From contig CANFCK010000006.1 of assembly GCA_947445035.1 (NCBI GenBank), positions 62,001 to 126,000 on the forward strand: a stretch of 64,000 bases of DNA. Reading direction: 5' to 3'. Origin of the DNA: Deltaproteobacteria bacterium (GTDB lineage: Bacteria; Myxococcota_A; UBA796; SXON01). The position numbers were made by a program, and so were the translations under genes. Below, one piece after another: positions 1 to 64,000 of this stretch (the stretch's first letter is position 1; each line of letters starts with the position of its first letter). Below the pieces are notes generated by a model, which saw nothing but the letters and a program-made list of their open reading frames with translations, searched no databases and was not told where the DNA came from.

Positions 1-1
1 G

Positions 2-1888
2 CGCCGCACCGGAACCGGCTGGCGGGTGATCGACGCCGAGTCGGGTCGGCCGACGGTGCTCAACAGCCGCCCGGTCAACGCCGCGCCGTTCGGGCCAGGC
101 GACGAGCTTCGCATCGGCCCGTTCGTTGTCCGTCTCGCTGCGGACGGCGAAGCGGTCGACGTGACCGGGGAACGGTCCGTGGCGGCGCTGTCGATGAAGC
201 GGCTCACCCGGCAGATCGGGCAGGTCTCGCTCCTGGACGACGTCAGCTTCACCGTTTTTTCGGGCGAAGTCGTGGCGATGATCGGCCCTTCTGGCTGCGG
301 CAAGACCACGCTGCTCAACGCCATTGCCGGGGTCACGCCTGCCGACCAGGGCCAGGTGACGCTTGACGGTCGCGACTTCCACGTCGAGGTCCGCGCCGAG
401 CGCGAAAGCGTTGGCATTGTTCCCCAGGACGACATCGTCCACCCCGAGCTGACGGTAGAAGAAAGCCTCACCTACGGGGCGCGGTTGCGGTTGCCGGCGG
501 GGTCATCGCCGGCGGAGGTCGCGGTCGAGGTTGAGAGGGTGCTTGGCGAGCTGGGCATCGAGCACATCCGCGGCTCCCGGATCGGGGACGCGCTGCGACG
601 CGGCATCTCCGGGGGGCAGCGAAAACGGGTGAACCTGGGGCAGGAGCTCTTGGCGCGGACGATGCGGGTGCTCTTTCTGGACGAGCCCACCAGCGGCCTG
701 GACCCCCGGGCGTCGCAGGACATCGTGCGCCTTGTTCGCCAGCTTGCCGATCGAGGGCGCATGGTTTTCGTGGTGACCCACGATCTGACGCCGCAAATCG
801 TCTCCCAGGTTGATCATCTTTTGGTGCTGGCGCCGGGCGGACGCCTCGCGTTCTTCGGACCTCCCGACCACGCCTGTCGTTACTTCGGAGTCGCGACACC
901 TGACGCGATCTTCAATCGATTCTCCGACAAGCAGCCCGCTGAGTGGGGGGCGGCGTTCCGAGCCAGTGACGACGCTCGCAGCTTCGTGGCGATGCGTGAA
1001 GAGCTCCTGGCGCTGCGCTCCCATCGTGCTGACAGCGCCGCTCCGCCGGTGCCGGTGGCGAGACGGCCGGGCGGGCTCGCCCAGCTCCGAACACTTGGTG
1101 CTCGCTATGCACAGGTGAAGGGTCGCGACCTCGGCGGCCTCGCGGTGCTCCTCGCGCAGGCCCCGGTGCTGGCGGTGGTGATGAAGATCGTCTTTCCGCA
1201 GCCCACGCGCGAGATGATGTTCATGCTGTCGTTGTCCTGCATGTGGTTCGGCATGAGCGCCGCGGTGCGCGAGCTCATCTCCGACCGGGTGATCTGGCTT
1301 CGTGAACGACGGATCGGCATCAAGGCGGGCCCGTACGTCGGCAGCAAGGTGGGCGTTCTCGGGGTCCTGGTCGCGGCGCAGTGCGCGGTATTCGCGTGTT
1401 TGAATCTGGCGATGCACCCAATTCTCGTAACCGAGTATGGCTTCTCGATTTTCAGCTTTGTCGCGGTGGCCGCGTTTACCGGCTTCGTCGGGATGGCGCT
1501 GGGCCTCCTGGTCTCCGCGGTCAATGCCAGCTCTGAGGGTGCCGTCGGCAGTCTTCCGCTGCTCCTGATCCCCCAAATCGCGTTTTCGGGCGTGCTCCTG
1601 AGCCTTAGCCGAATGCCGTGGCTCGCCAAGGAGTTGACGTGGTGGAACCCAGCACGCTTCGCCTTCGATGCGCTGGTCAAGACCGGCGAAAAGCTGGGCG
1701 CGCCTCGGTCGCGAGGGCTCGACTGGGAAGCCATGCAGCTTTCGGGCACGCTCTACAATCTCGGCTTCAAGGGTGATGCCGCTGCGGATATGGGTCTGCC
1801 GCTCGTGGCGCTCCTCGGCCGATTGGCGTTGTTCTCGGTCGTCTTTCTGCTCGGCGCCTTGTTCATGGTCCAGCGGCGGCGGGAGTAG
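2..1888 (+). CDS. FHA-ABC transporter fusion, ABCG-like (5' partial)
   Basis: This is a half-size ABC exporter of the ABCG architecture: ATPase first, then a membrane domain. The frame is open to the window edge, and the first ~40 residues read like the end of an FHA phosphothreonine-binding domain (VNAAPFGPGDELRIGP), so the true start lies upstream. Numbered from the GTG at 26, Walker A GPSGCGKTT is at 87-95, the signature SGGQRKR near 195, Walker B LFLDE at 216-220 and the H-loop His at 252. The C-terminal ~250 residues hold about six hydrophobic segments of the ABC2 type. FHA-ABCG fusions are known in bacteria rich in Ser/Thr kinases, and a kinase is encoded on the opposite strand nearby. 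The substrate is unknown. Confidence 0.9.
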   Translation, partial: RRTGTGWRVIDAESGRPTVLNSRPVNAAPFGPGDELRIGPFVVRLAADGEAVDVTGERSVAALSMKRLTRQIGQVSLLDDVSFTVFSGEVVAMIGPSGCGKTTLLNAIAGVTPADQGQVTLDGRDFHVEVRAERESVGIVPQDDIVHPELTVEESLTYGARLRLPAGSSPAEVAVEVERVLGELGIEHIRGSRIGDALRRGISGGQRKRVNLGQELLARTMRVLFLDEPTSGLDPRASQDIVRLVRQLADRGRMVFVVTHDLTPQIVSQVDHLLVLAPGGRLAFFGPPDHACRYFGVATPDAIFNRFSDKQPAEWGAAFRASDDARSFVAMREELLALRSHRADSAAPPVPVARRPGGLAQLRTLGARYAQVKGRDLGGLAVLLAQAPVLAVVMKIVFPQPTREMMFMLSLSCMWFGMSAAVRELISDRVIWLRERRIGIKAGPYVGSKVGVLGVLVAAQCAVFACLNLAMHPILVTEYGFSIFSFVAVAAFTGFVGMALGLLVSAVNASSEGAVGSLPLLLIPQIAFSGVLLSLSRMPWLAKELTWWNPARFAFDALVKTGEKLGAPRSRGLDWEAMQLSGTLYNLGFKGDAAADMGLPLVALLGRLALFSVVFLLGALFMVQRRRE

Positions 1889-1892
1889 CGGC

Positions 1893-2366
1893 CTAGAACC
1901 AGTAGTGAACCGTCACCGCTGGGGCCCCCGACACGGTACGGAGCGCAAACTCGCTGCCGACGTCGATCTGCAGCCCCCACTCGACGCCGAAACCGAGATT
2001 TTCCAGGCCGAAGAGGAAGAACTCGGCGCCCATCGCCGGCAGGATCCGGATGCCGGTCCACGACGACTCCTGGGCGTAGGCCGCGCCCGCGGCGCCGTAC
2101 AGCGTGAGGTTGTCTTCGGCGACGACGCCGTACAGCAGTCGGCCCCCCACGAGCAGGCCCAGAGGCGCCTCACTGGAGATCGCGACGCCGCCATTGATCT
2201 CCAACTGCACGTTGACCTTTGGCGTGGCCGTCGGGAGTGCATACCGCGCCGACAGCGCTGCGACGTCGCCCAGACCGGCGTGGAAGCCGAATCCGAAGCG
2301 CCCCCGGTGGTCGCCGGCTTCGGCGCGGGGAGCGGCGACTAGGAGGAGGGCGACAAGGGCGGTCAT
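1893..2366 (-). CDS. Predicted outer-membrane beta-barrel protein
   Basis: A 157-residue exported protein. The N-terminus is a short hydrophobic signal peptide ending near AEA, followed by Gly/aromatic-rich alternating stretches (FGFGFHAGLGDV, GLLVGGRLLYGV) and a final VTVHYWF. An aromatic C-terminal residue is typical of outer-membrane barrels. It is the last gene of the minus-strand kinase operon, and its start codon overlaps the preceding stop as ATGA, implying translational coupling. The length would fit an eight-strand barrel. I recognise no specific family and infer no substrate. Confidence 0.72.
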   Translation of the reverse strand: MTALVALLLVAAPRAEAGDHRGRFGFGFHAGLGDVAALSARYALPTATPKVNVQLEINGGVAISSEAPLGLLVGGRLLYGVVAEDNLTLYGAAGAAYAQESSWTGIRILPAMGAEFFLFGLENLGFGVEWGLQIDVGSEFALRTVSGAPAVTVHYWF

Positions 2367-3232
2367 CGGCGCGGGCTAACCGATCCGGAGTTGTCTCGGA
2401 GCAGAAGCACGCCGGTCCACGGGGGGCGGTCGTCCACGCGGACACGAACCCGCTGTGAGCGCACGTGCGCTTCCTGATACCCCGCGGCGCGGGCCAGCCA
2501 GGCCTCCGCCAACAGGGTGCCGTCGAACCCGGGCTCGTCCCGAAAACGTCCCTGCAACTCGACGGCGACCCGGTGCCCAGCCAGCGTGAGAACAAACGAC
2601 TCCGCCGGCGTCGGGCTGATCCAGGGCGGGGTGATCGCGACGGCGACGCCGTCGAGCACGAAGGCCCCGGGGCAGGGCGAAAGATTGTCGAGGACGATCG
2701 CGCCGCTGTGGTCGAGGGCGTAGAGAGCGCCGCTGGCGACGGCCCCGCCCTCGAAGTGTGTGCGCACCACCACCGCCGGCCCTTCCAGCCGCGCGCCTTC
2801 GCTGCTGGCGCTGGCATCGGGGAACTCCAGGACCCCGGAAAGCTTTCCCACGCTGGAAGGGCAGGGGCCGGACGTTGCGGTGATGCGGCCGCGCAGTCGC
2901 AACCCGCTGCCGTCGACCCGCGCGTCCCAGCCCGCCTCACTGAGCTCGACGCGATCGGCCGGGGCATGCACTCCAGTTTGGTCCAACGTCGCTGGCCCGC
3001 TGATTGCCCGGTGGGCTAGCGGCGCGGCGTTGGGGCGCAGGTAGACGACGCGGGTCGTCAGCTGGTCGGCGAAAAGGCCCGTGTTGGACACGGTGTAGTG
3101 GGCGATCAGCACCGACCCCCCGCGCCCCACCGCCACCACAGACCAGGTGTCCTGGACCGGACGGAGGGCCCACCTTGCGGCGAGCACGCCGCAGGCCGCG
3201 AGCAAAAGCCATCCCGCTACCCAGCGAGCCAT
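2363..3232 (-). CDS. Membrane-anchored extracytoplasmic protein of unknown function
   Basis: About 289 residues. One N-terminal hydrophobic helix (WVAGWLLLAACGVLAARWAL) would anchor it in the inner membrane; the rest is beta-rich and lies outside the cytoplasm. I chose the ATG directly before this helix, because an upstream start at 3262 only adds ten residues and enlarges the overlap with the previous gene. No catalytic motif or known domain is evident. There are two Cys, in the SGPCPS and SPCPGA contexts, which could form a disulfide. It sits between the Cys-rich proteins and the outer-membrane barrel in a fully overlapping operon, so a structural or envelope role with those partners is plausible but not shown. 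Confidence 0.7.
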   Translation of the reverse strand: MARWVAGWLLLAACGVLAARWALRPVQDTWSVVAVGRGGSVLIAHYTVSNTGLFADQLTTRVVYLRPNAAPLAHRAISGPATLDQTGVHAPADRVELSEAGWDARVDGSGLRLRGRITATSGPCPSSVGKLSGVLEFPDASASSEGARLEGPAVVVRTHFEGGAVASGALYALDHSGAIVLDNLSPCPGAFVLDGVAVAITPPWISPTPAESFVLTLAGHRVAVELQGRFRDEPGFDGTLLAEAWLARAAGYQEAHVRSQRVRVRVDDRPPWTGVLLLRDNSGSVSPRR

Positions 3233-4023
3233 CGGCGATGCTCCAGGAAGATGGGGTTCCACGGCCGGCCGGTGGTGGGCCCGGCGGCGGGGGCACAGCC
3301 GCGAGAGCGGCCAGCGAGCGCCCGCTCCCGCATCGCCTCGTCGGGGCGATACAGCGTGGGGAACTGCGCCTCCACATCGTCGATGGCGCCGCGACAGACA
3401 CGGCTTTTCCGCCGGGTGGACAGGCTCGCCTCACCCAATGCCGTCGCGACCGCCCGCTCCGCAAAGGCCAGGGTGCCATCGCGACACAGCGCCTGATCGC
3501 CCTCTGGAAGGGCGTCACAGTCGGCGAGGTCGGCGGGCTGATTCCGATTCAAGGCAAAGAACCACCAATCCAGCCAGATCTGCCGCGTGGCATCACCCCC
3601 GACCGTCTGGAGCTGTCCCCAGTAGGCCACGAGCGACCTCCCCGTCTCGAGCTCGGAGGCGGCCCTGCCTCCGCCTTTGATCGACCCTTGGATGTCGTAG
3701 GTCCACGCGTGGTAAATGCACTCATGGTAGTAGCGACCGGCCTGGCCGCAGGCGGCCAACGCCTCGGCACGTTGGTGCGCGCGGGCATGGCGCTCCGCGA
3801 CGGCGAAGGAACACTCCGCGCGCCACGTCGAGCTCTGGATGCCGGCGCAGTCGGCGACGGTGGCCCCACGCTGGCCACGAAGCACCTCGGCCGCACACGC
3901 CGCCGCGCGGGTGCCGGTCGCGTCGCAGCTGTCGAGCGCCGCCGCCAACGGTAGCCCCCCCTGGGTCGCCGTCTGCCACGCGTCGGCTTCGGAGGCAGGG
4001 CAGGCCAGCCACAAGCTGAACAT
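3217..4023 (-). CDS. Cys-rich exported protein, paralogue B
   Basis: About 268 residues. The ATG overlaps the upstream gene's stop as TGATG, which fixes the start. The N-terminus MFSLWLAC is short but lipobox-like. The body is helical and carries about twelve Cys. A segment reading AEC-x-F-x2-AE, then C-x2-AG-x4-E-C-x3-H-x-WT, matches the same segment in the next upstream gene, so the two look like diverged duplicates. No enzymatic motif is visible. Even numbers of Cys in an exported protein suggest disulfides. Function unknown. Confidence 0.75.
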   Translation of the reverse strand: MFSLWLACPASEADAWQTATQGGLPLAAALDSCDATGTRAAACAAEVLRGQRGATVADCAGIQSSTWRAECSFAVAERHARAHQRAEALAACGQAGRYYHECIYHAWTYDIQGSIKGGGRAASELETGRSLVAYWGQLQTVGGDATRQIWLDWWFFALNRNQPADLADCDALPEGDQALCRDGTLAFAERAVATALGEASLSTRRKSRVCRGAIDDVEAQFPTLYRPDEAMRERALAGRSRGCAPAAGPTTGRPWNPIFLEHRRWLAG

Positions 4024-4643
4024 CAGGGACAGAGGTCGCTCCGGCGGGCGCGCAGGGCGTCGAGCTCGGCGTCCGGTGCGTACTGCAATACCGCTGGGAG
4101 CGCGCTGCCATCGCATGGATAGAGCTTCCGGTCCCGCGCCATGTTCAGCAGGTCGTCGTAGTACGCGAGCCCCGTTTTGAGGCAGGCTTCGGCTCTGTCG
4201 GGGTCGGCGATGGTTCGGCACGCGGCGCGGTCCAGCGGCCTGGAGCGACCGAGGAGCCAGCGGTACCACGCGGACCACGGGCGGGGGTCGTCAGCCGAAA
4301 ACCCAAAGGGGACCAGCTCGAGGGCGGCCAGATCGTCGGCGTCTCCGGGCGCTACGTCTTTGGGCGCCCAGCGCTCGAACGACGCGGTCCACAGGTGCAT
4401 CCGGCAGTCGTCGACCCACTCGCCGGCATCGGCACAGCGCGCCGGGCTCCCGCTGGCTTCCGCATCGCGAAAGGCACACTCGGCGCGCGCCCGGTCGCCC
4501 CGGACCGCCTCGCATTCCAGGAGCTCGACGTGGCAGTGGTCCTTGACCGCGGCGTCGCCGATGGCCGAGCAGTCGCGCGCGCGCAAACCTGCTTGCAGGG
4601 CCGTCGCCGAGTCGACCGCGCACGAAAACGCCCACCAGGTCAT
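4023..4643 (-). CDS. Cys-rich exported protein, paralogue A
   Basis: 206 residues starting MTWWAFSCAVDSATAL. The start overlaps the preceding lipoprotein stop as TGATG; a GTG one codon earlier is also possible. It has about ten Cys in a helical background. It shares the AEC-x-F ... C-x2-AG-x4-D-C-x3-H-x-WT block with the downstream gene, indicating tandem duplication. The N-terminal signal is weak, so export is inferred mainly from Cys content and neighbours. It lies directly after a binding-protein-like lipoprotein and could interact with it. No known family recognised. Confidence 0.72.
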   Translation of the reverse strand: MTWWAFSCAVDSATALQAGLRARDCSAIGDAAVKDHCHVELLECEAVRGDRARAECAFRDAEASGSPARCADAGEWVDDCRMHLWTASFERWAPKDVAPGDADDLAALELVPFGFSADDPRPWSAWYRWLLGRSRPLDRAACRTIADPDRAEACLKTGLAYYDDLLNMARDRKLYPCDGSALPAVLQYAPDAELDALRARRSDLCP

Positions 4644-6055
4644 CACGGGGCCACGAGCGTCTTCACGTAGAACTCGGGCTCGTCGTCGTTCCGGATCCCC
4701 CAGACCTCGATCGGGCCCGCGGTCTCCTCGGTTTCGGGGTCGAAGTCCAGCTCTCCGGAGGCGCCGACGGCGTCTATGGCGCCGAACTCGGCGAAGGCGG
4801 CCTGGGCACGATTCCAGTCCACCGGGCCGAGCTCGATCCTATCGGCGGCCTTGTCGCTCAGGTGCTTCAGGCCCACGGCGGCCTCGGCGGGCGTGACCGC
4901 ACCCCCGCCGGCAACCGCCCAGGATGCCCCGTACAACGTCAGCCACGCGGCATCGTAGGCATAGGCTGCGTACGAGGAGTCGCTGGCCGACTGCCCGTCG
5001 AACGCCCCGGAGTACGCGGCGGCAAAGGCGTCATACTGGTCGCCGAACGGCACGGCCGGCGAGGTGCCGCTGACGTTGGGCCACAAGGCCTCGGCGTCGG
5101 TGCCGACGGTATCGGCCAAAAGTTCCGCGTCGCGCGCCGCGTCGGCCAGGAAAATCGGCGTGTCACTCGCGTCTCCGTCGGCGGCGAGGCTGGCCAAAAA
5201 GGAGCTGACGTCGGGCAGATCGCTGGAGATGAAGACAATGGCGTCGTAGCCAGCGTCCGCCGCGGCGCTGGCAGCGCTGGCACGTTGGGTGTCGCTTTCA
5301 TAGGGTAGGCGGTCGGCGATGTGGACTTCGCTCGCCCAGTTCTCGACGAAAACTTCCGCGAGTCCCTCGCCGTACGGGCCCAACTGGTACACCAGCGCCA
5401 CGCGCTGGCCGCCGCTGCCCAGGGCGCTGGCCACGAGGTCGGCGAGCACCTTGCCTTGCAGCGAGTCCGGCGGCGCGGTGCGCCACAATAAACCCGCCCC
5501 GCCTTCCGGCCGATCCGGGGCGTCGAGGTAGGTCAACGCGGGGCTCGTGGCCGACGGCGAGATGAACAACGATCGTATCGCGACCCCATTGTACACGGCT
5601 TCCGTGACGCCGGAGGTGGCGGGTCCTACGATCGCGTAGGCGCCGAGCGAAACGAGGTGGTCCGCCATTGCAACCGCAGCCTCGTCGGCGCTCAGCCCGT
5701 CGATCTGGGCGTCTTCTTCGTAGCTGCACTGCACCAGCGCCACGATCCGGCCATCGACGCCGTCGCTTTCGTCAGCCTGCTTGACCGCCAGCCGTGTGGA
5801 CAACAGCTCGGGGAGGTCGGTGCTGTGGTCGAAAAGGCTGCCGACGACCAGCACGTCGGTGTACTCCTCGGGGCGCAAGAGCAGGTCTTCAGGCCAGGTC
5901 GCATCGCAACGGGGCTGGTCATCGATGGGTTGACACAAGCCGGCTTCGCCGCAGGTGTGGCCGAATCCGAACGCGTCCCGACACTGCGCGGGCGCGTCGC
6001 ACGCCGACCAGTCGGTCACGCCGAAGCTGCATGCGCCGAGGACCAAGAGCACCAT
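4643..6055 (-). CDS. Lipoprotein with periplasmic-binding-protein fold (LivK-like)
   Basis: 470 residues. The N-terminus MVLLVLGACS carries a lipobox with Cys at residue 9. It is followed by a small Cys-rich insert (C-x5-C, FGFGHTC, GLC), a pattern often seen at the start of myxobacterial lipoproteins. From about residue 65 the protein resembles type I periplasmic binding proteins of the branched-chain amino acid class: VLVVGSLFDHST, a central IVGPATSGVTEAVYN segment and YAAYAYDAAWLTLYGA near the end. No permease or ATPase genes accompany it, so it is more likely a sensor or ligand-binding partner for the kinase operon than a transporter component. Its ATG overlaps the previous stop as TGATG. 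Confidence 0.82.
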   Translation of the reverse strand: MVLLVLGACSFGVTDWSACDAPAQCRDAFGFGHTCGEAGLCQPIDDQPRCDATWPEDLLLRPEEYTDVLVVGSLFDHSTDLPELLSTRLAVKQADESDGVDGRIVALVQCSYEEDAQIDGLSADEAAVAMADHLVSLGAYAIVGPATSGVTEAVYNGVAIRSLFISPSATSPALTYLDAPDRPEGGAGLLWRTAPPDSLQGKVLADLVASALGSGGQRVALVYQLGPYGEGLAEVFVENWASEVHIADRLPYESDTQRASAASAAADAGYDAIVFISSDLPDVSSFLASLAADGDASDTPIFLADAARDAELLADTVGTDAEALWPNVSGTSPAVPFGDQYDAFAAAYSGAFDGQSASDSSYAAYAYDAAWLTLYGASWAVAGGGAVTPAEAAVGLKHLSDKAADRIELGPVDWNRAQAAFAEFGAIDAVGASGELDFDPETEETAGPIEVWGIRNDDEPEFYVKTLVAP

Positions 6056-6789
6056 CAGAAGTCCCCCGCCACCACGAGGTAGCCCGGACCGACAGAGATC
6101 ACGCCGCCGTCACCGAAAAGCGCCAGTCCCAGACCGGCGCCCAGTCCGACCACGCCGACCCCCAAGAGCACATCGGCCGCCAGCGCGCTGCCCGACTCCT
6201 CTGCGAGCGCGGTGGAGACGCTCTCGCCGCAGCGGAGCGCGCCGCCAGTGTCCGTGGCACACCCGGCGGCGGCGTTGTCGTGTGCGCCGAGCGCGATCCC
6301 GCCGAGGACCGCGCTGGCCCCCAACGACACGACGCCGACCCCCGCGAGGCCCAGCGGCAGCGGCCGAAAGAAAGGGGAGGGGCTGGCGGCCGAAGGAACG
6401 GTTGGGGCCGTGCGCACCTCGTCCGGTCGCGCGGAGTCCGGCGCCGGCGTCCCGGGCTTGGTCTCGGCGATTCGCCGCTCAAGGTTGGTGATGCGTCGGT
6501 CAAGGGTCGCCCGTTCGTCGGCCGGCGCGTAAGCGCGGTACCGCGACAGCACGTCGAGCGCCTCGCCCCAGCGCCCCGTCCGCTCCAGCGCGTTGGCGAT
6601 GTTGAACAGGAGCGCGGGCCGGGCGGAGAGGCGGTAGGCCTCTTCGAACGCGACGACAGCGTCCTCGTAGCGCCCCTCCTCGTAAAGAATCGCGCCGCTT
6701 TGGTACAGTTCCCTGGCGCGCACGTCTTCGCTTTCCCCAGCCTGCGCCATGGACAAGAGCGCGACAAGGAGCGTGCTCACGGCGACCAA
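6055..6789 (-). CDS. TPR protein with C-terminal membrane segments
   Basis: 244 residues with a signal peptide ending AQA. TPR-like helices span about residues 22-110 (ELYQSGAILYEEGRYEDAVVA). A Pro/Ala/Thr-rich linker follows, and then two hydrophobic Gly-rich segments (about 145-170 and 205-235) that could cross the membrane. This layout is common beside PEGA-domain Ser/Thr kinases in myxobacteria. It overlaps the kinase gene by 13 bases. It is probably an envelope scaffold protein in the same pathway; the exact role is unknown. Confidence 0.82.
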   Translation of the reverse strand: MVAVSTLLVALLSMAQAGESEDVRARELYQSGAILYEEGRYEDAVVAFEEAYRLSARPALLFNIANALERTGRWGEALDVLSRYRAYAPADERATLDRRITNLERRIAETKPGTPAPDSARPDEVRTAPTVPSAASPSPFFRPLPLGLAGVGVVSLGASAVLGGIALGAHDNAAAGCATDTGGALRCGESVSTALAEESGSALAADVLLGVGVVGLGAGLGLALFGDGGVISVGPGYLVVAGDF

Positions 6790-8318
6790 GGGTCCTTCAG
6801 GTCTCCGCTTGTGCGGGGCTTGGTTGGGGTCGGCACCTCGGCAGCGTCGACGGGCTCCGGCGCCTCCTCAGGCTCGGAGGGCAGAGCGCCGCTGACGCGC
6901 GTCCCGGTCGACCGGGCCTGTGCGCGTGCGGGGCTGGGCCGCAGCACCACCTGCTGGCGCCGGGCATCCCAGGGAATCCTGACGGTCGCCGGCACATGCC
7001 CATCGGCCTGCACGCTCAACTCCCACACTTCGCCTTCGGGGATGGCCACGTCGAGCGGCGCAACGCCAAGCGCGACGCCCCCCCGCCCGAGGCGGGCACC
7101 GTCTGGAAGACTGGTGACCCGCACCGGACCGGCAGGCGCGGTAGGGGCGGCCAGCGTGGGCGTCGCCACCACGACTGTGGGGCCCACCAAACGCTGCTTC
7201 CACCACCACGCGCCCAAGGCCAACGTCAAGACCAGGGCCCCGACAACGGCCATTCCGGCGAACGCCCCGGTCGCCGCGAGCAGCGGTCCTCGCCGGCTGC
7301 GGATGGCCGAGATGAGGGTCGATCCGCTGGGCTCCGTCGGCCCGGCGCCGCGTACGGGGCGGGATGCGCGCCCCGAATCCCGGACAATTCGCCCAGCCGA
7401 CAATTTGGATGGCCCCGAGGACTCGCCCCGCAGCTCCGCCTCGCAGATCCGCAGCGCGCGAATGACCTCGTCGATGTCGGCGAATCGGTCATCGGCCCTC
7501 TTGGCGAGGCAGGTGAGAATCACCCATTGCAGGCTCGGGCTTTCCAAAAGTGCGGGGGTCTTCTGGTCCAGAGCCGGGGGATCGTGATTGAGGTGGGCGA
7601 GCAGCACGCCGACCGAAGTGTCAGCCACAAACGGAGGTTTACCAGCGACGCACGCGTAGAGAATCACGCCCAGTGAGTAGATGTCGGTGCGGGCATCCAG
7701 CCGCTCGGCGCGGATCTGTTCGGGCGACATGAACGACGGGGAGCCGACAACGGCGTCCACCCCGGTCAGCTCATCGTCGGTGCGAAGCTGTTTGACCAGC
7801 CCGAAGTCAAGCACCTTTACGAAGTCCTCGTCGTCCCCGTGGCGCATGAGCACCACGTTGGCGGGCTTCAGGTCGCGGTGGATGAGACTCAGCGAATGGG
7901 CCTCTCGCAGCGAGGCACACATCTGCCGGGCGAGGTTTACCACCCGAGCGGCAGACAGCGGAGCCTCGGCCTGGATGACCTGGTGGAGCGTGCGCCCATC
8001 CAGGTACTCCATCGCGATGTACAGCAGCTCGTCGCCCACCGCGCCGTGATCGAACACGCGCACCGTGTTGGGATGCGTCAGCCGCGCGCTCACGGAAGCT
8101 TCGAGTTGGAACCGGCGGCGGAACTCCGCTTCCTGGTCTTCGTCGCCGGAGACGGCCAGCACCTTCAGCGCCACGGTCCGTCCCAGCGGGTGCTGTTCGG
8201 CGCGGTAAACGCGGCTCATGCCCCCGCGGGCCAGCGACGAAACCACCCGGTACCGCCCGTCGATGGTCCGCCCGATGAGCGGGTCACGATCAGGCTGGGA
8301 GGCAGGATTGTGAATCAT
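6777..8318 (-). CDS. Transmembrane Ser/Thr protein kinase with PEGA domain
   Basis: 513 residues. The Hanks-type kinase domain covers about 20-295, with a glycine loop (LARGGMSRVYRA), ATP-binding Lys52, catalytic HRDLKPAN at 147-154 and DFG at 171-173. A Pro/Arg-rich juxtamembrane stretch follows, then one transmembrane helix near 350-375, and then an extracytoplasmic PEGA-like beta domain (SLPDGARLGRGGVALGVAPLDV). It heads a seven-gene overlapping operon of exported proteins, so it probably couples an envelope signal to cytoplasmic phosphorylation. The FHA-ABC fusion at the window start is a candidate partner, because FHA domains bind phosphothreonine; that link is inference. Confidence 0.95.
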   Translation of the reverse strand: MIHNPASQPDRDPLIGRTIDGRYRVVSSLARGGMSRVYRAEQHPLGRTVALKVLAVSGDEDQEAEFRRRFQLEASVSARLTHPNTVRVFDHGAVGDELLYIAMEYLDGRTLHQVIQAEAPLSAARVVNLARQMCASLREAHSLSLIHRDLKPANVVLMRHGDDEDFVKVLDFGLVKQLRTDDELTGVDAVVGSPSFMSPEQIRAERLDARTDIYSLGVILYACVAGKPPFVADTSVGVLLAHLNHDPPALDQKTPALLESPSLQWVILTCLAKRADDRFADIDEVIRALRICEAELRGESSGPSKLSAGRIVRDSGRASRPVRGAGPTEPSGSTLISAIRSRRGPLLAATGAFAGMAVVGALVLTLALGAWWWKQRLVGPTVVVATPTLAAPTAPAGPVRVTSLPDGARLGRGGVALGVAPLDVAIPEGEVWELSVQADGHVPATVRIPWDARRQQVVLRPSPARAQARSTGTRVSGALPSEPEEAPEPVDAAEVPTPTKPRTSGDLKDPWSP

Positions 8319-8448
8319 GTGCGCCGTCGGACGGCGGCCGGCGGGGCAGCTTTTGGCAGGGAGATTCGGGGTTGGAGAGAGCGCAAGATGATCCTTACGG
8401 TATCACGATCCTGGTCCGGGTCGGACGAAGTGCGACCGACTGCCACGC

Positions 8449-8477
8449 TTTACTTTTGGGCGCCTCACTCGTATAAT
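8449..8477 (+). promoter_or_regulatory. Sigma-70-like promoter for the bcs operon
   Basis: TTTACT (8449-8454), a 17-base spacer, then a perfect TATAAT (8472-8477). In such GC-rich DNA this is a conspicuous match. Transcription would begin near 8484, which rules out the furthest-upstream TTG (8477) as the bcsA start. The rest of the divergent gap (8319-8448) shows nothing else I can support. Confidence 0.5.
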
Positions 8478-8497
8478 TGCGTACCCAGAACGCGTCG

Positions 8498-10642
8498 TTG
8501 AACGAAAATAAGCTCGGCTCCCCTGTGGAGTCGCCCTTCGCGGCGACCATCGATCGCCTCATGCGTGAGGCCGTGGCGTCGCCCGTTTTGCTGGCTGCGT
8601 GCGTGGTCTTCTCGCTGCTGCCGGCCTGTATCTTTGCCTTCGCGGAGCTGCCGCTGCGTTCGCATGCCATCATCTCCGCAGTGGTAATGGCGGTTTCGGT
8701 GTGGACGCTGCGGCGCCTGCCGAACTGGCGGCTCGCGGTCGCGCTTTTGAGCGTCTGCATGTCGGTGAGGTACGTCGTGTGGCGAGGTCTCGCGACGCTC
8801 GCGCTCGACAATCCCGCCGACGCCGTGCTGAGCATCCTGTTGTACGGTGCCGAGATCTACGGCGTAGGCGTGCTGATCCTGGGGTACTTCCAGACCTCCA
8901 TCATGCAGCCGCGGGTGCCTGTGGCCCTCCCTCCGGACGAGACGCTTCCGAGCGTGGACGTCTACATCCCGACCTATAACGAAGGGGTGGAGATCGTTCG
9001 GCGCACGATCATCGGCGCGCGGGCGATCGACTGGCCGCGCAAGATGGTGTACGTGCTCGACGACGGTCGGCGCCCGGAGATGAAGGCCCTCGCGGCCGAG
9101 CTGGGGGTCGAATACCTCACCCGCAGCGACAACCGCCACGCCAAAGCCGGGAACATCAACGCGGCGCTGAGGGTCACCACCGGCGAGTACATCGCGATCT
9201 TCGACTGCGACCACGTGCCGGTTCGGAGCTTCTTGCGCCTCACGATGGGCTTTTTGCTTCGCGACCCGCGCTGCGGCCTGGTCCAGACCCCCCATCACTT
9301 CTACAACCCCGACCCCTTCGAGCGAAACCTGTGGTTGGAGGACATCGTTCCCCCGGAACAGGAGATGTTCTACCACGCGGTACAGATCGGGAACGACTTC
9401 TGGAATTCCGCCTTCTTCTGCGGCAGCTGCGCGGTGCTCCGCCGTACCGCGATCGAGAGCGTCGGCGGCATCGCGGTGGAGACCGTCACCGAGGACGCCC
9501 ACACGGCGCTTCGGCTCCATGCGGAAGGGTGGCGGTCCGCGTATCTGGACATTCCGCAAGCGGCGGGACTTGCGACGGAACGGTACGCGTTCCATGTTGC
9601 CCAACGCATGCGGTGGGCGCGCGGGATGACGCAGATCCTCCGTCTCGACAATCCACTTTTCAAGCGGGGTCTCACCTGGGCGCAGCGGCTCAACTACCTC
9701 AACGCCATCCAGCACTTCCAGTTCGGCATCCCGCGGATGGTCTACCTGACCGCGCCGACGCTCTTCTTGCTCTTCGGCATCCACCCCCTGCGCGCGAACC
9801 CCTGGGAAGTCATCGCGTACGGCATGCCCCACATCTTCTTGAGCCTCATCGGTGGCCTCGCCGTGGCCCGGTCGGTGCGACACGCCTTTTGGGCCGAGGT
9901 GTACGAAACCGCGCTGGCGCCGTACACGGCAGTGGTCACGACGATGGCGTTCATCGCCCCTCGGAGCGGCTCGTTCAACGTCACGGTCAAGGGCAGCCAG
10001 CTTGATCGGGCCTCGTACGACTTGCGGCACGCGGCGCCCAACCTGCTTCTGCTGCTGATGTGCATCGCCGGACTCATCGTCACGCCAGCACGTTGGGAAA
10101 TGTATCCGGACGAGCGCGGGACGCTGCTGGTGACGGCGTTGTGGAATCTCTACAACGTGGCGATCCTGTCGGCCGCGGTGATGGTGGCGCTCGAACGCCC
10201 GCAGCGTCGGAAGACGTGGCGCGTGAAGCGGGAGCACCTGGTGCGGGTGACCGTGCCATCGCGGCCGGACCTCGGCGTGATGGTGGGCGAAACCATCGAC
10301 ATGAGTGAGGGCGGCATCCGGCTGCGCCTGCCCAGCTTCCCGCTCAATGCCACCGATGTCGTCGTCGATGTAGAGGGCAGCTTCTCGGCGCTTCGCGGGG
10401 CGTCGGGGCAGGTCGTCAAGCGCTTCCGCTCGCAGGGCGAGGCGGACTTGCGTGTTGAGTTCACGGCCCTCCCTCGTGAGGAAGAGGCCAAGGTGGTGGA
10501 GTTGATGTTCTCCGAGCCCGACTCGTGGACGCATCGCCCCCTCAGCCAGCACCCGTTTCAGTCGCTTTTGACCGTGGTCTACGCGCCCTGGCGCGCGCTG
10601 GTTTTGAGCCTGCGTGACGACGAACGGCAGGCCGACGCATGA
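8498..10642 (+). CDS. bcsA: Cellulose synthase catalytic subunit with PilZ domain
   Basis: About 714 residues. It polymerises UDP-glucose into beta-1,4-glucan and threads it across the inner membrane. Numbered from the TTG at 8498, GT2 motifs are DDG (188-190), DCD (236-238), FFCGS, TED (331-333) and QRMRW (369-373). Transmembrane helices flank the GT domain. The C-terminal PilZ domain keeps both c-di-GMP motifs, RKTWR (571-575) and D-x-S-x2-G (601-606), so activation by c-di-GMP is expected. The start is uncertain: TTG 8498, GTG 8525 or ATG 8561 all lie downstream of the promoter and none has a clear ribosome site. It is the first gene of the bcs operon and overlaps the next gene as ATGA. 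Confidence 0.95.
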   Translation: MNENKLGSPVESPFAATIDRLMREAVASPVLLAACVVFSLLPACIFAFAELPLRSHAIISAVVMAVSVWTLRRLPNWRLAVALLSVCMSVRYVVWRGLATLALDNPADAVLSILLYGAEIYGVGVLILGYFQTSIMQPRVPVALPPDETLPSVDVYIPTYNEGVEIVRRTIIGARAIDWPRKMVYVLDDGRRPEMKALAAELGVEYLTRSDNRHAKAGNINAALRVTTGEYIAIFDCDHVPVRSFLRLTMGFLLRDPRCGLVQTPHHFYNPDPFERNLWLEDIVPPEQEMFYHAVQIGNDFWNSAFFCGSCAVLRRTAIESVGGIAVETVTEDAHTALRLHAEGWRSAYLDIPQAAGLATERYAFHVAQRMRWARGMTQILRLDNPLFKRGLTWAQRLNYLNAIQHFQFGIPRMVYLTAPTLFLLFGIHPLRANPWEVIAYGMPHIFLSLIGGLAVARSVRHAFWAEVYETALAPYTAVVTTMAFIAPRSGSFNVTVKGSQLDRASYDLRHAAPNLLLLLMCIAGLIVTPARWEMYPDERGTLLVTALWNLYNVAILSAAVMVALERPQRRKTWRVKREHLVRVTVPSRPDLGVMVGETIDMSEGGIRLRLPSFPLNATDVVVDVEGSFSALRGASGQVVKRFRSQGEADLRVEFTALPREEEAKVVELMFSEPDSWTHRPLSQHPFQSLLTVVYAPWRALVLSLRDDERQADA

Positions 10643-11238
10643 ACACCGAGTGGGAATGTCCGCTTTGTCGGACCACCAACCTCGTGCCCGCGCCGATTTG
10701 CCGGGTGTGCCGTTGTGCGTGGCCGGGGATCCGGGCCCGCGGCGAAGACCGCCCCGACGACGAAGACGACCGCCCCAGCGTGCTCGAGTCCTTGCCCGCG
10801 CCGATGGCGCTGGTCGGTCTGGCGCTGGTGCTTTTCTTCTGGTGGGAACCGGTCACGAGGCCGTTTTCGGTCCCCTCTCAGCACAGCGGTTGGACCACGT
10901 CCGCTCACGTCGAGCGCTCAGACGAGCTCCGTCGCGCGCGCAACGATCTGGTGGGGCTCGCGGACGAAATGCGGGGGACCCTGGGGGAAGGCGGCGCCTT
11001 GACACCCGATTGGAACGACCGCCTTTCGTCGTGTCGCCAACATTGGCAGCTCTATGGGGAGCAGGACCGGGCGCCCCACCTCGCGGGTGTGGAGGTCAAG
11101 CTCCACTCCGCGGTGCTCGAACTCGCCTCGATTCGTTTCCAGCTCAGCTCGGGCGTCAGTCCCAGCGAGCTTTTTCAACGACTGGAATCCGTTTACGCCG
11201 CGCTGTCCCAAGCCGGCGAGGAGCTCAACAATGCGTAA
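10639..11238 (+). CDS. Zinc-ribbon membrane protein inside the bcs operon
   Basis: 199 residues. The N-terminus has CPLC (C7, C10) and CRVC (C21, C24), a likely zinc ribbon in the cytoplasm. An acidic linker follows, then one transmembrane helix (about 54-72, APMALVGLALVLFFWW). The remaining ~120 residues form a periplasmic helical domain. The gene overlaps bcsA as ATGA and bcsB by eight bases, so it is made together with the BcsA/BcsB pair. It matches no standard Bcs accessory protein I recognise (not BcsD, BcsE, BcsF, BcsG or BcsQ). Its topology would let it link the cytoplasmic PilZ/GT side to periplasmic BcsB; that is inference. Confidence 0.8.
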   Translation: MNTEWECPLCRTTNLVPAPICRVCRCAWPGIRARGEDRPDDEDDRPSVLESLPAPMALVGLALVLFFWWEPVTRPFSVPSQHSGWTTSAHVERSDELRRARNDLVGLADEMRGTLGEGGALTPDWNDRLSSCRQHWQLYGEQDRAPHLAGVEVKLHSAVLELASIRFQLSSGVSPSELFQRLESVYAALSQAGEELNNA

Positions 11239-13360
11239 CCTTCCCATCTGCCTGTCCCTGGTGCTCGGGCTCATGTCCACTGCCAACGCGGCTCCGGGCG
11301 AGTTCCCCGCCGCCTCTGGCGTGTACCAGGCGTCACTGGCCGACGAGTTCTTCCTCGGCGACGATCTTCGCCTGGACGGCGTGCACGCGACGCGCAGCAT
11401 CACCTTCACCCGGCCACGAGGGTGGACGCTCATCGCCGATCCGGTGGTCCACGTAGAATTCGAGCACTCGGCGGCGCTGATTCCGGACCGCTCCCACCTC
11501 ACCGTCTCGGTCAACGATCACCCGATCGGCACCATCACGCTGACGGCGGACAACGTGCTCTCGGGGCAGGCGGACATCCGCGTGCCGCGCGGCATGCTCG
11601 AGGACTACAACAAGCTCCAGTTCGACGTCGTTCAGCACTATACCGACGATTGTGAGGACCCCTTCGACGCGGCGTTGTGGACGCGCATCAAGACCAGCAC
11701 CTGGGTCGAGCTGGCCTACGTCCGCAAGCCGATCGAGGCTGAGCTTTTGCAGTGGCCCTACCCGTTGGTCGACAAGCTCGGGTACGGTCCGACCCTGGTG
11801 ACGCTGGTCACGCCCGGTGGACCCTCCCGCGACACCGTCGCAGCGCTGGGTACGGTCGGTTTCGCCCTCGGCCGGCTGGCCGACTACCGCGAGGTCGAGG
11901 CTGCGGATCCGGTCGCCTCCGCCGCCGCAGCATTGACGCCGGCGCTCATCATCGGCACGGCCGCTGAGATCCCCGAAGCGCTCGCGCTGACCGGAGTTTC
12001 GGAGCTGGCCGACGACCAGGGCCTCGTGGCGATGATTCCCAATCCCAGCGACCCGACCCTGCCGGTCATCGTCGTCACCGGTGGGGGCTCGGTCGGTCTG
12101 CAGCGAGCCGCGCAGGCCCTTGCGGGACAGGACCGCTACCAGGTGCTCTCCGGCTCGGTGTCCTTCGTCAACGCGTTGACCCCGGCCAACCCGCCGCCCA
12201 CCCGCCAGAACCCGCTCGCCGCTCCGCCGGCCTCGAAGTTCACCCTCGCTGACCTGGGCATCGCGGCGCAGACCGTCCGCGGCTACTACCCCGCCAGCAT
12301 CCGCGTGCCGTTGCGTTTGGAAGGGGATGCCCTCGCCCAGCCGGGCGGTGGCAGCATCCGGGTCGACTACGCCTACTCCGCGCAGCTCGACAGTCGGCTG
12401 TCGACGATGGAGGTCCGGCTCGGCGGGCTGACGCTCCGAAGCGTGCCTCTGGACAAGGTCTCCGGCGAGGCGACGGCCTCGGTCTCGGTGCCCTTGCCTC
12501 AGGACCTCGTCGAGCCCGCGTCCAACATCGACATCGTGTTCCACCTTTTCCCTCGCGAGTTCGACGAGTGCGAGCGGGTCTCGGACAAGCAGCTGTGGGG
12601 AACGGTCTACGCAACGTCGACCATCGACATGGCCCGCGATCACGTCGCGGAGATGCCGGACCTGGGGCTTTTGCGGCACGGCATGTGGCCGTTGACTGCG
12701 CTGCCGGCCGGCGGCGGAACGGTGGTGGTGCTCCCCGACTCCCCGGACGGCCGCGCGGCCTCGGCGGGGCTCGTCATCGCCGCGCGACTCGGTCGGTTGA
12801 CGCACGCTCCCGCCCCCGACTTCACGCTCCTGCGGGCGGTGGACGTCGCCTTCGCGGACCGCCAGGACAAACACTTCATCCTGTTGGTCGATGCGACCGC
12901 CAATGCGCTGTACGACAGCCTCGCCGGCTCGGGCGGGTTGAGCCTCACCGGCGGCCCCGAGCGGTTGTTGGCCAATGGGAAGGATGTGCTCCTCAACGCC
13001 ACGGTCGGGTCACCCTACGGCACGATTGAGGAGACCTTCTCCCCCGCGAACGACCAGCGCGCGGTCTTGGTGCTTCGCGCGCTGCGGGAGGACGGGCTCG
13101 GCCCGTTGGTCGAGGCGGTCACCGACCTGGGCAAGGTCAAGAAGCTCGACGGAAACGTAGTCATCGTCTCTGCCGACGGAGAGTTCCGCTCGCTCGACGT
13201 CGCATCCAAGGCGCAATGGGGCTCGCTGACGGTCGCGACGGCCGCCACGCGCGAGATCAAGGACAACTGGTGGGTGCTCGCCGCCGTCGTCATCGGTGGC
13301 GTGTTCTTGCTCACCGCGTTCGTCAGGGTCTTCGCGCAGGCCCGCAGCAACCGCGACTAG
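11231..13360 (+). CDS. bcsB: Cellulose synthase periplasmic subunit BcsB
   Basis: 709 residues. The signal peptide is MRNLPICLSLVLGLMSTANA. The periplasmic body alternates jellyroll carbohydrate-binding and flavodoxin-like domains (FTRPRGWTLIADPVVHVEF, HPIGTITL). A single C-terminal transmembrane anchor (WWVLAAVVIGGVFLLTAFV) precedes a short basic tail; in known complexes this anchor is needed for BcsA activity. The ATG was chosen because it directly begins the signal peptide and overlaps the upstream gene by eight bases. BcsB guides the nascent glucan through the periplasm. Confidence 0.92.
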   Translation: MRNLPICLSLVLGLMSTANAAPGEFPAASGVYQASLADEFFLGDDLRLDGVHATRSITFTRPRGWTLIADPVVHVEFEHSAALIPDRSHLTVSVNDHPIGTITLTADNVLSGQADIRVPRGMLEDYNKLQFDVVQHYTDDCEDPFDAALWTRIKTSTWVELAYVRKPIEAELLQWPYPLVDKLGYGPTLVTLVTPGGPSRDTVAALGTVGFALGRLADYREVEAADPVASAAAALTPALIIGTAAEIPEALALTGVSELADDQGLVAMIPNPSDPTLPVIVVTGGGSVGLQRAAQALAGQDRYQVLSGSVSFVNALTPANPPPTRQNPLAAPPASKFTLADLGIAAQTVRGYYPASIRVPLRLEGDALAQPGGGSIRVDYAYSAQLDSRLSTMEVRLGGLTLRSVPLDKVSGEATASVSVPLPQDLVEPASNIDIVFHLFPREFDECERVSDKQLWGTVYATSTIDMARDHVAEMPDLGLLRHGMWPLTALPAGGGTVVVLPDSPDGRAASAGLVIAARLGRLTHAPAPDFTLLRAVDVAFADRQDKHFILLVDATANALYDSLAGSGGLSLTGGPERLLANGKDVLLNATVGSPYGTIEETFSPANDQRAVLVLRALREDGLGPLVEAVTDLGKVKKLDGNVVIVSADGEFRSLDVASKAQWGSLTVATAATREIKDNWWVLAAVVIGGVFLLTAFVRVFAQARSNRD

Positions 13361-13366
13361 CCGCCG

Positions 13367-14458
13367 GTGTCTGCCCTCGCCGCCGCATCCGCGCTCCTTT
13401 GGTTGTCCGTGCCCGCGCACGGTCGCGACGGGGCCGAGCTGCGCGCCGCCTGGGTCGACTACCAGAAGGTCTACCTCAGCGCCGACGGCCGGGTGATCGA
13501 CTTCCGTGAGAACGGGGTCACCACCTCGGAGGGGCAGGCCTACGCCATGGTCCGGGCCCTGTGGATGGGCGATCGGGCCACCTTCGACCGGGCGCATCGC
13601 TGGTCCGTCGCAAACCTCCAGGGGGGCGACGAGGGGCGGCTGGCGGCCTGGCGTTGGGGGCGTCGCGACGATGAATCGTATGCGGTCCTCGACGAGCAGC
13701 CCGCGTCTGACGCCGACCAGCTCATGATCTGGGCGCTTTTCGGGGCGGCCAGCCGGTGGAAATCACCCCGTTACGAGTCGATGGCGTTGGCGCTGCTCGA
13801 CCGACTCTGGGCCGAGGAAGTCACTGAGGTGGCGGGGAAGCTGGTCCTTTTGCCGGGGCCGTGGGCGCGGGGCGGGGTGCCACTCCGCGTCAACCCGTCG
13901 TACTTTTTGCCCTTCGCGTGGCGGGAGTTCGCCCGTCGCGACCGAACTCGCCCGTGGATGCGCCTTCTGGACGATGGCTACGAGCTGCTTGCGGCCTGCC
14001 GCAGCCCCAGTGGCCTTCACCAGGATTGGTGCTCTCTCGATCCGGTGACCGGAGCGGTCGTGCCCTCGGCCGAAGCCAAGGACGGCAGTTTCGGTTTCGA
14101 AGCCTTCCGGGTGGGGTGGACGCTGGCGGCCGAGGTGAAGTGGCACCACGAACGACGCGCCCGACGGCTCTTGGGCCCCTACGAAAACTTGCTGGCCCGC
14201 CCCGACGGTCCGGTGAAGATTCCCGGGATCATCGCCGCGGACGGGCGCGCCGCGGTGGACTGGGAATACCCCGGGATGTGGGGCGCCCTTTTGCCGGCGT
14301 GGAGCCTCCGGCGCCCGGCGGTCGCCAGTCGGGTGTGGGCGGAAAAGCTCGCGCCGCTGCGGGCAAGCCACGGCTGGGGGGACCCCAACGACTACTACGG
14401 ACAGAATTGGATCTGGTTCGGGCTCGCCCTATGGCAGAGTAAGGAGGGGCCGGTATGA
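13367..14458 (+). CDS. bcsZ: Endo-beta-1,4-glucanase, GH8, BcsZ
   Basis: 363 residues with a signal peptide ending AHG. It is a GH8 family cellulase that trims or releases glucan in the periplasm. The general-acid Glu is E55 in TTSEGQAYAM, and the DAD motif (D115-A-D117, in ASDADQLMIWAL) matches the GH8 substrate-binding and catalytic region. The GTG start lies six bases after the bcsB stop. Its end overlaps bcsC as ATGA. Length and order (bcsB-bcsZ-bcsC) are canonical. Confidence 0.93.
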   Translation: MSALAAASALLWLSVPAHGRDGAELRAAWVDYQKVYLSADGRVIDFRENGVTTSEGQAYAMVRALWMGDRATFDRAHRWSVANLQGGDEGRLAAWRWGRRDDESYAVLDEQPASDADQLMIWALFGAASRWKSPRYESMALALLDRLWAEEVTEVAGKLVLLPGPWARGGVPLRVNPSYFLPFAWREFARRDRTRPWMRLLDDGYELLAACRSPSGLHQDWCSLDPVTGAVVPSAEAKDGSFGFEAFRVGWTLAAEVKWHHERRARRLLGPYENLLARPDGPVKIPGIIAADGRAAVDWEYPGMWGALLPAWSLRRPAVASRVWAEKLAPLRASHGWGDPNDYYGQNWIWFGLALWQSKEGPV

Positions 14459-17400
14459 TTGTGCTGCTTGCCTCCTTTTGGATCGGTACGGTCGCGCTCG
14501 CGGCGCCGGGCCCCGAGATCGATGCGCTCGCGCACGCGCCGCTGTCGGGTTCCGCGCGGGTGGCGCTCGCCCAAAGCCTGCTGGGCCGGCCTGGGTGGGA
14601 AGAAGTCGGCATCGAGGCGCTTGTCCGCCTTTTGGACGACCCGGCGGTTTCGGGAAGGGCGCGGACGCTTCTGGTAGAGCTGATCGGCAAGACCGACGGC
14701 CGCCCGGGGTGGGCGGGGGTGTACGCCCGCCTGTTGGAGTCTCCGGAGTTTCCGGGTCGCAACCTGATCGTGCTCCGCCATGCCGAAGCGCGCCTCGGGG
14801 ACGCCAGCAGCATGCGAGCAGCGGTCGCCGAGCTGGACCGTCTGCTTCCGAGTGCCGACGCCGCGAGCGCGCGGGCGATGGGCCGGTCGCTGCTTCGGGC
14901 GGGTGAAGCCCGTCGTGCGCAAGCTGCATTCGAGCGTGTCGGCGCCGATGCATCCGCGCGTGAACTCGAGCTCCTGTCGGCCATCGCGGCGGGGGACATG
15001 GCCCGGGCCGGCGAACTGGCGCGGCTGGGCGTTCGGGCGCCCGGCGCGGAGGCCGCGATCGCGGACCCGACGCGGAGTCGTCGTGCCGAGGCGCTGTCCG
15101 CCGCGGGGTACGTGACGATGGCGCGATTGATCCTCGAGGGCGGCGCGGTCGGCGAGGTGGGTTTCCAACTTGCCCAAATCCAACGCCATCAGGGCCACTT
15201 GACCGAGGCGGTGGCTACCTTGTTGCAGCTTTGCCGGGCAAACCCGACTGACGATGCCGCTCGCCGCGAGCTGCTCGCGGTCTACATTCAGCGGCATCGG
15301 TATTTCGACGCGCGCAAGTTGTGCACCGAAACTGAGGTGCAGCTGGCCCTGAGTTTGGACCCCCGCGTGGCGGTCGAAGCTTGGCGTCGCGGCGCCCGCG
15401 CCAATCGACTGCAGTTGCTCGAAGAGGCCGGCCGGGCGGCGGCCGACGACCCGTACATTTCGCGGGAATTGGGCAAGGAGCTGCTGGAGCAGGGGGGGAA
15501 CGACGCGGCGGCGCTGCTTTTGATTGAGCGTGCGCTGGATATCGACCCGCTGGACGACGACGGACTCGGGCTGTCCAACATCCTCGGTCAGCGCACGGGG
15601 GGCGCGGCGAAGGCCGCGGGCCGGCAGCTTTCGGCCGCAGCGCTCGAGGTCAGCCCGGCTCGCCGGCACGCGCGGCTTGCGGCGGCGGCGGACCTCCTGG
15701 TCATGGACGCAGAGGCGCGGAAGCAGACGGGCGACGTAGAGGGGGCTTTGGACCCATATTTTACCGCGCTCTTGATGGACGACCCTGCTCCGTACGAGCT
15801 GCTGGGCGCCGGCGGGCTTTTGTGGCAAGCGCAATACCTTGACGGGGCGCTCGCGCTCTTCACCGAGGGCCAACGCCAGCGCCCGAAGCACGTCCCCGCC
15901 CTGCTCGGCAGGGTTCGCCTGCTCACCCAGTTGGGGCGTGACGACGAAGCCCTTGCGGTCTTGCTCGAATCGCGCTCGCGGGATCCGCAAGTGGCGCTCC
16001 TCCGCCGATTCGTCGAGAATGGCATCCGCTCCCGGGACGCCCGCGCCGCGCACAACGCCGGGGATCTGGAAACCGCGGTGGTCTTGTGGCGGGCGCTTGC
16101 GCGCGAAGTGCCGGACGAGCCGTACTTCCAACATGGTCTCGGGGACGCGCTGGCGGGGTTGGGCGCGTATGCCCAGGCGCTCGAACAGTACCAGGCCGCC
16201 GTAAAGGGGGACCCCAAGGATGCGTGGGCGGTGCTGGGTGGGGCCAACTGTTTGGTTGCCCTCCAAAAACCGGAGGACGCCAGAGCGTTGGTCGCGGACT
16301 TCTACCCTCGGGGGGTGGACCCCGTCGCCGACCACGAGATGCCGAAGGTCCTTGCTCGCGCGTGGCGCGGCACCGCGCTCCGCGAACAAGGCGCTGGCGC
16401 CGTGCTGGATGCGTTCGCCGCCTGGCGGCAAGCCCTGGAGCTTGACCCTGAGGTCTTCGCGATCTCGGGGCTCGCCGCGCTGTACCTCGAACGCGACCAG
16501 CCCGAGGTTGCGCTCGCCTTCGCGGACGAGGCGATCGGGATCGAGGCAGCGTTGGTCGAGCCCGTCGTCACCCGAGCGCGTTCGCTGGAGGTGATGGGTC
16601 GCTGGGACGAAGCGCGCGCGGCTGCCGAGCTGCTCCGCACCCCCACGGCGACGCCCCAGGCGCTCGCCACGCGGCGGGAGATCGTGCAGCGGATCGCGGT
16701 CCAGCAGTCTGAGTATCAGCGCCGAATCGGTGACACCGCCGGCGCGATCGTGCGCCTACGCGAAACGATCGCCGCTGAGGGTGACTCCGCCGACTTGTGG
16801 ACGGCTCTGGCCTCGGCCGCCCTCGACGGGCGTGATTGTGCGACGGCCGTCGACGGAGTTTCGCGGGCGCTCCAGAGCAACCCGAAAAGCCGCTGGTCGC
16901 TGGGCACGACCGTGCGCGCCGCGTCGGTGTGCAAGTCCGCAGAGGCGCTCCACCCCGTGCTTCAAGATGCCGATCGGCGGGCGGGCGGCGGCTTCGCCGC
17001 CGCCGAGCTCCGCTCCGCGGAGTTCGAGCTTTTGGTTCAGCGCGCGGAGGCGCTGCACGCCAGCGGCGACCTCCCCGAGGCGCGGGTTCCGATGCGCTTT
17101 GCGGACGACCTTGCCGGCCATCCGCCCGATGAGTGGGCGCGTCTGGGCGGGGCGTGGCTGGGGCTTGCTTCGCCGCGCGAGGCCGTCACCGCGTTTGCGC
17201 GTGCGCTCGCCGCCGACCCAGGCCATGTCCCGGCGATCATCGGCATGGCGGGCGCGCTGCGCGCCCAGGGGCGCCTGCCAGCCGCTGAGGAGCACCTCCA
17301 AGCGGCGTGGGACCGCACCCGGGATCCGCGCGTCGGCCTCCAGTTGGTGCAGACGATGCTCCAACGGGGGCGCCACCGGCCCGCCGCCGAAGCGCTGGAG

Positions 17401-18660
17401 CAGGTGCGCGGCTCAACCATTCCGGCGGAGCCGCTGCTCCCTGAGCCGATCCGGCCCGACCCGCTGCCGCGGCTTTTGCTCCCGTCGGGGCGCGTTCCCG
17501 GCCCTCGCACCTGGCCCCCCACGCCGCCCCGCGACGTGCAGCCGCGCTGGCTTGCAGAGGCGGTCGACGCGGTCGGTCTTGAGCTGGCCCGAGAGCGCGG
17601 TGTGCACGTCGTCGCCGGGGGCGGTGTCTTCCAGAAGCCCGGGGACTCGGGCGAGCAGGCCCTGAGCGGCTGGTACGTTCCGGTCGAGGTGATCTTCCCG
17701 CCGGTGGGTTTGGTGCGCCTGAGCCTGGACGCGGTGGTTTTGCAGCTGGACGACCGGGTCGATGAGGCGCTTGGCGTCGCACCCTCCCTCGGGATCGCCA
17801 CCCCGCCCTTCCGGCGATTCTTCGCCACGGCGCGTGTCGGCACCAGCCCGCTTGGATTTGCTCAGGTCAACCCCCTCTGGCACGGGCACGCCCGGTTCGG
17901 CGTGCTGCCGGCGGTGGCCGTTGGTCTTCAGACCGCCCGCACCCCGGTGTCAGATTCGCTTCTGTCCTGGGCGGGCAAGTCGGCGTCGGTCGGGGACGGC
18001 ACCGAGTTCTTCGGCTTTGTGAGCCAGCTCTGGGCGGGGGCCTACGCCAGCTGGACGCCGCGCAATTTGGATCTCGGCCTCTTCGTCAAGGGGGGCTACA
18101 CCGAGGGTTGGGGAATCGAGCCCAATCCGCTGGTAGAAGGCGTGGCGTGGGGGAGCGTCGGCCTGGGCTCGGAACGGGCGTCGCTCCGGGTCGGTGGTCA
18201 GCTCGTCGCCATCCACCACGAGCGTCAGGAGGACGGTTTCTCCATCGGGGAAGGGGGCTATTTCAGCCCGCCCGTCTTCGTCGCCGCGGTGGCCGAGCTG
18301 CGCGGGCGGGCGGACTTCGTCGGCAAGCGTGGGCGCATCTGCGCCACGGTGGCGGCGGGCCCCCAGTACATGGACGGCGAGGCCACGCCCTGGTTCGGCG
18401 AGGGCGTCTCCGGAACTGGGCGCGCCACGGCTGGCATCAGCTGGCGGCTTGGGCCGACCTGGGCGATCGGGGTAGACGGTCGGGTGCAGGGTTCTTTGTC
18501 CGAGGCCAACGGCCAGCCCAATGTGTGGCATCAAGAGGCCGGGCTGGCCCACCTCACCTGGGGCTTGATTCCCCAAGGTCCCGCGGCGCCGTCGCTGACC
18601 ACGCTCGCCTCGTCCGGAGCGGTGCTGCCTTCGACCGGGGACCTGTGTCGCGCGGAGTGA
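14455..18660 (+). CDS. bcsC: Cellulose export outer-membrane protein BcsC (TPR plus barrel)
   Basis: 1401 residues, longer than the ~1150 typical of enterobacterial BcsC. A short signal peptide (WIGTVALAA) is followed by about 1000 residues of TPR-like helical repeats, which in BcsC form a periplasmic scaffold. A proline-rich hinge near 990-1020 leads to the C-terminal BCSC barrel domain, about 350 residues rich in Gly and aromatics. The TPR region shows internal duplication of AEA-x-LLR or DEA-x-A-type helices, and extra repeats explain the added length. It overlaps bcsZ as ATGA and the next gene as TGATG. Confidence 0.9.
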   Translation: MIVLLASFWIGTVALAAPGPEIDALAHAPLSGSARVALAQSLLGRPGWEEVGIEALVRLLDDPAVSGRARTLLVELIGKTDGRPGWAGVYARLLESPEFPGRNLIVLRHAEARLGDASSMRAAVAELDRLLPSADAASARAMGRSLLRAGEARRAQAAFERVGADASARELELLSAIAAGDMARAGELARLGVRAPGAEAAIADPTRSRRAEALSAAGYVTMARLILEGGAVGEVGFQLAQIQRHQGHLTEAVATLLQLCRANPTDDAARRELLAVYIQRHRYFDARKLCTETEVQLALSLDPRVAVEAWRRGARANRLQLLEEAGRAAADDPYISRELGKELLEQGGNDAAALLLIERALDIDPLDDDGLGLSNILGQRTGGAAKAAGRQLSAAALEVSPARRHARLAAAADLLVMDAEARKQTGDVEGALDPYFTALLMDDPAPYELLGAGGLLWQAQYLDGALALFTEGQRQRPKHVPALLGRVRLLTQLGRDDEALAVLLESRSRDPQVALLRRFVENGIRSRDARAAHNAGDLETAVVLWRALAREVPDEPYFQHGLGDALAGLGAYAQALEQYQAAVKGDPKDAWAVLGGANCLVALQKPEDARALVADFYPRGVDPVADHEMPKVLARAWRGTALREQGAGAVLDAFAAWRQALELDPEVFAISGLAALYLERDQPEVALAFADEAIGIEAALVEPVVTRARSLEVMGRWDEARAAAELLRTPTATPQALATRREIVQRIAVQQSEYQRRIGDTAGAIVRLRETIAAEGDSADLWTALASAALDGRDCATAVDGVSRALQSNPKSRWSLGTTVRAASVCKSAEALHPVLQDADRRAGGGFAAAELRSAEFELLVQRAEALHASGDLPEARVPMRFADDLAGHPPDEWARLGGAWLGLASPREAVTAFARALAADPGHVPAIIGMAGALRAQGRLPAAEEHLQAAWDRTRDPRVGLQLVQTMLQRGRHRPAAEALEQVRGSTIPAEPLLPEPIRPDPLPRLLLPSGRVPGPRTWPPTPPRDVQPRWLAEAVDAVGLELARERGVHVVAGGGVFQKPGDSGEQALSGWYVPVEVIFPPVGLVRLSLDAVVLQLDDRVDEALGVAPSLGIATPPFRRFFATARVGTSPLGFAQVNPLWHGHARFGVLPAVAVGLQTARTPVSDSLLSWAGKSASVGDGTEFFGFVSQLWAGAYASWTPRNLDLGLFVKGGYTEGWGIEPNPLVEGVAWGSVGLGSERASLRVGGQLVAIHHERQEDGFSIGEGGYFSPPVFVAAVAELRGRADFVGKRGRICATVAAGPQYMDGEATPWFGEGVSGTGRATAGISWRLGPTWAIGVDGRVQGSLSEANGQPNVWHQEAGLAHLTWGLIPQGPAAPSLTTLASSGAVLPSTGDLCRAE

Positions 18661-19919
18661 TGCGGGTCGGTTCGGCACCGATGTGGGCGAGTGTTTTGCT
18701 CGCTGCGTGGGGTTGCGACACGCTGCCGGGGCCGGGCTCGCCCACGGGTCCAGCAGACGACGACGTATGGGACGATCGGTATGTCCCGGTGGTGCGGTTG
18801 ACCGTTGACGGCGACGACTGGGCGGACCAGCTCAACGCACTCATCCCGGTCGATTCTTGCGACGATCGCCTGTATCTTCAGGCCAGTCTCGTCTACGAGA
18901 ACCCTCGCACGGGCAAGTCGGAGACCTATGAGCGCGTAGGCCTCCGCTACCGGGGGCATTCGGCGCTCACCGAGGGGCAACGATGGGGCTTCAAGGTCTC
19001 GCTCAACGAGCTCGATCCCGCCCAGAACTTCCATGAGCTCCACAACATCAACCTGATGGGAACCGAAGGAGATTACTCACTTTTGCGTGAGCGCCTGGGC
19101 CAGTGGGTCATGCGGGGAGCCGGCGTGACCGCGCCCCGGGTTGGCCACGTCCAGGTGTACATCAACGACGAATTCCAAGGCGTGTTTCCCTTCCCCGAAG
19201 AAGCCGACGACGACCCCTTCCTCGACGCCCACTTTGCCGATGACAGCGGCGGCTTCTACAAGACGGAAGGGTACTGCGGGGGGACGGCCGACTTCGAGGA
19301 CAAGGGGGACGATCCCGACCGGTACGACGCCAAGTACGCCCCCAAGGCCGACACCACCCTCGAGCAGCTGGCCGCCGACATCATCCCGCTGGTCAAGTGT
19401 GCCAATGAAGATGACGCGGGGCTATTGGAGTGCCTGCCCGCCCATGCAAACGTACCGCAGTGGCTGACCGAGATCGCCGTGGACATGGTGCTTCCCGACG
19501 TCGACGGCTTCGCCGGGGCCGGACAGAACTTCTTGTTCTACGACGATCCCGCGACGGGGACCTTCGTGGTGATCCCCTGGGACAAGGACCAGTCCTTCTC
19601 GATGACCAATGCGGAGTCGGCGAGCATCTGGGACCTGCATCCGCCCTGGGGGTCGTCGCCCGAGCTTACCCAGCGGGTGCGCGTGCTCTGGAAGGACGAC
19701 TACTGCGCCGAGGTGCTGCGCGTCGCTGAGATCGCGTCGCCATCGGCCTTGCGGGAAGAGCTGGCTCGAGTGCAGGGATACCTGACCGAGCCGATGTCCC
19801 GCGACCCCTGGTACGCTGAGACCGGAACCAGCTGGTCGGAAGGCGTCGGCGCGGTGTCGTCAGCGCTCGACGCCCGGCACGACGCCGTCGTGGCCGAAGC
19901 CACGGCGTGCGCACCCTGA
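18660..19919 (+). CDS. CotH-family lipoprotein coupled to the bcs operon
   Basis: 419 residues. The ATG overlaps the bcsC stop as TGATG, so it is probably co-translated. The lipobox AAWGC puts Cys at 19. The body resembles CotH-type atypical kinases: LRYRGHSALTEGQRWGFKVS near the start, NLMGTEGDYSLLRERLGQW, YINDEFQGVFPFPEEADDD, KTEGYCGG, and WDKDQSF towards the end, where the family has its metal-binding Asp. CotH kinases phosphorylate extracellular proteins in sporulating bacteria. A secreted CotH-like protein tied to cellulose export could modify a matrix or Bcs protein; this is inference. Catalytic competence in the periplasm, where ATP is scarce, is unproven. Confidence 0.83.
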   Translation: MRVGSAPMWASVLLAAWGCDTLPGPGSPTGPADDDVWDDRYVPVVRLTVDGDDWADQLNALIPVDSCDDRLYLQASLVYENPRTGKSETYERVGLRYRGHSALTEGQRWGFKVSLNELDPAQNFHELHNINLMGTEGDYSLLRERLGQWVMRGAGVTAPRVGHVQVYINDEFQGVFPFPEEADDDPFLDAHFADDSGGFYKTEGYCGGTADFEDKGDDPDRYDAKYAPKADTTLEQLAADIIPLVKCANEDDAGLLECLPAHANVPQWLTEIAVDMVLPDVDGFAGAGQNFLFYDDPATGTFVVIPWDKDQSFSMTNAESASIWDLHPPWGSSPELTQRVRVLWKDDYCAEVLRVAEIASPSALREELARVQGYLTEPMSRDPWYAETGTSWSEGVGAVSSALDARHDAVVAEATACAP

Positions 19920-19948
19920 ACCGGCACTGTTGCTGAGGAGTTGCCTTC

Positions 19949-20695
19949 TTGTCACCGAACGGTGCTTACAATGGGGACGTGCAAACTCCTGGCTCGATTC
20001 TGGTGGTGGATGACGAAGAGGACCTCCGCAACCTGCTGAAGCACTCGCTTGGCAAGGAGGGGTTCACGGTGCGGACCGTTGCGAGCGGCCCCGAGGCGCT
20101 CGCGGTGGCGCCAACCATGCGTCCGTCGCTCATCCTTCTCGACCTTATGTTGCCGGGGATGCAGGGCACGGAGGTGTGCCGACGCCTGCGCGCCGAGGCC
20201 TCCCTGACGGGCACCCCGATCATCATGCTGACGGCCCGTGGCGAAGAGCTCGACCGCGTCGTCGGCTTCGAGCTTGGCGCGGACGACTACGTCACCAAGC
20301 CCTTTTCCACGCGCGAGCTGGTCTTGCGGATTCGCGCGGTACTGCGTCGCGGCGATGGCGGCTCAGCCACGGAGGTCGACGGTACCCTGCGGGTCGGCGC
20401 GCTCCGCATCGACGCTTCCGCGCACCGGCTCTGGGTGGACGACGTGGAGGTGCAGCTCACCGCGACCGAGTTCCGCCTTTTGACCACGCTGGCACGGCGC
20501 AGCGGCCGGGTACAGACGCGGGGGCAGCTTCTGCAAGAAGTCTGGGACATGCCGCCCGACCTCAGCACGCGCACCGTCGATACCCACATGAAGCGCCTCC
20601 GGGAAAAGCTCGGGCCCGCCGGGGACAGGCTCGAGACCGTCCGGGGCGTCGGCTACCGGCTCAACGCGCTGGCGGCTGCGGCGGCAAAGGCGTAG
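19949..20695 (+). CDS. OmpR/PhoB-family response regulator
   Basis: 248 residues. The receiver domain has the acidic pair D21/D22, phosphoacceptor D65 (LILLDLMLPG), T95 and K117 (ADDYVTKPFS). A C-terminal winged-helix DNA-binding domain follows (about 145-240, ending VRGVGYRLN). The TTG start has GAGGAG eight bases upstream; a GTG at 19979 is a weaker alternative. No histidine kinase gene is adjacent, so it is an orphan regulator. Its position after the bcs/CotH genes makes them possible targets. Its 3' end overlaps the convergent rhomboid gene by 35 bases. Confidence 0.93.
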   Translation: MSPNGAYNGDVQTPGSILVVDDEEDLRNLLKHSLGKEGFTVRTVASGPEALAVAPTMRPSLILLDLMLPGMQGTEVCRRLRAEASLTGTPIIMLTARGEELDRVVGFELGADDYVTKPFSTRELVLRIRAVLRRGDGGSATEVDGTLRVGALRIDASAHRLWVDDVEVQLTATEFRLLTTLARRSGRVQTRGQLLQEVWDMPPDLSTRTVDTHMKRLREKLGPAGDRLETVRGVGYRLNALAAAAAKA

Positions 20696-22265
20696 GCAAA
20701 CCGAGCTCGTCGCTAGCCAGGGCCACGGCGCGCAGAATGGCCGAGTCCGTCGGCCACTCTGTCAGCGCCTGCGTCATCGCGGGCTCGGCATCGGGATGGC
20801 GAAGCGCCGCGAGCACCCGCAGCTCTGCGATCGCGACCTCGCGGGCGTTTCCGGAGGCGCGTGCTTCGGCGAACCCCGGCCGGCTCTCCTCCACCTGGCC
20901 CAATGCGGCGCGCGCCACCGCGGCCTGTAGCCTCGACTTCCACCACCGCGAGCCCTCCCCCAAGAGGTCGTCCTCCAGGTCGTTTGGCACGGTGAGCACG
21001 AGTCCGTCGAGGACGCGTTTCCGGAGAAGCGGACCCATCGGCGTGCCCACGACCATGTCGACGCCCGCGGCGGTGACGTAAAGCCCGCGCACGTGGACCT
21101 GCAGCGCCAGCTGCCGGTCGGTGCCGTCCACGGTGTAGTGGAAAACCGCCTCGTTGTCGCCAACGGGCGTCATGGTCGCGGCGGGGTCGACCCGTCGCAC
21201 GTCCAGCAGCTCCTCTTCGAAGACCTCGGTCGGCGTTGCCGGCGCCGCCCGGCGCTCGGTGTCGAGGGCCACCGTGGTCGATCGGTCGGGGTTGCCGTAC
21301 CCGGACAGGCCGCTGCGCCCCACCTGGACGCTCCACCACGACGGGCGCTGGGCCGTGGCGCCGTCCGCCTCCCAGGCTGTCCAAGGCAGGAGCACGGGGC
21401 CGAGGACGACGGAAAAACAAAGGAGAACGGCGGTGAAAACGGAGAGCGCCCACGTCGTGCCGAGGTTCCAGTGGCGCCATCCAGGGACGTCGGCCCGGAG
21501 CACAGCGCCCATCGTCAGGCCGCTGCCGAAACCGCCGAGGTGGCACCAGTTGTCGACGCCCTGCGACTCGGTGCCGGTGTAGAGCGCGTAGAGGACAAAG
21601 GGCAGCGTCGTGCCGCCGAAGACGGCGCGAGAGCCGGCCGGGATCGAGTCGCGGTATCGCACCCCGAGGACGGCGCTGGCCCCGAGCATTCCGAAGACGC
21701 CGCCGGAGATGCCGACGCTCGGGACCTCGGCGAGGAAGAGGCCGCTGGCCGCCCCCCCGACCGCCGTGGAGACCACGAGGATCACGAGCGTGGCGCGGGG
21801 ACCGACGAGGCGCTCCAGGCCCAACCCCGCCAGCAGGAGTCCCGCTCCGTTGCTGAGCAGGTGTCCGAAGCCGCTGTGGAGCAGGCCATACGTCAAGAGC
21901 CGCCACCACTCGCCGCGCTCGAGGATGCCGCTGGATTCGCGCGTCATGGCCTCCAAGACCCAGATGGTGTCGGCGCGGTAGAGGGCAAGGCTCACGACGT
22001 GGATTTGCAGGAGCAGCCCAAGCGTGCACGCGGTCACCCACGGCACCTGCGACCGGCGCCAGATGCGAAAAAGCTCCGCCCGCGGCGAAGCGACGAGCGC
22101 CGGCCAAGCTGGCCACTCCGACGCGCGTCGCCACCGGCCCTCCACTTGCAGTGGCATCTCGCCGAGCACGTCGCCGGTGACGATGGCTTCCTCCAGCTCA
22201 TCGACGGTGATGCGCCGCTCACCATCCGCACGCTGGACCCGCAGGAGCACGGGGCCCCATATCAT
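20661..22265 (-). CDS. Rhomboid intramembrane protease with extra N- and C-terminal domains
   Basis: About 534 residues. The first ~60 residues (VDELEEAIVTGDVLGEMPLQ) look like a small GYF/DUF4339-type module. A rhomboid core follows with H-x4-H-x3-N (HSGFGHLLSN, H130-N139), nucleophile Ser177 in GISGGVFGMLGA, and catalytic His222 in NWCHLGGFGSG. The last ~230 residues are soluble and probably helical; I recognise no family. I used the ATG twelve codons inside the longest frame because it starts the conserved module. Rhomboids cleave transmembrane segments of membrane proteins; the substrate is unknown. Confidence 0.9.
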   Translation of the reverse strand: MIWGPVLLRVQRADGERRITVDELEEAIVTGDVLGEMPLQVEGRWRRASEWPAWPALVASPRAELFRIWRRSQVPWVTACTLGLLLQIHVVSLALYRADTIWVLEAMTRESSGILERGEWWRLLTYGLLHSGFGHLLSNGAGLLLAGLGLERLVGPRATLVILVVSTAVGGAASGLFLAEVPSVGISGGVFGMLGASAVLGVRYRDSIPAGSRAVFGGTTLPFVLYALYTGTESQGVDNWCHLGGFGSGLTMGAVLRADVPGWRHWNLGTTWALSVFTAVLLCFSVVLGPVLLPWTAWEADGATAQRPSWWSVQVGRSGLSGYGNPDRSTTVALDTERRAAPATPTEVFEEELLDVRRVDPAATMTPVGDNEAVFHYTVDGTDRQLALQVHVRGLYVTAAGVDMVVGTPMGPLLRKRVLDGLVLTVPNDLEDDLLGEGSRWWKSRLQAAVARAALGQVEESRPGFAEARASGNAREVAIAELRVLAALRHPDAEPAMTQALTEWPTDSAILRAVALASDELGLPTPLPPQPPAR

Positions 22266-22322
22266 CGATGGCCTCGTGGCCGCCGCCTGGACAGCGCGCA
22301 CTGCCGTGCGTACCTCCGGTGG

Positions 22323-22976
22323 ATGGACCGCGAAACATTGGCGCTGGCAGTCGGGGAGTTGCGGGTCTTCCCGTTACCGGGGATGGTACTTTTGCCGGGC
22401 GCCAACCTACCGCTTCACGTCTTCGAGCCCCGCTACCTTGCCCTGGTGGCGGATGCGCTCGCCGCCGACGGGCTGATTTGTGTGCCGCAAATCGTCGACG
22501 GCCACGAAGGCGACCAGCTCGCGAACCCGGTGCTGTACCCGTACGCGGCGGTGGGCCGCATCGTCTCGCCCCGGCTCTTGCCCGACGGCCACTACACCAT
22601 CGTGATCGAGCCGATCGGCAGGGTCCGCCTGCTCGCGGAGCGCGACTCGACGGCGGCCTACCGGGTTTTTTCGGCGGAGCTTTTGCCCGAAGGGGAGGCA
22701 CCCGAGGCGCTCGCCGAGATTGGACGACGTCTTTTTGCCATTGTGGCGCCGATGCTGGCGCGGATGGGACCGCGGGGTGGGCAGGTGGTCCGCGGCTTCG
22801 GCAGTTTGCCGTCGGCGCAGGTACCGGCGGCGCTCGCGCCGATCCTCATGCGTGCCTCGCTGTCGCGACAGGAGTACCTCGCCGTGGATGATCCGCTGCG
22901 CCGCGCCCAACTCGTCGAGGAGGCCCTGCTCACCGCGCTTGCGGAGGGACAATCGTCGGACGCGGCAGAGGCGTAA
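22323..22976 (+). CDS. Lon N-terminal (LON substrate-binding) domain protein
   Basis: 217 residues consisting of a stand-alone LON-N/PUA-like domain plus a helical tail. Diagnostic segments are LRVFPLPGMVLLPGANLPLHVFEPRY near the N-terminus (FPLPG, VLLPG, LHVFEPRY) and the later GRVRLL. There is no AAA ATPase or Ser-Lys protease domain, so it is not Lon itself. Family members of this size are common; their function is unclear, probably recognition of peptides or proteins. It is divergent from the rhomboid gene with a 57-base gap. The ATG immediately begins the domain. Confidence 0.87.
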   Translation: MDRETLALAVGELRVFPLPGMVLLPGANLPLHVFEPRYLALVADALAADGLICVPQIVDGHEGDQLANPVLYPYAAVGRIVSPRLLPDGHYTIVIEPIGRVRLLAERDSTAAYRVFSAELLPEGEAPEALAEIGRRLFAIVAPMLARMGPRGGQVVRGFGSLPSAQVPAALAPILMRASLSRQEYLAVDDPLRRAQLVEEALLTALAEGQSSDAAEA

Positions 22977-22978
22977 GG

Positions 22979-23983
22979 CTACCGCGCGCCGATCTGGGCG
23001 ATGGCCCACTCGGCAGCATCACCGACAACGCCCCCTTCGCGCGTTGCAGCCTCCAAATTGGGTAGTGCGGCGCGGTCGCCGAGGTTGCCGAGCACGTAGG
23101 CGGCGTTGCGGCGGAGGCGCCGGCCGGCTGCGCGTCGCAGGGGTGAGCCCAGGAAACGTGCGACATGGTCTTCATCGGACTGCCTGAGCAGCTGGGGCAG
23201 GTCCAGCCACACGTTGGTCGGGAGCTCGCCCTCGTCATCGCGCTCGCGTTGGTGCGGGCACACGTCCTGACAGTCGTCGCAGCCGAAGACCCACCGCCCC
23301 AAGAGCGGGCGAAGCGCCTCCGGACAGGGCGCGTCGGCCTCGATCGTGAGGTAGGAGATGCAGCGAGTCGCGACGAGCCCGCCATTTGGGCGGATCGCTC
23401 CGGTCGGGCACGCGTCCACGCACCGCCGGCAGCGGCCGCAGTGGTCCTCGATCGGGACGTCTGGCTCCAGTTCGGCCGTGAGCGCGAGCGTCGCGAGGAA
23501 GAACCGGCTCGACTCGCCGGGGAGAATCTGGCAGGCGTTGCGCCCGACGAAACCCACCCCGGCACGGGCCGCCCAGGCGCGCTCGAAGACCGGCCGGCTG
23601 TCCACCGAAGAGTACGAGCCCACCCCGGGCCAGTGCGTCCGCAACGCAGCCTGCAGCTTGCGAACACGGCGGAGGACGAAGTTGTGGTAGTCGCGACCCC
23701 AGGCGTAGCTGGCCACCCGACCGGTCAGCCCCCCCGGGTCTGGCGGCAACGCTCGGGTGTAGTCGAAGGCCATGACCAGCACCGACCGCGCGCCGGGCAG
23801 GAGCGTCTCGATCTGGGCGCGGGCGTCGCGACCCGTCGCGAGCCAGTCCATCTCGCCGGCCCACCCCGCGGCCAAGAAGTCGTCGTAGTGCCCCATTGAC
23901 ATGGAGGGCGCGGTCGCGGCCACGCGGGCGCTCAGGAAGCCGAGGCGCGTAGCCTCGGACTGCAAAAAAGGCTTGAGCTCCAC
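22979..23983 (-). CDS. queG: Epoxyqueuosine reductase
   Basis: 334 residues. It catalyses the last step of queuosine synthesis in tRNA anticodons, reducing epoxyqueuosine with cobalamin and iron-sulfur clusters. Two 4Fe-4S motifs are visible: CGRCRRCVDACPTGAI, and CDDCQDVCPH further on. A C-terminal HEAT-like repeat segment (RRNAAYVLGNLGDRAALPNL) matches the known tRNA-contact region. The GTG start begins VELKPFLQSEATRLGF, matching the family N-terminus. It probably forms a short transcription unit downstream of fhs, with a hairpin between them. Confidence 0.93.
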   Translation of the reverse strand: MELKPFLQSEATRLGFLSARVAATAPSMSMGHYDDFLAAGWAGEMDWLATGRDARAQIETLLPGARSVLVMAFDYTRALPPDPGGLTGRVASYAWGRDYHNFVLRRVRKLQAALRTHWPGVGSYSSVDSRPVFERAWAARAGVGFVGRNACQILPGESSRFFLATLALTAELEPDVPIEDHCGRCRRCVDACPTGAIRPNGGLVATRCISYLTIEADAPCPEALRPLLGRWVFGCDDCQDVCPHQRERDDEGELPTNVWLDLPQLLRQSDEDHVARFLGSPLRRAAGRRLRRNAAYVLGNLGDRAALPNLEAATREGGVVGDAAEWAIAQIGAR

Positions 23984-24002
23984 CGGGGCACCATAGCGCA
24001 CC

Positions 24003-24035
24003 CGGAGCCCGGTGGCCCAAGGCCTCCGGGCTCCG
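24003..24035. terminator. Strong intergenic hairpin between fhs and queG
   Basis: CGGAGCCCGG-T-GGCC, a three-base loop CAA, then GGCC-T-CCGGGCTCCG: fourteen base pairs with one T-T mismatch. It lies 10 bases past the fhs stop and 20 bases before the queG start on the minus strand. No U-tract follows, so it may be a processing or pausing element rather than a classic terminator. Confidence 0.45.
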
Positions 24036-24045
24036 GCCTCCGGCC

Positions 24046-25656
24046 TCAGTCCCCCTGCATCAACCCGCGGATCTTTCCCTCGGGCCCGATGTGGATCCTC
24101 GCGGCGCTCGGGACGCGGGGCAGGCCAGGCATGGTCATTATCTCCCCGGTCAGGGCCACGACGAAGCCGGCCCCGGCCGACAAGCGGAGCTCGCGCACCT
24201 CGATCGGGAAGTCGCTGGGACTGCCTCGTTTGCTGGCGTCGTCGGTCAGCGACAGCGGTGTCTTCGCCACGCAGACCGGCAGCCCCGTACCCGCGATCTT
24301 CTCGATGCTGGCCAGGTGTACCCGGGCGTCGGGGGTCAGGATCACCTCCCGCGCGCCGTAGAAGCGCGTGGCGATGGCGGTGAGCTTGGCGTGGTAGCCG
24401 GCGTCCAACGGGTAGGTGAACGACGGGGTGCCGCTGCCGGTCGGCGCGGCGATTACCGCGTCCGCGAGCTCCAACGCGCCCTCGCTGCCCCGCGCGAACG
24501 CGTCGCACACGGCCACGCTCACGCCTCGTTCCGCGCAGTGCAGGCGGATGCGGGCCAGTTCGCTGTCGCGGTCGTCGGGGAAACGGTTGACCACCACCAC
24601 CGCGGGCACCCCGAACGACGCGATGCTGTCCAGGTGGCGGTCCAGGTTGCCGAAGCCGCGCTCAAGCGCCTCGTCGTTGGGCTCCGAGAGGGCCTTCCCA
24701 TCGGCCCCGCCGTGAAACTTCAACGCGCGGACCGTCGCGACAAGAACCACCGCACTTGGCCACAGTCCTGCCACGCGACACTTGATGTCGAAGAACTTTT
24801 CCCCACCGAGATCAAAGCCGAAGCCGGCCTCGGTCACGACGTCCTGCCCGTACCCCAACGCCAGCCTCGTCTGGACGATGCTGCTGCATCCATGGGCGAT
24901 GTTGGCGAACGGACCCCCATGCACCAGCGCCGGTGTGCCCTCTGCGGTCTGCACGAGGTTGGGCATCATCGCGTCGCGTAAAAGCGCGGTCATCGCCCCG
25001 GCCGCGCCGAGGTCCGCCGCGCGTACTGCCGTGCCGTCTCTTTGTTCCCCGACGATGATGCGGCCGAGTCGGGCCTCGAGGTCGGCACTGTCGGTGAACA
25101 GTCCGTGGATCGCCATGACTTCGCTGGCGGCGGTGATGTCGAAGCCGGTCTCCCGGATCGGCCCGTCCAGCCCCACCACGGTGCGCCGAAGGGCGCGATC
25201 GTTCATGTCCATCGCCCGGCGCCAGCGCACTTTTCGCGGGTCGGGCCCCTCGCGGAAGTACAGCGCATTGTCCACCATCGCCGCCAGCAGGTTGTGGGCG
25301 GTGGTGATGGCGTGAATGTCGCCGGTGAAGTGCAGGTTGATGTCGTCCGCGGGCTCGACCGACGCGCGACCGCCGCCGGTGCCCCCGCCCTTGATGCCGA
25401 AGATCGGTCCCAGTGAAGGTTCTCGCAGCGCTACGATCGCGTTCCGACCTCGCTTGCACAGCCCCATGGCCAGCGAGATCGACATCGTCGTCTTGCCCTC
25501 GCCGCCAGGGGTTGGATTCATGGCGCTGACCAGGATTAGCCGGCCTTTGGCGGGCCGCGTCGCATCCAGCCGGATCTTGGCGCGGTGCGGGCCCCAAGGG
25601 AGGACGGCTTCGGCAGGAAGGCCGATGGTATCGGCGAGGTCTTCGACTCTACGCAT
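24046..25656 (-). CDS. fhs: Formate-tetrahydrofolate ligase
   Basis: 536 residues. It uses ATP to make 10-formyl-THF from formate and THF in one-carbon metabolism. The P-loop TPGGEGKTT lies near residue 50. Conserved segments include LREPSLGPIFGIKGGGTGGG, INLHFTGDIHAITTAHNLLAA and FGFDLGGEKFFDIKCR. Length is close to the usual ~555. The ATG is divergent from the SulP gene with a 25-base gap. It stands alone apart from downstream queG; folD-type genes are not nearby. Confidence 0.95.
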   Translation of the reverse strand: MRRVEDLADTIGLPAEAVLPWGPHRAKIRLDATRPAKGRLILVSAMNPTPGGEGKTTMSISLAMGLCKRGRNAIVALREPSLGPIFGIKGGGTGGGRASVEPADDINLHFTGDIHAITTAHNLLAAMVDNALYFREGPDPRKVRWRRAMDMNDRALRRTVVGLDGPIRETGFDITAASEVMAIHGLFTDSADLEARLGRIIVGEQRDGTAVRAADLGAAGAMTALLRDAMMPNLVQTAEGTPALVHGGPFANIAHGCSSIVQTRLALGYGQDVVTEAGFGFDLGGEKFFDIKCRVAGLWPSAVVLVATVRALKFHGGADGKALSEPNDEALERGFGNLDRHLDSIASFGVPAVVVVNRFPDDRDSELARIRLHCAERGVSVAVCDAFARGSEGALELADAVIAAPTGSGTPSFTYPLDAGYHAKLTAIATRFYGAREVILTPDARVHLASIEKIAGTGLPVCVAKTPLSLTDDASKRGSPSDFPIEVRELRLSAGAGFVVALTGEIMTMPGLPRVPSAARIHIGPEGKIRGLMQGD

Positions 25657-25681
25657 GGTGTCGGGCAGTTAACAGCCCGCC

Positions 25682-27433
25682 ATGGCCCACGCTGCAGCGG
25701 TCCCGGTCCCCGTGCCGACGGGTCTGTGGCGCTTCGTTCCTGCCTTCGACGCGTTGCGACGATACTCCACCGCCGACCTACGCTGCGACTTCGTGGCGGG
25801 GCTCACCGTAGCGGCGGTGGCGGTGCCGCAGGCCATGGCCTACGGGCTTGCAGCCGGGGTGGATCCGGTGCACGGGCTGTATGCAGCCATTGTCATGACC
25901 GCCGTCGGGGCGATCTTCGACTCGAGCCGGCAGCTGATCAACGGCCCGACCAACGCCACCAGCATCGCGATTCTCAGCGCGACCGCGGCGTTTGCGGCGG
26001 AGGACAAGCTCGCAGCCGTGATCCTGCTCGGCTTCCTCATCGGGTTGGTCCAGCTCGGCATCACGCTTTTGCGGCTCGGTGACCTCACCCGGTACATCAG
26101 CCACTCGGTGGTGCTGGGTTTTACGGCTGGAGCGGGCACTCTTCTGGTGCTCGACCAGATGAAGAATCTGCTTGGCCTCACCGCGATGCCTGGCGCGGGG
26201 CATCACTTCCTGGTGCGCTGGTGGGCAACGCTCACCACGGGCGGGCCGGTCCACGGAGCCACCCTGGCGGTCGGCCTGGTCGCCATCGGCCTGGTCGTCG
26301 CGGTGCGGTGGATGAAGTCCAAGCTGAACTTGCCGTTATTTCCCGAGCTACTGGCGGTCGTCGCGTTCATGGCTGCGCTCACCGCCGGGCTTGACCTCGA
26401 AGCGGCGGGGGTCCGGGTCATCGGCGAGGTGCCGGCTGTATTGCCGAGCTTCGTCCTCCCTGAGTGGGACTTGGAGCGCGCGCGTGCGCTGTCCACCAGC
26501 GCCGTCGCCATCGCGATCCTCGGGTTGCTCGAAGCGCTCGCGATGGCCAAGGGGATCGCCGCGCACACCGGCCAACGGCTGGACCTCAACCAACAGTGTT
26601 TGTCAGAGGCGCTCGCCAATTTGGCCGGGAGTGTTTTCCGGGCGATTCCGGGGAGCGGCTCGCTGACCCGATCGGCGATCAACCAGCAAGCTGGTGCGCG
26701 GACGCAGTGGTCGGGGGTGTGGTCGGCGGCGGCGGTGGCGCTGATCATGGTGCTCTTCGCGCCCTACGCCCGATTCATCCCCCGGGCGGCGCTTGCTGGG
26801 ATCCTGATGGTCACGGCGTGGCGCATGGTGGACAGAAAAGCGCTGCTCTACAGCATCCGCGCCACCCGCTTTGACGCCGTCATCATCGGGGTGACAGCGC
26901 TATCGGCGGTCTTCGTCTCCATCGAGTTCTGCATCCTCATCGGCGTGCTGCTCAGCTTCCTGCTTGCGGTCCCTCGGGCCGGTCGCATGTTGTTGTCGGA
27001 GTTCGTGGTCGGGGAGTCGGGCTGGGTGCGCGAGCGGCTCCCCGAGGACATTCCCGACCCCGAGCTGCTCATCTACGGCCTCGAGGGAGAGATGTTCTTC
27101 GGCGCCGGCCCCAAGCTCGAAGCCCACCTCGACGCCATCGAAGAGCGGCTGGACGAACACACCCGCGTCTTGATTCTCCGCGTCAAACGTGCGCGTAGTC
27201 CGGATGCGGTTGGCACCCACCTGCTCGACGCGTTCGTCCGCCGGGTGCAGGCCCGGGGGGTGGAGGTGTTGATCTGTGGGGTTCGCGACGACCTTTTCCG
27301 GGTGTTCTCGGTCACGGGGCTGGTGCGCTCGATCGGCGCGGCGCACCTGTTCCGCGAGGAGGCGGTGAGGCAGACCAGCACCGCGCGGGCGGTCGATCAC
27401 GCGCGGAAACTTTTGGGGCGGGGAGGGGAGTAG
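25682..27433 (+). CDS. SulP-family anion transporter with STAS domain
   Basis: 583 residues. The SLC26/SulP membrane core of about 430 residues carries the signature stretch VAVPQAMAYGLAAG and the conserved INGPTNATSIA, where sulfate transporters usually have a similar Gly-Pro segment. A cytoplasmic STAS domain occupies roughly 445-560 (YGLEGEMFFGAGPKLEAHL, VLILRVKRARSPDAVG). Substrates in the family include sulfate, bicarbonate and dicarboxylates; none can be assigned here. No sulfate-assimilation or carbonic-anhydrase gene is adjacent. Confidence 0.92.
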   Translation: MAHAAAVPVPVPTGLWRFVPAFDALRRYSTADLRCDFVAGLTVAAVAVPQAMAYGLAAGVDPVHGLYAAIVMTAVGAIFDSSRQLINGPTNATSIAILSATAAFAAEDKLAAVILLGFLIGLVQLGITLLRLGDLTRYISHSVVLGFTAGAGTLLVLDQMKNLLGLTAMPGAGHHFLVRWWATLTTGGPVHGATLAVGLVAIGLVVAVRWMKSKLNLPLFPELLAVVAFMAALTAGLDLEAAGVRVIGEVPAVLPSFVLPEWDLERARALSTSAVAIAILGLLEALAMAKGIAAHTGQRLDLNQQCLSEALANLAGSVFRAIPGSGSLTRSAINQQAGARTQWSGVWSAAAVALIMVLFAPYARFIPRAALAGILMVTAWRMVDRKALLYSIRATRFDAVIIGVTALSAVFVSIEFCILIGVLLSFLLAVPRAGRMLLSEFVVGESGWVRERLPEDIPDPELLIYGLEGEMFFGAGPKLEAHLDAIEERLDEHTRVLILRVKRARSPDAVGTHLLDAFVRRVQARGVEVLICGVRDDLFRVFSVTGLVRSIGAAHLFREEAVRQTSTARAVDHARKLLGRGGE

Positions 27434-27436
27434 GTA

Positions 27437-27489
27437 GGCGGCCGCCGCTGCGCGTCGCGCGTCATCATTCGTGCCGCGGCACGGCCGCC
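27437..27489. repeat. Nested inverted repeats between convergent genes
   Basis: A perfect 12-base palindrome GTGCCGCGGCAC (27471-27482) lies inside a wider pair, GGCGGCC (27437-27443) and GGCCGCC (27483-27489). It occupies the 70-base gap between the convergent SulP and lipase genes. It could be a bidirectional terminator or a protein-binding site. No U-tract is seen. Confidence 0.3.
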
Positions 27490-27503
27490 GACGTCGCGTT
27501 GGC

Positions 27504-28310
27504 CTATACGTCCGGCTCGCCGACGATCGCCGCCAACACCGCGGCGATGGCTTCCGGCCGCGTGAGCAGACCGATGTGGCTGACCCCGAGGAGCTCGACA
27601 CGGCGCGCGTCCGGGAGGTGACAGGTGGAGCTGGGGTACACCAGGAAATCCGAGATCGCCGCGATGGTGGTCACCCTGGCCGCCGGAATTCCGGGCAGCC
27701 CGCCCCCGCCGTCGCGGTGGAGGCCCTCGAGCGGCTTCCACGAGGGCAGCCCGCGGGTGAACGCCGTGCCGTGATGGGGACTCCCCAACGTCACCGCGCG
27801 GCGAAGGTGGGCGCCCAACTCCGGGTGTCGCGCCAGAACGACGCGGAGCACGAGGCCGCCGAGGGAGTGGGCGACCACGTCCACCATTCCGTCGGGGGAC
27901 GCCGCGATCGTCTCGCGAAGCGCGCGCTCCACTGGAGCGCAGTACGAGCGCAGGCGCCAGCGCGCCCGCCCCATCGACACCGCGCGCGTCGGCCGCCCCA
28001 CTCGCTCCAGCGCGCCCCGGATCCCCCAGAGGTTCGAACCGTCCTGCGTGATGCCGTGAATGCACACGACGGGCGGCCCCGTGACCCGGCCGATGGGTTG
28101 GCGAAGCCCATCGGCGAAGGCGCCACGAACCTGCCACTGCGCGAGCGTGGTGACGTTCTGGAGCTCACTCCACAGGTAGCCGGCCAGTGGTGAGGCCGGG
28201 ACATCAATGACCTTGAACCTGTGATAGGTCCGAAATCTCCACGCGCCGAACGCCACCCAGCCCGCGGCGGCAACCGCGATGAGGCCGAGGGTGACGAGCG
28301 CAATCCACAT
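27504..28310 (-). CDS. Membrane-anchored alpha/beta hydrolase (lipase-like)
   Basis: 268 residues. An N-terminal hydrophobic helix (IALVTLGLIAVAAAGWVAF) acts as anchor or uncleaved signal. The hydrolase fold follows: an oxyanion-hole region VVCIHGITQDGSNLWG, nucleophile Ser149 in VAHSLGGLVLR, TLGSPHHGTAF as in triacylglycerol lipases, and a probable catalytic His in GVSHIGLL near the C-terminus. The catalytic Asp is not certain. It is likely an extracytoplasmic esterase or lipase acting on lipids. Its substrate and regulation are unknown. Confidence 0.88.
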   Translation of the reverse strand: MWIALVTLGLIAVAAAGWVAFGAWRFRTYHRFKVIDVPASPLAGYLWSELQNVTTLAQWQVRGAFADGLRQPIGRVTGPPVVCIHGITQDGSNLWGIRGALERVGRPTRAVSMGRARWRLRSYCAPVERALRETIAASPDGMVDVVAHSLGGLVLRVVLARHPELGAHLRRAVTLGSPHHGTAFTRGLPSWKPLEGLHRDGGGGLPGIPAARVTTIAAISDFLVYPSSTCHLPDARRVELLGVSHIGLLTRPEAIAAVLAAIVGEPDV

Positions 28311-28392
28311 TCGAGCGGGTACCGCGGTCCCTGTCCGGGTGCACGTGAGTTGAGGGGACCGGGTCGGGTAGGAGGCGTTGCCCCCCTCCGCC

Positions 28393-28824
28393 TCACCCCC
28401 GCTTGCGCAGGTGGTAGTCGACCGTCATCTCGGCGACGACCTCGCCCGCCTCCCCGCGAATCTCTACGACGAGGGGAACATCCACCTTCCCGATCGTTTC
28501 CACCCCTGCGATCGCGGCCAGCACCTGCTCTTCGGTGATCCGCGCCGACGCGCTGCATGCGCCGGTGCCCGGCTTTCGGTAGCGAATCGCAAGGCCCTTG
28601 GCCAGGAGCAGGTAGCCCCGCAACCGCGGCTCTTGCAGGATCGCGAGGCCGCCGGCCGTCTCGCCCACGAGCACCAACGCCGCTGCATGCACGGTGCCAA
28701 CGTGGTTCTGGTTCTTAGGGTCGTTGGGAATGCGCACCACGACGTGGCCGGGCTCGGTGTGGACGATGTCCAAGTCGGCGCGATGGGCGAAGGGAACGGT
28801 AGCGAGCAGTGCAGCGGGGTCCAT
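28393..28824 (-). CDS. Hotdog-fold thioesterase (DUF4442/PaaI-like)
   Basis: 143 residues with a single hotdog domain. The motif NQNHVGTVHAAALVLVGETAGGLA matches the active-site helix of PaaI/DUF4442 thioesterases, where a His-Gly/Ala pair and a following acidic residue (E55) activate water. It would hydrolyse acyl-CoA or acyl-ACP thioesters. It is divergent from rlmN with a 44-base gap and is not near the lipid-synthesis cluster. Confidence 0.85.
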   Translation of the reverse strand: MDPAALLATVPFAHRADLDIVHTEPGHVVVRIPNDPKNQNHVGTVHAAALVLVGETAGGLAILQEPRLRGYLLLAKGLAIRYRKPGTGACSASARITEEQVLAAIAGVETIGKVDVPLVVEIRGEAGEVVAEMTVDYHLRKRG

Positions 28825-28868
28825 GGCGCTGGCCTATCCTGGAACCGGGGTTAGCTCGGCCGCTCGCC

Positions 28869-30017
28869 ATGCCTGTCTTCACCCGCGCCGACGGCCTCAT
28901 CGATCTGAAAAGCCTGAGCCTGCCCGAGATCGAGGCGGCGCTGACCGGCCTCGGTAGCGAGAAGTTTCGCGCCTTACAAGTGTACAAGTGGCTGTGGCAG
29001 CGGGGAGTGGCCAGCTTCGACGAGATGACCAACGTCGCCAAGTCGGTTCGCGCGCTCCTGGTCGAGCGGTACTACATCGCCTTCCTCGACGTCATCGCGG
29101 TCCAAAAGTCGGTCGACGGCACCCACAAGTTCTTGTTCCAGACCGAGGACGGCCAGCGCATCGAGTCGGTGCTCATCCCCGACGACGCCCGCAACACGCT
29201 CTGTGTCAGCTCGCAGGTGGGATGCGCGATGGCGTGTACGTTCTGCCTGACCGGGGACCTGGGACTGCGGCGACACCTGCGTCCCAGCGAAATCTGCAAC
29301 CAACCGCTGCAAGTGCGGCAGCGCCTCGCCGATACGTACCGCATCACCAACGTGGTGATGATGGGCATGGGCGAGCCGCTCCACAACATCGACAACCTGA
29401 TCCCGGCGTTGGAAATCTACCTGGACGAACAGGCGCTCAACTTCGGGCACCGCAAGCTCACCGTCTCTACTGTGGGCCTGGTTCCTCAGTTGCAGCGGCT
29501 CGCGGAAGCGCTGCCCGTGAACATCGCGGTGTCGCTCAACGCCACGACCGACGCGCAGCGGCGGTCGGTGATGCCGATCACCCGGAAATACTCTTTGGAA
29601 GAGCTCATGGAGGCCTGCCGGACCCTGCCGCTCAAGGCCACCAAGCGCATCACCTTCGAGTACGTGATGATGGCGGGGGTCAACGATTCGATGGCCGATG
29701 CCCAGCGGTTGGTGAAGTTGATGCGCGGCCAGAAGGCCAAGGTCAACCTCATTCCCTACAACGAAAACCCCGATCGGGACATCCAGAGGCCGACGGACGC
29801 GCTGGTGCGCCAGTTTCAGCACCACCTCGTCACGCACGGCATTCAGGTCAGCGTTCGGGTGACACGTGGTCGCGACATCTCCGCCGCGTGTGGTCAGCTT
29901 GGCAAGGCGGACGAAAGCAAGTCTCGGGTCGATGGCGACAAGATCGCGGCGATTCGGATTCGGCGGGAAGGGGAAGGGCTCGACACCACCCGGTACGTGT
30001 TCGACGACATCGTCTGA
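28869..30017 (+). CDS. rlmN: Dual-specificity 23S rRNA/tRNA adenine-C2 methyltransferase
   Basis: 382 residues. A radical-SAM enzyme that methylates A2503 of 23S rRNA and A37 of some tRNAs. The cluster motif C119-x3-C123-x2-C126 (CAMACTFC) is intact. MGMGEPLHN, KLTVSTVGLVP and NPDRDIQRP are family segments, and SAACGQL near the C-terminus carries the Cys that forms the methyl-carrying intermediate. I chose the ATG giving MPVFTRADGL because the extra upstream residues are not family-like and overlap the divergent gene. Confidence 0.95.
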   Translation: MPVFTRADGLIDLKSLSLPEIEAALTGLGSEKFRALQVYKWLWQRGVASFDEMTNVAKSVRALLVERYYIAFLDVIAVQKSVDGTHKFLFQTEDGQRIESVLIPDDARNTLCVSSQVGCAMACTFCLTGDLGLRRHLRPSEICNQPLQVRQRLADTYRITNVVMMGMGEPLHNIDNLIPALEIYLDEQALNFGHRKLTVSTVGLVPQLQRLAEALPVNIAVSLNATTDAQRRSVMPITRKYSLEELMEACRTLPLKATKRITFEYVMMAGVNDSMADAQRLVKLMRGQKAKVNLIPYNENPDRDIQRPTDALVRQFQHHLVTHGIQVSVRVTRGRDISAACGQLGKADESKSRVDGDKIAAIRIRREGEGLDTTRYVFDDIV

Positions 30018-30032
30018 GCCCCAGGCTACACT
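30004..30032 (+). promoter_or_regulatory. Possible promoter for the tandem lipoprotein genes
   Basis: ACGACA (30004-30009), 17 bases, then TACACT (30027-30032), ten bases before the ATG. Transcription would start at or next to the ATG, implying a leaderless or near-leaderless message. Each hexamer matches consensus at four of six positions. Confidence 0.25.
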
Positions 30033-30041
30033 GCGCGCGCC

Positions 30042-30761
30042 ATGAAACTCCTCGCCCTGTTGCTTCTCCTCCCCGCCTGCGCTGGCGATGACTCCAAGGG
30101 TGGCGACCTCGACGTCGACACCGCCAACGACGTCGACACCGGCGACACCGCGGTCAAGCCCCCGGACATCGTGTACGGCGATCCCTACGCGGTGATGGTT
30201 GCCGCCACCCGCACGGTCGACAGCACCTGCGAGCTCGACCTCACGCTCAAGAACAACGGCGACGGCTCGACGGTGGCCACGATCGAGCTGGCAGCGAAGG
30301 GGTGCGACTGGGCCGGCGCGCGCCTGTCCGGGAACACCCAATACAAGGGCTCGTTCACCGCGACTGGCTGCAACGCCGCCGACGACAAGACCTACGAGTC
30401 CAGCGCCTTTTCCGGCGAAGAAGGGTACATATTCGCGCTGTGGTACACCGGGGTCAACATCGGGTACTCCGCCTTGAAACAAGGGGTGGAAGATGGCGAC
30501 TTCCTCGGGGGCGAGGCCAACGTGACGGTGGCCAACAGCTACCCTGAATCGAACGTGCAGGCGCTCGCGTCCGACCTGGGGCTCACCGCCGAACTGACCA
30601 CGACCAGTGACGACGGCAACACCTACCATCTGACGTGGGAGACCGAGCTCAATGTGGGCGAGGTGCTCAGCGACTTCACTGCGGCGGCCGGCAAGGACTA
30701 CGTCGCGGGCGAGCCGGTGTGGATCAAGAAGCCGTCGTGGTGGCCGAAGTGCACCGAGTAG
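30042..30761 (+). CDS. Lipoprotein, duplicate copy 1
   Basis: 239 residues. The signal MKLLALLLLLPAC has Cys at 13. An Asp/Thr-rich linker follows (DVDTANDVDTGDTAV), typical of surface lipoproteins in myxobacterial genomes. The body is probably beta-rich with Cys in STCELDL, KGCDW and TGCNA. It ends KPSWWPKCTE. It shares the SSxFSG-x2-G-x2-F-x-L-x-Y-x-GV block and the C-terminal W-x-KP-x-WW motif with the next gene, showing tandem duplication. No known domain; function unknown. Confidence 0.82.
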   Translation: MKLLALLLLLPACAGDDSKGGDLDVDTANDVDTGDTAVKPPDIVYGDPYAVMVAATRTVDSTCELDLTLKNNGDGSTVATIELAAKGCDWAGARLSGNTQYKGSFTATGCNAADDKTYESSAFSGEEGYIFALWYTGVNIGYSALKQGVEDGDFLGGEANVTVANSYPESNVQALASDLGLTAELTTTSDDGNTYHLTWETELNVGEVLSDFTAAAGKDYVAGEPVWIKKPSWWPKCTE

Positions 30762-31405
30762 CCGGGGCTCTGCTGGTTCTGGTGGCGTGTGTGGAGGAGG
30801 AGAAGCCGGCGGACACCGCCGAGCCCTTCGTCGCCCCGTTGGCGGCGCCGTGGTTGGCGGTCACCGGCAGCACCAACGCCGGCGCATTCAAGTCCACGTG
30901 TACGATGTCAGCGGACCTGACCGACGCGGCCGATGGCGCTGCAATCGCGACGGTACCGCTGTCTCCGGCGGATGGTGGGCGCTGGGCGGGCGTGGCTCTG
31001 CCCGACGGAGTGCAGCTCAAAGCGACGCTCACCTGGGACGACTGCGAGAACACGCCGGCCGGGACCGGTAGTTTTCCATCCAGCACCTTCTCGGGGGTGG
31101 ACGGTGCGCTCTTCGTGCTCCACTACGACGGGGTGGACGCCGGTTTTGAGACGATGACCCAGGCGGCGGACCACCTCGGTGGCGAGGTGCACGTGCAGTT
31201 TGTGGTGGGAACAGCCGAGGGAGACATCGAGGCCCTCGCGGCGTCGCTGGGGGGCACGGTCCGGGCTGACGACGAGGATGCCACCTTCCGCTACCTGTCC
31301 TGGACCGACGATCAGAGCGTCGCGGACGTGCTTTCAGCGTTGGGGGCCGACGCTACGTACGCGTGGGGAGAACCCACGTGGGTGGCGAAGCCGGCCTGGT
31401 GGTAG
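30740..31405 (+). CDS. Lipoprotein, duplicate copy 2
   Basis: About 221 residues. The GTG start (30740; 30737 or 30749 also possible) overlaps copy 1 by some 22 bases. The lipobox is LVLVAC, followed by a DTAEP linker. The body repeats copy 1: TCTMSADL, SSTFSGVDGALFVLHYDGV, LGGEVHVQF and a C-terminal WVAKPAWW that ends the protein. Copy 1's extra terminal Cys is absent. Function unknown. Confidence 0.78.
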   Translation: MAEVHRVAGALLVLVACVEEEKPADTAEPFVAPLAAPWLAVTGSTNAGAFKSTCTMSADLTDAADGAAIATVPLSPADGGRWAGVALPDGVQLKATLTWDDCENTPAGTGSFPSSTFSGVDGALFVLHYDGVDAGFETMTQAADHLGGEVHVQFVVGTAEGDIEALAASLGGTVRADDEDATFRYLSWTDDQSVADVLSALGADATYAWGEPTWVAKPAWW

Positions 31406-31509
31406 GGGGGCGGCGCTGGGAGGACGAAGACCGAGGGTTTTTGGCGCAGCGTTCCAGCTGCTCACGGGGGCGGCCGGCTGCTCCCGCAGCCCCGGAGTGG
31501 GCCCCTTTT

Positions 31510-31526
31510 CCGGGCGCGGCGCCCGG
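31510..31526. repeat. GC hairpin upstream of the decayed gene
   Basis: CCGGGCGC followed by GCGCCCGG with a single base between them. It lies in the 197-base gap 31406-31602, which otherwise shows no coding signal I can support. It follows the duplicated lipoproteins and is preceded by a TTTT run rather than followed by one. Confidence 0.3.
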
Positions 31527-31602
31527 TCGAGCGGGCGGCGACGGCGGGTGGCGCGGCGTTGCGAGCACGCATACTTGCCGCACCTAACGAAGCGGAGCCC
31601 CG

Positions 31603-32067
31603 ATGCGCACCCTCTTCCCGCGTTCCGGTTTACTCGCATTCGTGACGGTGGGGTGCTCTACGGAGCGCGAGCCGCTCCCGAGTGTGGCCGGCGACCCCTG
31701 GATGGACGAGGTGTCGGCCCGGATCCGCGACGCGGCGCACAGCTTTGAGGCCGATTCGAGGCGGTATCTCCCGTCAACCCGGAGCTTGGCGCCTGCATGC
31801 CAGGGCGCGACGATCCCGAGGGCAACTGCATCGCCCGGCTGGAGTACGCCGACGCCGGCCTGACCGAGTGGTGGGCCGCGGGCCCCGACGGCGTGCAGCA
31901 GGGTTGGACGGTGGTGGCGTCACCCGTGGGCGGCGGCGAACTGGTGGTCGACGTCGGAGTCGAAGGCGCATCGCGCCCGCCGACGATGCCCCGTCTGGCC
32001 TCGTCGCCCCCGGGGAATCTACTTCGAATCCCCCGGGGTCGCAGTACCCGCGCCAATCGCGCGATGA
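31603..32067 (+). pseudogene. Decayed lipoprotein gene resembling FG-GAP/integrin-repeat proteins
   Basis: The start is intact: MRTLFPRSGLLAFVTVGC with a lipobox, then about 35 residues. Near 31746-31770 the sensible frame moves to another phase (PVNPELGACMPGRDD, then ARLEYADAGLTEWWAAGPDG and VQQGWTVVASP). That stretch resembles the LTEWYxN-x-GLEQGFT block of bacterial FG-GAP proteins. After GVEGA the best reading changes phase again and stops at 32065-32067. No FG-GAP repeats follow before mtnP. So there are at least two frame changes plus truncation. Alternatives are assembly indels or a short unrelated gene. Confidence 0.5.
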
Positions 32068-32091
32068 TAGACGCACGAGGCTGGAGAGCAC

Positions 32092-32952
<861 letters not shown>

Positions 32953-32966
32953 GATAGGATTCCGCC

Positions 32967-33707
32967 ATGCGCACCTTCTTCGCGATCGGCCTTGTCCTCC
33001 TCGTCGGCGGCTGCATCTCCGAGAAGCGGGCCTCCCGCGCCAGCGCCAAGACGCAGCTGGGCGTGGCCTACCTCAACGAACGCAATCCGGAAGGCGCGGT
33101 GGGCACCCTCCGCGAGGCCGTCAAGCTCGACCCGCGCAACTGGCACGCGCACAATGCGCTCGCGATGGCGTACTCCGCCAAGGGTGAGGCGGCGCTGGCC
33201 GAAGATTCGTTCAAGGACGCGCTGCGGGTCAACGCCGACGAGGGCGAGATCCTGGTGAACTACGGCGCCTTCTTGGTGACGGTGGGCCGGCCGGGCGAGG
33301 CCATCGTGGTCCTCGAGCACGGCCTCGCCGACCTTGAGTACCGTAACCCGGCGATGATCTTGTCGAATCTGTCCCGCGCCCACCTGGACGCTGGAAACAT
33401 CGACCAGGCCATTGCCCGTGCCGAAGACGCGCTTCGTCGTTCGCCGAAGATGTGCCCGGCCCGGTTCCACCTCGGCCTCGCACACGAAGAAAAAGGGCAG
33501 ATGGATCAGGCTCTTCGCGACTACGCCACCCTGACGGACGACTGCCCGCAAGAAGCGATTGGCGGCTATCTACGGACGGGCTGCATCCTGGCGGGCCTGG
33601 GCGACTTCGACCGGGCGGCGGCGTCGCTCCGCCATGTCACCGATGCGGCGTTGGACGGGCCGATGCTCGACGAAGCCCGCAGCTGCATCGCGCGTTCGGG
33701 GGGATAG
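32967..33707 (+). CDS. pilW: Type IV pilus pilotin lipoprotein (PilW/PilF/Tgl family)
   Basis: 246 residues. The lipobox is LVGGC (Cys 16). About six TPR repeats follow (AKTQLGVAYLNERNPEGAVG, WHAHNALAMAYSAKG, CPARFHLGLAHEEKGQMDQA). This matches the outer-membrane pilotin that helps secretin PilQ assemble, called Tgl in Myxococcus. No pil genes are in the window, so the assignment rests on domain layout and length. A generic TPR lipoprotein is the alternative. The RodZ-like gene starts two bases after its stop. Confidence 0.8.
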   Translation: MRTFFAIGLVLLVGGCISEKRASRASAKTQLGVAYLNERNPEGAVGTLREAVKLDPRNWHAHNALAMAYSAKGEAALAEDSFKDALRVNADEGEILVNYGAFLVTVGRPGEAIVVLEHGLADLEYRNPAMILSNLSRAHLDAGNIDQAIARAEDALRRSPKMCPARFHLGLAHEEKGQMDQALRDYATLTDDCPQEAIGGYLRTGCILAGLGDFDRAAASLRHVTDAALDGPMLDEARSCIARSGG

Positions 33708-33708
33708 C

Positions 33709-34419
33709 GTGACGGAGCTTCGCGCTGCCCGCGAGCGCGCTGGCCTGTCCCTCGCAGAGGTGCAGGAGCGAACGCGCATCCCGATGAAGTGGCTGGATGC
33801 GTTGGAGCGTGGGGACACCGCGGCGTTTCCACCGGGTCCGTTTCTGGCGGGGTATACCAAACAATATCGGTCCTTCCTGGCCCTTCCCGATGCCGTGGTC
33901 GGTGCCGCGACCGCCCGGCCAGCGCCGGCGGTGCTGAGGCCAGTCGCCCACCCGGGGCGCCCTGCCGCCTCCCCGGAAGTCGAACCCGACCCGGTCCACG
34001 ACGTGCGTCGGGGCGACGAGCACACCATCACGCTCACCAGTCCGGTGGCCCGCCTCCGCCGCGTGGGTCGGATGGGGCTTCTCGGGGCAGCGACGGCCAC
34101 GATCCTGCTGGGCGGGCTGTGGTTTGCCAGTCGTGCCGCCCCGGTGGAGGTCGAGGGGGTGGACATCCCACCTGATCAGGTGCTGCTGGTCACCTCGGAC
34201 AGCGGGGTTCGTGCGCGGGTGGTTGCCGACGGGCGGGAAGTCTTCGGCGCGGCGTTGCCGACCGGTCGCCAGGTCCGCTTCGCTGCCCACGATCGGCTCA
34301 CCATCGAACTGGACGCCATCGAGGGCGTGTCGCTGGTGTACAACGGTCGGACCCTGAAGCCGCTCGGCGCCCAGTCGCGGGCCCGGCGGCTGGTCTTCAT
34401 CGATGACCATGGAGGGTAG
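33709..34419 (+). CDS. RodZ-like helix-turn-helix membrane protein
   Basis: 236 residues from a GTG. An N-terminal HTH_25-type domain (LRAARERAGLSLAEVQERT, LEAL-like helix, FLAGYTKQYRSFL) is followed by a Pro-rich linker, one transmembrane helix near 122-142 (MGLLGAATATILLGGLWFA), and a periplasmic DUF4115-like beta domain (DSGVRARVVADGREVF). This is the RodZ architecture that links MreB to the cell-wall elongation machinery. It is shorter than E. coli RodZ (337 residues). It is followed three bases later by mgtE. Confidence 0.85.
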   Translation: MTELRAARERAGLSLAEVQERTRIPMKWLDALERGDTAAFPPGPFLAGYTKQYRSFLALPDAVVGAATARPAPAVLRPVAHPGRPAASPEVEPDPVHDVRRGDEHTITLTSPVARLRRVGRMGLLGAATATILLGGLWFASRAAPVEVEGVDIPPDQVLLVTSDSGVRARVVADGREVFGAALPTGRQVRFAAHDRLTIELDAIEGVSLVYNGRTLKPLGAQSRARRLVFIDDHGG

Positions 34420-34422
34420 ACA

Positions 34423-35781
34423 ATGGGCGATACCCTTCTTGGGCAGCGGGTCGATGCAATCCGCCGCCTCGCCCGTCGTGGGCATCCGGCGCCCCTGGCC
34501 AAGGTGGTGGCCAAAGCGCGTGCCGAAGACGTCGCTGCGGTAATCGGGCACCTCGCTGCGCAAGAGCAGCGGCTGGTCTTCGCGCAGCTCAAGCAGGATT
34601 CGGTCGCCGCCGACGTGCTCTCACGCGTGCACGGCGATGACTTCCTCCACCTCGTCACCGACGTGCCGCCCGAGCGGGTGGCCGCGCTTTTGACGCATCT
34701 GGCTGGGGACGATCAGACCGACCTGCTCGAGCGGCTCCCCGAGGCCGTGCGCGAGGCGGTGATGGCCCGGATGAAGGGGGACGAGCGGGCCGAGGTTGAA
34801 GAGCTGCTGGGCTACGCGCCGGACACCGCAGGCGGGATCATGTCCCCCACCGCGTTCACGCTTCGTGACGACAGCAACTGTCGCGACGCAATCGCGGCGG
34901 TGCAGGAGGCCAGCGATCAGGAGTTGATCTACTACGCCTACGTCGAGGACGAGGCGGGCCTCTTGGTGGGGGTCACTTCGCTCCGGAACCTGCTCACCCA
35001 CCCGCCATCCACGCGGTTGGTCGACATCATGTCTCGCGACGTGATTTTGGTGCGTACGGAGACCGACCAGGAAGAGGTGGCGCGCATCGCGGGGCGCTAC
35101 GATCTGCTCGCGGTGCCGGTCGTGGACGATGCGGGTCACCTGGTCGGCATCGTCACCGTGGACGACGTCATCGACGTCATCAAGGAGGAAGCGGCCGAGG
35201 ACATGCTCTTGATGGCGGGTGTGCGTCAAACCGACGAAGAGTCGTCGGGCAACCTGCTGTTGGCGCCGCTGAAGCGGCTTCCTTGGCTTTTCGTGACGCT
35301 GCTCGGCGGGCTCGGCAGCTCCGAGATCCTCCACCAGTTCGCGCCGTTGACCAACGGCGACCCCGTTTTGAGCCTGTTCATCCCCGTGGTCATGGGCATG
35401 GAAGGCAACGTGGGCATTCAGGCCGCCACGGTAACGGTGCGCGGCATCGCCACCGGGCGCATCGACACCGCGTTGGGCAAGTCGATCGGCGCGGAAGTGT
35501 TCAACGGCGCGGCGCTTGGTCTGGCCTTCGCGTTGATGATCGCCGGCTATTGCTGGCTGAGATACGGTGCGCCTGAGGTGGCATTCAGCCTTGCCGTGGC
35601 GTTCTTCGCGGGGATGACGAGCGCGTCCTTCGTCGGCACCGCCGTACCGCTGACGCTGCGGCGCTTGGGCGTCGACCCTGCCATCGCCACTGGACCTTTC
35701 GTCACCACCGCGATGGACGCGCTGGGGCTGACGATCTACCTCGGAACCGCGGCCATCCTGTTGAAGTCGGCCGGTGCGTGA
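34423..35781 (+). CDS. mgtE: Magnesium transporter MgtE
   Basis: 452 residues. The order is classic: MgtE N-domain of superhelical repeats (residues 1-130), a CBS pair (about 135-260; DIMSRDVILVRTETDQEEVA, VPVVDDAGHLVGIVTVDDV), then five transmembrane helices (from about 285). The pore-region signature PVVMGMEGNVGIQAATV and the Asp-rich DALGLTIYL are conserved; that Asp binds Mg2+ in known structures. CBS and N domains gate the channel by cytosolic Mg2+. It overlaps recO by eight bases. Confidence 0.95.
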   Translation: MGDTLLGQRVDAIRRLARRGHPAPLAKVVAKARAEDVAAVIGHLAAQEQRLVFAQLKQDSVAADVLSRVHGDDFLHLVTDVPPERVAALLTHLAGDDQTDLLERLPEAVREAVMARMKGDERAEVEELLGYAPDTAGGIMSPTAFTLRDDSNCRDAIAAVQEASDQELIYYAYVEDEAGLLVGVTSLRNLLTHPPSTRLVDIMSRDVILVRTETDQEEVARIAGRYDLLAVPVVDDAGHLVGIVTVDDVIDVIKEEAAEDMLLMAGVRQTDEESSGNLLLAPLKRLPWLFVTLLGGLGSSEILHQFAPLTNGDPVLSLFIPVVMGMEGNVGIQAATVTVRGIATGRIDTALGKSIGAEVFNGAALGLAFALMIAGYCWLRYGAPEVAFSLAVAFFAGMTSASFVGTAVPLTLRRLGVDPAIATGPFVTTAMDALGLTIYLGTAAILLKSAGA

Positions 35782-36487
35782 CCCCGGGCGGGAGGTCGTC
35801 GCCATCGTGCTTTCCGTGTCTGCATACGCCGACGACGATCGGATACTGAAGCTGCTGACGCCGACCGAAGGCAAGATCGGCGCCTTTCAGCGGTTGGGTC
35901 GTCGTAAGCCGGCGGGGCTCGATGTGGGCGTTCGAGCGCGGCTGCACCTGCGTCACGGACGCGATGGCGGGCTGGACACCCTGGTCGACGTGAAGGTCGA
36001 GGACCCGAGGATCCACCTACGCTCCGGCTACGGCCGGCTGGCGCTCTCCCAGTACGGGTGCGAGCTGGTGGGCGCCCTCTCCAGGGAGGCGCACGCTGAG
36101 CCCAAACAGTTCGGGCTGCTCGACACCTGGTTGGTGCTTCTTGACGCGCTCCGGGCCGACCCCTCGGTCTCGCTCGCAGCCGCGTTGGAGCTCAAGGCGC
36201 TGACCTTTGCCGGGGTCGGACCGGCCCTCGATCGGTGCGGTGCGTGCGGCGGTCCTGTCGAACCAGTCATGCATCTGGAGCCCGCTGGCGGCGGCGCCGT
36301 GCACGCCAGGTGTGGCGGCGGCGTGGTGGTGGCAGAAACGGTGTTGGCGGAGCTGGAGCGCCTGCGCCGAACGCCCCTGCGCGAGCTGGTGGACGGGGTG
36401 GTGAGTCCTCTGGTGGGAGAGGTGGCCGCGGGCCTCGTGCGCGCCCAACTGGGGCGCGAGTTGGCGTCGCGGGAGCTTCTCGGGTAG
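35774..36487 (+). CDS. recO: DNA repair protein RecO
   Basis: 237 residues from a GTG. An N-terminal OB fold (IVLSVSAYADDDRILKLLTPTEGKIGAFQRLGRR) is followed by helices and a zinc-binding element with CGACGG and a distal ARC-GGG. Only three of the usual four Cys are clear, so zinc binding may be altered. RecO loads RecA onto SSB-coated DNA in the RecFOR pathway. Its start overlaps mgtE, indicating coupled expression. Confidence 0.9.
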   Translation: MRDPGREVVAIVLSVSAYADDDRILKLLTPTEGKIGAFQRLGRRKPAGLDVGVRARLHLRHGRDGGLDTLVDVKVEDPRIHLRSGYGRLALSQYGCELVGALSREAHAEPKQFGLLDTWLVLLDALRADPSVSLAAALELKALTFAGVGPALDRCGACGGPVEPVMHLEPAGGGAVHARCGGGVVVAETVLAELERLRRTPLRELVDGVVSPLVGEVAAGLVRAQLGRELASRELLG

Positions 36488-36510
36488 CACGACGGCGCCC
36501 CCGGCCGGGC

Positions 36511-36516
36511 TATGCT
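36511..36516 (+). promoter_or_regulatory. Possible -10 element for a leaderless lipoprotein transcript
   Basis: TATGCT ends six bases before the ATG of the next lipoprotein gene. A transcript would begin at or near that ATG. No convincing -35 lies 16-18 bases upstream, so confidence is low. The arrangement resembles the TACACT upstream of the lipoprotein gene at 30042. Confidence 0.2.
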
Positions 36517-36522
36517 GACCCC

Positions 36523-37206
36523 ATGGTGGTGGTAGCGCTTTTGCTCGGGTGTGACTCGGTGGCGGAGGATGACGACGGACTCGTCAGCTGGGCTGGCTAC
36601 GTCTACATGGACGTGAACGCCCCGGGTGAGGAGCGGCTTGCGGAGGGCAACGTCACCTTCTGGCCGGCGCCCTTCCTCGCCGATGCCCAGCTTGCCGCCG
36701 AGCAACCCTATGAAGACTACGCCGGCTACTATGAGGTCAGGGTCGAGCCGGCGGGGTCGACGCTCGTCCGGATCACCTCGGAGCTGACCCGGCCGACCGT
36801 GTGGGCGGGCGACGCCCCCCAGGTCGATGGCAACTGGCTTTCCGGGGCGCTGTTCGGGGTGACCGACGTGTGGATCGAAGACCTTTTTGATCCGTTGATG
36901 GGGGACGGGGATGCGTGGGTGGACGTGGCCCGACGCGACGAAGTCCTGGTCATCGGGCGGCCGCTGAACGACGCGGTGGAGTGCCAGCACATCACGATCG
37001 CCGCAGCGGACGGCGAGCATCGGCCCCCCTGCTGGCTGGAGGACGACGAGGGCGTCGCGGTGGTGGTGACCTCCGGTCCCATCAGTTGGTTTGCCTCGTC
37101 CGCCGCCCCTGGCGAAGTCGTCGTAAGCTGGCTGGACGCGAGCGAGGCCTATCAGGCCGATGGCGGCGACGTCATCATGGCCTGGTATCTGACGGGGCCA
37201 TCGTGA
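36523..37206 (+). CDS. Lipoprotein of unknown function
   Basis: 227 residues. The signal is very short: MVVVALLLGCDS, Cys at 10. The mature part is acidic and beta-rich (YVYMDVNAPGEERLAEGNVTFW, YEDYAGYYEVRVEPAGSTLV), which suggests an Ig-like or carboxypeptidase-regulatory-like fold. Two further Cys (VECQH, PPCWL) may pair. Its last bases overlap the next lipoprotein gene as GTGA, so the two are translationally coupled and probably act together. I recognise no family. Confidence 0.75.
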   Translation: MVVVALLLGCDSVAEDDDGLVSWAGYVYMDVNAPGEERLAEGNVTFWPAPFLADAQLAAEQPYEDYAGYYEVRVEPAGSTLVRITSELTRPTVWAGDAPQVDGNWLSGALFGVTDVWIEDLFDPLMGDGDAWVDVARRDEVLVIGRPLNDAVECQHITIAAADGEHRPPCWLEDDEGVAVVVTSGPISWFASSAAPGEVVVSWLDASEAYQADGGDVIMAWYLTGPS

Positions 37207-37907
37207 GCGGGGTGGTTTTGCACCTGCTCGCCTGTGAGGGGGCGACGACGGTCCTCTTCTCCGGGGTGGTCAACGACGCGCCGTCGGAGGACGCCAGTCC
37301 GGTCGTCGGGGCCACCCTGACCACCCAGAATCGGGACGGCGAGGTGGTGGGAACGGCCACCTCCGACGGTGCCGGCGGGTTTGAAGTCGAGGTGGGCGCG
37401 GGAGCGAGCTTCTTCCTGAACGTGGCCGCCGACGACCACGTCACCACCGCGTTTTCGGGGGTGGCGGGCCTCGGGGATTTCGAGTCTGAGGCCGGCCTGC
37501 CCTGGGTGGCGACACCCGCGTGGGTGACCGAGTTCACCGCGCCCTTTACCGCGTGTGAGACGCGCGCGGATGCTGGCGCCGTCGTCTTCGGCGAAGCGCG
37601 GGCCAACGCTGGGCTCACCGACGATCCCAACCAATGGCCGAAATTCCCTGCCGTCGAGGTTCAAGTCATCGCGGGAGACGGGACCACGCTTTCCGGTTGT
37701 TACCTTGACGACACCGGGGTCTCCACGGCGGGGCTCGGCTCTACCGGCGAGACGGGTGTCTTCGTCGTTTTCGGCGTTCCAGCGGGCGCGATCAACGTCA
37801 CCTTCACCGCCGTTCGTGGCAACGGCGAGTGGGGCACCGATGTCTTCGAATACATCGTGGCCGCCGATGGACTCGTGCCAATTCTGCCGGCGGGGCTGGC
37901 GATCTGA
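37203..37907 (+). CDS. Lipoprotein with carboxypeptidase-regulatory-like domain
   Basis: 234 residues from a GTG overlapping the previous stop. The lipobox is HLLAC (Cys 11). The first domain (SPVVGATLTTQNRDGEVVGTATSDGAGGFEVEV) has the look of a carboxypeptidase-regulatory-like beta sandwich: an ATL strand, a T-x-SDGAGGFE turn, then V-x-VGAGA. A second, similar unit occurs at AVEVQVIAGDGTTLSGCYLDDTGVSTAG. Likely a cell-surface binding or structural protein. Confidence 0.75.
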   Translation: MSGVVLHLLACEGATTVLFSGVVNDAPSEDASPVVGATLTTQNRDGEVVGTATSDGAGGFEVEVGAGASFFLNVAADDHVTTAFSGVAGLGDFESEAGLPWVATPAWVTEFTAPFTACETRADAGAVVFGEARANAGLTDDPNQWPKFPAVEVQVIAGDGTTLSGCYLDDTGVSTAGLGSTGETGVFVVFGVPAGAINVTFTAVRGNGEWGTDVFEYIVAADGLVPILPAGLAI

Positions 37908-37942
37908 GCGATCGCGGGTTGCCCGGGGCCTGAGGTCGGAGT

Positions 37943-38314
37943 ATGCAGCACGAGCATTCGGCAGTCGCCCCGGCTGACCGCAGCGCCGCCGCTACCGGCA
38001 CCCCTTCCATTCTGGAGCTCACTATGGGCGAGATGATCACCAAGCCTGACGCCAATCCCATCATCAGCGCGGTTGCCAACTGGCTATTCCTCAACGGCGG
38101 CATCGGGTACTTCTTGCTCGGCCAGAAGAAGAAGGCGATCATCGCCATCATCATCTGCTGGGTGATTGGGCCCATCACCTGCGGCCTCGGGATGATGGCC
38201 GCCTGGGTCTTCGCCTACGACGCCTACCTTCTGGGCCAGAAGTTGCAGAGCGGTCAGAGCATCGGGGAGAACGAGAACGGTCTCGAGTTCCTCAACATGA
38301 TCTTCAAGGACTGA
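37943..38314 (+). CDS. Small TM2-like membrane protein
   Basis: 123 residues. Two hydrophobic segments (ANWLFLNGGIGYFLLGQ and IIAIIICWVIGPITCGLGMMA) flank a basic turn, QKKKA. They are followed by YDAYLLGQKLQSGQSIGENE, typical of TM2-type small membrane proteins. An alternative start at the ATG at 38024 has GGAG seven bases upstream and begins nearer the first helix. Function unknown. It is followed ten bases later by a larger membrane protein. Confidence 0.75.
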   Translation: MQHEHSAVAPADRSAAATGTPSILELTMGEMITKPDANPIISAVANWLFLNGGIGYFLLGQKKKAIIAIIICWVIGPITCGLGMMAAWVFAYDAYLLGQKLQSGQSIGENENGLEFLNMIFKD

Positions 38315-38324
38315 TTCGTCCGGC

Positions 38325-39362
38325 GTGGTGATTCCCCCCGCAATCGGCGCCGCCGACGACCTGCAGGCGTGGTTGTTGCGCGGCTTTGTCGAGGCGGGGC
38401 TGCCAGACGTGACCCTCGGTGGCGAGGTGCCCGAAGCGGGCGCCTTCAACGCCGGGAGTGTGTACATGGGCGGCGGGGTCGATGGCGTGGGGCTCTGTTT
38501 CCCAGGCTACGACCCGGGGGAGGAGTGGGTGTACCGCTGCGTCGTGGCCGGGGTCTCGGTGCACGTGGCCTGTCCGGACACCTTGTTCACCCATGCCTAC
38601 GCCGGGCTGGCCCCGGCCGCGATTGGCGCCCGGGTGCTCGCCGACGCACGCGCCCACAACGTCGCCTTTCTCGCTTGGCGTGGGCAGGGCGGCAGCCCCT
38701 CCGTCGCCGAGATGCGAGCGATACCGCAGGTGCGCGGGACCGCGGCCTCGCCCGGGCTCGCTCGCTTTTTGGAGCGTCGGTACCAGGCCGGTCAGGGGCT
38801 GACGGAAGGACCCTCACAGGGTTGGTGGGTGCAGGAGTCGACGCCGCGAGCGCTCGGACAGGGGATCTCGGCCGGACTTGGCTACGACCCCACCTACCGT
38901 CTACGAGGGGACACGCCGCTGCACGATCGTCCCGAATATCGGGAGTATGCCGCCTCGATCCGGACCTTGGGCACGGTGATGCTGGTCACCGCCTCGATGT
39001 CGATGCTCGGCGCAGGCCTGGCCTTGACCTACGCGGGCTTCAACGTGTTCAAGCAGCGCGCCGACATCATCTTGACGCGCGGCATCTCAGGCTACGGCGA
39101 CCTGCTCACCGCCAACGCGTGGCCGCTCTTGGGCTTCCTCACTGCGATGGTCTTCGCGATCTGCCTGATCGTAGCGGGCTTGCGGATGCGCGCGCTGAAG
39201 AACCTGACGCTGGTGCGGGTGCTCCTGGGCGTATCGGCGGTGCCGTGCAGCGGCGCCTGTTGCCTCGTGGGCCTCCCCGTCGCGGGCTGGGCGTTGTACC
39301 GCCTGTCCGATGAAAAGGCGGCGTCGGTTTTCCAGCGCTCGGGGCGATCGTTGACGGGGTAG
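38325..39362 (+). CDS. Membrane protein of unknown function
   Basis: 345 residues. The first ~205 form a soluble domain that starts without a signal peptide (VIPPAIGAADDLQAWLLRGF), so it is probably cytoplasmic. Then come about four transmembrane segments (TVMLVTASMSMLGAGLALTY, WPLLGFLTAMVFAICLIVAGL, LVRVLLGVSAVP, CCLVGLPVAGWALYRL). The last pair ends with a short basic tail. It follows the TM2-like gene closely. No family recognised. Confidence 0.72.
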   Translation: MVIPPAIGAADDLQAWLLRGFVEAGLPDVTLGGEVPEAGAFNAGSVYMGGGVDGVGLCFPGYDPGEEWVYRCVVAGVSVHVACPDTLFTHAYAGLAPAAIGARVLADARAHNVAFLAWRGQGGSPSVAEMRAIPQVRGTAASPGLARFLERRYQAGQGLTEGPSQGWWVQESTPRALGQGISAGLGYDPTYRLRGDTPLHDRPEYREYAASIRTLGTVMLVTASMSMLGAGLALTYAGFNVFKQRADIILTRGISGYGDLLTANAWPLLGFLTAMVFAICLIVAGLRMRALKNLTLVRVLLGVSAVPCSGACCLVGLPVAGWALYRLSDEKAASVFQRSGRSLTG

Positions 39363-39402
39363 TGCAGCGGGCGTCGCGGAAACTGACCCGCGATCCGGGA
39401 CC

Positions 39403-40794
39403 CTATGGTTCTGCGGCGGCCTCCCGCTCCCAGACCCGCCAGCGCCCGGTCGCGCGCCGCCGCCAGCCATCCGTGGACACCAGCCGCGCCTCGTAGAGTG
39501 CCGTCAGGCCGGCGTGATCGCGGCGATGGCGGGTCGGGTCGAGGACCAGTACGGTCAGGCCGCGCGCGTCGGCCAAGGCGCCCAGCTCGGCGGGCGTGGT
39601 GCGGGGGGTGACGTAGAGCCCGCCGAGCTGGATACCCGGGCGCAGCCAGCCGTCGGACGTCGTGTGAGCCAACGCGCTGTTGGTCATGACGGAGCCGACC
39701 ATCGGGGTCGTGCCGCTTTTGAGCGCCTCGTGCAACGCCGTGACCAGCTCGACCTCCGGCGGCGGAGTCGCAAGCGCCGGCAGCGTTCTCCATCCGGTCC
39801 AGGCGGCCCCGGCGACCAGCAGCACGCCCGCCGCGGTCACGACGGTTGCCCCCCAAGGGCGAAGCCGGCGCCAAAAAATCGGAAAACCGAGTGCGGCCGC
39901 CAGCGTGGCGGGGAGCGCCAGTCGCGGGTTGGCGAACACCGCTGCGAGGGCCAGCGTGTGGAGTCCCGCGCCGAGTGCGAGCGCCACCGCCAGACGACGA
40001 TCCGCCCGGCCCTGCACGTCGCGGGCGAACCCGATGCAGCTGGTGACGAGCAACGCGGCGCCCACTCGGCTGGTCAGGTCGGGCAGCACGTGGGGGAGTG
40101 CCCGGCCGAGGCCCGCGGGGATGCGCACGAGGGCGGCCCAGGTGCCGGCCGCGGCTGGCGGTGCGCCGGGGCCCGCGGCCATGGCCAGGTTCATCTCCTG
40201 GTTGGGCAGCACCAACGTCCCGCACCACGCGCACGCCAGCCAATGCGGCATCGTCCCGGCGAGCGCCAACGCGAAAACGGTGCGCCGCGTGCCTGGCTCC
40301 GCGGCGACCAGCACCGCTGGGATCCAGGCAGCAGCGGTCCAGCGGAGGCAGAGCGCGGCCCCGAGCATCAGCCCCGCCAGTCTCGGTTGCGACGCCGTCA
40401 GCACCGCCCCCAGCGCCAGTGCCGCCGCCGGCAGGTCGGTGCCCTCGGTGGTGGCCCAGGCCAGAAACGGGGCCTGCACCAAGAGCCACAGCCCCGCGGC
40501 TGCGCCGAGTCGCGCCCCCGCCACCGCGACGACCCCAACGCCGAGGAGCACCGAGACGCCGCGCGCCGTCGTCAGCACCTCGAGTCCTGCGGCGTGACCA
40601 AGCACGAGCAAACTGGGGTATCCCAGCGGGTAGAGCCCGTCCGAGGCGGGGAGTCCGGCGGCCAACTCCGCGCCGCGCCGGGAAAAGCCGACCAGATCCA
40701 CGAAGTGCAGGCCGTGTCGGGTGGCCGCCCAGGCCAGCACAATCCCGGCGAGCGCGCCGAGCACAGCCACCGCGGCACGGCCGTGTCGCGACAT
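39403..40794 (-). CDS. GT-C-like multi-spanning membrane protein
   Basis: 463 residues with about ten hydrophobic helices over residues 1-330. A soluble C-terminal part follows (about 345-455: ELVTALHEALKSGTTPMVGSV, YVTPRTTPAELGALADARGL). The N-terminal loop RHGLHFVDLVGFSRRGAELA and the overall layout resemble lipid-linked-sugar GT-C glycosyltransferases of the GT39/GT83 type. The defining acidic dyad is not clear, so the sugar-transfer role is tentative. It lies downstream of the PBP1A gene on the same strand with a five-base gap. Confidence 0.65.
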   Translation of the reverse strand: MSRHGRAAVAVLGALAGIVLAWAATRHGLHFVDLVGFSRRGAELAAGLPASDGLYPLGYPSLLVLGHAAGLEVLTTARGVSVLLGVGVVAVAGARLGAAAGLWLLVQAPFLAWATTEGTDLPAAALALGAVLTASQPRLAGLMLGAALCLRWTAAAWIPAVLVAAEPGTRRTVFALALAGTMPHWLACAWCGTLVLPNQEMNLAMAAGPGAPPAAAGTWAALVRIPAGLGRALPHVLPDLTSRVGAALLVTSCIGFARDVQGRADRRLAVALALGAGLHTLALAAVFANPRLALPATLAAALGFPIFWRRLRPWGATVVTAAGVLLVAGAAWTGWRTLPALATPPPEVELVTALHEALKSGTTPMVGSVMTNSALAHTTSDGWLRPGIQLGGLYVTPRTTPAELGALADARGLTVLVLDPTRHRRDHAGLTALYEARLVSTDGWRRRATGRWRVWEREAAAEP

Positions 40795-40799
40795 GGGGA

Positions 40800-43373
40800 C
40801 TACAACTCCTCGCCGATCGGCGCCTCCGGGTCCAGGACAGCCTCCGTCGGGGGGGCGGTGGTGGGATCATCCGCTCCCTCCTCGACGTCCCCCTTGGCGG
40901 AGTCCGCTTTCGGCAGGACGATCGCCGGCATCGGGCCGATCGGCGGCTCGGGCGCGACGTGGGCGCGTGCCGCCGGCCACGACAGCCCAAAGGGCGGGAG
41001 CGCATCTAGCGGGGAGAGCGCGGGGACGACGAGCACTCCCTCCGGTGGATTGTCCCGGGTGTACCCCAACCATCCATTTTCGACGGGCAGCAGCACCGCG
41101 TCCTGCGGCACCGGGAAGCGTTCACCGGGGACGTTCGGCAGGAATTCCATGATGCGACTCCACACGGGGAGCGCAGATTTGCCGCCGGTCTCTTTGTCGC
41201 CGAGGCTCGACTGCCCGTCGGTGCCCACCCACACCGCGACCGTGTAGCGGGGGCTGTAGCCGACGAACCACGCGTCGACGAAGTTGCTGGTGGTGCCGGT
41301 CTTCCCCGCGAAGTCCATGCCCTCGCGCTGACCTTTCTTGGCGGTCCCGGCCAAGAAAACGTTGCGCATCATGTCGACCGTCACGTAGGCGTGGGCGGCG
41401 TCCATCACCCGCTCCCCCGGCCCACCGGGAAGGGTGCGCGCAGTCCCGCCGAGCGACACGACCTGGCCTTCTGCCGCCAGCTCCTTGCCTTTGCGATCGA
41501 GGACCCTCGTCAGCCACACCGGGCCGACCCGCACCCCCAGACGCGCCAAGGAGCTGTACATCATCGCCTGATCCATCGGCGTGACCTCGGATGAGCCCAA
41601 CGCCACCGTCAGGTCGCCCCGAAGCGGGGAGCGCACGCCCAGGCCGCGGGCGAGGGACACCACGCGTTCGATGCCGACTTCGACGCCCAGGCGGACGGCG
41701 ACCGTGTTCAGCGACAGCGCCATTGCGGTGCGAAGCGGGATGTTCCCGTGGTACTTCCCGTCATAGTTCTTGGGAGACCAGGGGAGGCCGTTGGTGCCCG
41801 GGATCGAGAAGGGCGCGTCAAAGACGATGTCGGTCTGGCGATGGCCGGCCATGATCGCGCTGGCGTAGACCACCGGCTTGAAGGAGCTGCCCGGCTGACG
41901 CCGGGCCTGCGTGGCGCGGATGAACCCCTCCAGGCCGACGTCGTAGCCCCCCGACAGCGCCACGACGTGCCCCGTGGCGTTGTCCAAGATCACCGCGGCG
42001 CTCTCCGCCCACGGGCGCGCCTTGCGATGAACGATGCCCGCGCCCTCCGCCGCCGGCGCCAGGCAGACCTCCAGGACGTCGCCGCGTCGGAGCACCGCGC
42101 CGAGGGGTTTCGCCGACTCGGCCGCCGGGCGGTCCTTGTCGCCTTGACCCTGCCGGGCACGACGCACCTTCACGTCGAGATCGCTGGCATCAAGCTTGAA
42201 CCGGAACGGCCCCGCCGAGATGGCGCCCTCGGCGTCGTCCGCGAGCGCGGCGAAACATTCCCCAGGCTCCGGCGGGCGGAACGCACCAAGATCGTGGTCG
42301 ATGCGCAGCCGGTCCCCCCGCGCCAGCCAGGCCTCACGGCCGGTTTCGGGAATGTTCCGCGTCGGCCCGCGCGCGCCCTGCCGCTTTTCGAGCGCAACGA
42401 GCCCGTCCCGCACAGCCTCCTCTACGACACGCTGGACGGCTTGATCGTAGGGGGTGTGTACCTGCATGCCCTCAAGGAACGGCATGTCCTCGCCAAAGAT
42501 CCGGCGCACCTCGCGCCGCACCTCGGTCAGGTAGGCGGCGCCGGTCTCGGGGGCGCTGCTGGCGCGGGGGACAACGACGGGGTCGGCAAGGTGCTGGCTG
42601 GCCACGCTGGCGGTCAGGTACCCCTGGCCGACCATCAGCTTCAACACGATCTCACGTCGCGACGCCGCTAGTTCGGAATCGTGCCGCGGCGAGTATTTGG
42701 AGGGCGCTGGCACCAGCCCCGCGATGAGCGCCGACTGCCCCGGATTGAGCTCCCGCGCCGAGACGCCGAAGTAGTCCTGGGCGGCCGCTTCGACGCCGTA
42801 GTTGCCGTTGCCGAGCGCGATGTAGTTCACGTAGAGTTCGATCAGCTGCATCTTGGACAGCTCACGTTCCAGCCGGTAGGCGAGCACCGCCTCGCGGAGC
42901 TTCCGTCGGTAGCTCTTTTCTTTGCCGACGAGGAGGTTCTTCACCAGCTGCTGGGTGATGGTGCTGCCCCCTTGGCTGGTGCCGCCGCCCGTGACGTTCA
43001 CGTACAGGGCGCGGAGGATTCCTTGTGGATCGACGCCCTCGTGTTCGAAGAAACGTTTGTCTTCACTGGCGATGAACGCTTGCCAGACGTGGTCCGGCAG
43101 CTCGGACAACGGGACCCACACCCGCCGTTCCAGGTAGAACTGGTCCACCCGTTCGCCCCGGTGGTCGAACACCTGGACGGAACATGGAACGCGGAACTCT
43201 GTTGCTTCGCCCAGGCTTTCTGGCAAGGTGGAGAGGACTTCGGTGTCGAACCATTGCCAGCCGAAGAGTCCGCCCGCGCTGCCGGCCAGGATCCCCACCA
43301 CGCCGAGCCGGACGACAAAGCGCCCAATCCGCCGAAAGCGGGCTCGCCACGGGCGCGGGGGGGCATCCTCCAT
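40800..43373 (-). CDS. mrcA: Bifunctional penicillin-binding protein 1A
   Basis: 857 residues. N-terminal transmembrane helix near 18-40. The GT51 transglycosylase has catalytic E104 in SEDKRFFEHEG and GGSTITQQLVKN. The transpeptidase has nucleophile S496 (PGSSFKP), S554-L-N556 and the KTGTT triad near 690. An insert of ~100 residues (about 340-450) with charged RARQGQGDKDRP matches the OB-like domain of class A PBP1A. It builds and cross-links peptidoglycan. The C-terminal tail is acidic and Pro-rich. Confidence 0.94.
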   Translation of the reverse strand: MEDAPPRPWRARFRRIGRFVVRLGVVGILAGSAGGLFGWQWFDTEVLSTLPESLGEATEFRVPCSVQVFDHRGERVDQFYLERRVWVPLSELPDHVWQAFIASEDKRFFEHEGVDPQGILRALYVNVTGGGTSQGGSTITQQLVKNLLVGKEKSYRRKLREAVLAYRLERELSKMQLIELYVNYIALGNGNYGVEAAAQDYFGVSARELNPGQSALIAGLVPAPSKYSPRHDSELAASRREIVLKLMVGQGYLTASVASQHLADPVVVPRASSAPETGAAYLTEVRREVRRIFGEDMPFLEGMQVHTPYDQAVQRVVEEAVRDGLVALEKRQGARGPTRNIPETGREAWLARGDRLRIDHDLGAFRPPEPGECFAALADDAEGAISAGPFRFKLDASDLDVKVRRARQGQGDKDRPAAESAKPLGAVLRRGDVLEVCLAPAAEGAGIVHRKARPWAESAAVILDNATGHVVALSGGYDVGLEGFIRATQARRQPGSSFKPVVYASAIMAGHRQTDIVFDAPFSIPGTNGLPWSPKNYDGKYHGNIPLRTAMALSLNTVAVRLGVEVGIERVVSLARGLGVRSPLRGDLTVALGSSEVTPMDQAMMYSSLARLGVRVGPVWLTRVLDRKGKELAAEGQVVSLGGTARTLPGGPGERVMDAAHAYVTVDMMRNVFLAGTAKKGQREGMDFAGKTGTTSNFVDAWFVGYSPRYTVAVWVGTDGQSSLGDKETGGKSALPVWSRIMEFLPNVPGERFPVPQDAVLLPVENGWLGYTRDNPPEGVLVVPALSPLDALPPFGLSWPAARAHVAPEPPIGPMPAIVLPKADSAKGDVEEGADDPTTAPPTEAVLDPEAPIGEEL

Positions 43374-45028
43374 TGCCCGTTCGGGTTAAGCGGAACGCGG
43401 TGCTTTCGCCCCTGCCGCTCGCGCTCTTGTTGGCCGTCGGTTGCAGCGAGGACGCGGCGGGACCGGAGGCGGAAACAGCGGTCGCGACCACCGCGCCGAT
43501 TGTGCTCACCGACGTGCGTCTGTCGCCCTTGCAGGTGGCGCAGGGCTTCGCGCGGGATGCCGAATTCCGTGGACTCATCACGGTCGCGATCGAGTTGGGG
43601 CTCGCCGACATTTCCGGCGTCGTTCCGCTGGTCGGCGGGGACGGGCTGCCCGTCGCTTTCCTCGGGGAGCGGGCCCCGGCCGCGCGGCACGTCGATGCGC
43701 GGCTGAGCGCCCGCGGGACGCCGGAAGCGATCGAGCTGGAGTTGGAACTGTGTGTCGCGGGGGGCGAATGCGCATCTACGGTCGCGACCGCAACGAGCAA
43801 GTCGCCCTGGACGGCGGTGGCGGCGCTTTTGGAAGGGGCCGCGGCCGCGCTCGACGTGCCGGTTGACGAAAGCACGCGCGCCGCGTGGGGTCGCCCTGGT
43901 TCCAATGACGACTACGCCGAGCTGATCACCGGCCGCGCGGCGGCCCAGTTCTACGGGATATTGCCGCCGTCGCTGACGCCGGGGGACCGCAAGGCCGACC
44001 CCGTCCTGCGCGCTCTCGTCCTGGACCCCCAGCAGCCGCTGGCGCAGTGGGTCCACGCCCGCTGGGAAGTCGCGACGACGGTGGACGGCGGAAAGGCTGC
44101 CGTGGCGCTCTCCCGCGCACAGCTGGTCCGGCCAACCAGCCCGCTGCTCGCCGCAGATCAGGCGGCACTCTTGTCGATGACCGGCCACATCGGGGAAGCA
44201 CTCCTCGCCTGGGAAACCCTCGCCGGCGCTGCCCCTGGCGATCCTCGCTGGATCCTCCCGCTGGCCCGTGCGCGCCTCGCCGCGGGGCAGGGGCAGGCCG
44301 CGGTCGCCGCGCTCGCGGCGCTCCCGACGGAGTTCACTTGGGATCCCGCCGTGGCCGCCCTCCGGGTCGTCGCCACCGAGGCGGCCGGCGACGCCGAGGC
44401 CTTGGATCCACTCTTGGCGCGCTGGCAGGCGGTCGCCTCTCAGAACCCCGCGCCGGTCCGGCGGCGCATCGACCTTCGGGTGAAGACCGGGGAATACCAA
44501 GATGCTGAAACGCTGATAGGAGCGCTCCGAGAGCGGGATCCGGGCCCGCCGACCGACGCCCTTGAGGTGGCGCTGCTCTTGACCCTGGGACGCTACGAGG
44601 ACGCGGCGGCCCTGGCGCCGGTTGCGGTCGCCTCGCGAATTCGCGCCCGCGCCCGCCTGGAGACGACGCCCGGCGAGGTGCCCGAGATGTTGGCCCTGGA
44701 TGACGTTCGGCGCCCTGCGGTCGAGGCGGAAGCGGCGCTGTGGCTCAAGGATGGGGCCGCGGCGTTGGCGGCGGCGGATCGGGCGGTTGCCGGGGCGCCC
44801 GATCGGGCCGAGCCCCAGGCGCTGCGGGCCCGTGCCCTGGAGGCGCTCGGCCGGGTCAGCGAATCCAGCGCGGCCTGGGTGCGCGCGTGGGACCTGGATC
44901 CAGGCCAGGCGGGGGGCCCGGTCGAGGTGCGGCGCATTGCTTCTACGTTTCGCTATGTCGAGGCGGGGGAGGCCGTCGAGGAGGGCGCTGAGGACGGGAT
45001 CTTGGGGCCGAAGGGGCCGGAGATCTAG
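43373..45028 (+). CDS. TPR lipoprotein
   Basis: About 551 residues. A TTG start gives a basic n-region (VRVKRN) followed by LPLALLLAVGC, a clean lipoprotein signal. A GTG at 43400 would lack the positive charges. Start codons of this gene and PBP1A lie back to back. The mature protein has an N-terminal beta-like domain of ~150 residues, then Ala/Leu-rich TPR-like repeats (LARARLAAGQGQAAVAALAAL, ALEVALLLTLGRYEDAAALA, AEAALWLKDGAAALAAADRA). Function unknown; it is probably an outer-membrane scaffold. Confidence 0.78.
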   Translation: MPVRVKRNAVLSPLPLALLLAVGCSEDAAGPEAETAVATTAPIVLTDVRLSPLQVAQGFARDAEFRGLITVAIELGLADISGVVPLVGGDGLPVAFLGERAPAARHVDARLSARGTPEAIELELELCVAGGECASTVATATSKSPWTAVAALLEGAAAALDVPVDESTRAAWGRPGSNDDYAELITGRAAAQFYGILPPSLTPGDRKADPVLRALVLDPQQPLAQWVHARWEVATTVDGGKAAVALSRAQLVRPTSPLLAADQAALLSMTGHIGEALLAWETLAGAAPGDPRWILPLARARLAAGQGQAAVAALAALPTEFTWDPAVAALRVVATEAAGDAEALDPLLARWQAVASQNPAPVRRRIDLRVKTGEYQDAETLIGALRERDPGPPTDALEVALLLTLGRYEDAAALAPVAVASRIRARARLETTPGEVPEMLALDDVRRPAVEAEAALWLKDGAAALAAADRAVAGAPDRAEPQALRARALEALGRVSESSAAWVRAWDLDPGQAGGPVEVRRIASTFRYVEAGEAVEEGAEDGILGPKGPEI

Positions 45029-45040
45029 CTCGATCTAGCT
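45023..45040. repeat. Short direct repeat spanning two convergent stop codons
   Basis: ATCTAGCT occurs at 45023-45030 and again at 45033-45040, two bases apart. The first copy contains the stop of the TPR lipoprotein; the second contains the stop of the convergent DUF2062 gene. It looks like a micro-duplication. Confidence 0.4.
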
Positions 45041-45496
45041 GCCCTTCCGCGCCCGCCACCGCCGCGCCAGCCACACCCCCGCGCCTCCCGCGATGACGCC
45101 GAGGACCGGCCCCAAGAGGAGGCTGCCGACGAGCATGTCGATGAGCAGCTCGCCACCCTCGGCCAGAATCGGCTCCCATGCGCCGAAGAAATCAACGGTC
45201 GGAAGCCGAAACCCCCGCCCCAAGAACCACGAACCCAGCGCAGCCTCGAGGGCGAGGAGCGGGGGACCAAAAAGTGGATTGCTGATGCCCAGGCCAAGGA
45301 GCACGAGCGCATGATTGAGTCGGAGGACCCTCGCGACCAGGATTCCGAAGATCACGTGGAATCCCCAGAACGGACTCGCGCCCACGAAAACGCCGGTGAA
45401 GAGGGCCCAGAAGATGCCGGACGGCTCCAGATGGGAGGTCAGTTCGGTCCGGAGCGCGGCTTTCGCGCGTTCCCAGCGCTCCCTGAACCACCGCAT
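45035..45496 (-). CDS. DUF2062 membrane protein
   Basis: 153 residues from MRWFRERW; a longer version starting at 45526 is possible. Hallmarks of DUF2062 are visible: PSGIFWALFTGVFVGASPFWG, ILVARVLRLNHALVLLGLGISNPLFGPPLLALE and two C-terminal hydrophobic helices. Members of this family often sit near outer-membrane lipid or glycosyltransferase genes, and the ACP/ketosynthase cluster begins just beyond, on the opposite strand. Molecular function is unknown. Confidence 0.85.
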   Translation of the reverse strand: MRWFRERWERAKAALRTELTSHLEPSGIFWALFTGVFVGASPFWGFHVIFGILVARVLRLNHALVLLGLGISNPLFGPPLLALEAALGSWFLGRGFRLPTVDFFGAWEPILAEGGELLIDMLVGSLLLGPVLGVIAGGAGVWLARRWRARKGS

Positions 45497-45588
45497 CGTG
45501 TCTGCTCCCCGAGAAGCGGCGCGCATATCCGGCCGGGGCGCTTGGAGTGCGGGAGAGGCCGCTGCGCCGGTCGCGAGTCACCCTTTTC

Positions 45589-45858
45589 ATGTTAATGGGT
45601 GGCGTGGAACTACAGGACTCGCTCAAGGAGATGGTGGTTCGCGTGCTCCTGCTCGAAGGTGTGAAGCCGGCCGAAATCGGGACGGACGAGACCCTTTTCG
45701 GGGGGAGCCTCGGCCTGGATTCGGTCGACGCGCTGGAGCTGGCGATCCACATCGAGGAGGAGTTCAAGGTCCGCATGCCGGAGGGCGAGGGCGCCCGCGA
45801 GGCGTGGCGCTCGGTTGGCACCATCGCGTCGTACATCGAGGCGCGGCGGACGGCGTGA
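45589..45858 (+). CDS. Acyl carrier protein (first of two)
   Basis: About 89 residues. Phosphopantetheine attachment site S45 in SLGLDSVDALELA. The four-helix acidic ACP layout is clear, with EMVVRVLLLEGVKPAEI as helix one. ATG 45589 (MLMGGVELQ) is preferred; ATG 45595 is possible. It opens the tightly packed lipid-synthesis operon, and its stop overlaps the deacetylase start as GTGA. It is not part of a standard fab locus; the operon looks like a specialised fatty-acid or polyene pathway. Confidence 0.9.
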   Translation: MLMGGVELQDSLKEMVVRVLLLEGVKPAEIGTDETLFGGSLGLDSVDALELAIHIEEEFKVRMPEGEGAREAWRSVGTIASYIEARRTA

Positions 45859-46583
45859 CGCGCGGAGAAGCAGGCGTGCTGGCTTGCTGTGGAGCGGCGG
45901 TCGGCGCGGTCGCAGTGGGTTGGTGGCTCGTCGCGGGCATGCTTGTGCTCGGCGCCCTGGGCGTCGGCGCGCTGGCCTCGGCTCGCCCGGGGCTGGGCCT
46001 CTTCGGAGCGTCGATCCAGACTGTGCCCGAGGGTATCGCCCTGACGATCGACGACGGCCCCGACCCAGCCTCGACGCCCCGGCTGCTGGCCATCCTGGAC
46101 GCGGCGGGGGTGCGCGCCACCTTCTTCTTCCTCGGCGATCGAGTCCGTCGGCACCCGGACCTGGTCTGCGAGGTGGTTCGTGCCGGGCACGACGTGGGGT
46201 TGCACGGGTTGACGCACAGCGCCTTTCTCACGTGGGCCTCGCCGTCCGCCGGGGAGGCGTGGTTGCGAGAGGGAGTGGGCGCTCTGGCCGCCGCGGGCGC
46301 CCCTGCGGTGCGGTTTTTCCGGCCCCCGTTCGGCGTCGTCAGCCCGCGGCTTTTTTCGTCCGCAAGGGCGGCGGGACTCGCGGTCGTATGGGTGAGCGTG
46401 CGGACGGGGGACGGCGTCCCGATCTCAGCCGCGCGCCTCCGCAAGCGGCTCGCCAGCGCGGTTTCAGGGGATATCGTGCTGATTCACGAAGGCAACGCCA
46501 CCACCCTTCAGGAGTTGCCCGTCGCGCTCGCTGCGTGGACCGCCCGGACCCGCGTGGGAAGCCTTGCTGAGCTGATTCCGTGA
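45855..46583 (+). CDS. NodB-type polysaccharide deacetylase, membrane-anchored
   Basis: 242 residues. Two short N-terminal hydrophobic segments (GVLACCGAAVGAVAVGWW, LVAGMLVLGALGVGALA) are followed by a NodB domain. Motif 1 TIDDGPDP (T64-D67) holds the catalytic base and metal Asp, motif 2 is H117-G-L-T-H121, motif 3 RPPFG, and motif 5 IVLIHEG. It deacetylates N-acetyl-amino groups in known relatives. Location between an ACP and a ketosynthase is odd: its substrate may be a sugar head group of the operon's lipid. Start and stop overlap both neighbours as GTGA. Confidence 0.88.
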   Translation: MTRGEAGVLACCGAAVGAVAVGWWLVAGMLVLGALGVGALASARPGLGLFGASIQTVPEGIALTIDDGPDPASTPRLLAILDAAGVRATFFFLGDRVRRHPDLVCEVVRAGHDVGLHGLTHSAFLTWASPSAGEAWLREGVGALAAAGAPAVRFFRPPFGVVSPRLFSSARAAGLAVVWVSVRTGDGVPISAARLRKRLASAVSGDIVLIHEGNATTLQELPVALAAWTARTRVGSLAELIP

Positions 46584-48151
46584 AGGTGGTCGTCACTCGC
46601 ATGGACGCGTGGACAGCCGCAGGCCGTGGGGTCGAGTGCCTTTGCGACGCGTTGGTCGCTGGGCACAGCCTGGGCCGGCCCCTCGAAGGGTTTTCGACGC
46701 CCGTCGCCTCGATTCCAGAAGCGGTAGACGCGGAGACGCTGCTTGCCGAGGTGGTCGCTGCGGTCTTGCCCCGGGACAGAGGGCGCGTGGGTCTCGTCGT
46801 CGCGACCACCTCCGGGGCCATTTCCGGCAGCTTCGAGGCCTGGATGCGCCGGGGGGCGCCGCCGGAGGAGGAGCGGGGCTGGCGGGCCGAGCCCGGGCGG
46901 GCGGTGGCGCGGCGCTTCGGGTTGGACCCGGTGCTCACCGTGTCGGTGGCGTGTGCGTCGGGGACCGCCGCGTTCGAGATCGCGGCGGCGTGGTTGCGCG
47001 CCGGGCGTTGCGACGCCGTGGTCGTGGCGGGGGTCGAAAAACACTCCTTCTACATTCACGCGGGCTTCGCCGGCCTTGGCGCCCTGGGCCCGAAGGGCGC
47101 GCGCCCGTTTGCGGCCGATCGCGACGGACTCCTCCTCGGTGAGGGCGCTGCTGCCGTCCTCCTGGAGCCGGCCAACACCGCGACGGTCGCGCTGGCCGAG
47201 CTAGCGGGAGTGGCGACGAGCCAGGACGCCTTCCACCTCACAGCGCCGCGCCCGGACGGAGACGGCCTGGCCCGGGCGATTCGTGTTGCGCTCGGGCGAG
47301 CGGGTTTGACTGCCGATGAGATCGACGTTGTGAGCGGACACGGCACGGGCACGGTACTCAACGACGCGGCTGAAGCCAGGGCGCTGTCGGCCGTTTTCGG
47401 GAATTCTGTGCCGCTTCACGCCATCAAGGGCGTGGTGGGCCACTGCCTCGGCGCCGCGGGGGTCATCGAGGCCGTCGTCTGTGTGGCGGCCTTCGGCGGC
47501 GCCGACCTTCCCAGGCCCCCCGAAACCCCGCTCCTCGGCGTCCGCGCGCCGACGGCGATCGACAACTGCGTTTCGGTGAACGCTGCGTTCGGGGGGGTCA
47601 ACGCCGCGGCCGTTTTTTGCCGGGTGGGGCGCCAGCACGTCCCGCCGTGGCCCGCTCCCTCACCCGATCGCGGGGCGATGACATCGTCGCGACTGGCCTC
47701 CTTCGAGATGCACGCCCTCCCCCTCGCCGAAATCTGGCCCGACGCGCCGCCCGCCCTCGGTCGCGCCGACCGCTACACCAGGGCCGGCGTCCGCCTCCTC
47801 CGCGAGGTCGCCTCTCAGCTCGACGATGAGACGCTGGTGGTGCTGCACAGCGCCACCGACTGTCGTGCCGCCGACCTCCGCTACTATGCGGGTGTGCTCG
47901 CCCGCGGAATCACCGGCGCGTCGCGACTCCACTTTCCGTACACCATCCCTGGTTCTCCGCTGGCCGAGGGTTCGATCGCGGCTGGGCTCGGCAATCCGGC
48001 CTGGGTGCTGTGCGAAGGAGACGTCGAGCGCGTCGATCCTGCGACGCTCCTGCGGGGTAGCGGTTATCGACATCTCGTCCTGTGCTCGGTCGAGGCTCCC
48101 TCGGACGATCCCCACTCCTCCGTCCGCGCCTCCGCCACGCTGTACACATGA
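46580..48151 (+). CDS. Ketosynthase fused to a degenerate KS-like (chain-length-factor-type) domain
   Basis: 523 residues. Residues 1-350 are a KAS with the full Cys-His-His set: C125 (VACASGTA), H254 (SGHGTGTV) and H288 (IKGVVGHCLGAAG). A Pro-rich linker (about 353-366) joins a ~155-residue second domain (ETLVVLHSATDCRAADLRYY, FPYTIPGSPLAEGSIAAGL). This resembles the small ketosynthase-like, chain-length-factor protein of aryl polyene clusters and has no clear catalytic triad. Normally these are separate genes; here no stop lies between. The start overlaps the deacetylase as GTGA; the end overlaps the dehydratase as ATGA. Confidence 0.87.
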   Translation: MKVVVTRMDAWTAAGRGVECLCDALVAGHSLGRPLEGFSTPVASIPEAVDAETLLAEVVAAVLPRDRGRVGLVVATTSGAISGSFEAWMRRGAPPEEERGWRAEPGRAVARRFGLDPVLTVSVACASGTAAFEIAAAWLRAGRCDAVVVAGVEKHSFYIHAGFAGLGALGPKGARPFAADRDGLLLGEGAAAVLLEPANTATVALAELAGVATSQDAFHLTAPRPDGDGLARAIRVALGRAGLTADEIDVVSGHGTGTVLNDAAEARALSAVFGNSVPLHAIKGVVGHCLGAAGVIEAVVCVAAFGGADLPRPPETPLLGVRAPTAIDNCVSVNAAFGGVNAAAVFCRVGRQHVPPWPAPSPDRGAMTSSRLASFEMHALPLAEIWPDAPPALGRADRYTRAGVRLLREVASQLDDETLVVLHSATDCRAADLRYYAGVLARGITGASRLHFPYTIPGSPLAEGSIAAGLGNPAWVLCEGDVERVDPATLLRGSGYRHLVLCSVEAPSDDPHSSVRASATLYT

Positions 48152-48573
48152 CCTTTCCTGCGCCCGACACCCTGATCCCGCACCGCGGGGCGTCGATGTA
48201 CCTCTCCGAGGTGGTCACGTTTTCTGCGGATGAACGCCGACTGTCGGCGCGCGCGCGGATCTCCGCGGAGGCGTTCGCCGGCCACTTCCCTGGGCAGCCG
48301 ATCCTGCCGGGGGTGGTGATGATCGAGATGCTGGCCCAGGCGCTCGCGTGTTGTGGCGCGCTCTTGGGCGAAGCGGGCCTTGGCATGCTGACCGGGGTGG
48401 AGCGGGCCCGATTCCGTGGGGTGGTCCGGCTCCCGTCCGAGCTCCGGGTCGAGGTGCAGATCACCGACCGACGCTTTGGGCTGACCCTGGCCAAAGGCAG
48501 CGTTTTCGCCGACGGCAAGGTCGTCTGCACCGCGCAGTTGCAGGCGGTGCTCGTCCCGGAGGGCCAGACGTGA
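48148..48573 (+). CDS. FabZ-like 3-hydroxyacyl-ACP dehydratase
   Basis: 141 residues, hotdog fold. IPHRGASMYLSEVV matches the FabZ N-terminal helix, and AGHFPGQPILPGVVMIEMLAQ carries catalytic His46 and Glu60. It removes water from 3-hydroxyacyl-ACP to give a trans-2-enoyl chain, the step that makes polyenes if enoyl reduction is skipped. No enoyl reductase is encoded nearby. Both ends overlap neighbours (ATGA, GTGA). A standard FabZ has about 150 residues, so the length fits. Confidence 0.9.
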   Translation: MTFPAPDTLIPHRGASMYLSEVVTFSADERRLSARARISAEAFAGHFPGQPILPGVVMIEMLAQALACCGALLGEAGLGMLTGVERARFRGVVRLPSELRVEVQITDRRFGLTLAKGSVFADGKVVCTAQLQAVLVPEGQT

Positions 48574-50102
48574 GCGGTGGCCGTCGGGTGGCGGCGGTCG
48601 TGGGCTCGGGCCCGGCGGGGTTGACGGCGGCGATCCTCTTGGCCCAACGCGGGTGGCAGGTGACGGTATTCGAGCAGCACTACCGGGCAGGTGGGTGCCT
48701 GCACCGATTCTTCCGCAAGGGCGTCGGGTTCGACACCGGCTTTCACTATGTCGGCAGCGCCGATGCCGGTCAGTCCTTCGGGCAGGTGCTTCGCCACCTT
48801 GGCGTGGCGGACCAGGTGCAGCTCCGGCCGCTCGACCCCGATGGCTTTGACATCCTGCGCTTTCCTGACTTCGAGTTCCGTGTCCCTCGTGGGGTGGATC
48901 AGTGGGCGGCGCGGCTGTGCGAGACTTTCCCCAACGAGGCGGCTGGCGTGGCCCGCTACGTGGCGATTCATCGTGAGTGCATCGCTGCCTATGGGCTCTA
49001 CTCACTCGATGCCAGCGTGCCTCCGGAGGCGATCCTGCCATGGGAGGAGCGGTCGCTCGACAGCGTTCTGGAGGCGTGTTTCGACGATCCGCGCATCAAG
49101 GCGGTGATCGCCGGGCACGGCGCCCCGCTGTACGGCGTCGGTCCCGCTGAGGCGCCGTTCGGGCTCCACGCGGTGGTGACGGATCACTTCCTGGGCGGCG
49201 CCAGCAGCATCGTCGGGGGAGGGGACCGGCTCGCGCAGGTGCTCGTCGCGCGGCTGGTCCAGCTGGGCGGGACGGTCCGCCTTCGTTGTGGGGTCGCGTC
49301 GATCCGCACCGAAGGTGGGGTTGCCGCCGGTCTGGTTCTGGAGTCGGGCGAGTCGGTCGCGGCCGAGCTGGTGGTCGCGGCCATTCACCCCAAAGCCGTG
49401 CTGGCGATGTTGCCGGTCGGCGCGGTCCGGCCGGCCTACCGGGAGCGCGTCGAGTCGGCTCGCTCGGGCATGGGCCACATCGGCGTGTACCTTGAGGTCG
49501 AGGGCGATCTGAGCCCGCTGCGCGCGGCCAACCTCTACCGTTACGCGTCCTGGAGCGTGGATACCGCCGGAGACCTGCCCTTCTGGTTCCTCACCGCCCC
49601 CGGGGCCAGGGGCGAAGATGCCGGCGTGGTGCTCGGCTTGTTCCCGACCGATTGCGTGTCGTGGGCACAGTGGGCGGGCGACCTCGGAAAGCGGCCCGGA
49701 GGCGCGCCGGAGCGCCCGGCCGAGTACGAGGCGGAGAAACAGCGATTGCTGGCGCTTTTCGTGGCCAGCGTGCAGGCGGAATTCCCCGATTGGACCATTC
49801 GCCGCGCCGAAGCCAGCACCCCGCTGACGATGGCGCACTACACGCGCGTTCCCCAGGGCGCGACCTACGGCCACCACCACGCCATCGACCAGATGGGGCG
49901 CTACCGCCTGCCGGTGCTCACCCGCGTGCGGGGGCTCGTCCAGGTCGGGCAGGCGGTGGCCATGCCGGGAATCTGTGGCGCGATGATGAGCGCGTATCTG
50001 GGCGTCGGCAGCATCGACGGACTCGGGCCGCTGATCGAGGCGGTTCGTTCCGCATGCCGCGAGGCCCTTCCCCTTGGCCTTGATACGCTGCACCCGGCAT
50101 GA
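48570..50102 (+). CDS. CrtI/retinol-saturase-like FAD oxidoreductase
   Basis: 510 residues from a GTG. An N-terminal FAD Rossmann motif VVGSGPAGLTAAILL precedes AGGCLHRF and the FDTGFHYVG segment typical of phytoene desaturase/CRTISO and retinol saturase relatives. Central GAPLYGVGPAEAPFGLHA and C-terminal GQAVAMPGICGAMMSAYLG complete the family pattern. Such enzymes desaturate, saturate or isomerise conjugated polyenes. In this operon it probably acts on the enzyme-bound or released acyl chain. It overlaps the dehydratase (GTGA) and the next KS (ATGA). Confidence 0.88.
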   Translation: MSGGRRVAAVVGSGPAGLTAAILLAQRGWQVTVFEQHYRAGGCLHRFFRKGVGFDTGFHYVGSADAGQSFGQVLRHLGVADQVQLRPLDPDGFDILRFPDFEFRVPRGVDQWAARLCETFPNEAAGVARYVAIHRECIAAYGLYSLDASVPPEAILPWEERSLDSVLEACFDDPRIKAVIAGHGAPLYGVGPAEAPFGLHAVVTDHFLGGASSIVGGGDRLAQVLVARLVQLGGTVRLRCGVASIRTEGGVAAGLVLESGESVAAELVVAAIHPKAVLAMLPVGAVRPAYRERVESARSGMGHIGVYLEVEGDLSPLRAANLYRYASWSVDTAGDLPFWFLTAPGARGEDAGVVLGLFPTDCVSWAQWAGDLGKRPGGAPERPAEYEAEKQRLLALFVASVQAEFPDWTIRRAEASTPLTMAHYTRVPQGATYGHHHAIDQMGRYRLPVLTRVRGLVQVGQAVAMPGICGAMMSAYLGVGSIDGLGPLIEAVRSACREALPLGLDTLHPA

Positions 50103-51319
50103 AGCGGGTCGTGATCACCGGGATGGGGCTGTGCACGCCGCTCGGATCAGATCCGACTGCGGTGTACGAGGCGATGTTGTCCGGCGAAAGTGGGATCGAG
50201 CGCATCCCCAGTTTTGCGGCGGTTGCGGACCTCGCGGTGGTGCTCGGGGGCCCGGTCCGCGGCTTCGAGGCGCAGCGGATTCCTCGGAAGTATCGGCGCT
50301 CGATGGCCCGAATGGCGCAGTACGCCGCCGCCGCCGCGGCCGACGCCGTGGCCCAGGCACGGATCCCCGAGACGCACTTCTCCGCAGGGAAGGTGGCCAT
50401 CTGCGCCGGCTCCACCACCGGCTCTCCCGACGCCATGGAGGAGTTTTTTCGAGAGTACCTCTCCACCGGCAGCATTCGGGGGGTGTCGGGCACGGCGTTC
50501 CTCCGGGTGATGTCGCACACGGTCCCCGCCCACCTCGCCCTGGTCTTCGGCAGCACCGGTCCGGTCCATACCGCGGCTTGTGCCTGTGCGATCTCGAACC
50601 AGGCGGTGGGGATGGGCTTGGATCTTTTGCGGCTGGGCCGAGCCGAGGTCGCGCTGTGCGGGGGGGCCGACGAACTTTCGGTTCTGGGCGCAGCAACCTT
50701 CGATCTCGTCGGCGCGGCGGTGCGCGGCTGGGGTGACAAGCCCACCGAGCGGCCGGCACCCTTCGATGCCTCTCGCGACGGCGTGGTGGTGGCAGAGGGG
50801 GCGTCGATGCTGGTCCTAGAAACCCTCGAACACGCCCAGGAGCGAGGTGCCACCGTGCTGGCGGAGGTGCTCGGTTACGGCGAGAGTTGCGACGCCACCC
50901 ATATGTCCAGCCCCGAGCCCATCGGGATGCGGCAGGCGATGGAGCGGGCCTTGGTCGACGCGGGCTGCGTGGCTTCCGACATCGAGTACGTCAACGCCCA
51001 CGCCACCGGCACCACGATCGGCGACGCCGCCGAAGCCCAGGCCACCTTCGAGGTCTTCGGTCCCGACGTCCCGGTATCGAGCTTCAAGGGCCACTTCGGC
51101 CACACCCTCGCCGCGTGTGGCGGAATCGAGCTGGCGATGAGCATCCTCGGCATGCGAGGTGGGCTCATGCCTCCCACCAAGAATCTGCGCTCTCCCGACG
51201 TCGCGGGAATCCGCCTTTTGACCGAGCCCCTGGCGCTCTCGCCGCGGCGCTTCGTGTCGAACAACTTTGCGTTCGGCGGCATCAACGCCAGCGTGGTGAT
51301 CGGCCGCTTCGAGGGGTGA
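50099..51319 (+). CDS. FabF-like beta-ketoacyl-ACP synthase
   Basis: 406 residues. Catalytic C163 (in AACACAISNQAVG), H301 (NAHATGT) and H335 (KGHFGHTLAACG) are all present, as in FabF/KAS II. The N-terminus RVVITGMGLCTPLG is typical. It is a second chain-elongating synthase beside the KS/KS-like fusion, a doubling seen in aryl polyene clusters. The ATG overlaps the oxidoreductase stop. An ACP gene follows 16 bases later. Confidence 0.93.
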   Translation: MKRVVITGMGLCTPLGSDPTAVYEAMLSGESGIERIPSFAAVADLAVVLGGPVRGFEAQRIPRKYRRSMARMAQYAAAAAADAVAQARIPETHFSAGKVAICAGSTTGSPDAMEEFFREYLSTGSIRGVSGTAFLRVMSHTVPAHLALVFGSTGPVHTAACACAISNQAVGMGLDLLRLGRAEVALCGGADELSVLGAATFDLVGAAVRGWGDKPTERPAPFDASRDGVVVAEGASMLVLETLEHAQERGATVLAEVLGYGESCDATHMSSPEPIGMRQAMERALVDAGCVASDIEYVNAHATGTTIGDAAEAQATFEVFGPDVPVSSFKGHFGHTLAACGGIELAMSILGMRGGLMPPTKNLRSPDVAGIRLLTEPLALSPRRFVSNNFAFGGINASVVIGRFEG

Positions 51320-51335
51320 GCCGGGGCGCCATGAT

Positions 51336-51668
51336 ATGAACCCGCTTCGAGACGAGGATCGCGTGCAGTCGGCGGAGACGATCATCGAGGAGCTCAACAG
51401 CATCCTCATCAAACAGTTTGAGGTAGAACCTGGGCATATCCACGCCGATGCTCGTCTTCGTGATGATCTGGACCTCGACAGCCTCGACGCGGCCGACCTG
51501 CTCATCGCCATCGAGAAGCGTTTTCGCGTCCGGCTCGATGATGTCGAAGTCCGCAAGCTCACCACGGTAGGTGAAATGCATGCCTACGTGCGCCAAGTGG
51601 TGGCCGACGCGGCTACGGGGCGGCTGAGCCAGACTGCCGCGAGCGACCAGTCGGTGTCCGGCTCGTAG
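51336..51668 (+). CDS. Acyl carrier protein (second of two)
   Basis: 110 residues. Ser49 in DDLDLDSLDAADLL is the phosphopantetheine site. The helical ACP core spans about 12-93. A polar tail (GRLSQTAASDQSVSGS) is longer than in housekeeping ACP. It is the last gene of the coupled operon. Paired ACPs with distinct sequences suggest one for chain building and one for transfer to an acyltransferase, by analogy with aryl polyene systems; that division is inference. Confidence 0.9.
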   Translation: MNPLRDEDRVQSAETIIEELNSILIKQFEVEPGHIHADARLRDDLDLDSLDAADLLIAIEKRFRVRLDDVEVRKLTTVGEMHAYVRQVVADAATGRLSQTAASDQSVSGS

Positions 51669-51694
51669 TTCCCGATCAAACATCCCACACCGTG

Positions 51695-51716
51695 GGCCCC
51701 GGTGCCTTAGGGGGCC
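51695..51716 (+). terminator. Weak hairpin after the second ACP gene
   Basis: GGCCCC (51695-51700) and GGGGCC (51711-51716) can form a six-pair stem with a ten-base loop. It lies in the 51-base gap before the next gene. There is no U-tract, so termination is uncertain. Confidence 0.25.
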
Positions 51717-51719
51717 GCC

Positions 51720-52382
51720 GTGACCCCCCCCTGGCTGCTACTCGACACGGCGTGGACGCCGCAGGACACCGAGCTGAGCCTCTGGCAACGCGAGGCCGAA
51801 CTGGTGATCCGTGCCGACGGTTTCGACCTGATGTCGAACCGCATGCACGGCTCTGAAGAGGAGATGGCGACGCTGTCGCGGGCCACTCGCCCCGGTGCGC
51901 GGGTGATCGTGGGCGGGCTCGGAATGGGGTACACGCTGCGTGCCGTCCTAGACCATCTGCCGCCCGGTGGTCGGGTCACCGTGGTGGAGCTGTCCGAGGC
52001 GGTTGTGGCCTGGAACCGAGGGCCGCTGGGCCCCTTGGCCGGGCACCCGCTCGATGATCCGCGCACCGACCTGGTGATGGGCGACGTTTCCGACGTGCTC
52101 GAGGCCACCCCCGACACCTGGGACGCGATCCTGTTGGATGTGGACAACGGTCCCCAGGCTTTCACCCAACCGGCCAATGCGCGGCTGTACGGGGTTCCGG
52201 GGCTCAACCGCGCGCGCATGGCGCTTCGGCAGCCGGGCACGCTGGTGGTGTGGAGCGCGTTCGAGGACTCGGGATTCCAACGGCGGCTGGCAAAAGCCGG
52301 AATGCAGGTGCGCGTTGCGCGGGTCGAGGGCAAGCCTGGGGGTGGCGCCCAGCACGTGATCTTCTTGGGGTTGTGGGGATAA
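51720..52382 (+). CDS. Spermidine-synthase-like methyltransferase-fold protein
   Basis: 220 residues with a class I Rossmann fold as in spermidine synthases: VIVGGLGMGYTLRAVLDHLPPGGRVTVVEL (motif I and the acidic end of beta 2) and DAILLDVDNGPQ in the position of the catalytic Asp region. The N-terminal beta domain of true spermidine synthase is shortened. Such stand-alone proteins are often of unknown specificity. It is downstream of the ACP operon and on the same strand, so a link is possible but not evident. The GTG start is 51 bases after the ACP. Confidence 0.75.
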   Translation: MTPPWLLLDTAWTPQDTELSLWQREAELVIRADGFDLMSNRMHGSEEEMATLSRATRPGARVIVGGLGMGYTLRAVLDHLPPGGRVTVVELSEAVVAWNRGPLGPLAGHPLDDPRTDLVMGDVSDVLEATPDTWDAILLDVDNGPQAFTQPANARLYGVPGLNRARMALRQPGTLVVWSAFEDSGFQRRLAKAGMQVRVARVEGKPGGGAQHVIFLGLWG

Positions 52383-52443
52383 GGGGGTGGGTCTGTAAGA
52401 TCGGACCGGGGCGGGCCGTACTGGCCGCACAACCGAGTACCCA

Positions 52444-53301
52444 ATGTTCGATCTCCTCGCCCTCTTCGCCAAGAATCCATCCGTAGACACCTCCGTTCGT
52501 GCCACCCTCGCCGACGGGCAGGTGCTCATGGGCGAGGTCCGCACCCGCGTGTTGCTGCTTGCGACCGGCGCCGGCTTGGTCGAGGTTCCCCTCGTCGATG
52601 TCGGCGAGGTCGTCCCTGCCGCCAGCGAGGGACTTCAAGTCTCAGAAGGCCTGGTCAACGTGTGGCTCCGAAACGGCAGCGAGCTGCGGGGCCGTTGGTC
52701 TGACCCGAAGCTGGCGATGGGCATCAAGGTCGGCGGGGGAACGATACCCGTCGATCTGCCGATGAACGAATTGACGCGGTTTCAGCTCCATGGTCGTGAA
52801 GCATGGCCGGGCGGTCCGGTGTATCGGATGAAGACCAGCTGGGGGGACGACTTCCTGGTGGACCCTGCCAAGACCCACCTCGTCGTGCAGAATCAGCTCG
52901 GGACCTTCGCCCCTTCGTTGGCGGAGTGTCGCAGCCTGCACCCGGTCACCGATCCCGAAGGGGACTGGCGCATCGAGCTGGCCACGGGCACCGTGCTCAT
53001 CGGCAAGCTGCAGGACAGGGCGGTGACGGTGTCACTGCCCATGGGGCCTGAGGAGATCACCGTTCCCCTCGCGAATTTCGTGTCGCTGACCCTGGAGAGC
53101 TGGTCGACACCCACGGTTGCGGCCTCGCTCCTTCCCACGCGCGAGCTCCGGGACGACCGAGCGGCGCCCGAAGTGGCACCCGGATTGGGGGGGCGGTGGG
53201 ATCAAGGGGATGCGAAACAGGCCGCATCCGCCGACTGGTTCGACAGCAGCGCGCTCGACAAAACCAAGACGGCGCAGGAGCAGGTGCCGCAGCCGGACTG
53301 A
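52444..53301 (+). CDS. Protein with four tandem small beta repeats
   Basis: 285 residues without signal peptide or membrane helix. About four repeat units of 42-50 residues are visible: VRATLADGQVLMGEV ... VEVPLVDVGEV, VNVWLRNGSELRGRW ... TIPVDLPMNELTRF, YRMKTSWGDDFLVD, and WRIELATGTVLIGKL ... ITVPLANFVSLTL. Each has a G-x-x-x-x-G turn, then an hydrophobic strand closing with VPL-x-x. This resembles Sm/SH3-like barrels. The C-terminal ~60 residues are low-complexity and charged. No function can be assigned. Confidence 0.78.
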   Translation: MFDLLALFAKNPSVDTSVRATLADGQVLMGEVRTRVLLLATGAGLVEVPLVDVGEVVPAASEGLQVSEGLVNVWLRNGSELRGRWSDPKLAMGIKVGGGTIPVDLPMNELTRFQLHGREAWPGGPVYRMKTSWGDDFLVDPAKTHLVVQNQLGTFAPSLAECRSLHPVTDPEGDWRIELATGTVLIGKLQDRAVTVSLPMGPEEITVPLANFVSLTLESWSTPTVAASLLPTRELRDDRAAPEVAPGLGGRWDQGDAKQAASADWFDSSALDKTKTAQEQVPQPD

Positions 53302-53334
53302 ACCGAGCGATACAGGTGATGTATCAAATATGTG

Positions 53335-54120
53335 TCAGCCCGCCGCGTGCGAATACACCGCGAACATCGCCCCCTGATCGTCGCACGCCTGCAGGGTCCT
53401 GCCGCCACCCCGAATGTCTTCCGGTCCGTGCACGACGGTTCCACCCGATTCGCGGATGCGGGTGGCCGCGTGATCGATGTCGGGAACGGTGAGGTAGTAC
53501 AGCCATGCGCTCGCCGGCATCTGCGGCATCGCTTTGGCCATCCCGCCGAGGGAGTTGGCATCCCCCGGGCGGCCGTAGAGGCGGTAGGTGCCCGCGGGGC
53601 CCATGTCCATCGTCCCGCGTTCGGTCCAGCCGAAGAGCGCCTGGTAGAAGTTCCAGGCCGTCTCGGGATCGGTGCTCCACAGTTCGTTCCAGGAGACGCG
53701 ACCGGGCTGGGTGGTGTCGGGCCGCTCGGTCGCTGGAGACAACGACGCCATGACCGAGAACACGGCGCCGGCGGGGTCGGCGAGCACCGCGTAGGTGCCG
53801 AAGCGGGGCAGGTCGACCGGCCCCATGTGGATGGTGGCGCCGAGATCCTTGGCCTTGGCGATCGTGGCGGCGACGTCGTCGACTTCGATGGTGCCCATCC
53901 AGTGGGCGGGAGCGCCCATGTCGCGCGCGGCCTGGGGCAGCGCCATGAGCCCGGCGACCCCGGTCCCGCCCATCGTGAGCACGGTGTACTTCATGGTGGG
54001 GTCGGGCCACGGCATCGTCCCGTAGCCGACGACGGCGCCGTAGAATCGCACGGCCTTGTCGGTGTCGATGGCGAGAAGTTCGTGCCAGGTGAAGCTGTTG
54101 CAGTTGATGGATGCCGGCAT
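53335..54120 (-). CDS. VOC-superfamily protein with two glyoxalase-like domains
   Basis: 261 residues made of two tandem VOC units. The first has FTWHELLAIDTDKAVRFYGAVVG and ends LADPAGAVFSVM; the second has VSWNELWSTDPETAWNFYQALFGW and ends CDDQGAMFAVY. Each repeats the H/N-E-L ... A-x-x-FY pattern. Such proteins are often annotated as hydroxylase or resistance-like, but metal ligands here are not confirmed. GAGGA lies seven bases before the ATG. It stands apart from the surrounding lipid genes and is probably unrelated. Confidence 0.87.
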   Translation of the reverse strand: MPASINCNSFTWHELLAIDTDKAVRFYGAVVGYGTMPWPDPTMKYTVLTMGGTGVAGLMALPQAARDMGAPAHWMGTIEVDDVAATIAKAKDLGATIHMGPVDLPRFGTYAVLADPAGAVFSVMASLSPATERPDTTQPGRVSWNELWSTDPETAWNFYQALFGWTERGTMDMGPAGTYRLYGRPGDANSLGGMAKAMPQMPASAWLYYLTVPDIDHAATRIRESGGTVVHGPEDIRGGGRTLQACDDQGAMFAVYSHAAG

Positions 54121-54162
54121 CGGGAGTCCTCGCGACGGCGGTATCTCCTCCGCTTATAGTCG

Positions 54163-55752
54163 TCAATCCTGCCAAAAGTCATGGAAGTTGTACCACTGTT
54201 CTGGGTAACGCCGCGCCCAGCCGGCCAGGATGTCGGCGTAGGCCTGGGCCCACTCGCGGAGCTGCTCGTCCCGGGGTCGCGAGCGATCGAAGACCGGCGA
54301 CATCGGGGGCGCGGTGAGCAGTCGGTAGGTGCCGCCACCCTCGTGGAAGTTGCCGACGATGATGACCGGCACTCTGGCCAGGGCCGCCACCAGCCACGGA
54401 CCGGCGGGGAAGTCGGCTGGATGGCCGAGGAACTCGGCCCGCACGGAGCGCTCGTCCACCGCTCGGTCGCCATGCATCGCCACCACGGCCCCGGCGCGCA
54501 GTCGGCGGACGATCTCGATCGCCGCGAAGCCCTCGGTCTGATTCACCGCCAAAATCGACGGACGCCACGCTTCCGGGGTGTTTTCCATCACCCTCTGCCA
54601 GGGGTCGTGGGCGCCGACGAAGCGCACGATGTGGATCCGACGCAGGCGCTCGGGGAGGGCCGAAGCGCCCGTCGCGACCTCGATGTTGCCGAGGTGACCG
54701 GAAAGGAGCACCGCGCCGGACTTGCCCTGAAACACCGTCACCAACGGATCGACCCCGTCGTGTTTTTGTCGGAGGCGGCCGGGCCCGAGCGCCAGGAACG
54801 CCAGCCGGTCTAAAAGCGCCGTCGCATACGACGAGAACGTGACATACGAGGATCGTCGTGAGCCTGCACGTTCGTTGAAGCGGTTTATATTATGTCGCGA
54901 CGACGGATTGATCAGCCAATAGAAAACGCACGCCAACTGAACGAACGGCGCCACGAACGTCGGACCGAGGGTCTGCACCCCCCAGATCGCCGCCCGCCAC
55001 CCCACGACGACGCCGCGGGTGCGCCCCGTCCACGGCAACCGCTCCCGCGCCGCCGGCCATAGCCGCGGGTCCACGAGCCGCCGAAGGACCAGCCGGGTGT
55101 TCATCAGGCTGATGCGAACGTTGTCCCAGAAGGGGTGAAAACTCGTGACCCGCTGGGAAGGCGGAGGGTAGTAGACCTTGCAGGGGAGGTCGAAGACCGG
55201 CGTTCCCCGCCATAGACACCGCGTCAGGACCTCAACCTCCATGTCGTATCGGCGGCCGTCCAAGCCCAGCGCGAGCACCGCCTCGATGGGGTACGCGCGG
55301 AACCCGCACTGGCTGTCGGCCACCCGCCACCCGGTCTCGGCCCAGATCCAAAAGTTGGAGAAGGCGCGACCGAATCGGCTTTTTCCGGGCGCCGTCGCAA
55401 GGTCTCTGACCCCCGCGACGATCGCGTTGGGATGGCGATGGCAGGCAGTTGCAAAGCTGGGAATGTCCTCCGGATCGTGCTGGCCATCGCCGTCGAGGCA
55501 GATCGCGTGGGTGTGTCCGGCGGCGCGGAGTCGGGCCATCCCCGTCAAAAGCGCCCGCCCCTTGCCAAGGTTGTCCGCGTGTACGACCAGGGTGGCGCCC
55601 GCGGCCTTCGCCGCCTCACCCGAGCCGTCGGTGCTGCCATCGTCGACGACGTAGACCGCGAGCCCGTGGGCGCGCGCGCGCGTCGCGACACTCGCGACGG
55701 AGCCGATGTTGTTGTAGGTCGGGATGAGGACGGCGGGACGGACGGCGCTCAA
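54163..55752 (-). CDS. GT2 glycosyltransferase fused to LpxL-like acyltransferase
   Basis: About 529 residues. The N-terminal half is a DPM1-like GT2: VLIPTYNN, DDGSTD at 37-42 and LDGDGQHDPED with D87/D89. The C-terminal half is a lauroyl/myristoyl-type acyltransferase with H353-x4-E358 in GHLGNIEVA. Fusions of this kind belong to aryl polyene-type clusters, where they probably add a sugar and an acyl group to the lipid. The TTG start (55752) puts the GT2 strand directly at the N-terminus; translation could start further upstream, overlapping the exporter gene's stop. It is the last gene of the minus-strand set. Confidence 0.87.
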   Translation of the reverse strand: MSAVRPAVLIPTYNNIGSVASVATRARAHGLAVYVVDDGSTDGSGEAAKAAGATLVVHADNLGKGRALLTGMARLRAAGHTHAICLDGDGQHDPEDIPSFATACHRHPNAIVAGVRDLATAPGKSRFGRAFSNFWIWAETGWRVADSQCGFRAYPIEAVLALGLDGRRYDMEVEVLTRCLWRGTPVFDLPCKVYYPPPSQRVTSFHPFWDNVRISLMNTRLVLRRLVDPRLWPAARERLPWTGRTRGVVVGWRAAIWGVQTLGPTFVAPFVQLACVFYWLINPSSRHNINRFNERAGSRRSSYVTFSSYATALLDRLAFLALGPGRLRQKHDGVDPLVTVFQGKSGAVLLSGHLGNIEVATGASALPERLRRIHIVRFVGAHDPWQRVMENTPEAWRPSILAVNQTEGFAAIEIVRRLRAGAVVAMHGDRAVDERSVRAEFLGHPADFPAGPWLVAALARVPVIIVGNFHEGGGTYRLLTAPPMSPVFDRSRPRDEQLREWAQAYADILAGWARRYPEQWYNFHDFWQD

Positions 55753-55783
55753 CGCGGGACCCGCACAACGCAGCGGGTCATGA

Positions 55784-58700
55784 TCAACGGGCCTCCGTCG
55801 CGGCGCGCTCACGTTCCAGGTGCACCCGAAGGCTGCGGACCGGGTCGTCGGCGCCGGCGGCGATGGCCCCATCGAGTTCATCTGCCAGCAGATCGGCCAG
55901 GCGGAAGGTCACGAACTCGCCCGCGACGTTGGGCCACGCGCCCACGGTGATCGACCGAGCGGTCGCGTCGATCACCACGCCGTGCGCGGCGATGTCCGCG
56001 TTGATCGCCCGCTCGTCTCCGTCGGGGTAGCCCCCGCGATCGCGAAGCAGCTCGATGGCGCGGCCGATGTCCACCGGCCGTTCGTCCAAGAGCGCCTGCA
56101 TCCGATCCAGACGCACCACCGTGGTCCCGTGGGCCATGCGCTCGACGTTGAGCGTGTCGCCCGCGTGTCGTCCGCGCAAGTGATTGGACTGCGCCAGATG
56201 GGTGCCCGCGGACCGGCGCTCAACCCCGTCCGGCGTCACCTCGAAGATCGCGGCTTCGCCAGCTTCCCCGTCGACCACCAGCACCGCTTCGCTCACAAAA
56301 CCGGCGCGTGCCCGCACGATCGCCTCGGCCTCATCCAGGGACCGCGCCGAATCGAGCACCTCCCGCGCGATGAAGATCATCGGGGCTCCGGGGCGCACCG
56401 GCGAATCCGAAGCTGCGGCCTGCAAGGCGATCCCGATACCGGCTTCGTTGACGCCGCTCACGACGCCGGCGAGCCCCATCATCGCCACCGACACATAGGG
56501 AATCGCGCCGTCCCGACGCACCGCGATGACCGCTTTGTCTTCGGAAAAGGGGTCCCCGCCGCCAAAGTCCCAATTCCGCGCCAGGAGCCAATGCCCATCC
56601 GCGGTCCATTGCCCGCCGGCGACAAAGCCGGTGCACCCGTCGAGCATCGGCGTCCCGACCATCGCCTGACCGACGTCGTGCAGCGCGTGCATCATCAGTT
56701 TTCGGGTGTAGGTGGGCGCGAGCCAACGCCAAGGGTCGGCGCCGATTTGGGTGTAGGCGGCGAGCTCTTCTAGGTAGGCGGGTGGGCTGTCGGTGACGAT
56801 GGCGCGCCCCAAGAACGGCAATCCGCGCGCCAGCCCGTACTGGACAAACCGGTTGGGCACCAGCCGGTTGAAGGTGCGGTAGAGATCGGCCTCTGCACGG
56901 TCGCGGATCGGTCCGCTCAGGTGGGCTGCGGCCTCGCCGATCTCGGCTGGCGTACCGGAAAGTGTCGCGACCCATATTCCCTGCGAGCGGGTGATGCGGT
57001 GGGGGCCAAAGCGACGGTCCGTGGCTGAGCGAACGTCGAGCTGGTGGACGGCGGGCAGGGTCACCGACGGCGGGGGGATGCGGCCGGCGAGCGCGAGCAT
57101 TTGGTCGAGGACGAAGAAGCCGACGAGGGCGAACGCGCCGTGGCGCAGCCATCGTCGCGTGGTCAGGGGGTTTTCGAGCAACGCCGGCGTCAGCACGAAG
57201 GCGCCGAACGCGGTCGAGGCGATGCCAAGGGTCACCACCAGACCGACCCCCCGGACGGCGGGGTGGCTGGCGGCCAACAAACCGGCGAAGCCCGCAAAGG
57301 CGTTTGCCAGGGCCATCAGGATTGCCGCGCGGGCGGCAAGGAAGCCGCTGCGGCCGCTCTGTTCCCCTTCAACCAGGAATATCCCTTGGTCGAAGGCAAG
57401 TCCGAGTACCAGCACCAATGCGGGCCCGCTGGCCGGGGTCAGGGCGTGCCCGAAAAGCGCGTGACAACCTAGGGTTCCGGCCACGGCCGCCAACGATGGC
57501 ATCGCCGCCGCCAGCACGCGGACCGGGTCCCGAAAGCGCACCGCGAGGTAGAGGAGGACCAGCCCCAGCGCGAGCCCGGAGCGGGTCAGGAGTTCGGTTC
57601 GGATATGCTGCGCGCCCAGCTCGGCGAGGCCGGCCGGGTGGATGAAGCGCGCGTCGGCGCCACTGAGCTCGACCTCGTACTGGGCGTGCCGCAGGGCCTC
57701 GGGCGACATCGCGCGGAGCAGCGCGGCGACCGTGGCGCGGCCTCGTTCGTCGACACGTACCGTACGCCCGAGCAGCTCGGCGAGGGGGGTCTCAGCCCAC
57801 GTCGTCAAGCTCGGGGCGCGGGTGGCGGTGAGCGTGGCACGAAGCCCGGGGAGGAGGGTCGCGGCGTCGAAGCCCGCCACGTCGGCGGCAATGGCGAAGT
57901 CTGCCTCGATTCTGACCACATCCGCGACCGCGTCGGCTCGGGCCTGACGCTCGGCGGGTCCCGGTAGCAGCCCCAGCGGGGACTGGACCTGGACCCCGGG
58001 CGCCCGCTGGCTCAGCGCCGTCACCGCCGGCGACAGCGCCGCGAGCGCCTCGTCGAGGGTGGCGCCCTCGGCCACCACCAGGGCAGCCGTGGTGCCGAGG
58101 TGGGGCGTCGTACGTGTTGGTATGGACGTCGCGCCGCCCATCCACCGCGCGTCCAGCTCCGCCTCGAGCGCCGCCGTCGGCGCTGTGCGCGCATCGAGCG
58201 AGCGGGGATCGCCGTCGAAGCGGACCCCCACCGCCACCGCGGCCAGGGCGCAAAGCCCCACGATCCCGACCGCGGCGAGCCATCCAGGCACCCGCTCCGG
58301 AAGCGGGATGGACGGCACCCGGTCGCCGGGACGCGCCAGCGAGGCGTACAGCAGCGGCCCCACCAGGACCACGCAGACCAGGGCGCCGAGCACGGCGCCG
58401 ATGCCGATCAGACCCAGGTCCGACACCGCGGGGTAGGCGCTGGACACCAGCATTGCGAAGCTGGTGACGGTCGCCAGCACCGAGATCGCGTAGGCGCCAC
58501 CGAGGTGACGGAGGGCCTCTCGACCCTGAGCAAGCCGGGTGGCGAAGTTTTCCCCGACCCCGTCTTTCTGGGCGTGCAGGTACAGGTGAATCCAGTAGTC
58601 GACCCCGAGGCCAGCCAGCGCACCGCCAAAGGCCAGCGTCAGACCGTGCACTGGCGAGCAGAACGACGCTGCCGCCCCCGCCAGACCCGCCCCAAGAAGC

Positions 58701-59524
58701 GCCGGCGGCAGCGTGCCCAAGAGCGGCCGCACCGATCGGAATGCGAGCAGGAAGACCGCCGCGACCAGGGCGATGCCCGCGCCGACGGCCACCTGCGTCT
58801 CACTCTGGATGGTCTCGCGGGCCTCGGCCGCGAACTTCGCGCTGCCGAGCCACCGGGCAGGCAGGGGCGTGGCCGCCAGCTCGGCTTCGAGTGTTTTGTA
58901 CAGCGGTGACGCCCGCGTCGTGCCGAAGGCCGCGCCCTTGGTGCGCACGAGCAGCAGTCCGTGGGTGCCGGTCGTGTCCAGGAAATGGCCTCCGACCACG
59001 GCAATGCCCTCGCCGGCGCCGGCCTGTTGCATCGACGCGGTGACGGTACTCCCGAGATCGAGCGGGTCCGTCGGCAAGAGCGCGGCGACGAGCCCGCCGG
59101 TGGGGCCGCTGAGCCGCGCGGCCGCAGCCTGGAGCGCGACGGTGAGCCCGGCGGGGGTGGTGGTCTCGCGCAGCCAGCCTTCGTCCACGAGCACCGCAAG
59201 GTGCGGCGCCGCCGCGTTGTGAATGGCGACGGCATCGGCCAGGGTCACGCGGTAGCGGACAGAGAAAAGCTCGGGGTGGGCTTCGAGCCGGGCGCCGAGG
59301 TTGTCGATCGCCTCGCCCAGCGCCTCGGGCCGCGCCGAGCCGTCGACGTCGACCAGGATGGTGTCGAGCAGCGAGAAACGTTGGGCCTCGGCGTAAGCCT
59401 CGGCGAACCCACCCTTCGTCGGCAGCGCATCGAGCAGGTTGGTCGACACCTCGGTGCGTACGGCGAAGGCCAGCGAGAGCCCGAGGAGCGCCAAAAGCGC
59501 CAAAAGTTGGCGATGCGGCGTCAT
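55784..59524 (-). CDS. MMPL/RND lipid exporter fused to a C45 Ntn-hydrolase acyltransferase
   Basis: 1246 residues. Residues 1-~840 form an MMPL-type RND exporter: N-terminal helix, periplasmic loop, a first bundle with GGALAGLGVDYWIHLYLHA and a second bundle with LVLVLGLAFDQGIFLVEGEQ, the conserved GxxxD-type helix 4 motifs. A short hydrophobic stretch (about 825-845) leads to a C-terminal ~380-residue C45 (acyl-CoA:6-APA acyltransferase-like) domain with probable nucleophile C964 in LDGCTGFVAGGQ, then LARNWDF and SNHLRG. This Ntn-hydrolase would be periplasmic and could acylate or deacylate the exported lipid. The start overlaps the LolA-like gene as ATGA. Confidence 0.88.
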   Translation of the reverse strand: MTPHRQLLALLALLGLSLAFAVRTEVSTNLLDALPTKGGFAEAYAEAQRFSLLDTILVDVDGSARPEALGEAIDNLGARLEAHPELFSVRYRVTLADAVAIHNAAAPHLAVLVDEGWLRETTTPAGLTVALQAAAARLSGPTGGLVAALLPTDPLDLGSTVTASMQQAGAGEGIAVVGGHFLDTTGTHGLLLVRTKGAAFGTTRASPLYKTLEAELAATPLPARWLGSAKFAAEARETIQSETQVAVGAGIALVAAVFLLAFRSVRPLLGTLPPALLGAGLAGAAASFCSPVHGLTLAFGGALAGLGVDYWIHLYLHAQKDGVGENFATRLAQGREALRHLGGAYAISVLATVTSFAMLVSSAYPAVSDLGLIGIGAVLGALVCVVLVGPLLYASLARPGDRVPSIPLPERVPGWLAAVGIVGLCALAAVAVGVRFDGDPRSLDARTAPTAALEAELDARWMGGATSIPTRTTPHLGTTAALVVAEGATLDEALAALSPAVTALSQRAPGVQVQSPLGLLPGPAERQARADAVADVVRIEADFAIAADVAGFDAATLLPGLRATLTATRAPSLTTWAETPLAELLGRTVRVDERGRATVAALLRAMSPEALRHAQYEVELSGADARFIHPAGLAELGAQHIRTELLTRSGLALGLVLLYLAVRFRDPVRVLAAAMPSLAAVAGTLGCHALFGHALTPASGPALVLVLGLAFDQGIFLVEGEQSGRSGFLAARAAILMALANAFAGFAGLLAASHPAVRGVGLVVTLGIASTAFGAFVLTPALLENPLTTRRWLRHGAFALVGFFVLDQMLALAGRIPPPSVTLPAVHQLDVRSATDRRFGPHRITRSQGIWVATLSGTPAEIGEAAAHLSGPIRDRAEADLYRTFNRLVPNRFVQYGLARGLPFLGRAIVTDSPPAYLEELAAYTQIGADPWRWLAPTYTRKLMMHALHDVGQAMVGTPMLDGCTGFVAGGQWTADGHWLLARNWDFGGGDPFSEDKAVIAVRRDGAIPYVSVAMMGLAGVVSGVNEAGIGIALQAAASDSPVRPGAPMIFIAREVLDSARSLDEAEAIVRARAGFVSEAVLVVDGEAGEAAIFEVTPDGVERRSAGTHLAQSNHLRGRHAGDTLNVERMAHGTTVVRLDRMQALLDERPVDIGRAIELLRDRGGYPDGDERAINADIAAHGVVIDATARSITVGAWPNVAGEFVTFRLADLLADELDGAIAAGADDPVRSLRVHLERERAATEAR

Positions 59525-60123
59525 GGCGCCGGGTCGGGCACCGGCACCCCGTCAAGCACGACCTTTGAAAAGCGAATCTCGACCGTATCGCCGGTCGGCT
59601 CGACGATCCGCACGTGGGCGACCCGAAAGGGACTCTCGGCGATGCCGAGCTCGATCGTTTTCACCAGACGCCCCAGCGTCGGGTCGACCGGGATCAGCAC
59701 GATCGTGGGCGGCGACGGCGCGTAGGTGGTGGTGAAGTCGCGTGCCACCGCCACCGGGTCGGCCTGTAGCCACACCATCACGCTCGCGGCCAGCCGCTTG
59801 AACTCCGGGAGCGTTGCGAGGTCGACCACCCGGTGGGCGCGGTGATCAGGCAGCTCCATGGTGGCCTTTCCACCGCCCATGGAGAACGTAGACCGCGCCG
59901 GAGTCAAGACCGCCCAGGTCAGCGTGCCGGGACGATCGAAGCGCACGGCCCCGCTGCTCTCCAAGGGTCGCTTCAGAATCGTCCTTGTTTGAACCTGAAT
60001 AAAATCTGCTTGCAGGCTCTGGACCTTGCCGAGTTCAAGCCACACGCTCGCGTCGAGGGCCATCGCTGGCCGCGGGAACGCCATGAGGAGGGCGAGGGCG
60101 AGCGGGAACAGGCGGCGTGGCAT
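59521..60123 (-). CDS. LolA-like outer-membrane lipoprotein/lipid carrier
   Basis: 200 residues with a signal peptide ending AMA. The LolA-like fold shows as LQADFIQVQT, KRPLESSGAVRFDRPGTLTWAV and VRIVEPTGDTVEIRFSKVVLDGV. It shuttles lipids or lipoproteins across the periplasm. In aryl polyene clusters a LolA-like protein accompanies the MMPL exporter, as it does here by ATGA overlap. It is the first gene of this minus-strand unit; the divergent acyltransferase starts within 40 bases, so both promoters must be close or overlapping. Confidence 0.87.
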   Translation of the reverse strand: MPRRLFPLALALLMAFPRPAMALDASVWLELGKVQSLQADFIQVQTRTILKRPLESSGAVRFDRPGTLTWAVLTPARSTFSMGGGKATMELPDHRAHRVVDLATLPEFKRLAASVMVWLQADPVAVARDFTTTYAPSPPTIVLIPVDPTLGRLVKTIELGIAESPFRVAHVRIVEPTGDTVEIRFSKVVLDGVPVPDPAP

Positions 60124-60160
60124 GGGGCGGGGTTAACGAGTGCGCCTGAGGAGCGGAGGG

Positions 60161-61564
60161 TTGGAGCGTCGGGTCAGCGTGTGGCGTCGGGTGCTGTGGC
60201 TGACCGAGGCCTTCGCGTTTTGCAGCACCACCCTCTTGACCCTGCTGGTGGCCGTGCCGTTGCAGCTTTTGGCCCTGCCCTGGGACCCCGATCGGCGGGT
60301 CTCCAACCTGCTCGCCGGGGCGATCTGGGGGCGACTCCACTTCTTCCTGAATCCGTTTTTCTCAACCACCTGGACCGGGGTCGAGCGCCTCAGCGTCCGG
60401 GGCTCCATCCTCGTGGTGAACCACCAGTCGCTCCTCGATATTCCGCTTTTGCTGATGCTCCCGACCCAGCTTCGCGTGACCGCGCGGCCCGGCGTCTTCC
60501 GCATGCCGGTGTACGGGTGGATGGCGGCCTTTGGGGGGCACGTGGCGATTGATCCAGAGGCCGACGTCGATGGATTGGTCGCACGCATCGGGGGCCTCCT
60601 GGATCGCGGCATCTCGATTGTCGTCTTTCCGGAGGGGACACGAGGCGATGGCAAAACGCTTCGTCCGTTCAAACGTGGCGCGTTCGAGCTTGCGATCCGC
60701 ACCGGAGCACAGCTCGTGCCGGTGTGCTTGAGGGGAACCGCGGACGGCATGCCCGTGGGTTCGGTAGGCGGCCTGCGCGGGCGCTGCCACATGCGAGCGC
60801 ACATCCTGCCGCCGGTGCGCGTGGTCGACGCGACCCGGCGTTCGCTCGCTCGCGCCACCCGGGAGGCAATCGAGGCTTGCCTTCTGGGGCCCGATCCCTT
60901 CGAGGTGTCGGAGGGCTGTTTTCGGCGGTACCGGAGGCTCGGGCGGTGGGCTGCGGGTTTTGCTCAGTGGAAGACCCGGCTGGACCCCGCGTACTGGGCA
61001 GCCTGGGAACGGCTCCCGCGGACGGGGTTGGTGCTTGACGTCGGCGCGGGCGAGGGGCTCTTGGCCAGCTACCTTCGCGGGTGCGGCAGCACGGTCACCA
61101 CCTGGGGAGTCGACGTGGACGCAGCGAGAATCGGCCGAGCCCAGGCCGTCTGCGAGGCTGATGACACCTATGTGATCGGGGATGCCCGCACCGCCGAGTT
61201 TCCCGGCGGCGCGGCCGCGGTCGTGGCGCTCGACGTGCTGCACTACCTCCCCGAGCCCGAGCAGGAGCGTCTCCTGGTCAAGATGGTCGCCGCCTTGGCG
61301 CCGGGGGGCGTGCTTCTGGTCCGGGACCCCGCGGCGGGTTCGGCGGGCTTGGTCTCCCGGACGCTGGAGCGCCTGGCGGTGGCTGTCGGCCGCCACGAGG
61401 GCGCGGGGGTCAACGCCGGTGGCGGCGAGCGGCTTGCAGAGGTGCTCAGGCCGCTTCTGGACGACGTCCGCATCGAAGACGCGTCAGCCGGTCCGCTCGG
61501 GAATGTGTTTGTTTCGGGGCGGCGGGGCGCCGGTGCGCAGCCCGGAGGCCCTGGGCCGGCGTAG
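60161..61564 (+). CDS. PlsC-like acyltransferase fused to a SAM methyltransferase
   Basis: About 467 residues. A membrane-associated acyltransferase (residues 1-~250) has NHQSLLD (H-x4-D) and FPEGTR. It is joined to a class I methyltransferase (about 280-430) with VLDVGAGEGLLASYL and ALDVLHYLPEPEQERL. TTG 60161 is preferred because GAGGAG lies seven bases upstream; GTG 60140 is an alternative. Aryl polyene clusters encode acyltransferase and methyltransferase separately. The fusion may attach and methylate the lipid-building unit. It is divergent from the LolA-like gene. Confidence 0.85.
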   Translation: MERRVSVWRRVLWLTEAFAFCSTTLLTLLVAVPLQLLALPWDPDRRVSNLLAGAIWGRLHFFLNPFFSTTWTGVERLSVRGSILVVNHQSLLDIPLLLMLPTQLRVTARPGVFRMPVYGWMAAFGGHVAIDPEADVDGLVARIGGLLDRGISIVVFPEGTRGDGKTLRPFKRGAFELAIRTGAQLVPVCLRGTADGMPVGSVGGLRGRCHMRAHILPPVRVVDATRRSLARATREAIEACLLGPDPFEVSEGCFRRYRRLGRWAAGFAQWKTRLDPAYWAAWERLPRTGLVLDVGAGEGLLASYLRGCGSTVTTWGVDVDAARIGRAQAVCEADDTYVIGDARTAEFPGGAAAVVALDVLHYLPEPEQERLLVKMVAALAPGGVLLVRDPAAGSAGLVSRTLERLAVAVGRHEGAGVNAGGGERLAEVLRPLLDDVRIEDASAGPLGNVFVSGRRGAGAQPGGPGPA

Positions 61565-61607
61565 CGCGGCGCTCGTGGCGTGGTTGCCTTCGGCCCCCCG
61601 CCCACCT

Positions 61608-63119
61608 ATGGTGAGCATCCCGATGCTCCCCCTCCTCTTCGCCTGCGTCGACCCGACCGACTCCGCCGAGGGGGACACCGCCGTCGATTCCGACGATGTG
61701 GCCAGTACCTTGCCGACCGAAGCCCCCCTCGCCGAGGTGGACGTGGTCGTGATCGGCAGCGGCGCAGGCGGGCTCGCTTCGGCGTGGGCCGCCCGCGAGG
61801 CCGGCGCCAGCGTGCTGATCGTGGAACGCGCGGACACTGCGGGCGGCGCCACCGTCAATGCGGGCAACTACTGGGCGGCAGGCACCACGTGGCAAAGCGC
61901 GGCCGGCATCGAGGACAGCGCTGCCCTCGCGATTTCGGAGTGGTCCGGCTTCACCGGTGGCGACGGGGACAGCCCGGTGGTGAAGGCCTTCGTCGAAGGG
62001 TCGGCCGGGGTGCTCGATTGGCTGGCGGGGCTCGGCGCGGGGTTCGGCATCTCGTCGTCGGTCGCGGCGGATACCGGCAGCAAGCCAAGGTTCCACCAGT
62101 TGAGCTCCGAGGCTGGACGCCCACCCGTGAACGTCGTCGCCGAAACGCTCGTGGGTGAGTCGTGGTTTCTGACGACCGCCACGGAGCTGGTGCTCGACGG
62201 CGAGGCCGTCGCCGGCGTGTGGGTGACCGACGCCGCGGGTGCGCCCGGCTGGATCCACGCCGGCGCGGTGGTCGTCGCAACCGGCGGATTCACTCGGAAC
62301 GACGCGATCGTCCATGCGGCGCTGCCTGCCTTACAGGACCAGTCCACCTGGATCGAGGCCTTCCCCGGCATGGACGGCAACGGCCTGGCCCTGGCGGCGG
62401 CGGCCGGCGCAACCGAGCAGAACATGGACCACCTCGGCTTGTACGCGCACGGCGTGGCCGATGCCCGGCACGGCCAACCCGAGGTCATGGTGATTGTGGG
62501 CTTGGACAGTTCCATGGTGGTGGATGCGACGGGGGCCCGCGTCACCGACGAGCGCCAGTTCGGCTCGGTGGCGATGGGCACGCGGTATCTGACCGAGGGC
62601 CCGTACTACGCGATCGTCGATGACGTGCTCTGGGCCCGGATCAACCTGCAGGGGCGCGGCTTTAACTACCTCGGCGATCCCGAGGCGATGACCCTGACCG
62701 GAGCCGAGTACGAAGCGCTCCACCCGGTGCTCCTGGGCGAGGACGCGGAAACGCTCGGCACCGCGCTCGGCATAGATGGCGCCGGGCTCGCAGCGAGCCT
62801 GCAACGGTACAACAGCGATGCGGCCGCGGGCACCGACACCGAGTACGCCAAACCCTCCTCGTCGTTCACCCCGCTTGGGAAGGCGCCGCTGCGCGGGCTC
62901 CCCATCGTGCTCGGCCGCTCCAAGAGCTTCGGCGGCTTGGCGACCGACCTGGACGGCGCGGTGATTCGGGCCGATGGCAGCGTGATCGTGGGGCTGTACG
63001 CCGCGGGCGAGGCGTGCGGCTTTTTGGGCGACCCGGCGATCGGGAGCGGGCTCAACGGCTCGGTCACCTCCGCGTGGTGGTCCGGCTTGCTGTCGGGCAC
63101 GTCGGCCGCGAGCCCCTAG
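61608..63119 (+). CDS. Flavoprotein (FAD_binding_2 type) with lipoprotein signal
   Basis: 503 residues. The signal MVSIPMLPLLFAC (Cys 13) and an Asp/Thr linker (DPTDSAEGDTAVDSDD) mark an exported lipoprotein. The body is a fumarate reductase/ketosteroid-dehydrogenase-like flavoprotein: VVVIGSGAGGLASAWAA (FAD Rossmann), ERADTAGGATVNAGNYWAAG, VVVATGGFTRND and the C-terminal GLYAAGEACGFLGDPAIGSGLNGS. The usual active-site residues could not be mapped with certainty. An exported Rossmann flavoenzyme must fold or acquire FAD outside the cytoplasm, which is uncommon. Confidence 0.85.
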   Translation: MVSIPMLPLLFACVDPTDSAEGDTAVDSDDVASTLPTEAPLAEVDVVVIGSGAGGLASAWAAREAGASVLIVERADTAGGATVNAGNYWAAGTTWQSAAGIEDSAALAISEWSGFTGGDGDSPVVKAFVEGSAGVLDWLAGLGAGFGISSSVAADTGSKPRFHQLSSEAGRPPVNVVAETLVGESWFLTTATELVLDGEAVAGVWVTDAAGAPGWIHAGAVVVATGGFTRNDAIVHAALPALQDQSTWIEAFPGMDGNGLALAAAAGATEQNMDHLGLYAHGVADARHGQPEVMVIVGLDSSMVVDATGARVTDERQFGSVAMGTRYLTEGPYYAIVDDVLWARINLQGRGFNYLGDPEAMTLTGAEYEALHPVLLGEDAETLGTALGIDGAGLAASLQRYNSDAAAGTDTEYAKPSSSFTPLGKAPLRGLPIVLGRSKSFGGLATDLDGAVIRADGSVIVGLYAAGEACGFLGDPAIGSGLNGSVTSAWWSGLLSGTSAASP

Positions 63120-64000
63120 TCCTTCCGCAGTAGCTGAACGCCGCGGGGTCGCGCCGGCCGCCCGCCCGGCGTGACGGGCGACCAACCAGCGGCCTGGAGC
63201 GTCGAGGGGCGCAGGCCGGTGCCGGGTGGGCCGCCGCCGTGTTCGCTCACCACCGCGACGGTTCCCGAGGGTGCGTCGGCGGGCCGCTCGCAGACCCGGT
63301 CGCCGCGACGCGCGGGAAGGGCGAAGTCCATCGGGAGGTAGGCCGCGAGCACCAGCGGGCTGCAGTCGTGAACGCCGCCCCGGGGGTTCGCTTCGAGTTC
63401 GTCGGCGAGCCCACGCATGTCGGCCCCGGCGTTGCCGATGTCCACGGCCGCTCCCGTGGCGAGCGCTGCGGGAGGGGGCCAGCGCAGCGGGCGCTTCCCC
63501 AACCACGCGCTCTCGTCCTTCTGCCCAATGGCAAAGACGAGCAGCGCGCCCAGACCAAAACTCGTGAGCCGACCGAGCACCGCCCCCGTCCTTGAGCGCC
63601 CAGCCGCCGCTCGGGCCAGGGTGTCCAAGCCGCCGACCACCAGAACCCACCCCAGCGGCAGCAGGTGCAGGTAGTAGCGAGGTTGGTATTTCAGGTGGAG
63701 GGGCGGCACGCCCGAGCCAATGGCCGTCGCGACGGCCAACGCCGGCGCCGTACCCGCGGAAAGGGCGCTCCCGACGGTGCCGGCGGCCACCACCAAGAGC
63801 CGGGTGGGCGTCAACGCCCGGCTTTCCATGAGCTCGTGAACGTTGGACGCGTAGAGCACCCGGTCCGGTGCCAGGCTCGTGCCGGGGGCAATGCCGAGCT
63901 GGTTGGTGGTGGTGTTCAGACGCAGCACGTTGACTTGGTTGGGCGCCAGAAGCGCAGAGATCGCCAGGTCCAGCCGCGGCGAGCGTAAGAACTGCGGAAC
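63116..64000 (-). CDS. Membrane protein of unknown function (5' partial)
   Basis: The frame stays open to the window edge, so only the C-terminal ~294 residues are seen. Three hydrophobic segments lie in the first half (LLVVAAGTVGSALSAG, YYLHLLPLGWVLVVGGL, LTSFGLGALLVFAIGQ). The last ~120 residues are soluble (ADMRGLADELEANPRGGVHD, GDRVCERPADAPSGT). The layout, helices then a soluble C-terminal domain, recalls GT-C type membrane glycosyltransferases. No motif confirms it. Its stop overlaps the flavoprotein stop by four bases. Confidence 0.65.
   Translation of the reverse strand, partial: VPQFLRSPRLDLAISALLAPNQVNVLRLNTTTNQLGIAPGTSLAPDRVLYASNVHELMESRALTPTRLLVVAAGTVGSALSAGTAPALAVATAIGSGVPPLHLKYQPRYYLHLLPLGWVLVVGGLDTLARAAAGRSRTGAVLGRLTSFGLGALLVFAIGQKDESAWLGKRPLRWPPPAALATGAAVDIGNAGADMRGLADELEANPRGGVHDCSPLVLAAYLPMDFALPARRGDRVCERPADAPSGTVAVVSEHGGGPPGTGLRPSTLQAAGWSPVTPGGRPARPRGVQLLRKD

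Follow-up and report, generated by a model that had tools for sequence, protein, structure and literature searches.

Known CotH Proteins and Cellulose Synthase Operons

The CotH protein of Bacillus subtilis phosphorylates CotB and CotG, and some uncultured bacteria have large numbers of atypical secreted kinases of the CotH and Fam20 type; to our knowledge, the substrates of such bacterial kinases outside spores are largely unknown. According to the available excerpts of the respective reports, CotH keeps counterparts of D166, N171 and D184 of PKA and holds the adenine between Tyr142 and Trp245 (PMC12189002), and the D228Q and D251A variants of B. subtilis CotH are catalytically inactive (PMC7821199). 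In streptococci, clostridia and bifidobacteria, CotH genes are contiguous with an exopolysaccharide synthase operon, and regulation by phosphorylation has been suggested for these loci (PMC7112168, excerpt), while a CotH domain also occurs in Sfz6, part of a stalk locus of Zetaproteobacteria (PMC8250860, excerpt). A CotH protein beside a polysaccharide synthase therefore has precedent.

Here we describe a CotH-like gene that is coupled to a cellulose synthase operon. It resembles the pel-adjacent genes in its contiguity with a synthase operon but differs in its partners, which are a polyphosphate polymerase, a DUF4956 protein and Pel in the described loci (PMC7112168, excerpt) and cellulose synthase in ours. 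A link to polyphosphate was considered and discarded: the sole VTC-family gene found in the genome lies on contig C13, for which no CotH gene is listed, so that the genome yielded no counterpart of the cassette in which pel loci combine CotH with a polyphosphate polymerase. The titles and abstract beginnings listed for open-licence papers on CotH and cellulose contain no report of a bcs operon with CotH, of its coupling to bcsC or of the exchange of CotH clades described below.

Organization of the Cellulose Operon

The window, a stretch of 64,000 nucleotides from a deltaproteobacterial contig (CANFCK010000006.1), carries on its forward strand an operon with the core genes and gene order of BcsABZC cellulose synthase operons, to which it adds an open reading frame that we call orf200 and the coupled cotH-like gene. 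By Pfam, bcsA (8477-10642) encodes a GT2 synthase with a PilZ domain; it is followed by orf200 (10639-11238), by bcsB (about 11231-13360, the start being placed by eye inside a longer ORF at 11054-13360), by bcsZ for a GH8 endoglucanase (13367-14458) and by bcsC (14455-18660), whose product of 1401 aa combines TPR repeats with the outer-membrane C-terminal domain (BCSC_C, E = 6e-16). The cotH-like gene (18660-19919) encodes a predicted lipoprotein of 419 aa whose candidate lipobox cysteine is at position 19. An initial annotation made from the letters alone had proposed a cellulose operon and a translational coupling of cotH to bcsC. Both proposals are borne out, the former by the Pfam assignments of BcsA, BcsB, BcsZ and BcsC upstream of cotH, the latter by a TGATG overlap (18658-18662) in which the TGA of bcsC (18658-18660) shares a base with the ATG of cotH (18660-18662).

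The same annotation had also made cotH the last member of the operon, which has to be revised. A gene for an OmpR-type response regulator (19949-20695) lies directly downstream on the same strand, 29 bases after the cotH stop, and a scan of 18300-21200, which includes the gap between the two genes, revealed no terminator-like site, so that the operon probably continues past cotH, with the regulator on the same transcript. Within the genus, a response regulator lies downstream of the CotH gene or genes in eight of the nine operons whose bcsC end is covered; it is missing after CotH in genome G008 and is found about 0.6 kb further on in G010 (genomes compared are numbered with G, the focal one being G000, and loci with L). 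Divergent from bcsA, the minus-strand ORF at 6777-8318 reads by eye as a eukaryotic-type Ser/Thr protein kinase.

The product of orf200 gave no significant Pfam match. It has a Cys-rich ribbon, one hydrophobic segment and a helical-looking C-terminal part, and is probably an unnamed BcsA-associated subunit. In many operons of the order, the space between bcsA and bcsB is occupied by this gene or a similar one, and in others it appears to be fused to the C-terminus of BcsA (sites of one or the other kind are 10639-11238 of the window, 12339-15212 of L054, 10572-13277 of L056 and the gaps between bcsA and bcsB in L111, L116, L118, L119, L121, L122, L142, L146 and L148). The idea that orf200 marks CotH-bearing operons was dropped, because the gap between bcsA and bcsB is also filled in operons without CotH, by diverged ribbon/TM proteins or by BcsA fusions.

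Fold and Active-Site Residues of the CotH-Like Protein

The designation of 18660-19919 as CotH-like is confirmed at the level of family and of predicted fold. The ORF matches PF08757 (CotH) with E = 1.3e-28 and a score of 100.9 bits, where the cut-off is 23.8, over profile positions 1-311 of 322, and the nearest solved chain is 5jd9, the CotH of B. cereus (E = 7.6e-7). An AlphaFold2 model built on a 15-row orthologue alignment (mean pLDDT 85.9, pTM 0.85; confidence is low for residues 1-29) was compared with the PDB by Foldseek, which ranked the two B. cereus CotH entries 5jd9 and 5jda first (E = 6.4e-18 and 9.7e-18; TMq 0.69 and TMt 0.80 for 5jd9), followed by the CtkA and HipT kinases at E of about 3e-3. 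The protein resembles Bacillus CotH in fold over most of its length; it differs in sequence (18-19% identity), in being a predicted lipoprotein of a Gram-negative bacterium, in three extra residues between D282 and N290 and in its bcs operon context.

In the alignment to 5jd9, D282 pairs with the catalytic Asp of the DGF motif and N290 with the Asn after it, W307 and D308 pair with the Trp (Trp245) and metal-binding Asp of the PWD motif, and Y200 with Tyr142. This alignment and one of 57 CotH rows show that D282, N290, W307, D308, D310 and K112 are kept in the focal protein, in agreement with the kinase type that had been proposed for it. The inactivating B. subtilis positions D228 and D251 were mapped onto the B. 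cereus and focal proteins via the B. cereus chain, in which the two Asp residues are equally spaced (23, versus 26 in the focal CotH), the B. subtilis sequence itself standing outside the alignment. By this spacing-based mapping the kinase residues of the focal CotH, a putative enzyme, are retained. The cotH genes of G000 and G007 gave a dN/dS of 0.085, a rough value from our own script of the Nei-Gojobori type with G002 left out of the comparison, and selection on this pair is therefore purifying.

Conservation of CotH Downstream of bcsC

The focal CotH has matches in 47 of 58 genomes searched, mostly paralogues; its orthologues, 41-89% identical in the 15-row alignment, are found in the family of the focal genome and in two more families of its order. 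We compared 18 orthologue loci and two sets of 20 BcsB loci each, the first from relatives and the second drawn from the phylum (BcsB matches were obtained in 51 of 377 genomes), marking bcs genes by tblastn and CotH genes by a home-built profile. A CotH gene lies directly downstream of bcsC in 12 of the 17 bcs operons of the family with a covered bcsC end, a count that is drawn from related genomes rather than independent ones and excludes G001 and G015, whose contigs end before or inside bcsC. These comprise all nine covered operons of the genus (G000, G002 and G004-G010), two of three in a second genus (G011 and G018) and one of the three operons of G019. No CotH follows bcsC in G012, G013 and G016. 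The position is taken in G016 by a carbonic anhydrase and in G012 by a GGDEF protein (L113, 5175-6209, minus strand), and CotH is therefore dispensable there in the wider family. None of ten covered bcsC ends from other families (G038, G051, G027, G049, G024, G201, G319, G316, G145 and G221) is followed by CotH; the truncated G043 locus, G031 and the remaining loci with BcsB only, which show no bcsC end, are outside this count.

The junctions between bcsC and CotH are tight in all 12 coupled operons. The TGATG overlap recurs in G007 and G004 in addition to G000, the sole nearby start codon of CotH in G005 overlaps bcsC by 16 bases, and the probable start of the other eight CotH genes follows the bcsC stop at a distance of 4 to 8 bases, so that the coupling first noted in the window extends to its relatives. 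In another family, members of the focal orthologue clade stand upstream of bcsA instead, directly so in G039 and with an opposing arylsulfotransferase gene in between in G046 (PF05935; L054, 10412-12430, minus strand).

One may ask whether a member of an expanded CotH family simply landed after bcsC and has been inherited there with no role in cellulose export. The focal genome has 25 PF08757 matches, corresponding to about 23 genes, in 5.27 Mb, and all but one of the 21 relatives in its family have at least ten matches (10 to at least 31 per genome; the exception, G014, has none), which makes a location beside bcs genes less improbable than it would be for a single-copy gene. Several operons of the family have no CotH, and unlinked orthologues exist. 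However, with an assumed gene number, CotH genes would account for very roughly 0.5% of neighbours, as against 12 of 17 after bcsC, which is more than chance; all 12 junctions are tight, one clade has been exchanged for another in the same position, a separate placement beside bcsA is found in another genus, and selection is purifying. We consider mere inheritance unlikely. The gene is a real, lineage-restricted accessory of the bcs operon, its family, fold, active-site residues, position after bcsC and purifying selection all being computed properties, and the coupling together with the presence of CotH at the same position in most close relatives makes a real role in cellulose export likely. 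Against such a role stands the observation that ten of the focal clade's 19 members are found apart from bcs genes in the loci compared.

Two CotH Clades at the Same Position

A tree of 57 CotH rows was built from stop-to-stop ORF envelopes, which added out-of-frame residues from upstream to the focal row, and columns filled in less than 30% of the rows were dropped. It separates the CotH proteins found after bcsC into two clades, whose rows are relatives and not independent events. The clade that we call CotH1 comprises eight rows from three genera (G004, G006, G008, G009, G010, G011, G018 and G019; support 100/99), all linked to bcsC. The focal clade, CotH2, comprises 19 rows (support 100/100), seven of them downstream of bcsC, two upstream of bcsA and ten elsewhere in the loci fetched. 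Both clades follow bcsC in tandem in G008, G009 and G010; CotH2 is alone there in G002, G005, G007 and the focal genome, which has no CotH1 at this position, and CotH1 is alone in the five genomes G004, G006, G011, G018 and G019. The simplest history would be a tandem of CotH1 and CotH2 in the ancestor of the genus, followed by differential loss.

The two clades differ in the active site. All 19 rows of CotH2, from three families, have D282, N290, D308, D310 and K112, and W307 is present in 17, with Tyr in the other two. D282, N290, D310 and K112 are also kept in all eight CotH1 rows, but the metal-binding D308 is replaced by Gly in every one, giving a WGPD motif in place of WDxD (with Thr for the Trp in G011). 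By analogy with the inactive D251A variant of B. subtilis (PMC7821199, excerpt), CotH1 is predicted to be impaired in catalysis. The Gly is conserved and does not look like random decay, which points to an inactive partner or to another chemistry.

Since five genomes have only CotH1 at this position, phosphotransfer, itself putative, may not be the function shared by its occupants; the position looks as if it were selected for a lipoprotein of the CotH fold. One could accordingly regard the protein as non-catalytic throughout, a module for binding or scaffolding BcsC or the glucan, in which the kinase residues of the focal clade would be leftovers or serve another reaction. The absence of the metal Asp in all eight CotH1 proteins, which keep D282, N290 and D310 and five of which are the only CotH after bcsC, speaks for it, yet a pure scaffold would not need the D282, N290, D308 and D310 that all 19 members of the focal clade have kept. 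We regard a purely structural role as rather doubtful, if still a serious contender. The alternation of CotH2 with a CotH1 that lacks the metal Asp makes binding and partner recognition, with catalysis added in the focal clade, the likeliest shared function, and the exchange of the two types in one position is a natural experiment on whether catalysis or binding matters.

Putative Signal Peptides

A hydrophobic stretch followed by Cys is found in all 12 CotH proteins coupled to bcsC. The focal lipobox, LLAAWGC, has Trp at -2, which the PROSITE lipobox rule would not accept, and is plausible rather than textbook. In G000 the Cys is directly followed by Asp, which is an inner-membrane signal in E. 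coli. Lipoprotein sorting in M. xanthus follows rules that differ from those of E. coli (PMC3222651, excerpt).

Only about 6-10 residues separate the lipobox Cys of CotH1 proteins from the nearest start codon (seen in L043, L044, L045, L107, L109, L110, L112 and L114), and in G008-G010 the TAG of bcsC is immediately followed by CotH1 in the same reading frame. The short start may reflect an ultra-short signal or an unusual start. As a habit of the whole genome, ultra-short lipoprotein signals gained no support from a crude pattern count, which gave two cases with Cys among 562 candidate starts versus one to three with control residues.

Possible Role in Cellulose Export

The reading we tentatively prefer is that the focal CotH, a protein of the atypical protein-kinase fold, is co-produced with BcsC, exported as a lipoprotein and used in this lineage as a specific accessory to the export of cellulose. 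Translational coupling would let BcsC and CotH be made in step, both would then be exported, and CotH would be lipid-anchored and work near BcsC, at what we infer to be the periplasmic or outer-membrane face. In the focal clade it might transfer phosphate from a nucleotide to a protein in the export apparatus or the matrix, much as B. subtilis CotH acts on CotB and CotG, and this is probably the likeliest single activity. A CotH protein locked to bcsC would tie a secreted atypical kinase to a concrete process, cellulose export. The weak points of a kinase function are the occurrence of CotH1 without the metal Asp at the same position and the source of ATP outside the cytoplasm; we know of no ATP pool in the periplasm or at the cell surface.

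The same points weigh against the exported cellulose itself as the phosphorylated substrate. Fam20B phosphorylates a xylose. Available excerpts count a sugar kinase among the Fam20 kinases (PMC5865150), describe the modification of E. coli cellulose to phosphoethanolamine cellulose (PMC11379886) and place CotH genes beside Pel polysaccharide loci (PMC7112168), all of which would fit a glucan kinase, but with no known ATP source and with the clade lacking the metal Asp in the same position, we judge it improbable.

Neighbouring CotH Genes with Unlike Active Sites

The tandem of CotH1 and CotH2 in G008-G010 recalls the secretory kinase Fam20C and its paralogue with an altered active site, the pseudokinase Fam20A (PMC4421793 and PMC5413348, excerpts); those proteins belong to an animal secretory pathway, and the likeness is one of analogy only. 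Extending this analogy, CotH1 and CotH2 might form an extracytoplasmic module of a kinase and an altered kinase, descended from an ancestral tandem and modifying BcsC or cellulose, with the CotH proteins of these bacteria generally pairing by unlike active sites; we hold this combined proposal to be distinctly unlikely. Unlike types were found in 19 of 20 pairs of CotH genes up to about 3 kb apart, a proportion that is a lead and not a test, because many pairs are orthologous, some loci were picked for holding two CotH genes and the classes, sorted by eye, were drawn after looking. With that qualification, it suggests that CotH proteins may form hetero-pairs of unlike active sites. The metal Asp is present in one member and absent from the other in 14 pairs (L043-L047, L050, L051, L073, L163, L164, L166, L167 and two in L049, a four-gene cluster in which both same-strand pairs were counted and whose inner two genes would be of like type if paired across). 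Asn290 distinguishes five more (L168, L169, L170, L171 and the G000 pair in L061), and the single pair of like type is in L165. Some of the neighbouring pairs are in tandem, others are convergent or divergent.

Follow-up and report, generated by a model that had tools for sequence, protein, structure and literature searches.

A predicted lipid exporter joined in one frame to a C45 Ntn-hydrolase domain at an aryl-polyene-like locus of Myxococcota

What would a C45 Ntn-hydrolase domain, from an enzyme family that forms or breaks fatty-acyl bonds, do at the end of an MMPL/RND-type exporter? The question is raised by one gene in a 64,000-nucleotide stretch of contig CANFCK010000006.1 (assembly GCA_947445035.1), hereafter the window. 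We analysed the architecture of its product, its distribution across genomes and its neighbouring genes.

Architecture of the fused protein

The gene lies on the minus strand at positions 55784–59524 as a single open frame that starts with ATG, encodes 1246 residues and contains no internal stop. Other frames and the plus strand of this interval hold shorter open reading frames only, and stops interrupt the plus-strand translation. A preliminary description of this DNA had reported, at these coordinates, one frame joining an MMPL/RND transporter (residues 1 to about 840) to a C45 domain. The joined frame is upheld, with both profiles above their cut-offs, and the coordinates are correct, although the strand had been omitted. 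The transporter is likewise present but ends near residue 784, and is followed by an extra helix (TM13) and then by the C45 domain. The features are listed below; invariance refers to an alignment of 16 full-length fusions, comprising the one in the window and 15 homologues.

55784–59524, minus strand: ApeM-C45 fusion gene (MMPL/RND exporter, TM13 and C45 Ntn-hydrolase; 1246 residues), from the open frame, Pfam, NCBIfam and the homologue alignment
57173–59524, minus strand: MMPL/RND (ApeM/HpnN-like) transporter part, residues 1–784, from the MMPL profile, HpnN/HAE3-like models and Foldseek
58595–58600, minus strand: Asp309-Tyr310 in TM4, invariant
57389–57391, minus strand: Asp712 in TM10, invariant
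57086–57169, minus strand: extra helix TM13, about residues 786–813, with RRWLRHG at its start, from hydropathy and models
55880–57007, minus strand: C45 (AAT) Ntn-hydrolase domain, about residues 840–1215, from Pfam, NCBIfam and the structure model
56633–56635, minus strand: Cys964 in LDG-C-TGF, invariant; predicted nucleophile and would-be N-terminus after self-cleavage between Gly963 and Cys964, as inferred from the family
56567–56578, minus strand: Arg983-x-x-Asp986 (R-N-W-D), conserved catalytic-type residues, invariant

The transporter half is most similar, in both structure and sequence, to the hopanoid RND transporter HpnN (PDB 5khn, 6wu0), which was the best Foldseek match of the full-chain AlphaFold model (5khn, E 3e-17), followed by MmpL5/MmpL4. 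HpnN, however, has no C45 domain, and the fusion scores far below the cut-offs of the HpnN models: the NCBIfam HpnN model gives 76.6 bits against a curated cut-off of 751.85, and the HpnN/HAE3-like models as a group match this half below their cut-offs. The Pfam MMPL profile matches residues 210–399 with 24.9 bits (cut-off 20.5), and hydropathy and structure models show 12 RND/MMPL helices with two porter loops. Asp309-Tyr310 occupies what we take to be the position of the RND/MmpL proton-relay pair, and Asp712 presumably the second relay position. Together, the profile, the helices and these invariant residues bear out the earlier assignment to the MMPL-type exporters. By analogy with its relatives and from its neighbouring genes, we infer that this half exports a lipid, presumably a pigment-like one. 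Compared directly, this half resembles E. coli ApeM weakly (tblastn, E 8e-4). In 5 of 5 genomes with unfused ape clusters, the match to the fused transporter sits inside the ape cluster beside ApeJ, which is in favour of a putative ApeM identity.

The C-terminal half matches Pfam AAT over residues 975–1167 (E 4.9e-17; 62.8 bits, cut-off 23.2) and NCBIfam C45_proenzyme over residues 856–1190 (154 bits, cut-off 85). The AlphaFold (AF2) model of the domain (pLDDT 91.6, pTM 0.92) adopts the Ntn fold, the absence of which had been set in advance as grounds for rejecting the C45 assignment. Foldseek matched it to the isopenicillin N acyltransferase precursor 2x1c (E 8e-18, TM 0.73 by target length, probability 1.00), with further matches to acid ceramidase 5u81 (E 4e-12) and NAAA 6dxw (E 3e-10). 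Isopenicillin N acyltransferase (PDB 2x1c, 2x1d), acid ceramidase and NAAA share this fold, the Cys position, the Arg-x-x-Asp motif and a precursor-like layout with the fusion, but none has a transporter attached, whereas the enzyme described here hangs from a membrane exporter. The two marks of the C45 family, a Cys nucleophile preceded by Gly or Ala and Arg-x-x-Asp, are both present, and alignment pairs Asp986 with residue 121 of the isopenicillin N acyltransferase chain. Cys964, which the preliminary description had put forward as the nucleophile, is invariant in 16/16 fusions, as are Arg983, Asp986, Asn1026 and Asn1114.

TM13 is predicted, from hydropathy and models, to set the C45 domain on the periplasmic side, in agreement with the placement suggested earlier. 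Comparison identifies this helix as the counterpart of an N-terminal membrane anchor on free-standing C45 proteins. We are fairly confident that the domain is both periplasmic and catalytically competent.

Distribution of the fusion and of related C45 proteins

The 15 further full-length homologues carry the same fusion at 34–70% identity in separately assembled genomes. None contains an internal stop, so the break between domains that could have undermined the joined frame was absent from related genomes. Conservation across genomes is wide, within a single order: in a sample of the phylum and a single pattern-based scan across 84,980 species genomes, the fusion was limited to one order of Myxococcota, and its carriers are little-known, mostly freshwater relatives of myxobacteria. 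All fusions form one clade in the tree (support 100/100), which indicates that the fusion originated once. The dN/dS values of 0.10–0.26 for C45 and 0.16–0.30 for MMPL reflect purifying selection on both, with constraint generally stronger on C45 than on the transporter.

An assembly, frame or annotation artefact might be suspected because metagenome-assembled genomes make up most of the records. The 15 additional full-length fusions from separate assemblies, together with purifying selection on both halves, rule out chance or assembly error, and 16 unbroken homologues, at identities down to 34% and in constant gene order, make an artefact extremely improbable. We therefore regard the fusion as almost certainly genuine. 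Our literature search, partial in its coverage, returned no description of an MMPL-C45 fusion.

Free-standing C45 proteins of other Myxococcota begin with the same kind of membrane anchor. Of 40 such loci, 20 include a GT2 gene and 12 show the order GT2-C45-LolA on one strand, and at none of them does the same strand carry an MMPL gene within 3 kb. This operon is formed in one free-standing C45 family, the clade of which is placed as sister group with weak support (81/59). Its proteins resemble the fusion in having the same domain, one N-terminal helix, and GT2 and LolA partners, but the enzyme is a separate protein. In one family of C45 relatives the Cys is missing. Apparent single-frame GT2-C45 fusions at two loci (L063 and L068) were rejected as long high-GC frames in which Pfam shows an AAT match alone. 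The same search, with the same coverage, did not find GT2-C45-LolA as a described system.

An ape-like gene neighbourhood

The following genes surround the fusion in the window.

45315–46583, plus strand: membrane-anchored polysaccharide (NodB-type) deacetylase (Pfam 2.7e-25), true start later than that of the frame, domain at about 46029–46385
45547–45858, plus strand: acyl carrier protein 1 (ApeE-like)
46580–48151, plus strand: ketoacyl synthase 1 (ApeO-like)
48082–48573, plus strand: FabA-like dehydratase
48348–50102, plus strand: CrtI-like FAD oxidoreductase
50099–51319, plus strand: ketoacyl synthase 2
51336–51668, plus strand: acyl carrier protein 2
54163–55881, minus strand: ApeJ-like GT2 glycosyltransferase with LpxL-type acyltransferase, start uncertain (Pfam; tblastn with E. 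coli ApeJ, E 1e-60)
59521–60123, minus strand: LolA-like periplasmic carrier (ApeL-like), overlapping the fusion start by 4 bases (Pfam LolA 1.3e-10)
60140–61564, plus strand: lysophospholipid-type acyltransferase with methyltransferase (ApeD-like), from Pfam and tblastn

The locus thus holds, besides the RND exporter, several parts that it shares with the ape cluster of E. coli CFT073 (ApeM, c1191; PMC8253772), namely ketoacyl synthases, acyl carrier proteins, a dehydratase, the ApeJ-type GT2/acyltransferase and LolA (ApeL), with DUF3261 (ApeN) present in relatives. E. coli ApeM differs in being a stand-alone MMPL protein, encoded by 2319 bases, with no C45. The E. coli cluster also contains ApeH (starter ligase), ApeQ (ketoreductase) and ApeK (thioesterase), whereas tblastn and profile searches of the window and 24 kb downstream found no close homologue of any of the three. 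For this reason we class the locus as ape-like and not as an aryl polyene cluster, and the exported lipid could be something other than an aryl polyene. The polyene cluster of the preliminary description accordingly remains plausible as a lipid/polyene-type neighbourhood, but an incomplete one.

In relatives, LolA, the fusion, DUF3261 (ApeN-type) and ApeJ follow in succession, and the LolA-like gene adjoins the fusion in nearly all of them. The fusion and ApeJ occur in the identical 18 of 58 relatives (18/18 co-occurrence), which are not phylogenetically independent. Elsewhere in the phylum, the exporter of aryl-polyene-type clusters is unfused and has no C45 adjacent; ApeK-like genes were found in 5/5 unfused clusters that we examined, and searches of fusion loci returned none.

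The NodB-type deacetylase is present in 15/18 fusion genomes and 0/40 other relatives, again not phylogenetically independent, a distribution that suggests a free amino sugar. It lies near the fusion in just three of the stretches covered around other fusions and on a different contig in several genomes. An exclusive tie between deacetylase and C45 fusion was rejected: three genomes with ApeJ and without the fusion (G059, G067, G280) have the deacetylase, which therefore does not require C45.

Possible roles of the periplasmic domain

We favour, as reasonably probable, a protein that exports the glycolipid of an aryl-polyene-like (ApeM-type) pathway from the inner membrane and carries its own acyl-editing enzyme on the periplasmic side. 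The transporter would draw the lipid out of the inner membrane using the proton-motive force, and C45, activated through self-cleavage before Cys964, would form an acyl-enzyme and add, remove or swap an acyl group on the exported glycolipid. The acyl bond would most likely be an amide, on an amino sugar that ApeJ adds and the NodB-type partner deacetylates, and the finished lipid would be handed to LolA for transfer to the outer membrane. That C45 works on the cluster's own lipid seems to us a fair expectation; N-acylation of the free amino sugar specifically is doubtful. The C45 family contains hydrolases too, and it is hard to name a periplasmic acyl donor beyond phospholipid or lipoprotein.

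The domain could instead be a periplasmic amidase or deacylase of general or defensive function, for example one deacylating foreign N-acyl compounds, that is simply tethered to the exporter. Hydrolases do occur among its fold relatives (acid ceramidase, NAAA, bile-salt and penicillin acylases), and anchored free-standing C45 proteins are found outside ape-type clusters; against this, the fusion clade shows C45 strictly linked with ApeJ and LolA, and another family shows it linked with GT2 and LolA, which points to a role in lipid assembly and leaves such an amidase unlikely. Slightly less likely still is a structural part, in which C45 folds and perhaps self-cleaves but serves as a LolA docking site or assembly switch with no substrate turnover. 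Loss of the Cys in one family of relatives indicates that the fold can persist without catalysis, and LolA and GT2 partners recur, but across the fusion clade neither the nucleophile nor the catalytic residues around it vary, and constraint on C45 generally exceeds that on the transporter. C45 might also stand in for the ApeK thioesterase, either detaching the polyene acyl chain from the carrier or passing it to the lipid. The distribution of ApeK-like genes would fit, and thioesters are usable by C45 enzymes; yet ACP thioesters are cytoplasmic, while C45 is periplasmic by predicted topology and free-standing C45 proteins bear the same anchor. On account of that topology, we consider substitution for ApeK a minor and quite improbable rival.

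More tentatively, acyl editing during export may take a particular form: a covalently attached, self-maturing Ntn acyltransferase would N-acylate or trans-acylate the exporter's own cargo at the periplasmic exit, combining export and the last lipid assembly step in one polypeptide. The related GT2-C45-LolA operon would be a separate outer-membrane glycolipid assembly module of other Myxococcota. MMPL exporters joined to acyl-handling domains also occur in pigment-type clusters of Bacteroidota, as MMPL/lysophospholipid acyltransferase/methyltransferase trifunctional fusions; their acyltransferase differs from the C45 domain of ApeM-C45 and is of cytoplasm type. Our literature search did not find a Bacteroidota trifunctional MMPL fusion under that name.

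It is poorly understood how MMPL-type pumps pass lipids on to periplasmic carriers and at what site outer-membrane lipids are completed. This natural fusion implies that export and a putative acyl-editing step go together, so that the lipid may be completed chemically while leaving the inner membrane. It also names the partners (ApeJ, LolA, the DUF3261 protein and the polysaccharide deacetylase) and one testable residue, Cys964, and it offers a possible role for the membrane-anchored C45 proteins of Myxococcota.

Architecture and predicted fold of the fusion

The window contains the gene encoding ApeM-C45 and a long frame elsewhere:

55784-59524, minus strand: MMPL-C45 fusion gene
14455-18660, plus strand: 1401-aa frame, outside the cluster

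The fusion gene starts with ATG and runs for 1246 codons without a stop, and both the MMPL and the AAT/C45 profiles (Pfam, NCBIfam) score above curated cut-offs in it, confirming the one continuous frame of the preliminary description. The transporter, previously extended to about residue 840, instead ends near residue 784. The model of residues 785-1246 (pLDDT 91.6, pTM 0.92) best matched isopenicillin N acyltransferase, precursor and mature (E 8e-18 to 1e-15), followed by acid ceramidase and then NAAA. Because these are Ntn-type structures, the structural comparison does not refute the C-terminal Ntn-hydrolase fold proposed earlier. Cys964, already suggested as the likely nucleophile, is the sole cysteine of the C45 half (context LDG-C-TGF) and was invariant in an alignment of 16 fusions, consistent with this role. 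Also invariant were Arg983, Asp986, Asn1026 and Asn1114, which together with Cys964 we take to be typical Ntn-catalysis residues, and Asp309-Tyr310 and Asp712 of the transporter, presumably the typical proton-relay residues.

The full-chain model (residues 47-1246; pLDDT 82.6, pTM 0.77) matched HpnN first and MmpL5/MmpL4 after, and showed eleven membrane-type helices and, after them, a twelfth at 786-813. Hydropathy analysis detected most RND helices and an additional one at ~796-816, preceded by Arg-rich sequence. Counting the cropped first helix, this corresponds to 12 RND helices plus TM13. The N-terminus of RND proteins is usually cytoplasmic, so this helix count would place the C45 domain in the periplasm. 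Since the free-standing C45 proteins of the phylum start with one TM13-like helix, the fusion looks like an exporter joined to a whole anchored enzyme. Apart from the window protein and its two closest relatives, most aligned members have an extra C-terminal stretch; in L049, a second locus of a fusion-bearing genome, this stretch matches a tetratricopeptide repeat.

Distribution and history

The fusion was matched in 18 of 58 relatives, spread over 10 genera, and in two further genomes of the same order within a 379-genome phylum sample; in a few other genomes the matches break off where the contig ends. When 84,980 species genomes were scanned by pattern, 21 loci came up; judged from the length of the contigs and the range, they lie largely on the same contigs as the whole-genome matches. 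This Myxococcota-type locus is present in two public metagenome bins (L081, L082) with the titles Klebsiella pneumoniae and Bifidobacterium breve, both of which look mislabelled. Fifteen fusions (34-70% identity to that of the window) could be aligned with it end to end. The dN/dS values were 0.10-0.26 for C45 versus 0.16-0.30 for MMPL, with tighter constraint on C45 in 7/8 pairs.

In the C45 tree the fusions form a single group (100/100), in which the free-standing C45 of L049 is nested; the simplest history suggested by this topology is therefore one fusion event and one later release. L049 (G019:C54:46001-66000) encodes an anchored protein, 56% identical, adjoining an LpxL-type acyltransferase, a methyltransferase and an ApeK-like thioesterase. 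Genome G008 belongs to the window's genus, yet its fusion (L046, ~35% identity to the window's) groups with two from family f3 (L045, L048), which suggests horizontal transfer or an old duplication. In family f32, full-length C45-type homologues (L064, L065, L066, L067, L069) keep the membrane anchor, and Asn, Phe, Val or Ala replaces the catalytic cysteine. These possible pseudoenzymes group as a single clade (100/100).

The ape-like cluster and the partners of C45

The fusion is surrounded by genes for LolA, an ApeJ-like GT2+LpxL-type protein and an acyltransferase-methyltransferase, and the cluster also encodes two ketoacyl synthases, two ACPs, a FabA-like dehydratase, a CrtI-like oxidoreductase and a polysaccharide deacetylase. 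The order LolA, MMPL-C45, DUF3261, ApeJ is preserved at most loci of relatives. In 15 relatives a DUF3261 (ApeN-type) gene separates the fusion from ApeJ; the window has none at this position (55784-55881), the end of the fusion overlapping the frame of ApeJ instead, and none was found elsewhere in the host genome. The acyltransferase (lysophospholipid-type) and methyltransferase share one frame at 60140-61564; in L045 and L046, each half matches separately. In two relatives (L037, L045) a halogenase-like FAD protein is encoded close to the deacetylase. The cluster shares its export and attachment parts with the E. coli ape cluster, whose gene functions are described (PMC8253772); no close homologue of ApeH, ApeQ or ApeK turned up in the window or the 24 kb downstream, and we therefore call it ape-like.

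Five other Myxococcota genomes (L096-L100) have ape-type clusters with ApeJ, ApeK and MMPL and no adjoining C45; some contain weak, distant C45 relatives at other places. Free-standing C45 loci had GT2 in 20/40 cases, LolA in 13/40 and both in 12/40 (same strand, within 1.6 kb), with MMPL within 3 kb in 0/40; LolA was confirmed by Pfam at L062 and L071. As GT2 and LolA also flank the fusion, they are recurring partners of this C45 type. The one-strand GT2-C45-LolA trio lacking a nearby MMPL (L062, L063, L071, L110, L111, L113-L117, L119, L121) occurs in Myxococcota of another family and is possibly an undescribed envelope glycolipid module.

Proposed role

ApeJ and the fusion are present in the identical 18 of 58 genomes. 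The deacetylase was found in 15 of these 18 versus 0 of the other 40 relatives, often on a different contig of the draft assembly than the fusion; this supports a pathway that includes an amino sugar. It also occurs in three genomes having ApeJ without the fusion, which speaks against a link to C45 alone.

The analysis shows the architecture of the fusion, its conservation, its predicted fold and its partners. We infer that the fusion undergoes self-cleavage, forms an acyl-enzyme and edits the exported cargo; its C45 domain probably acts on the cluster's own lipid. Amides are the main substrates of C45 relatives, which work in either direction. Together, a deacetylase, a glycosyltransferase and an amide-handling enzyme fit the N-acylation of an amino group on a sugar, a membrane lipid serving as donor, a reaction that we assign to C45 only tentatively and consider rather doubtful; the same facts also fit with C45 removing an acyl group. 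Both halves of the fusion are members of known families; in the literature searched, coverage of which was partial, we found neither their combination nor the anchored placement nor its conserved use in an ape-like exporter. The fusion offers a direct way to test whether cargo is edited during RND lipid export.
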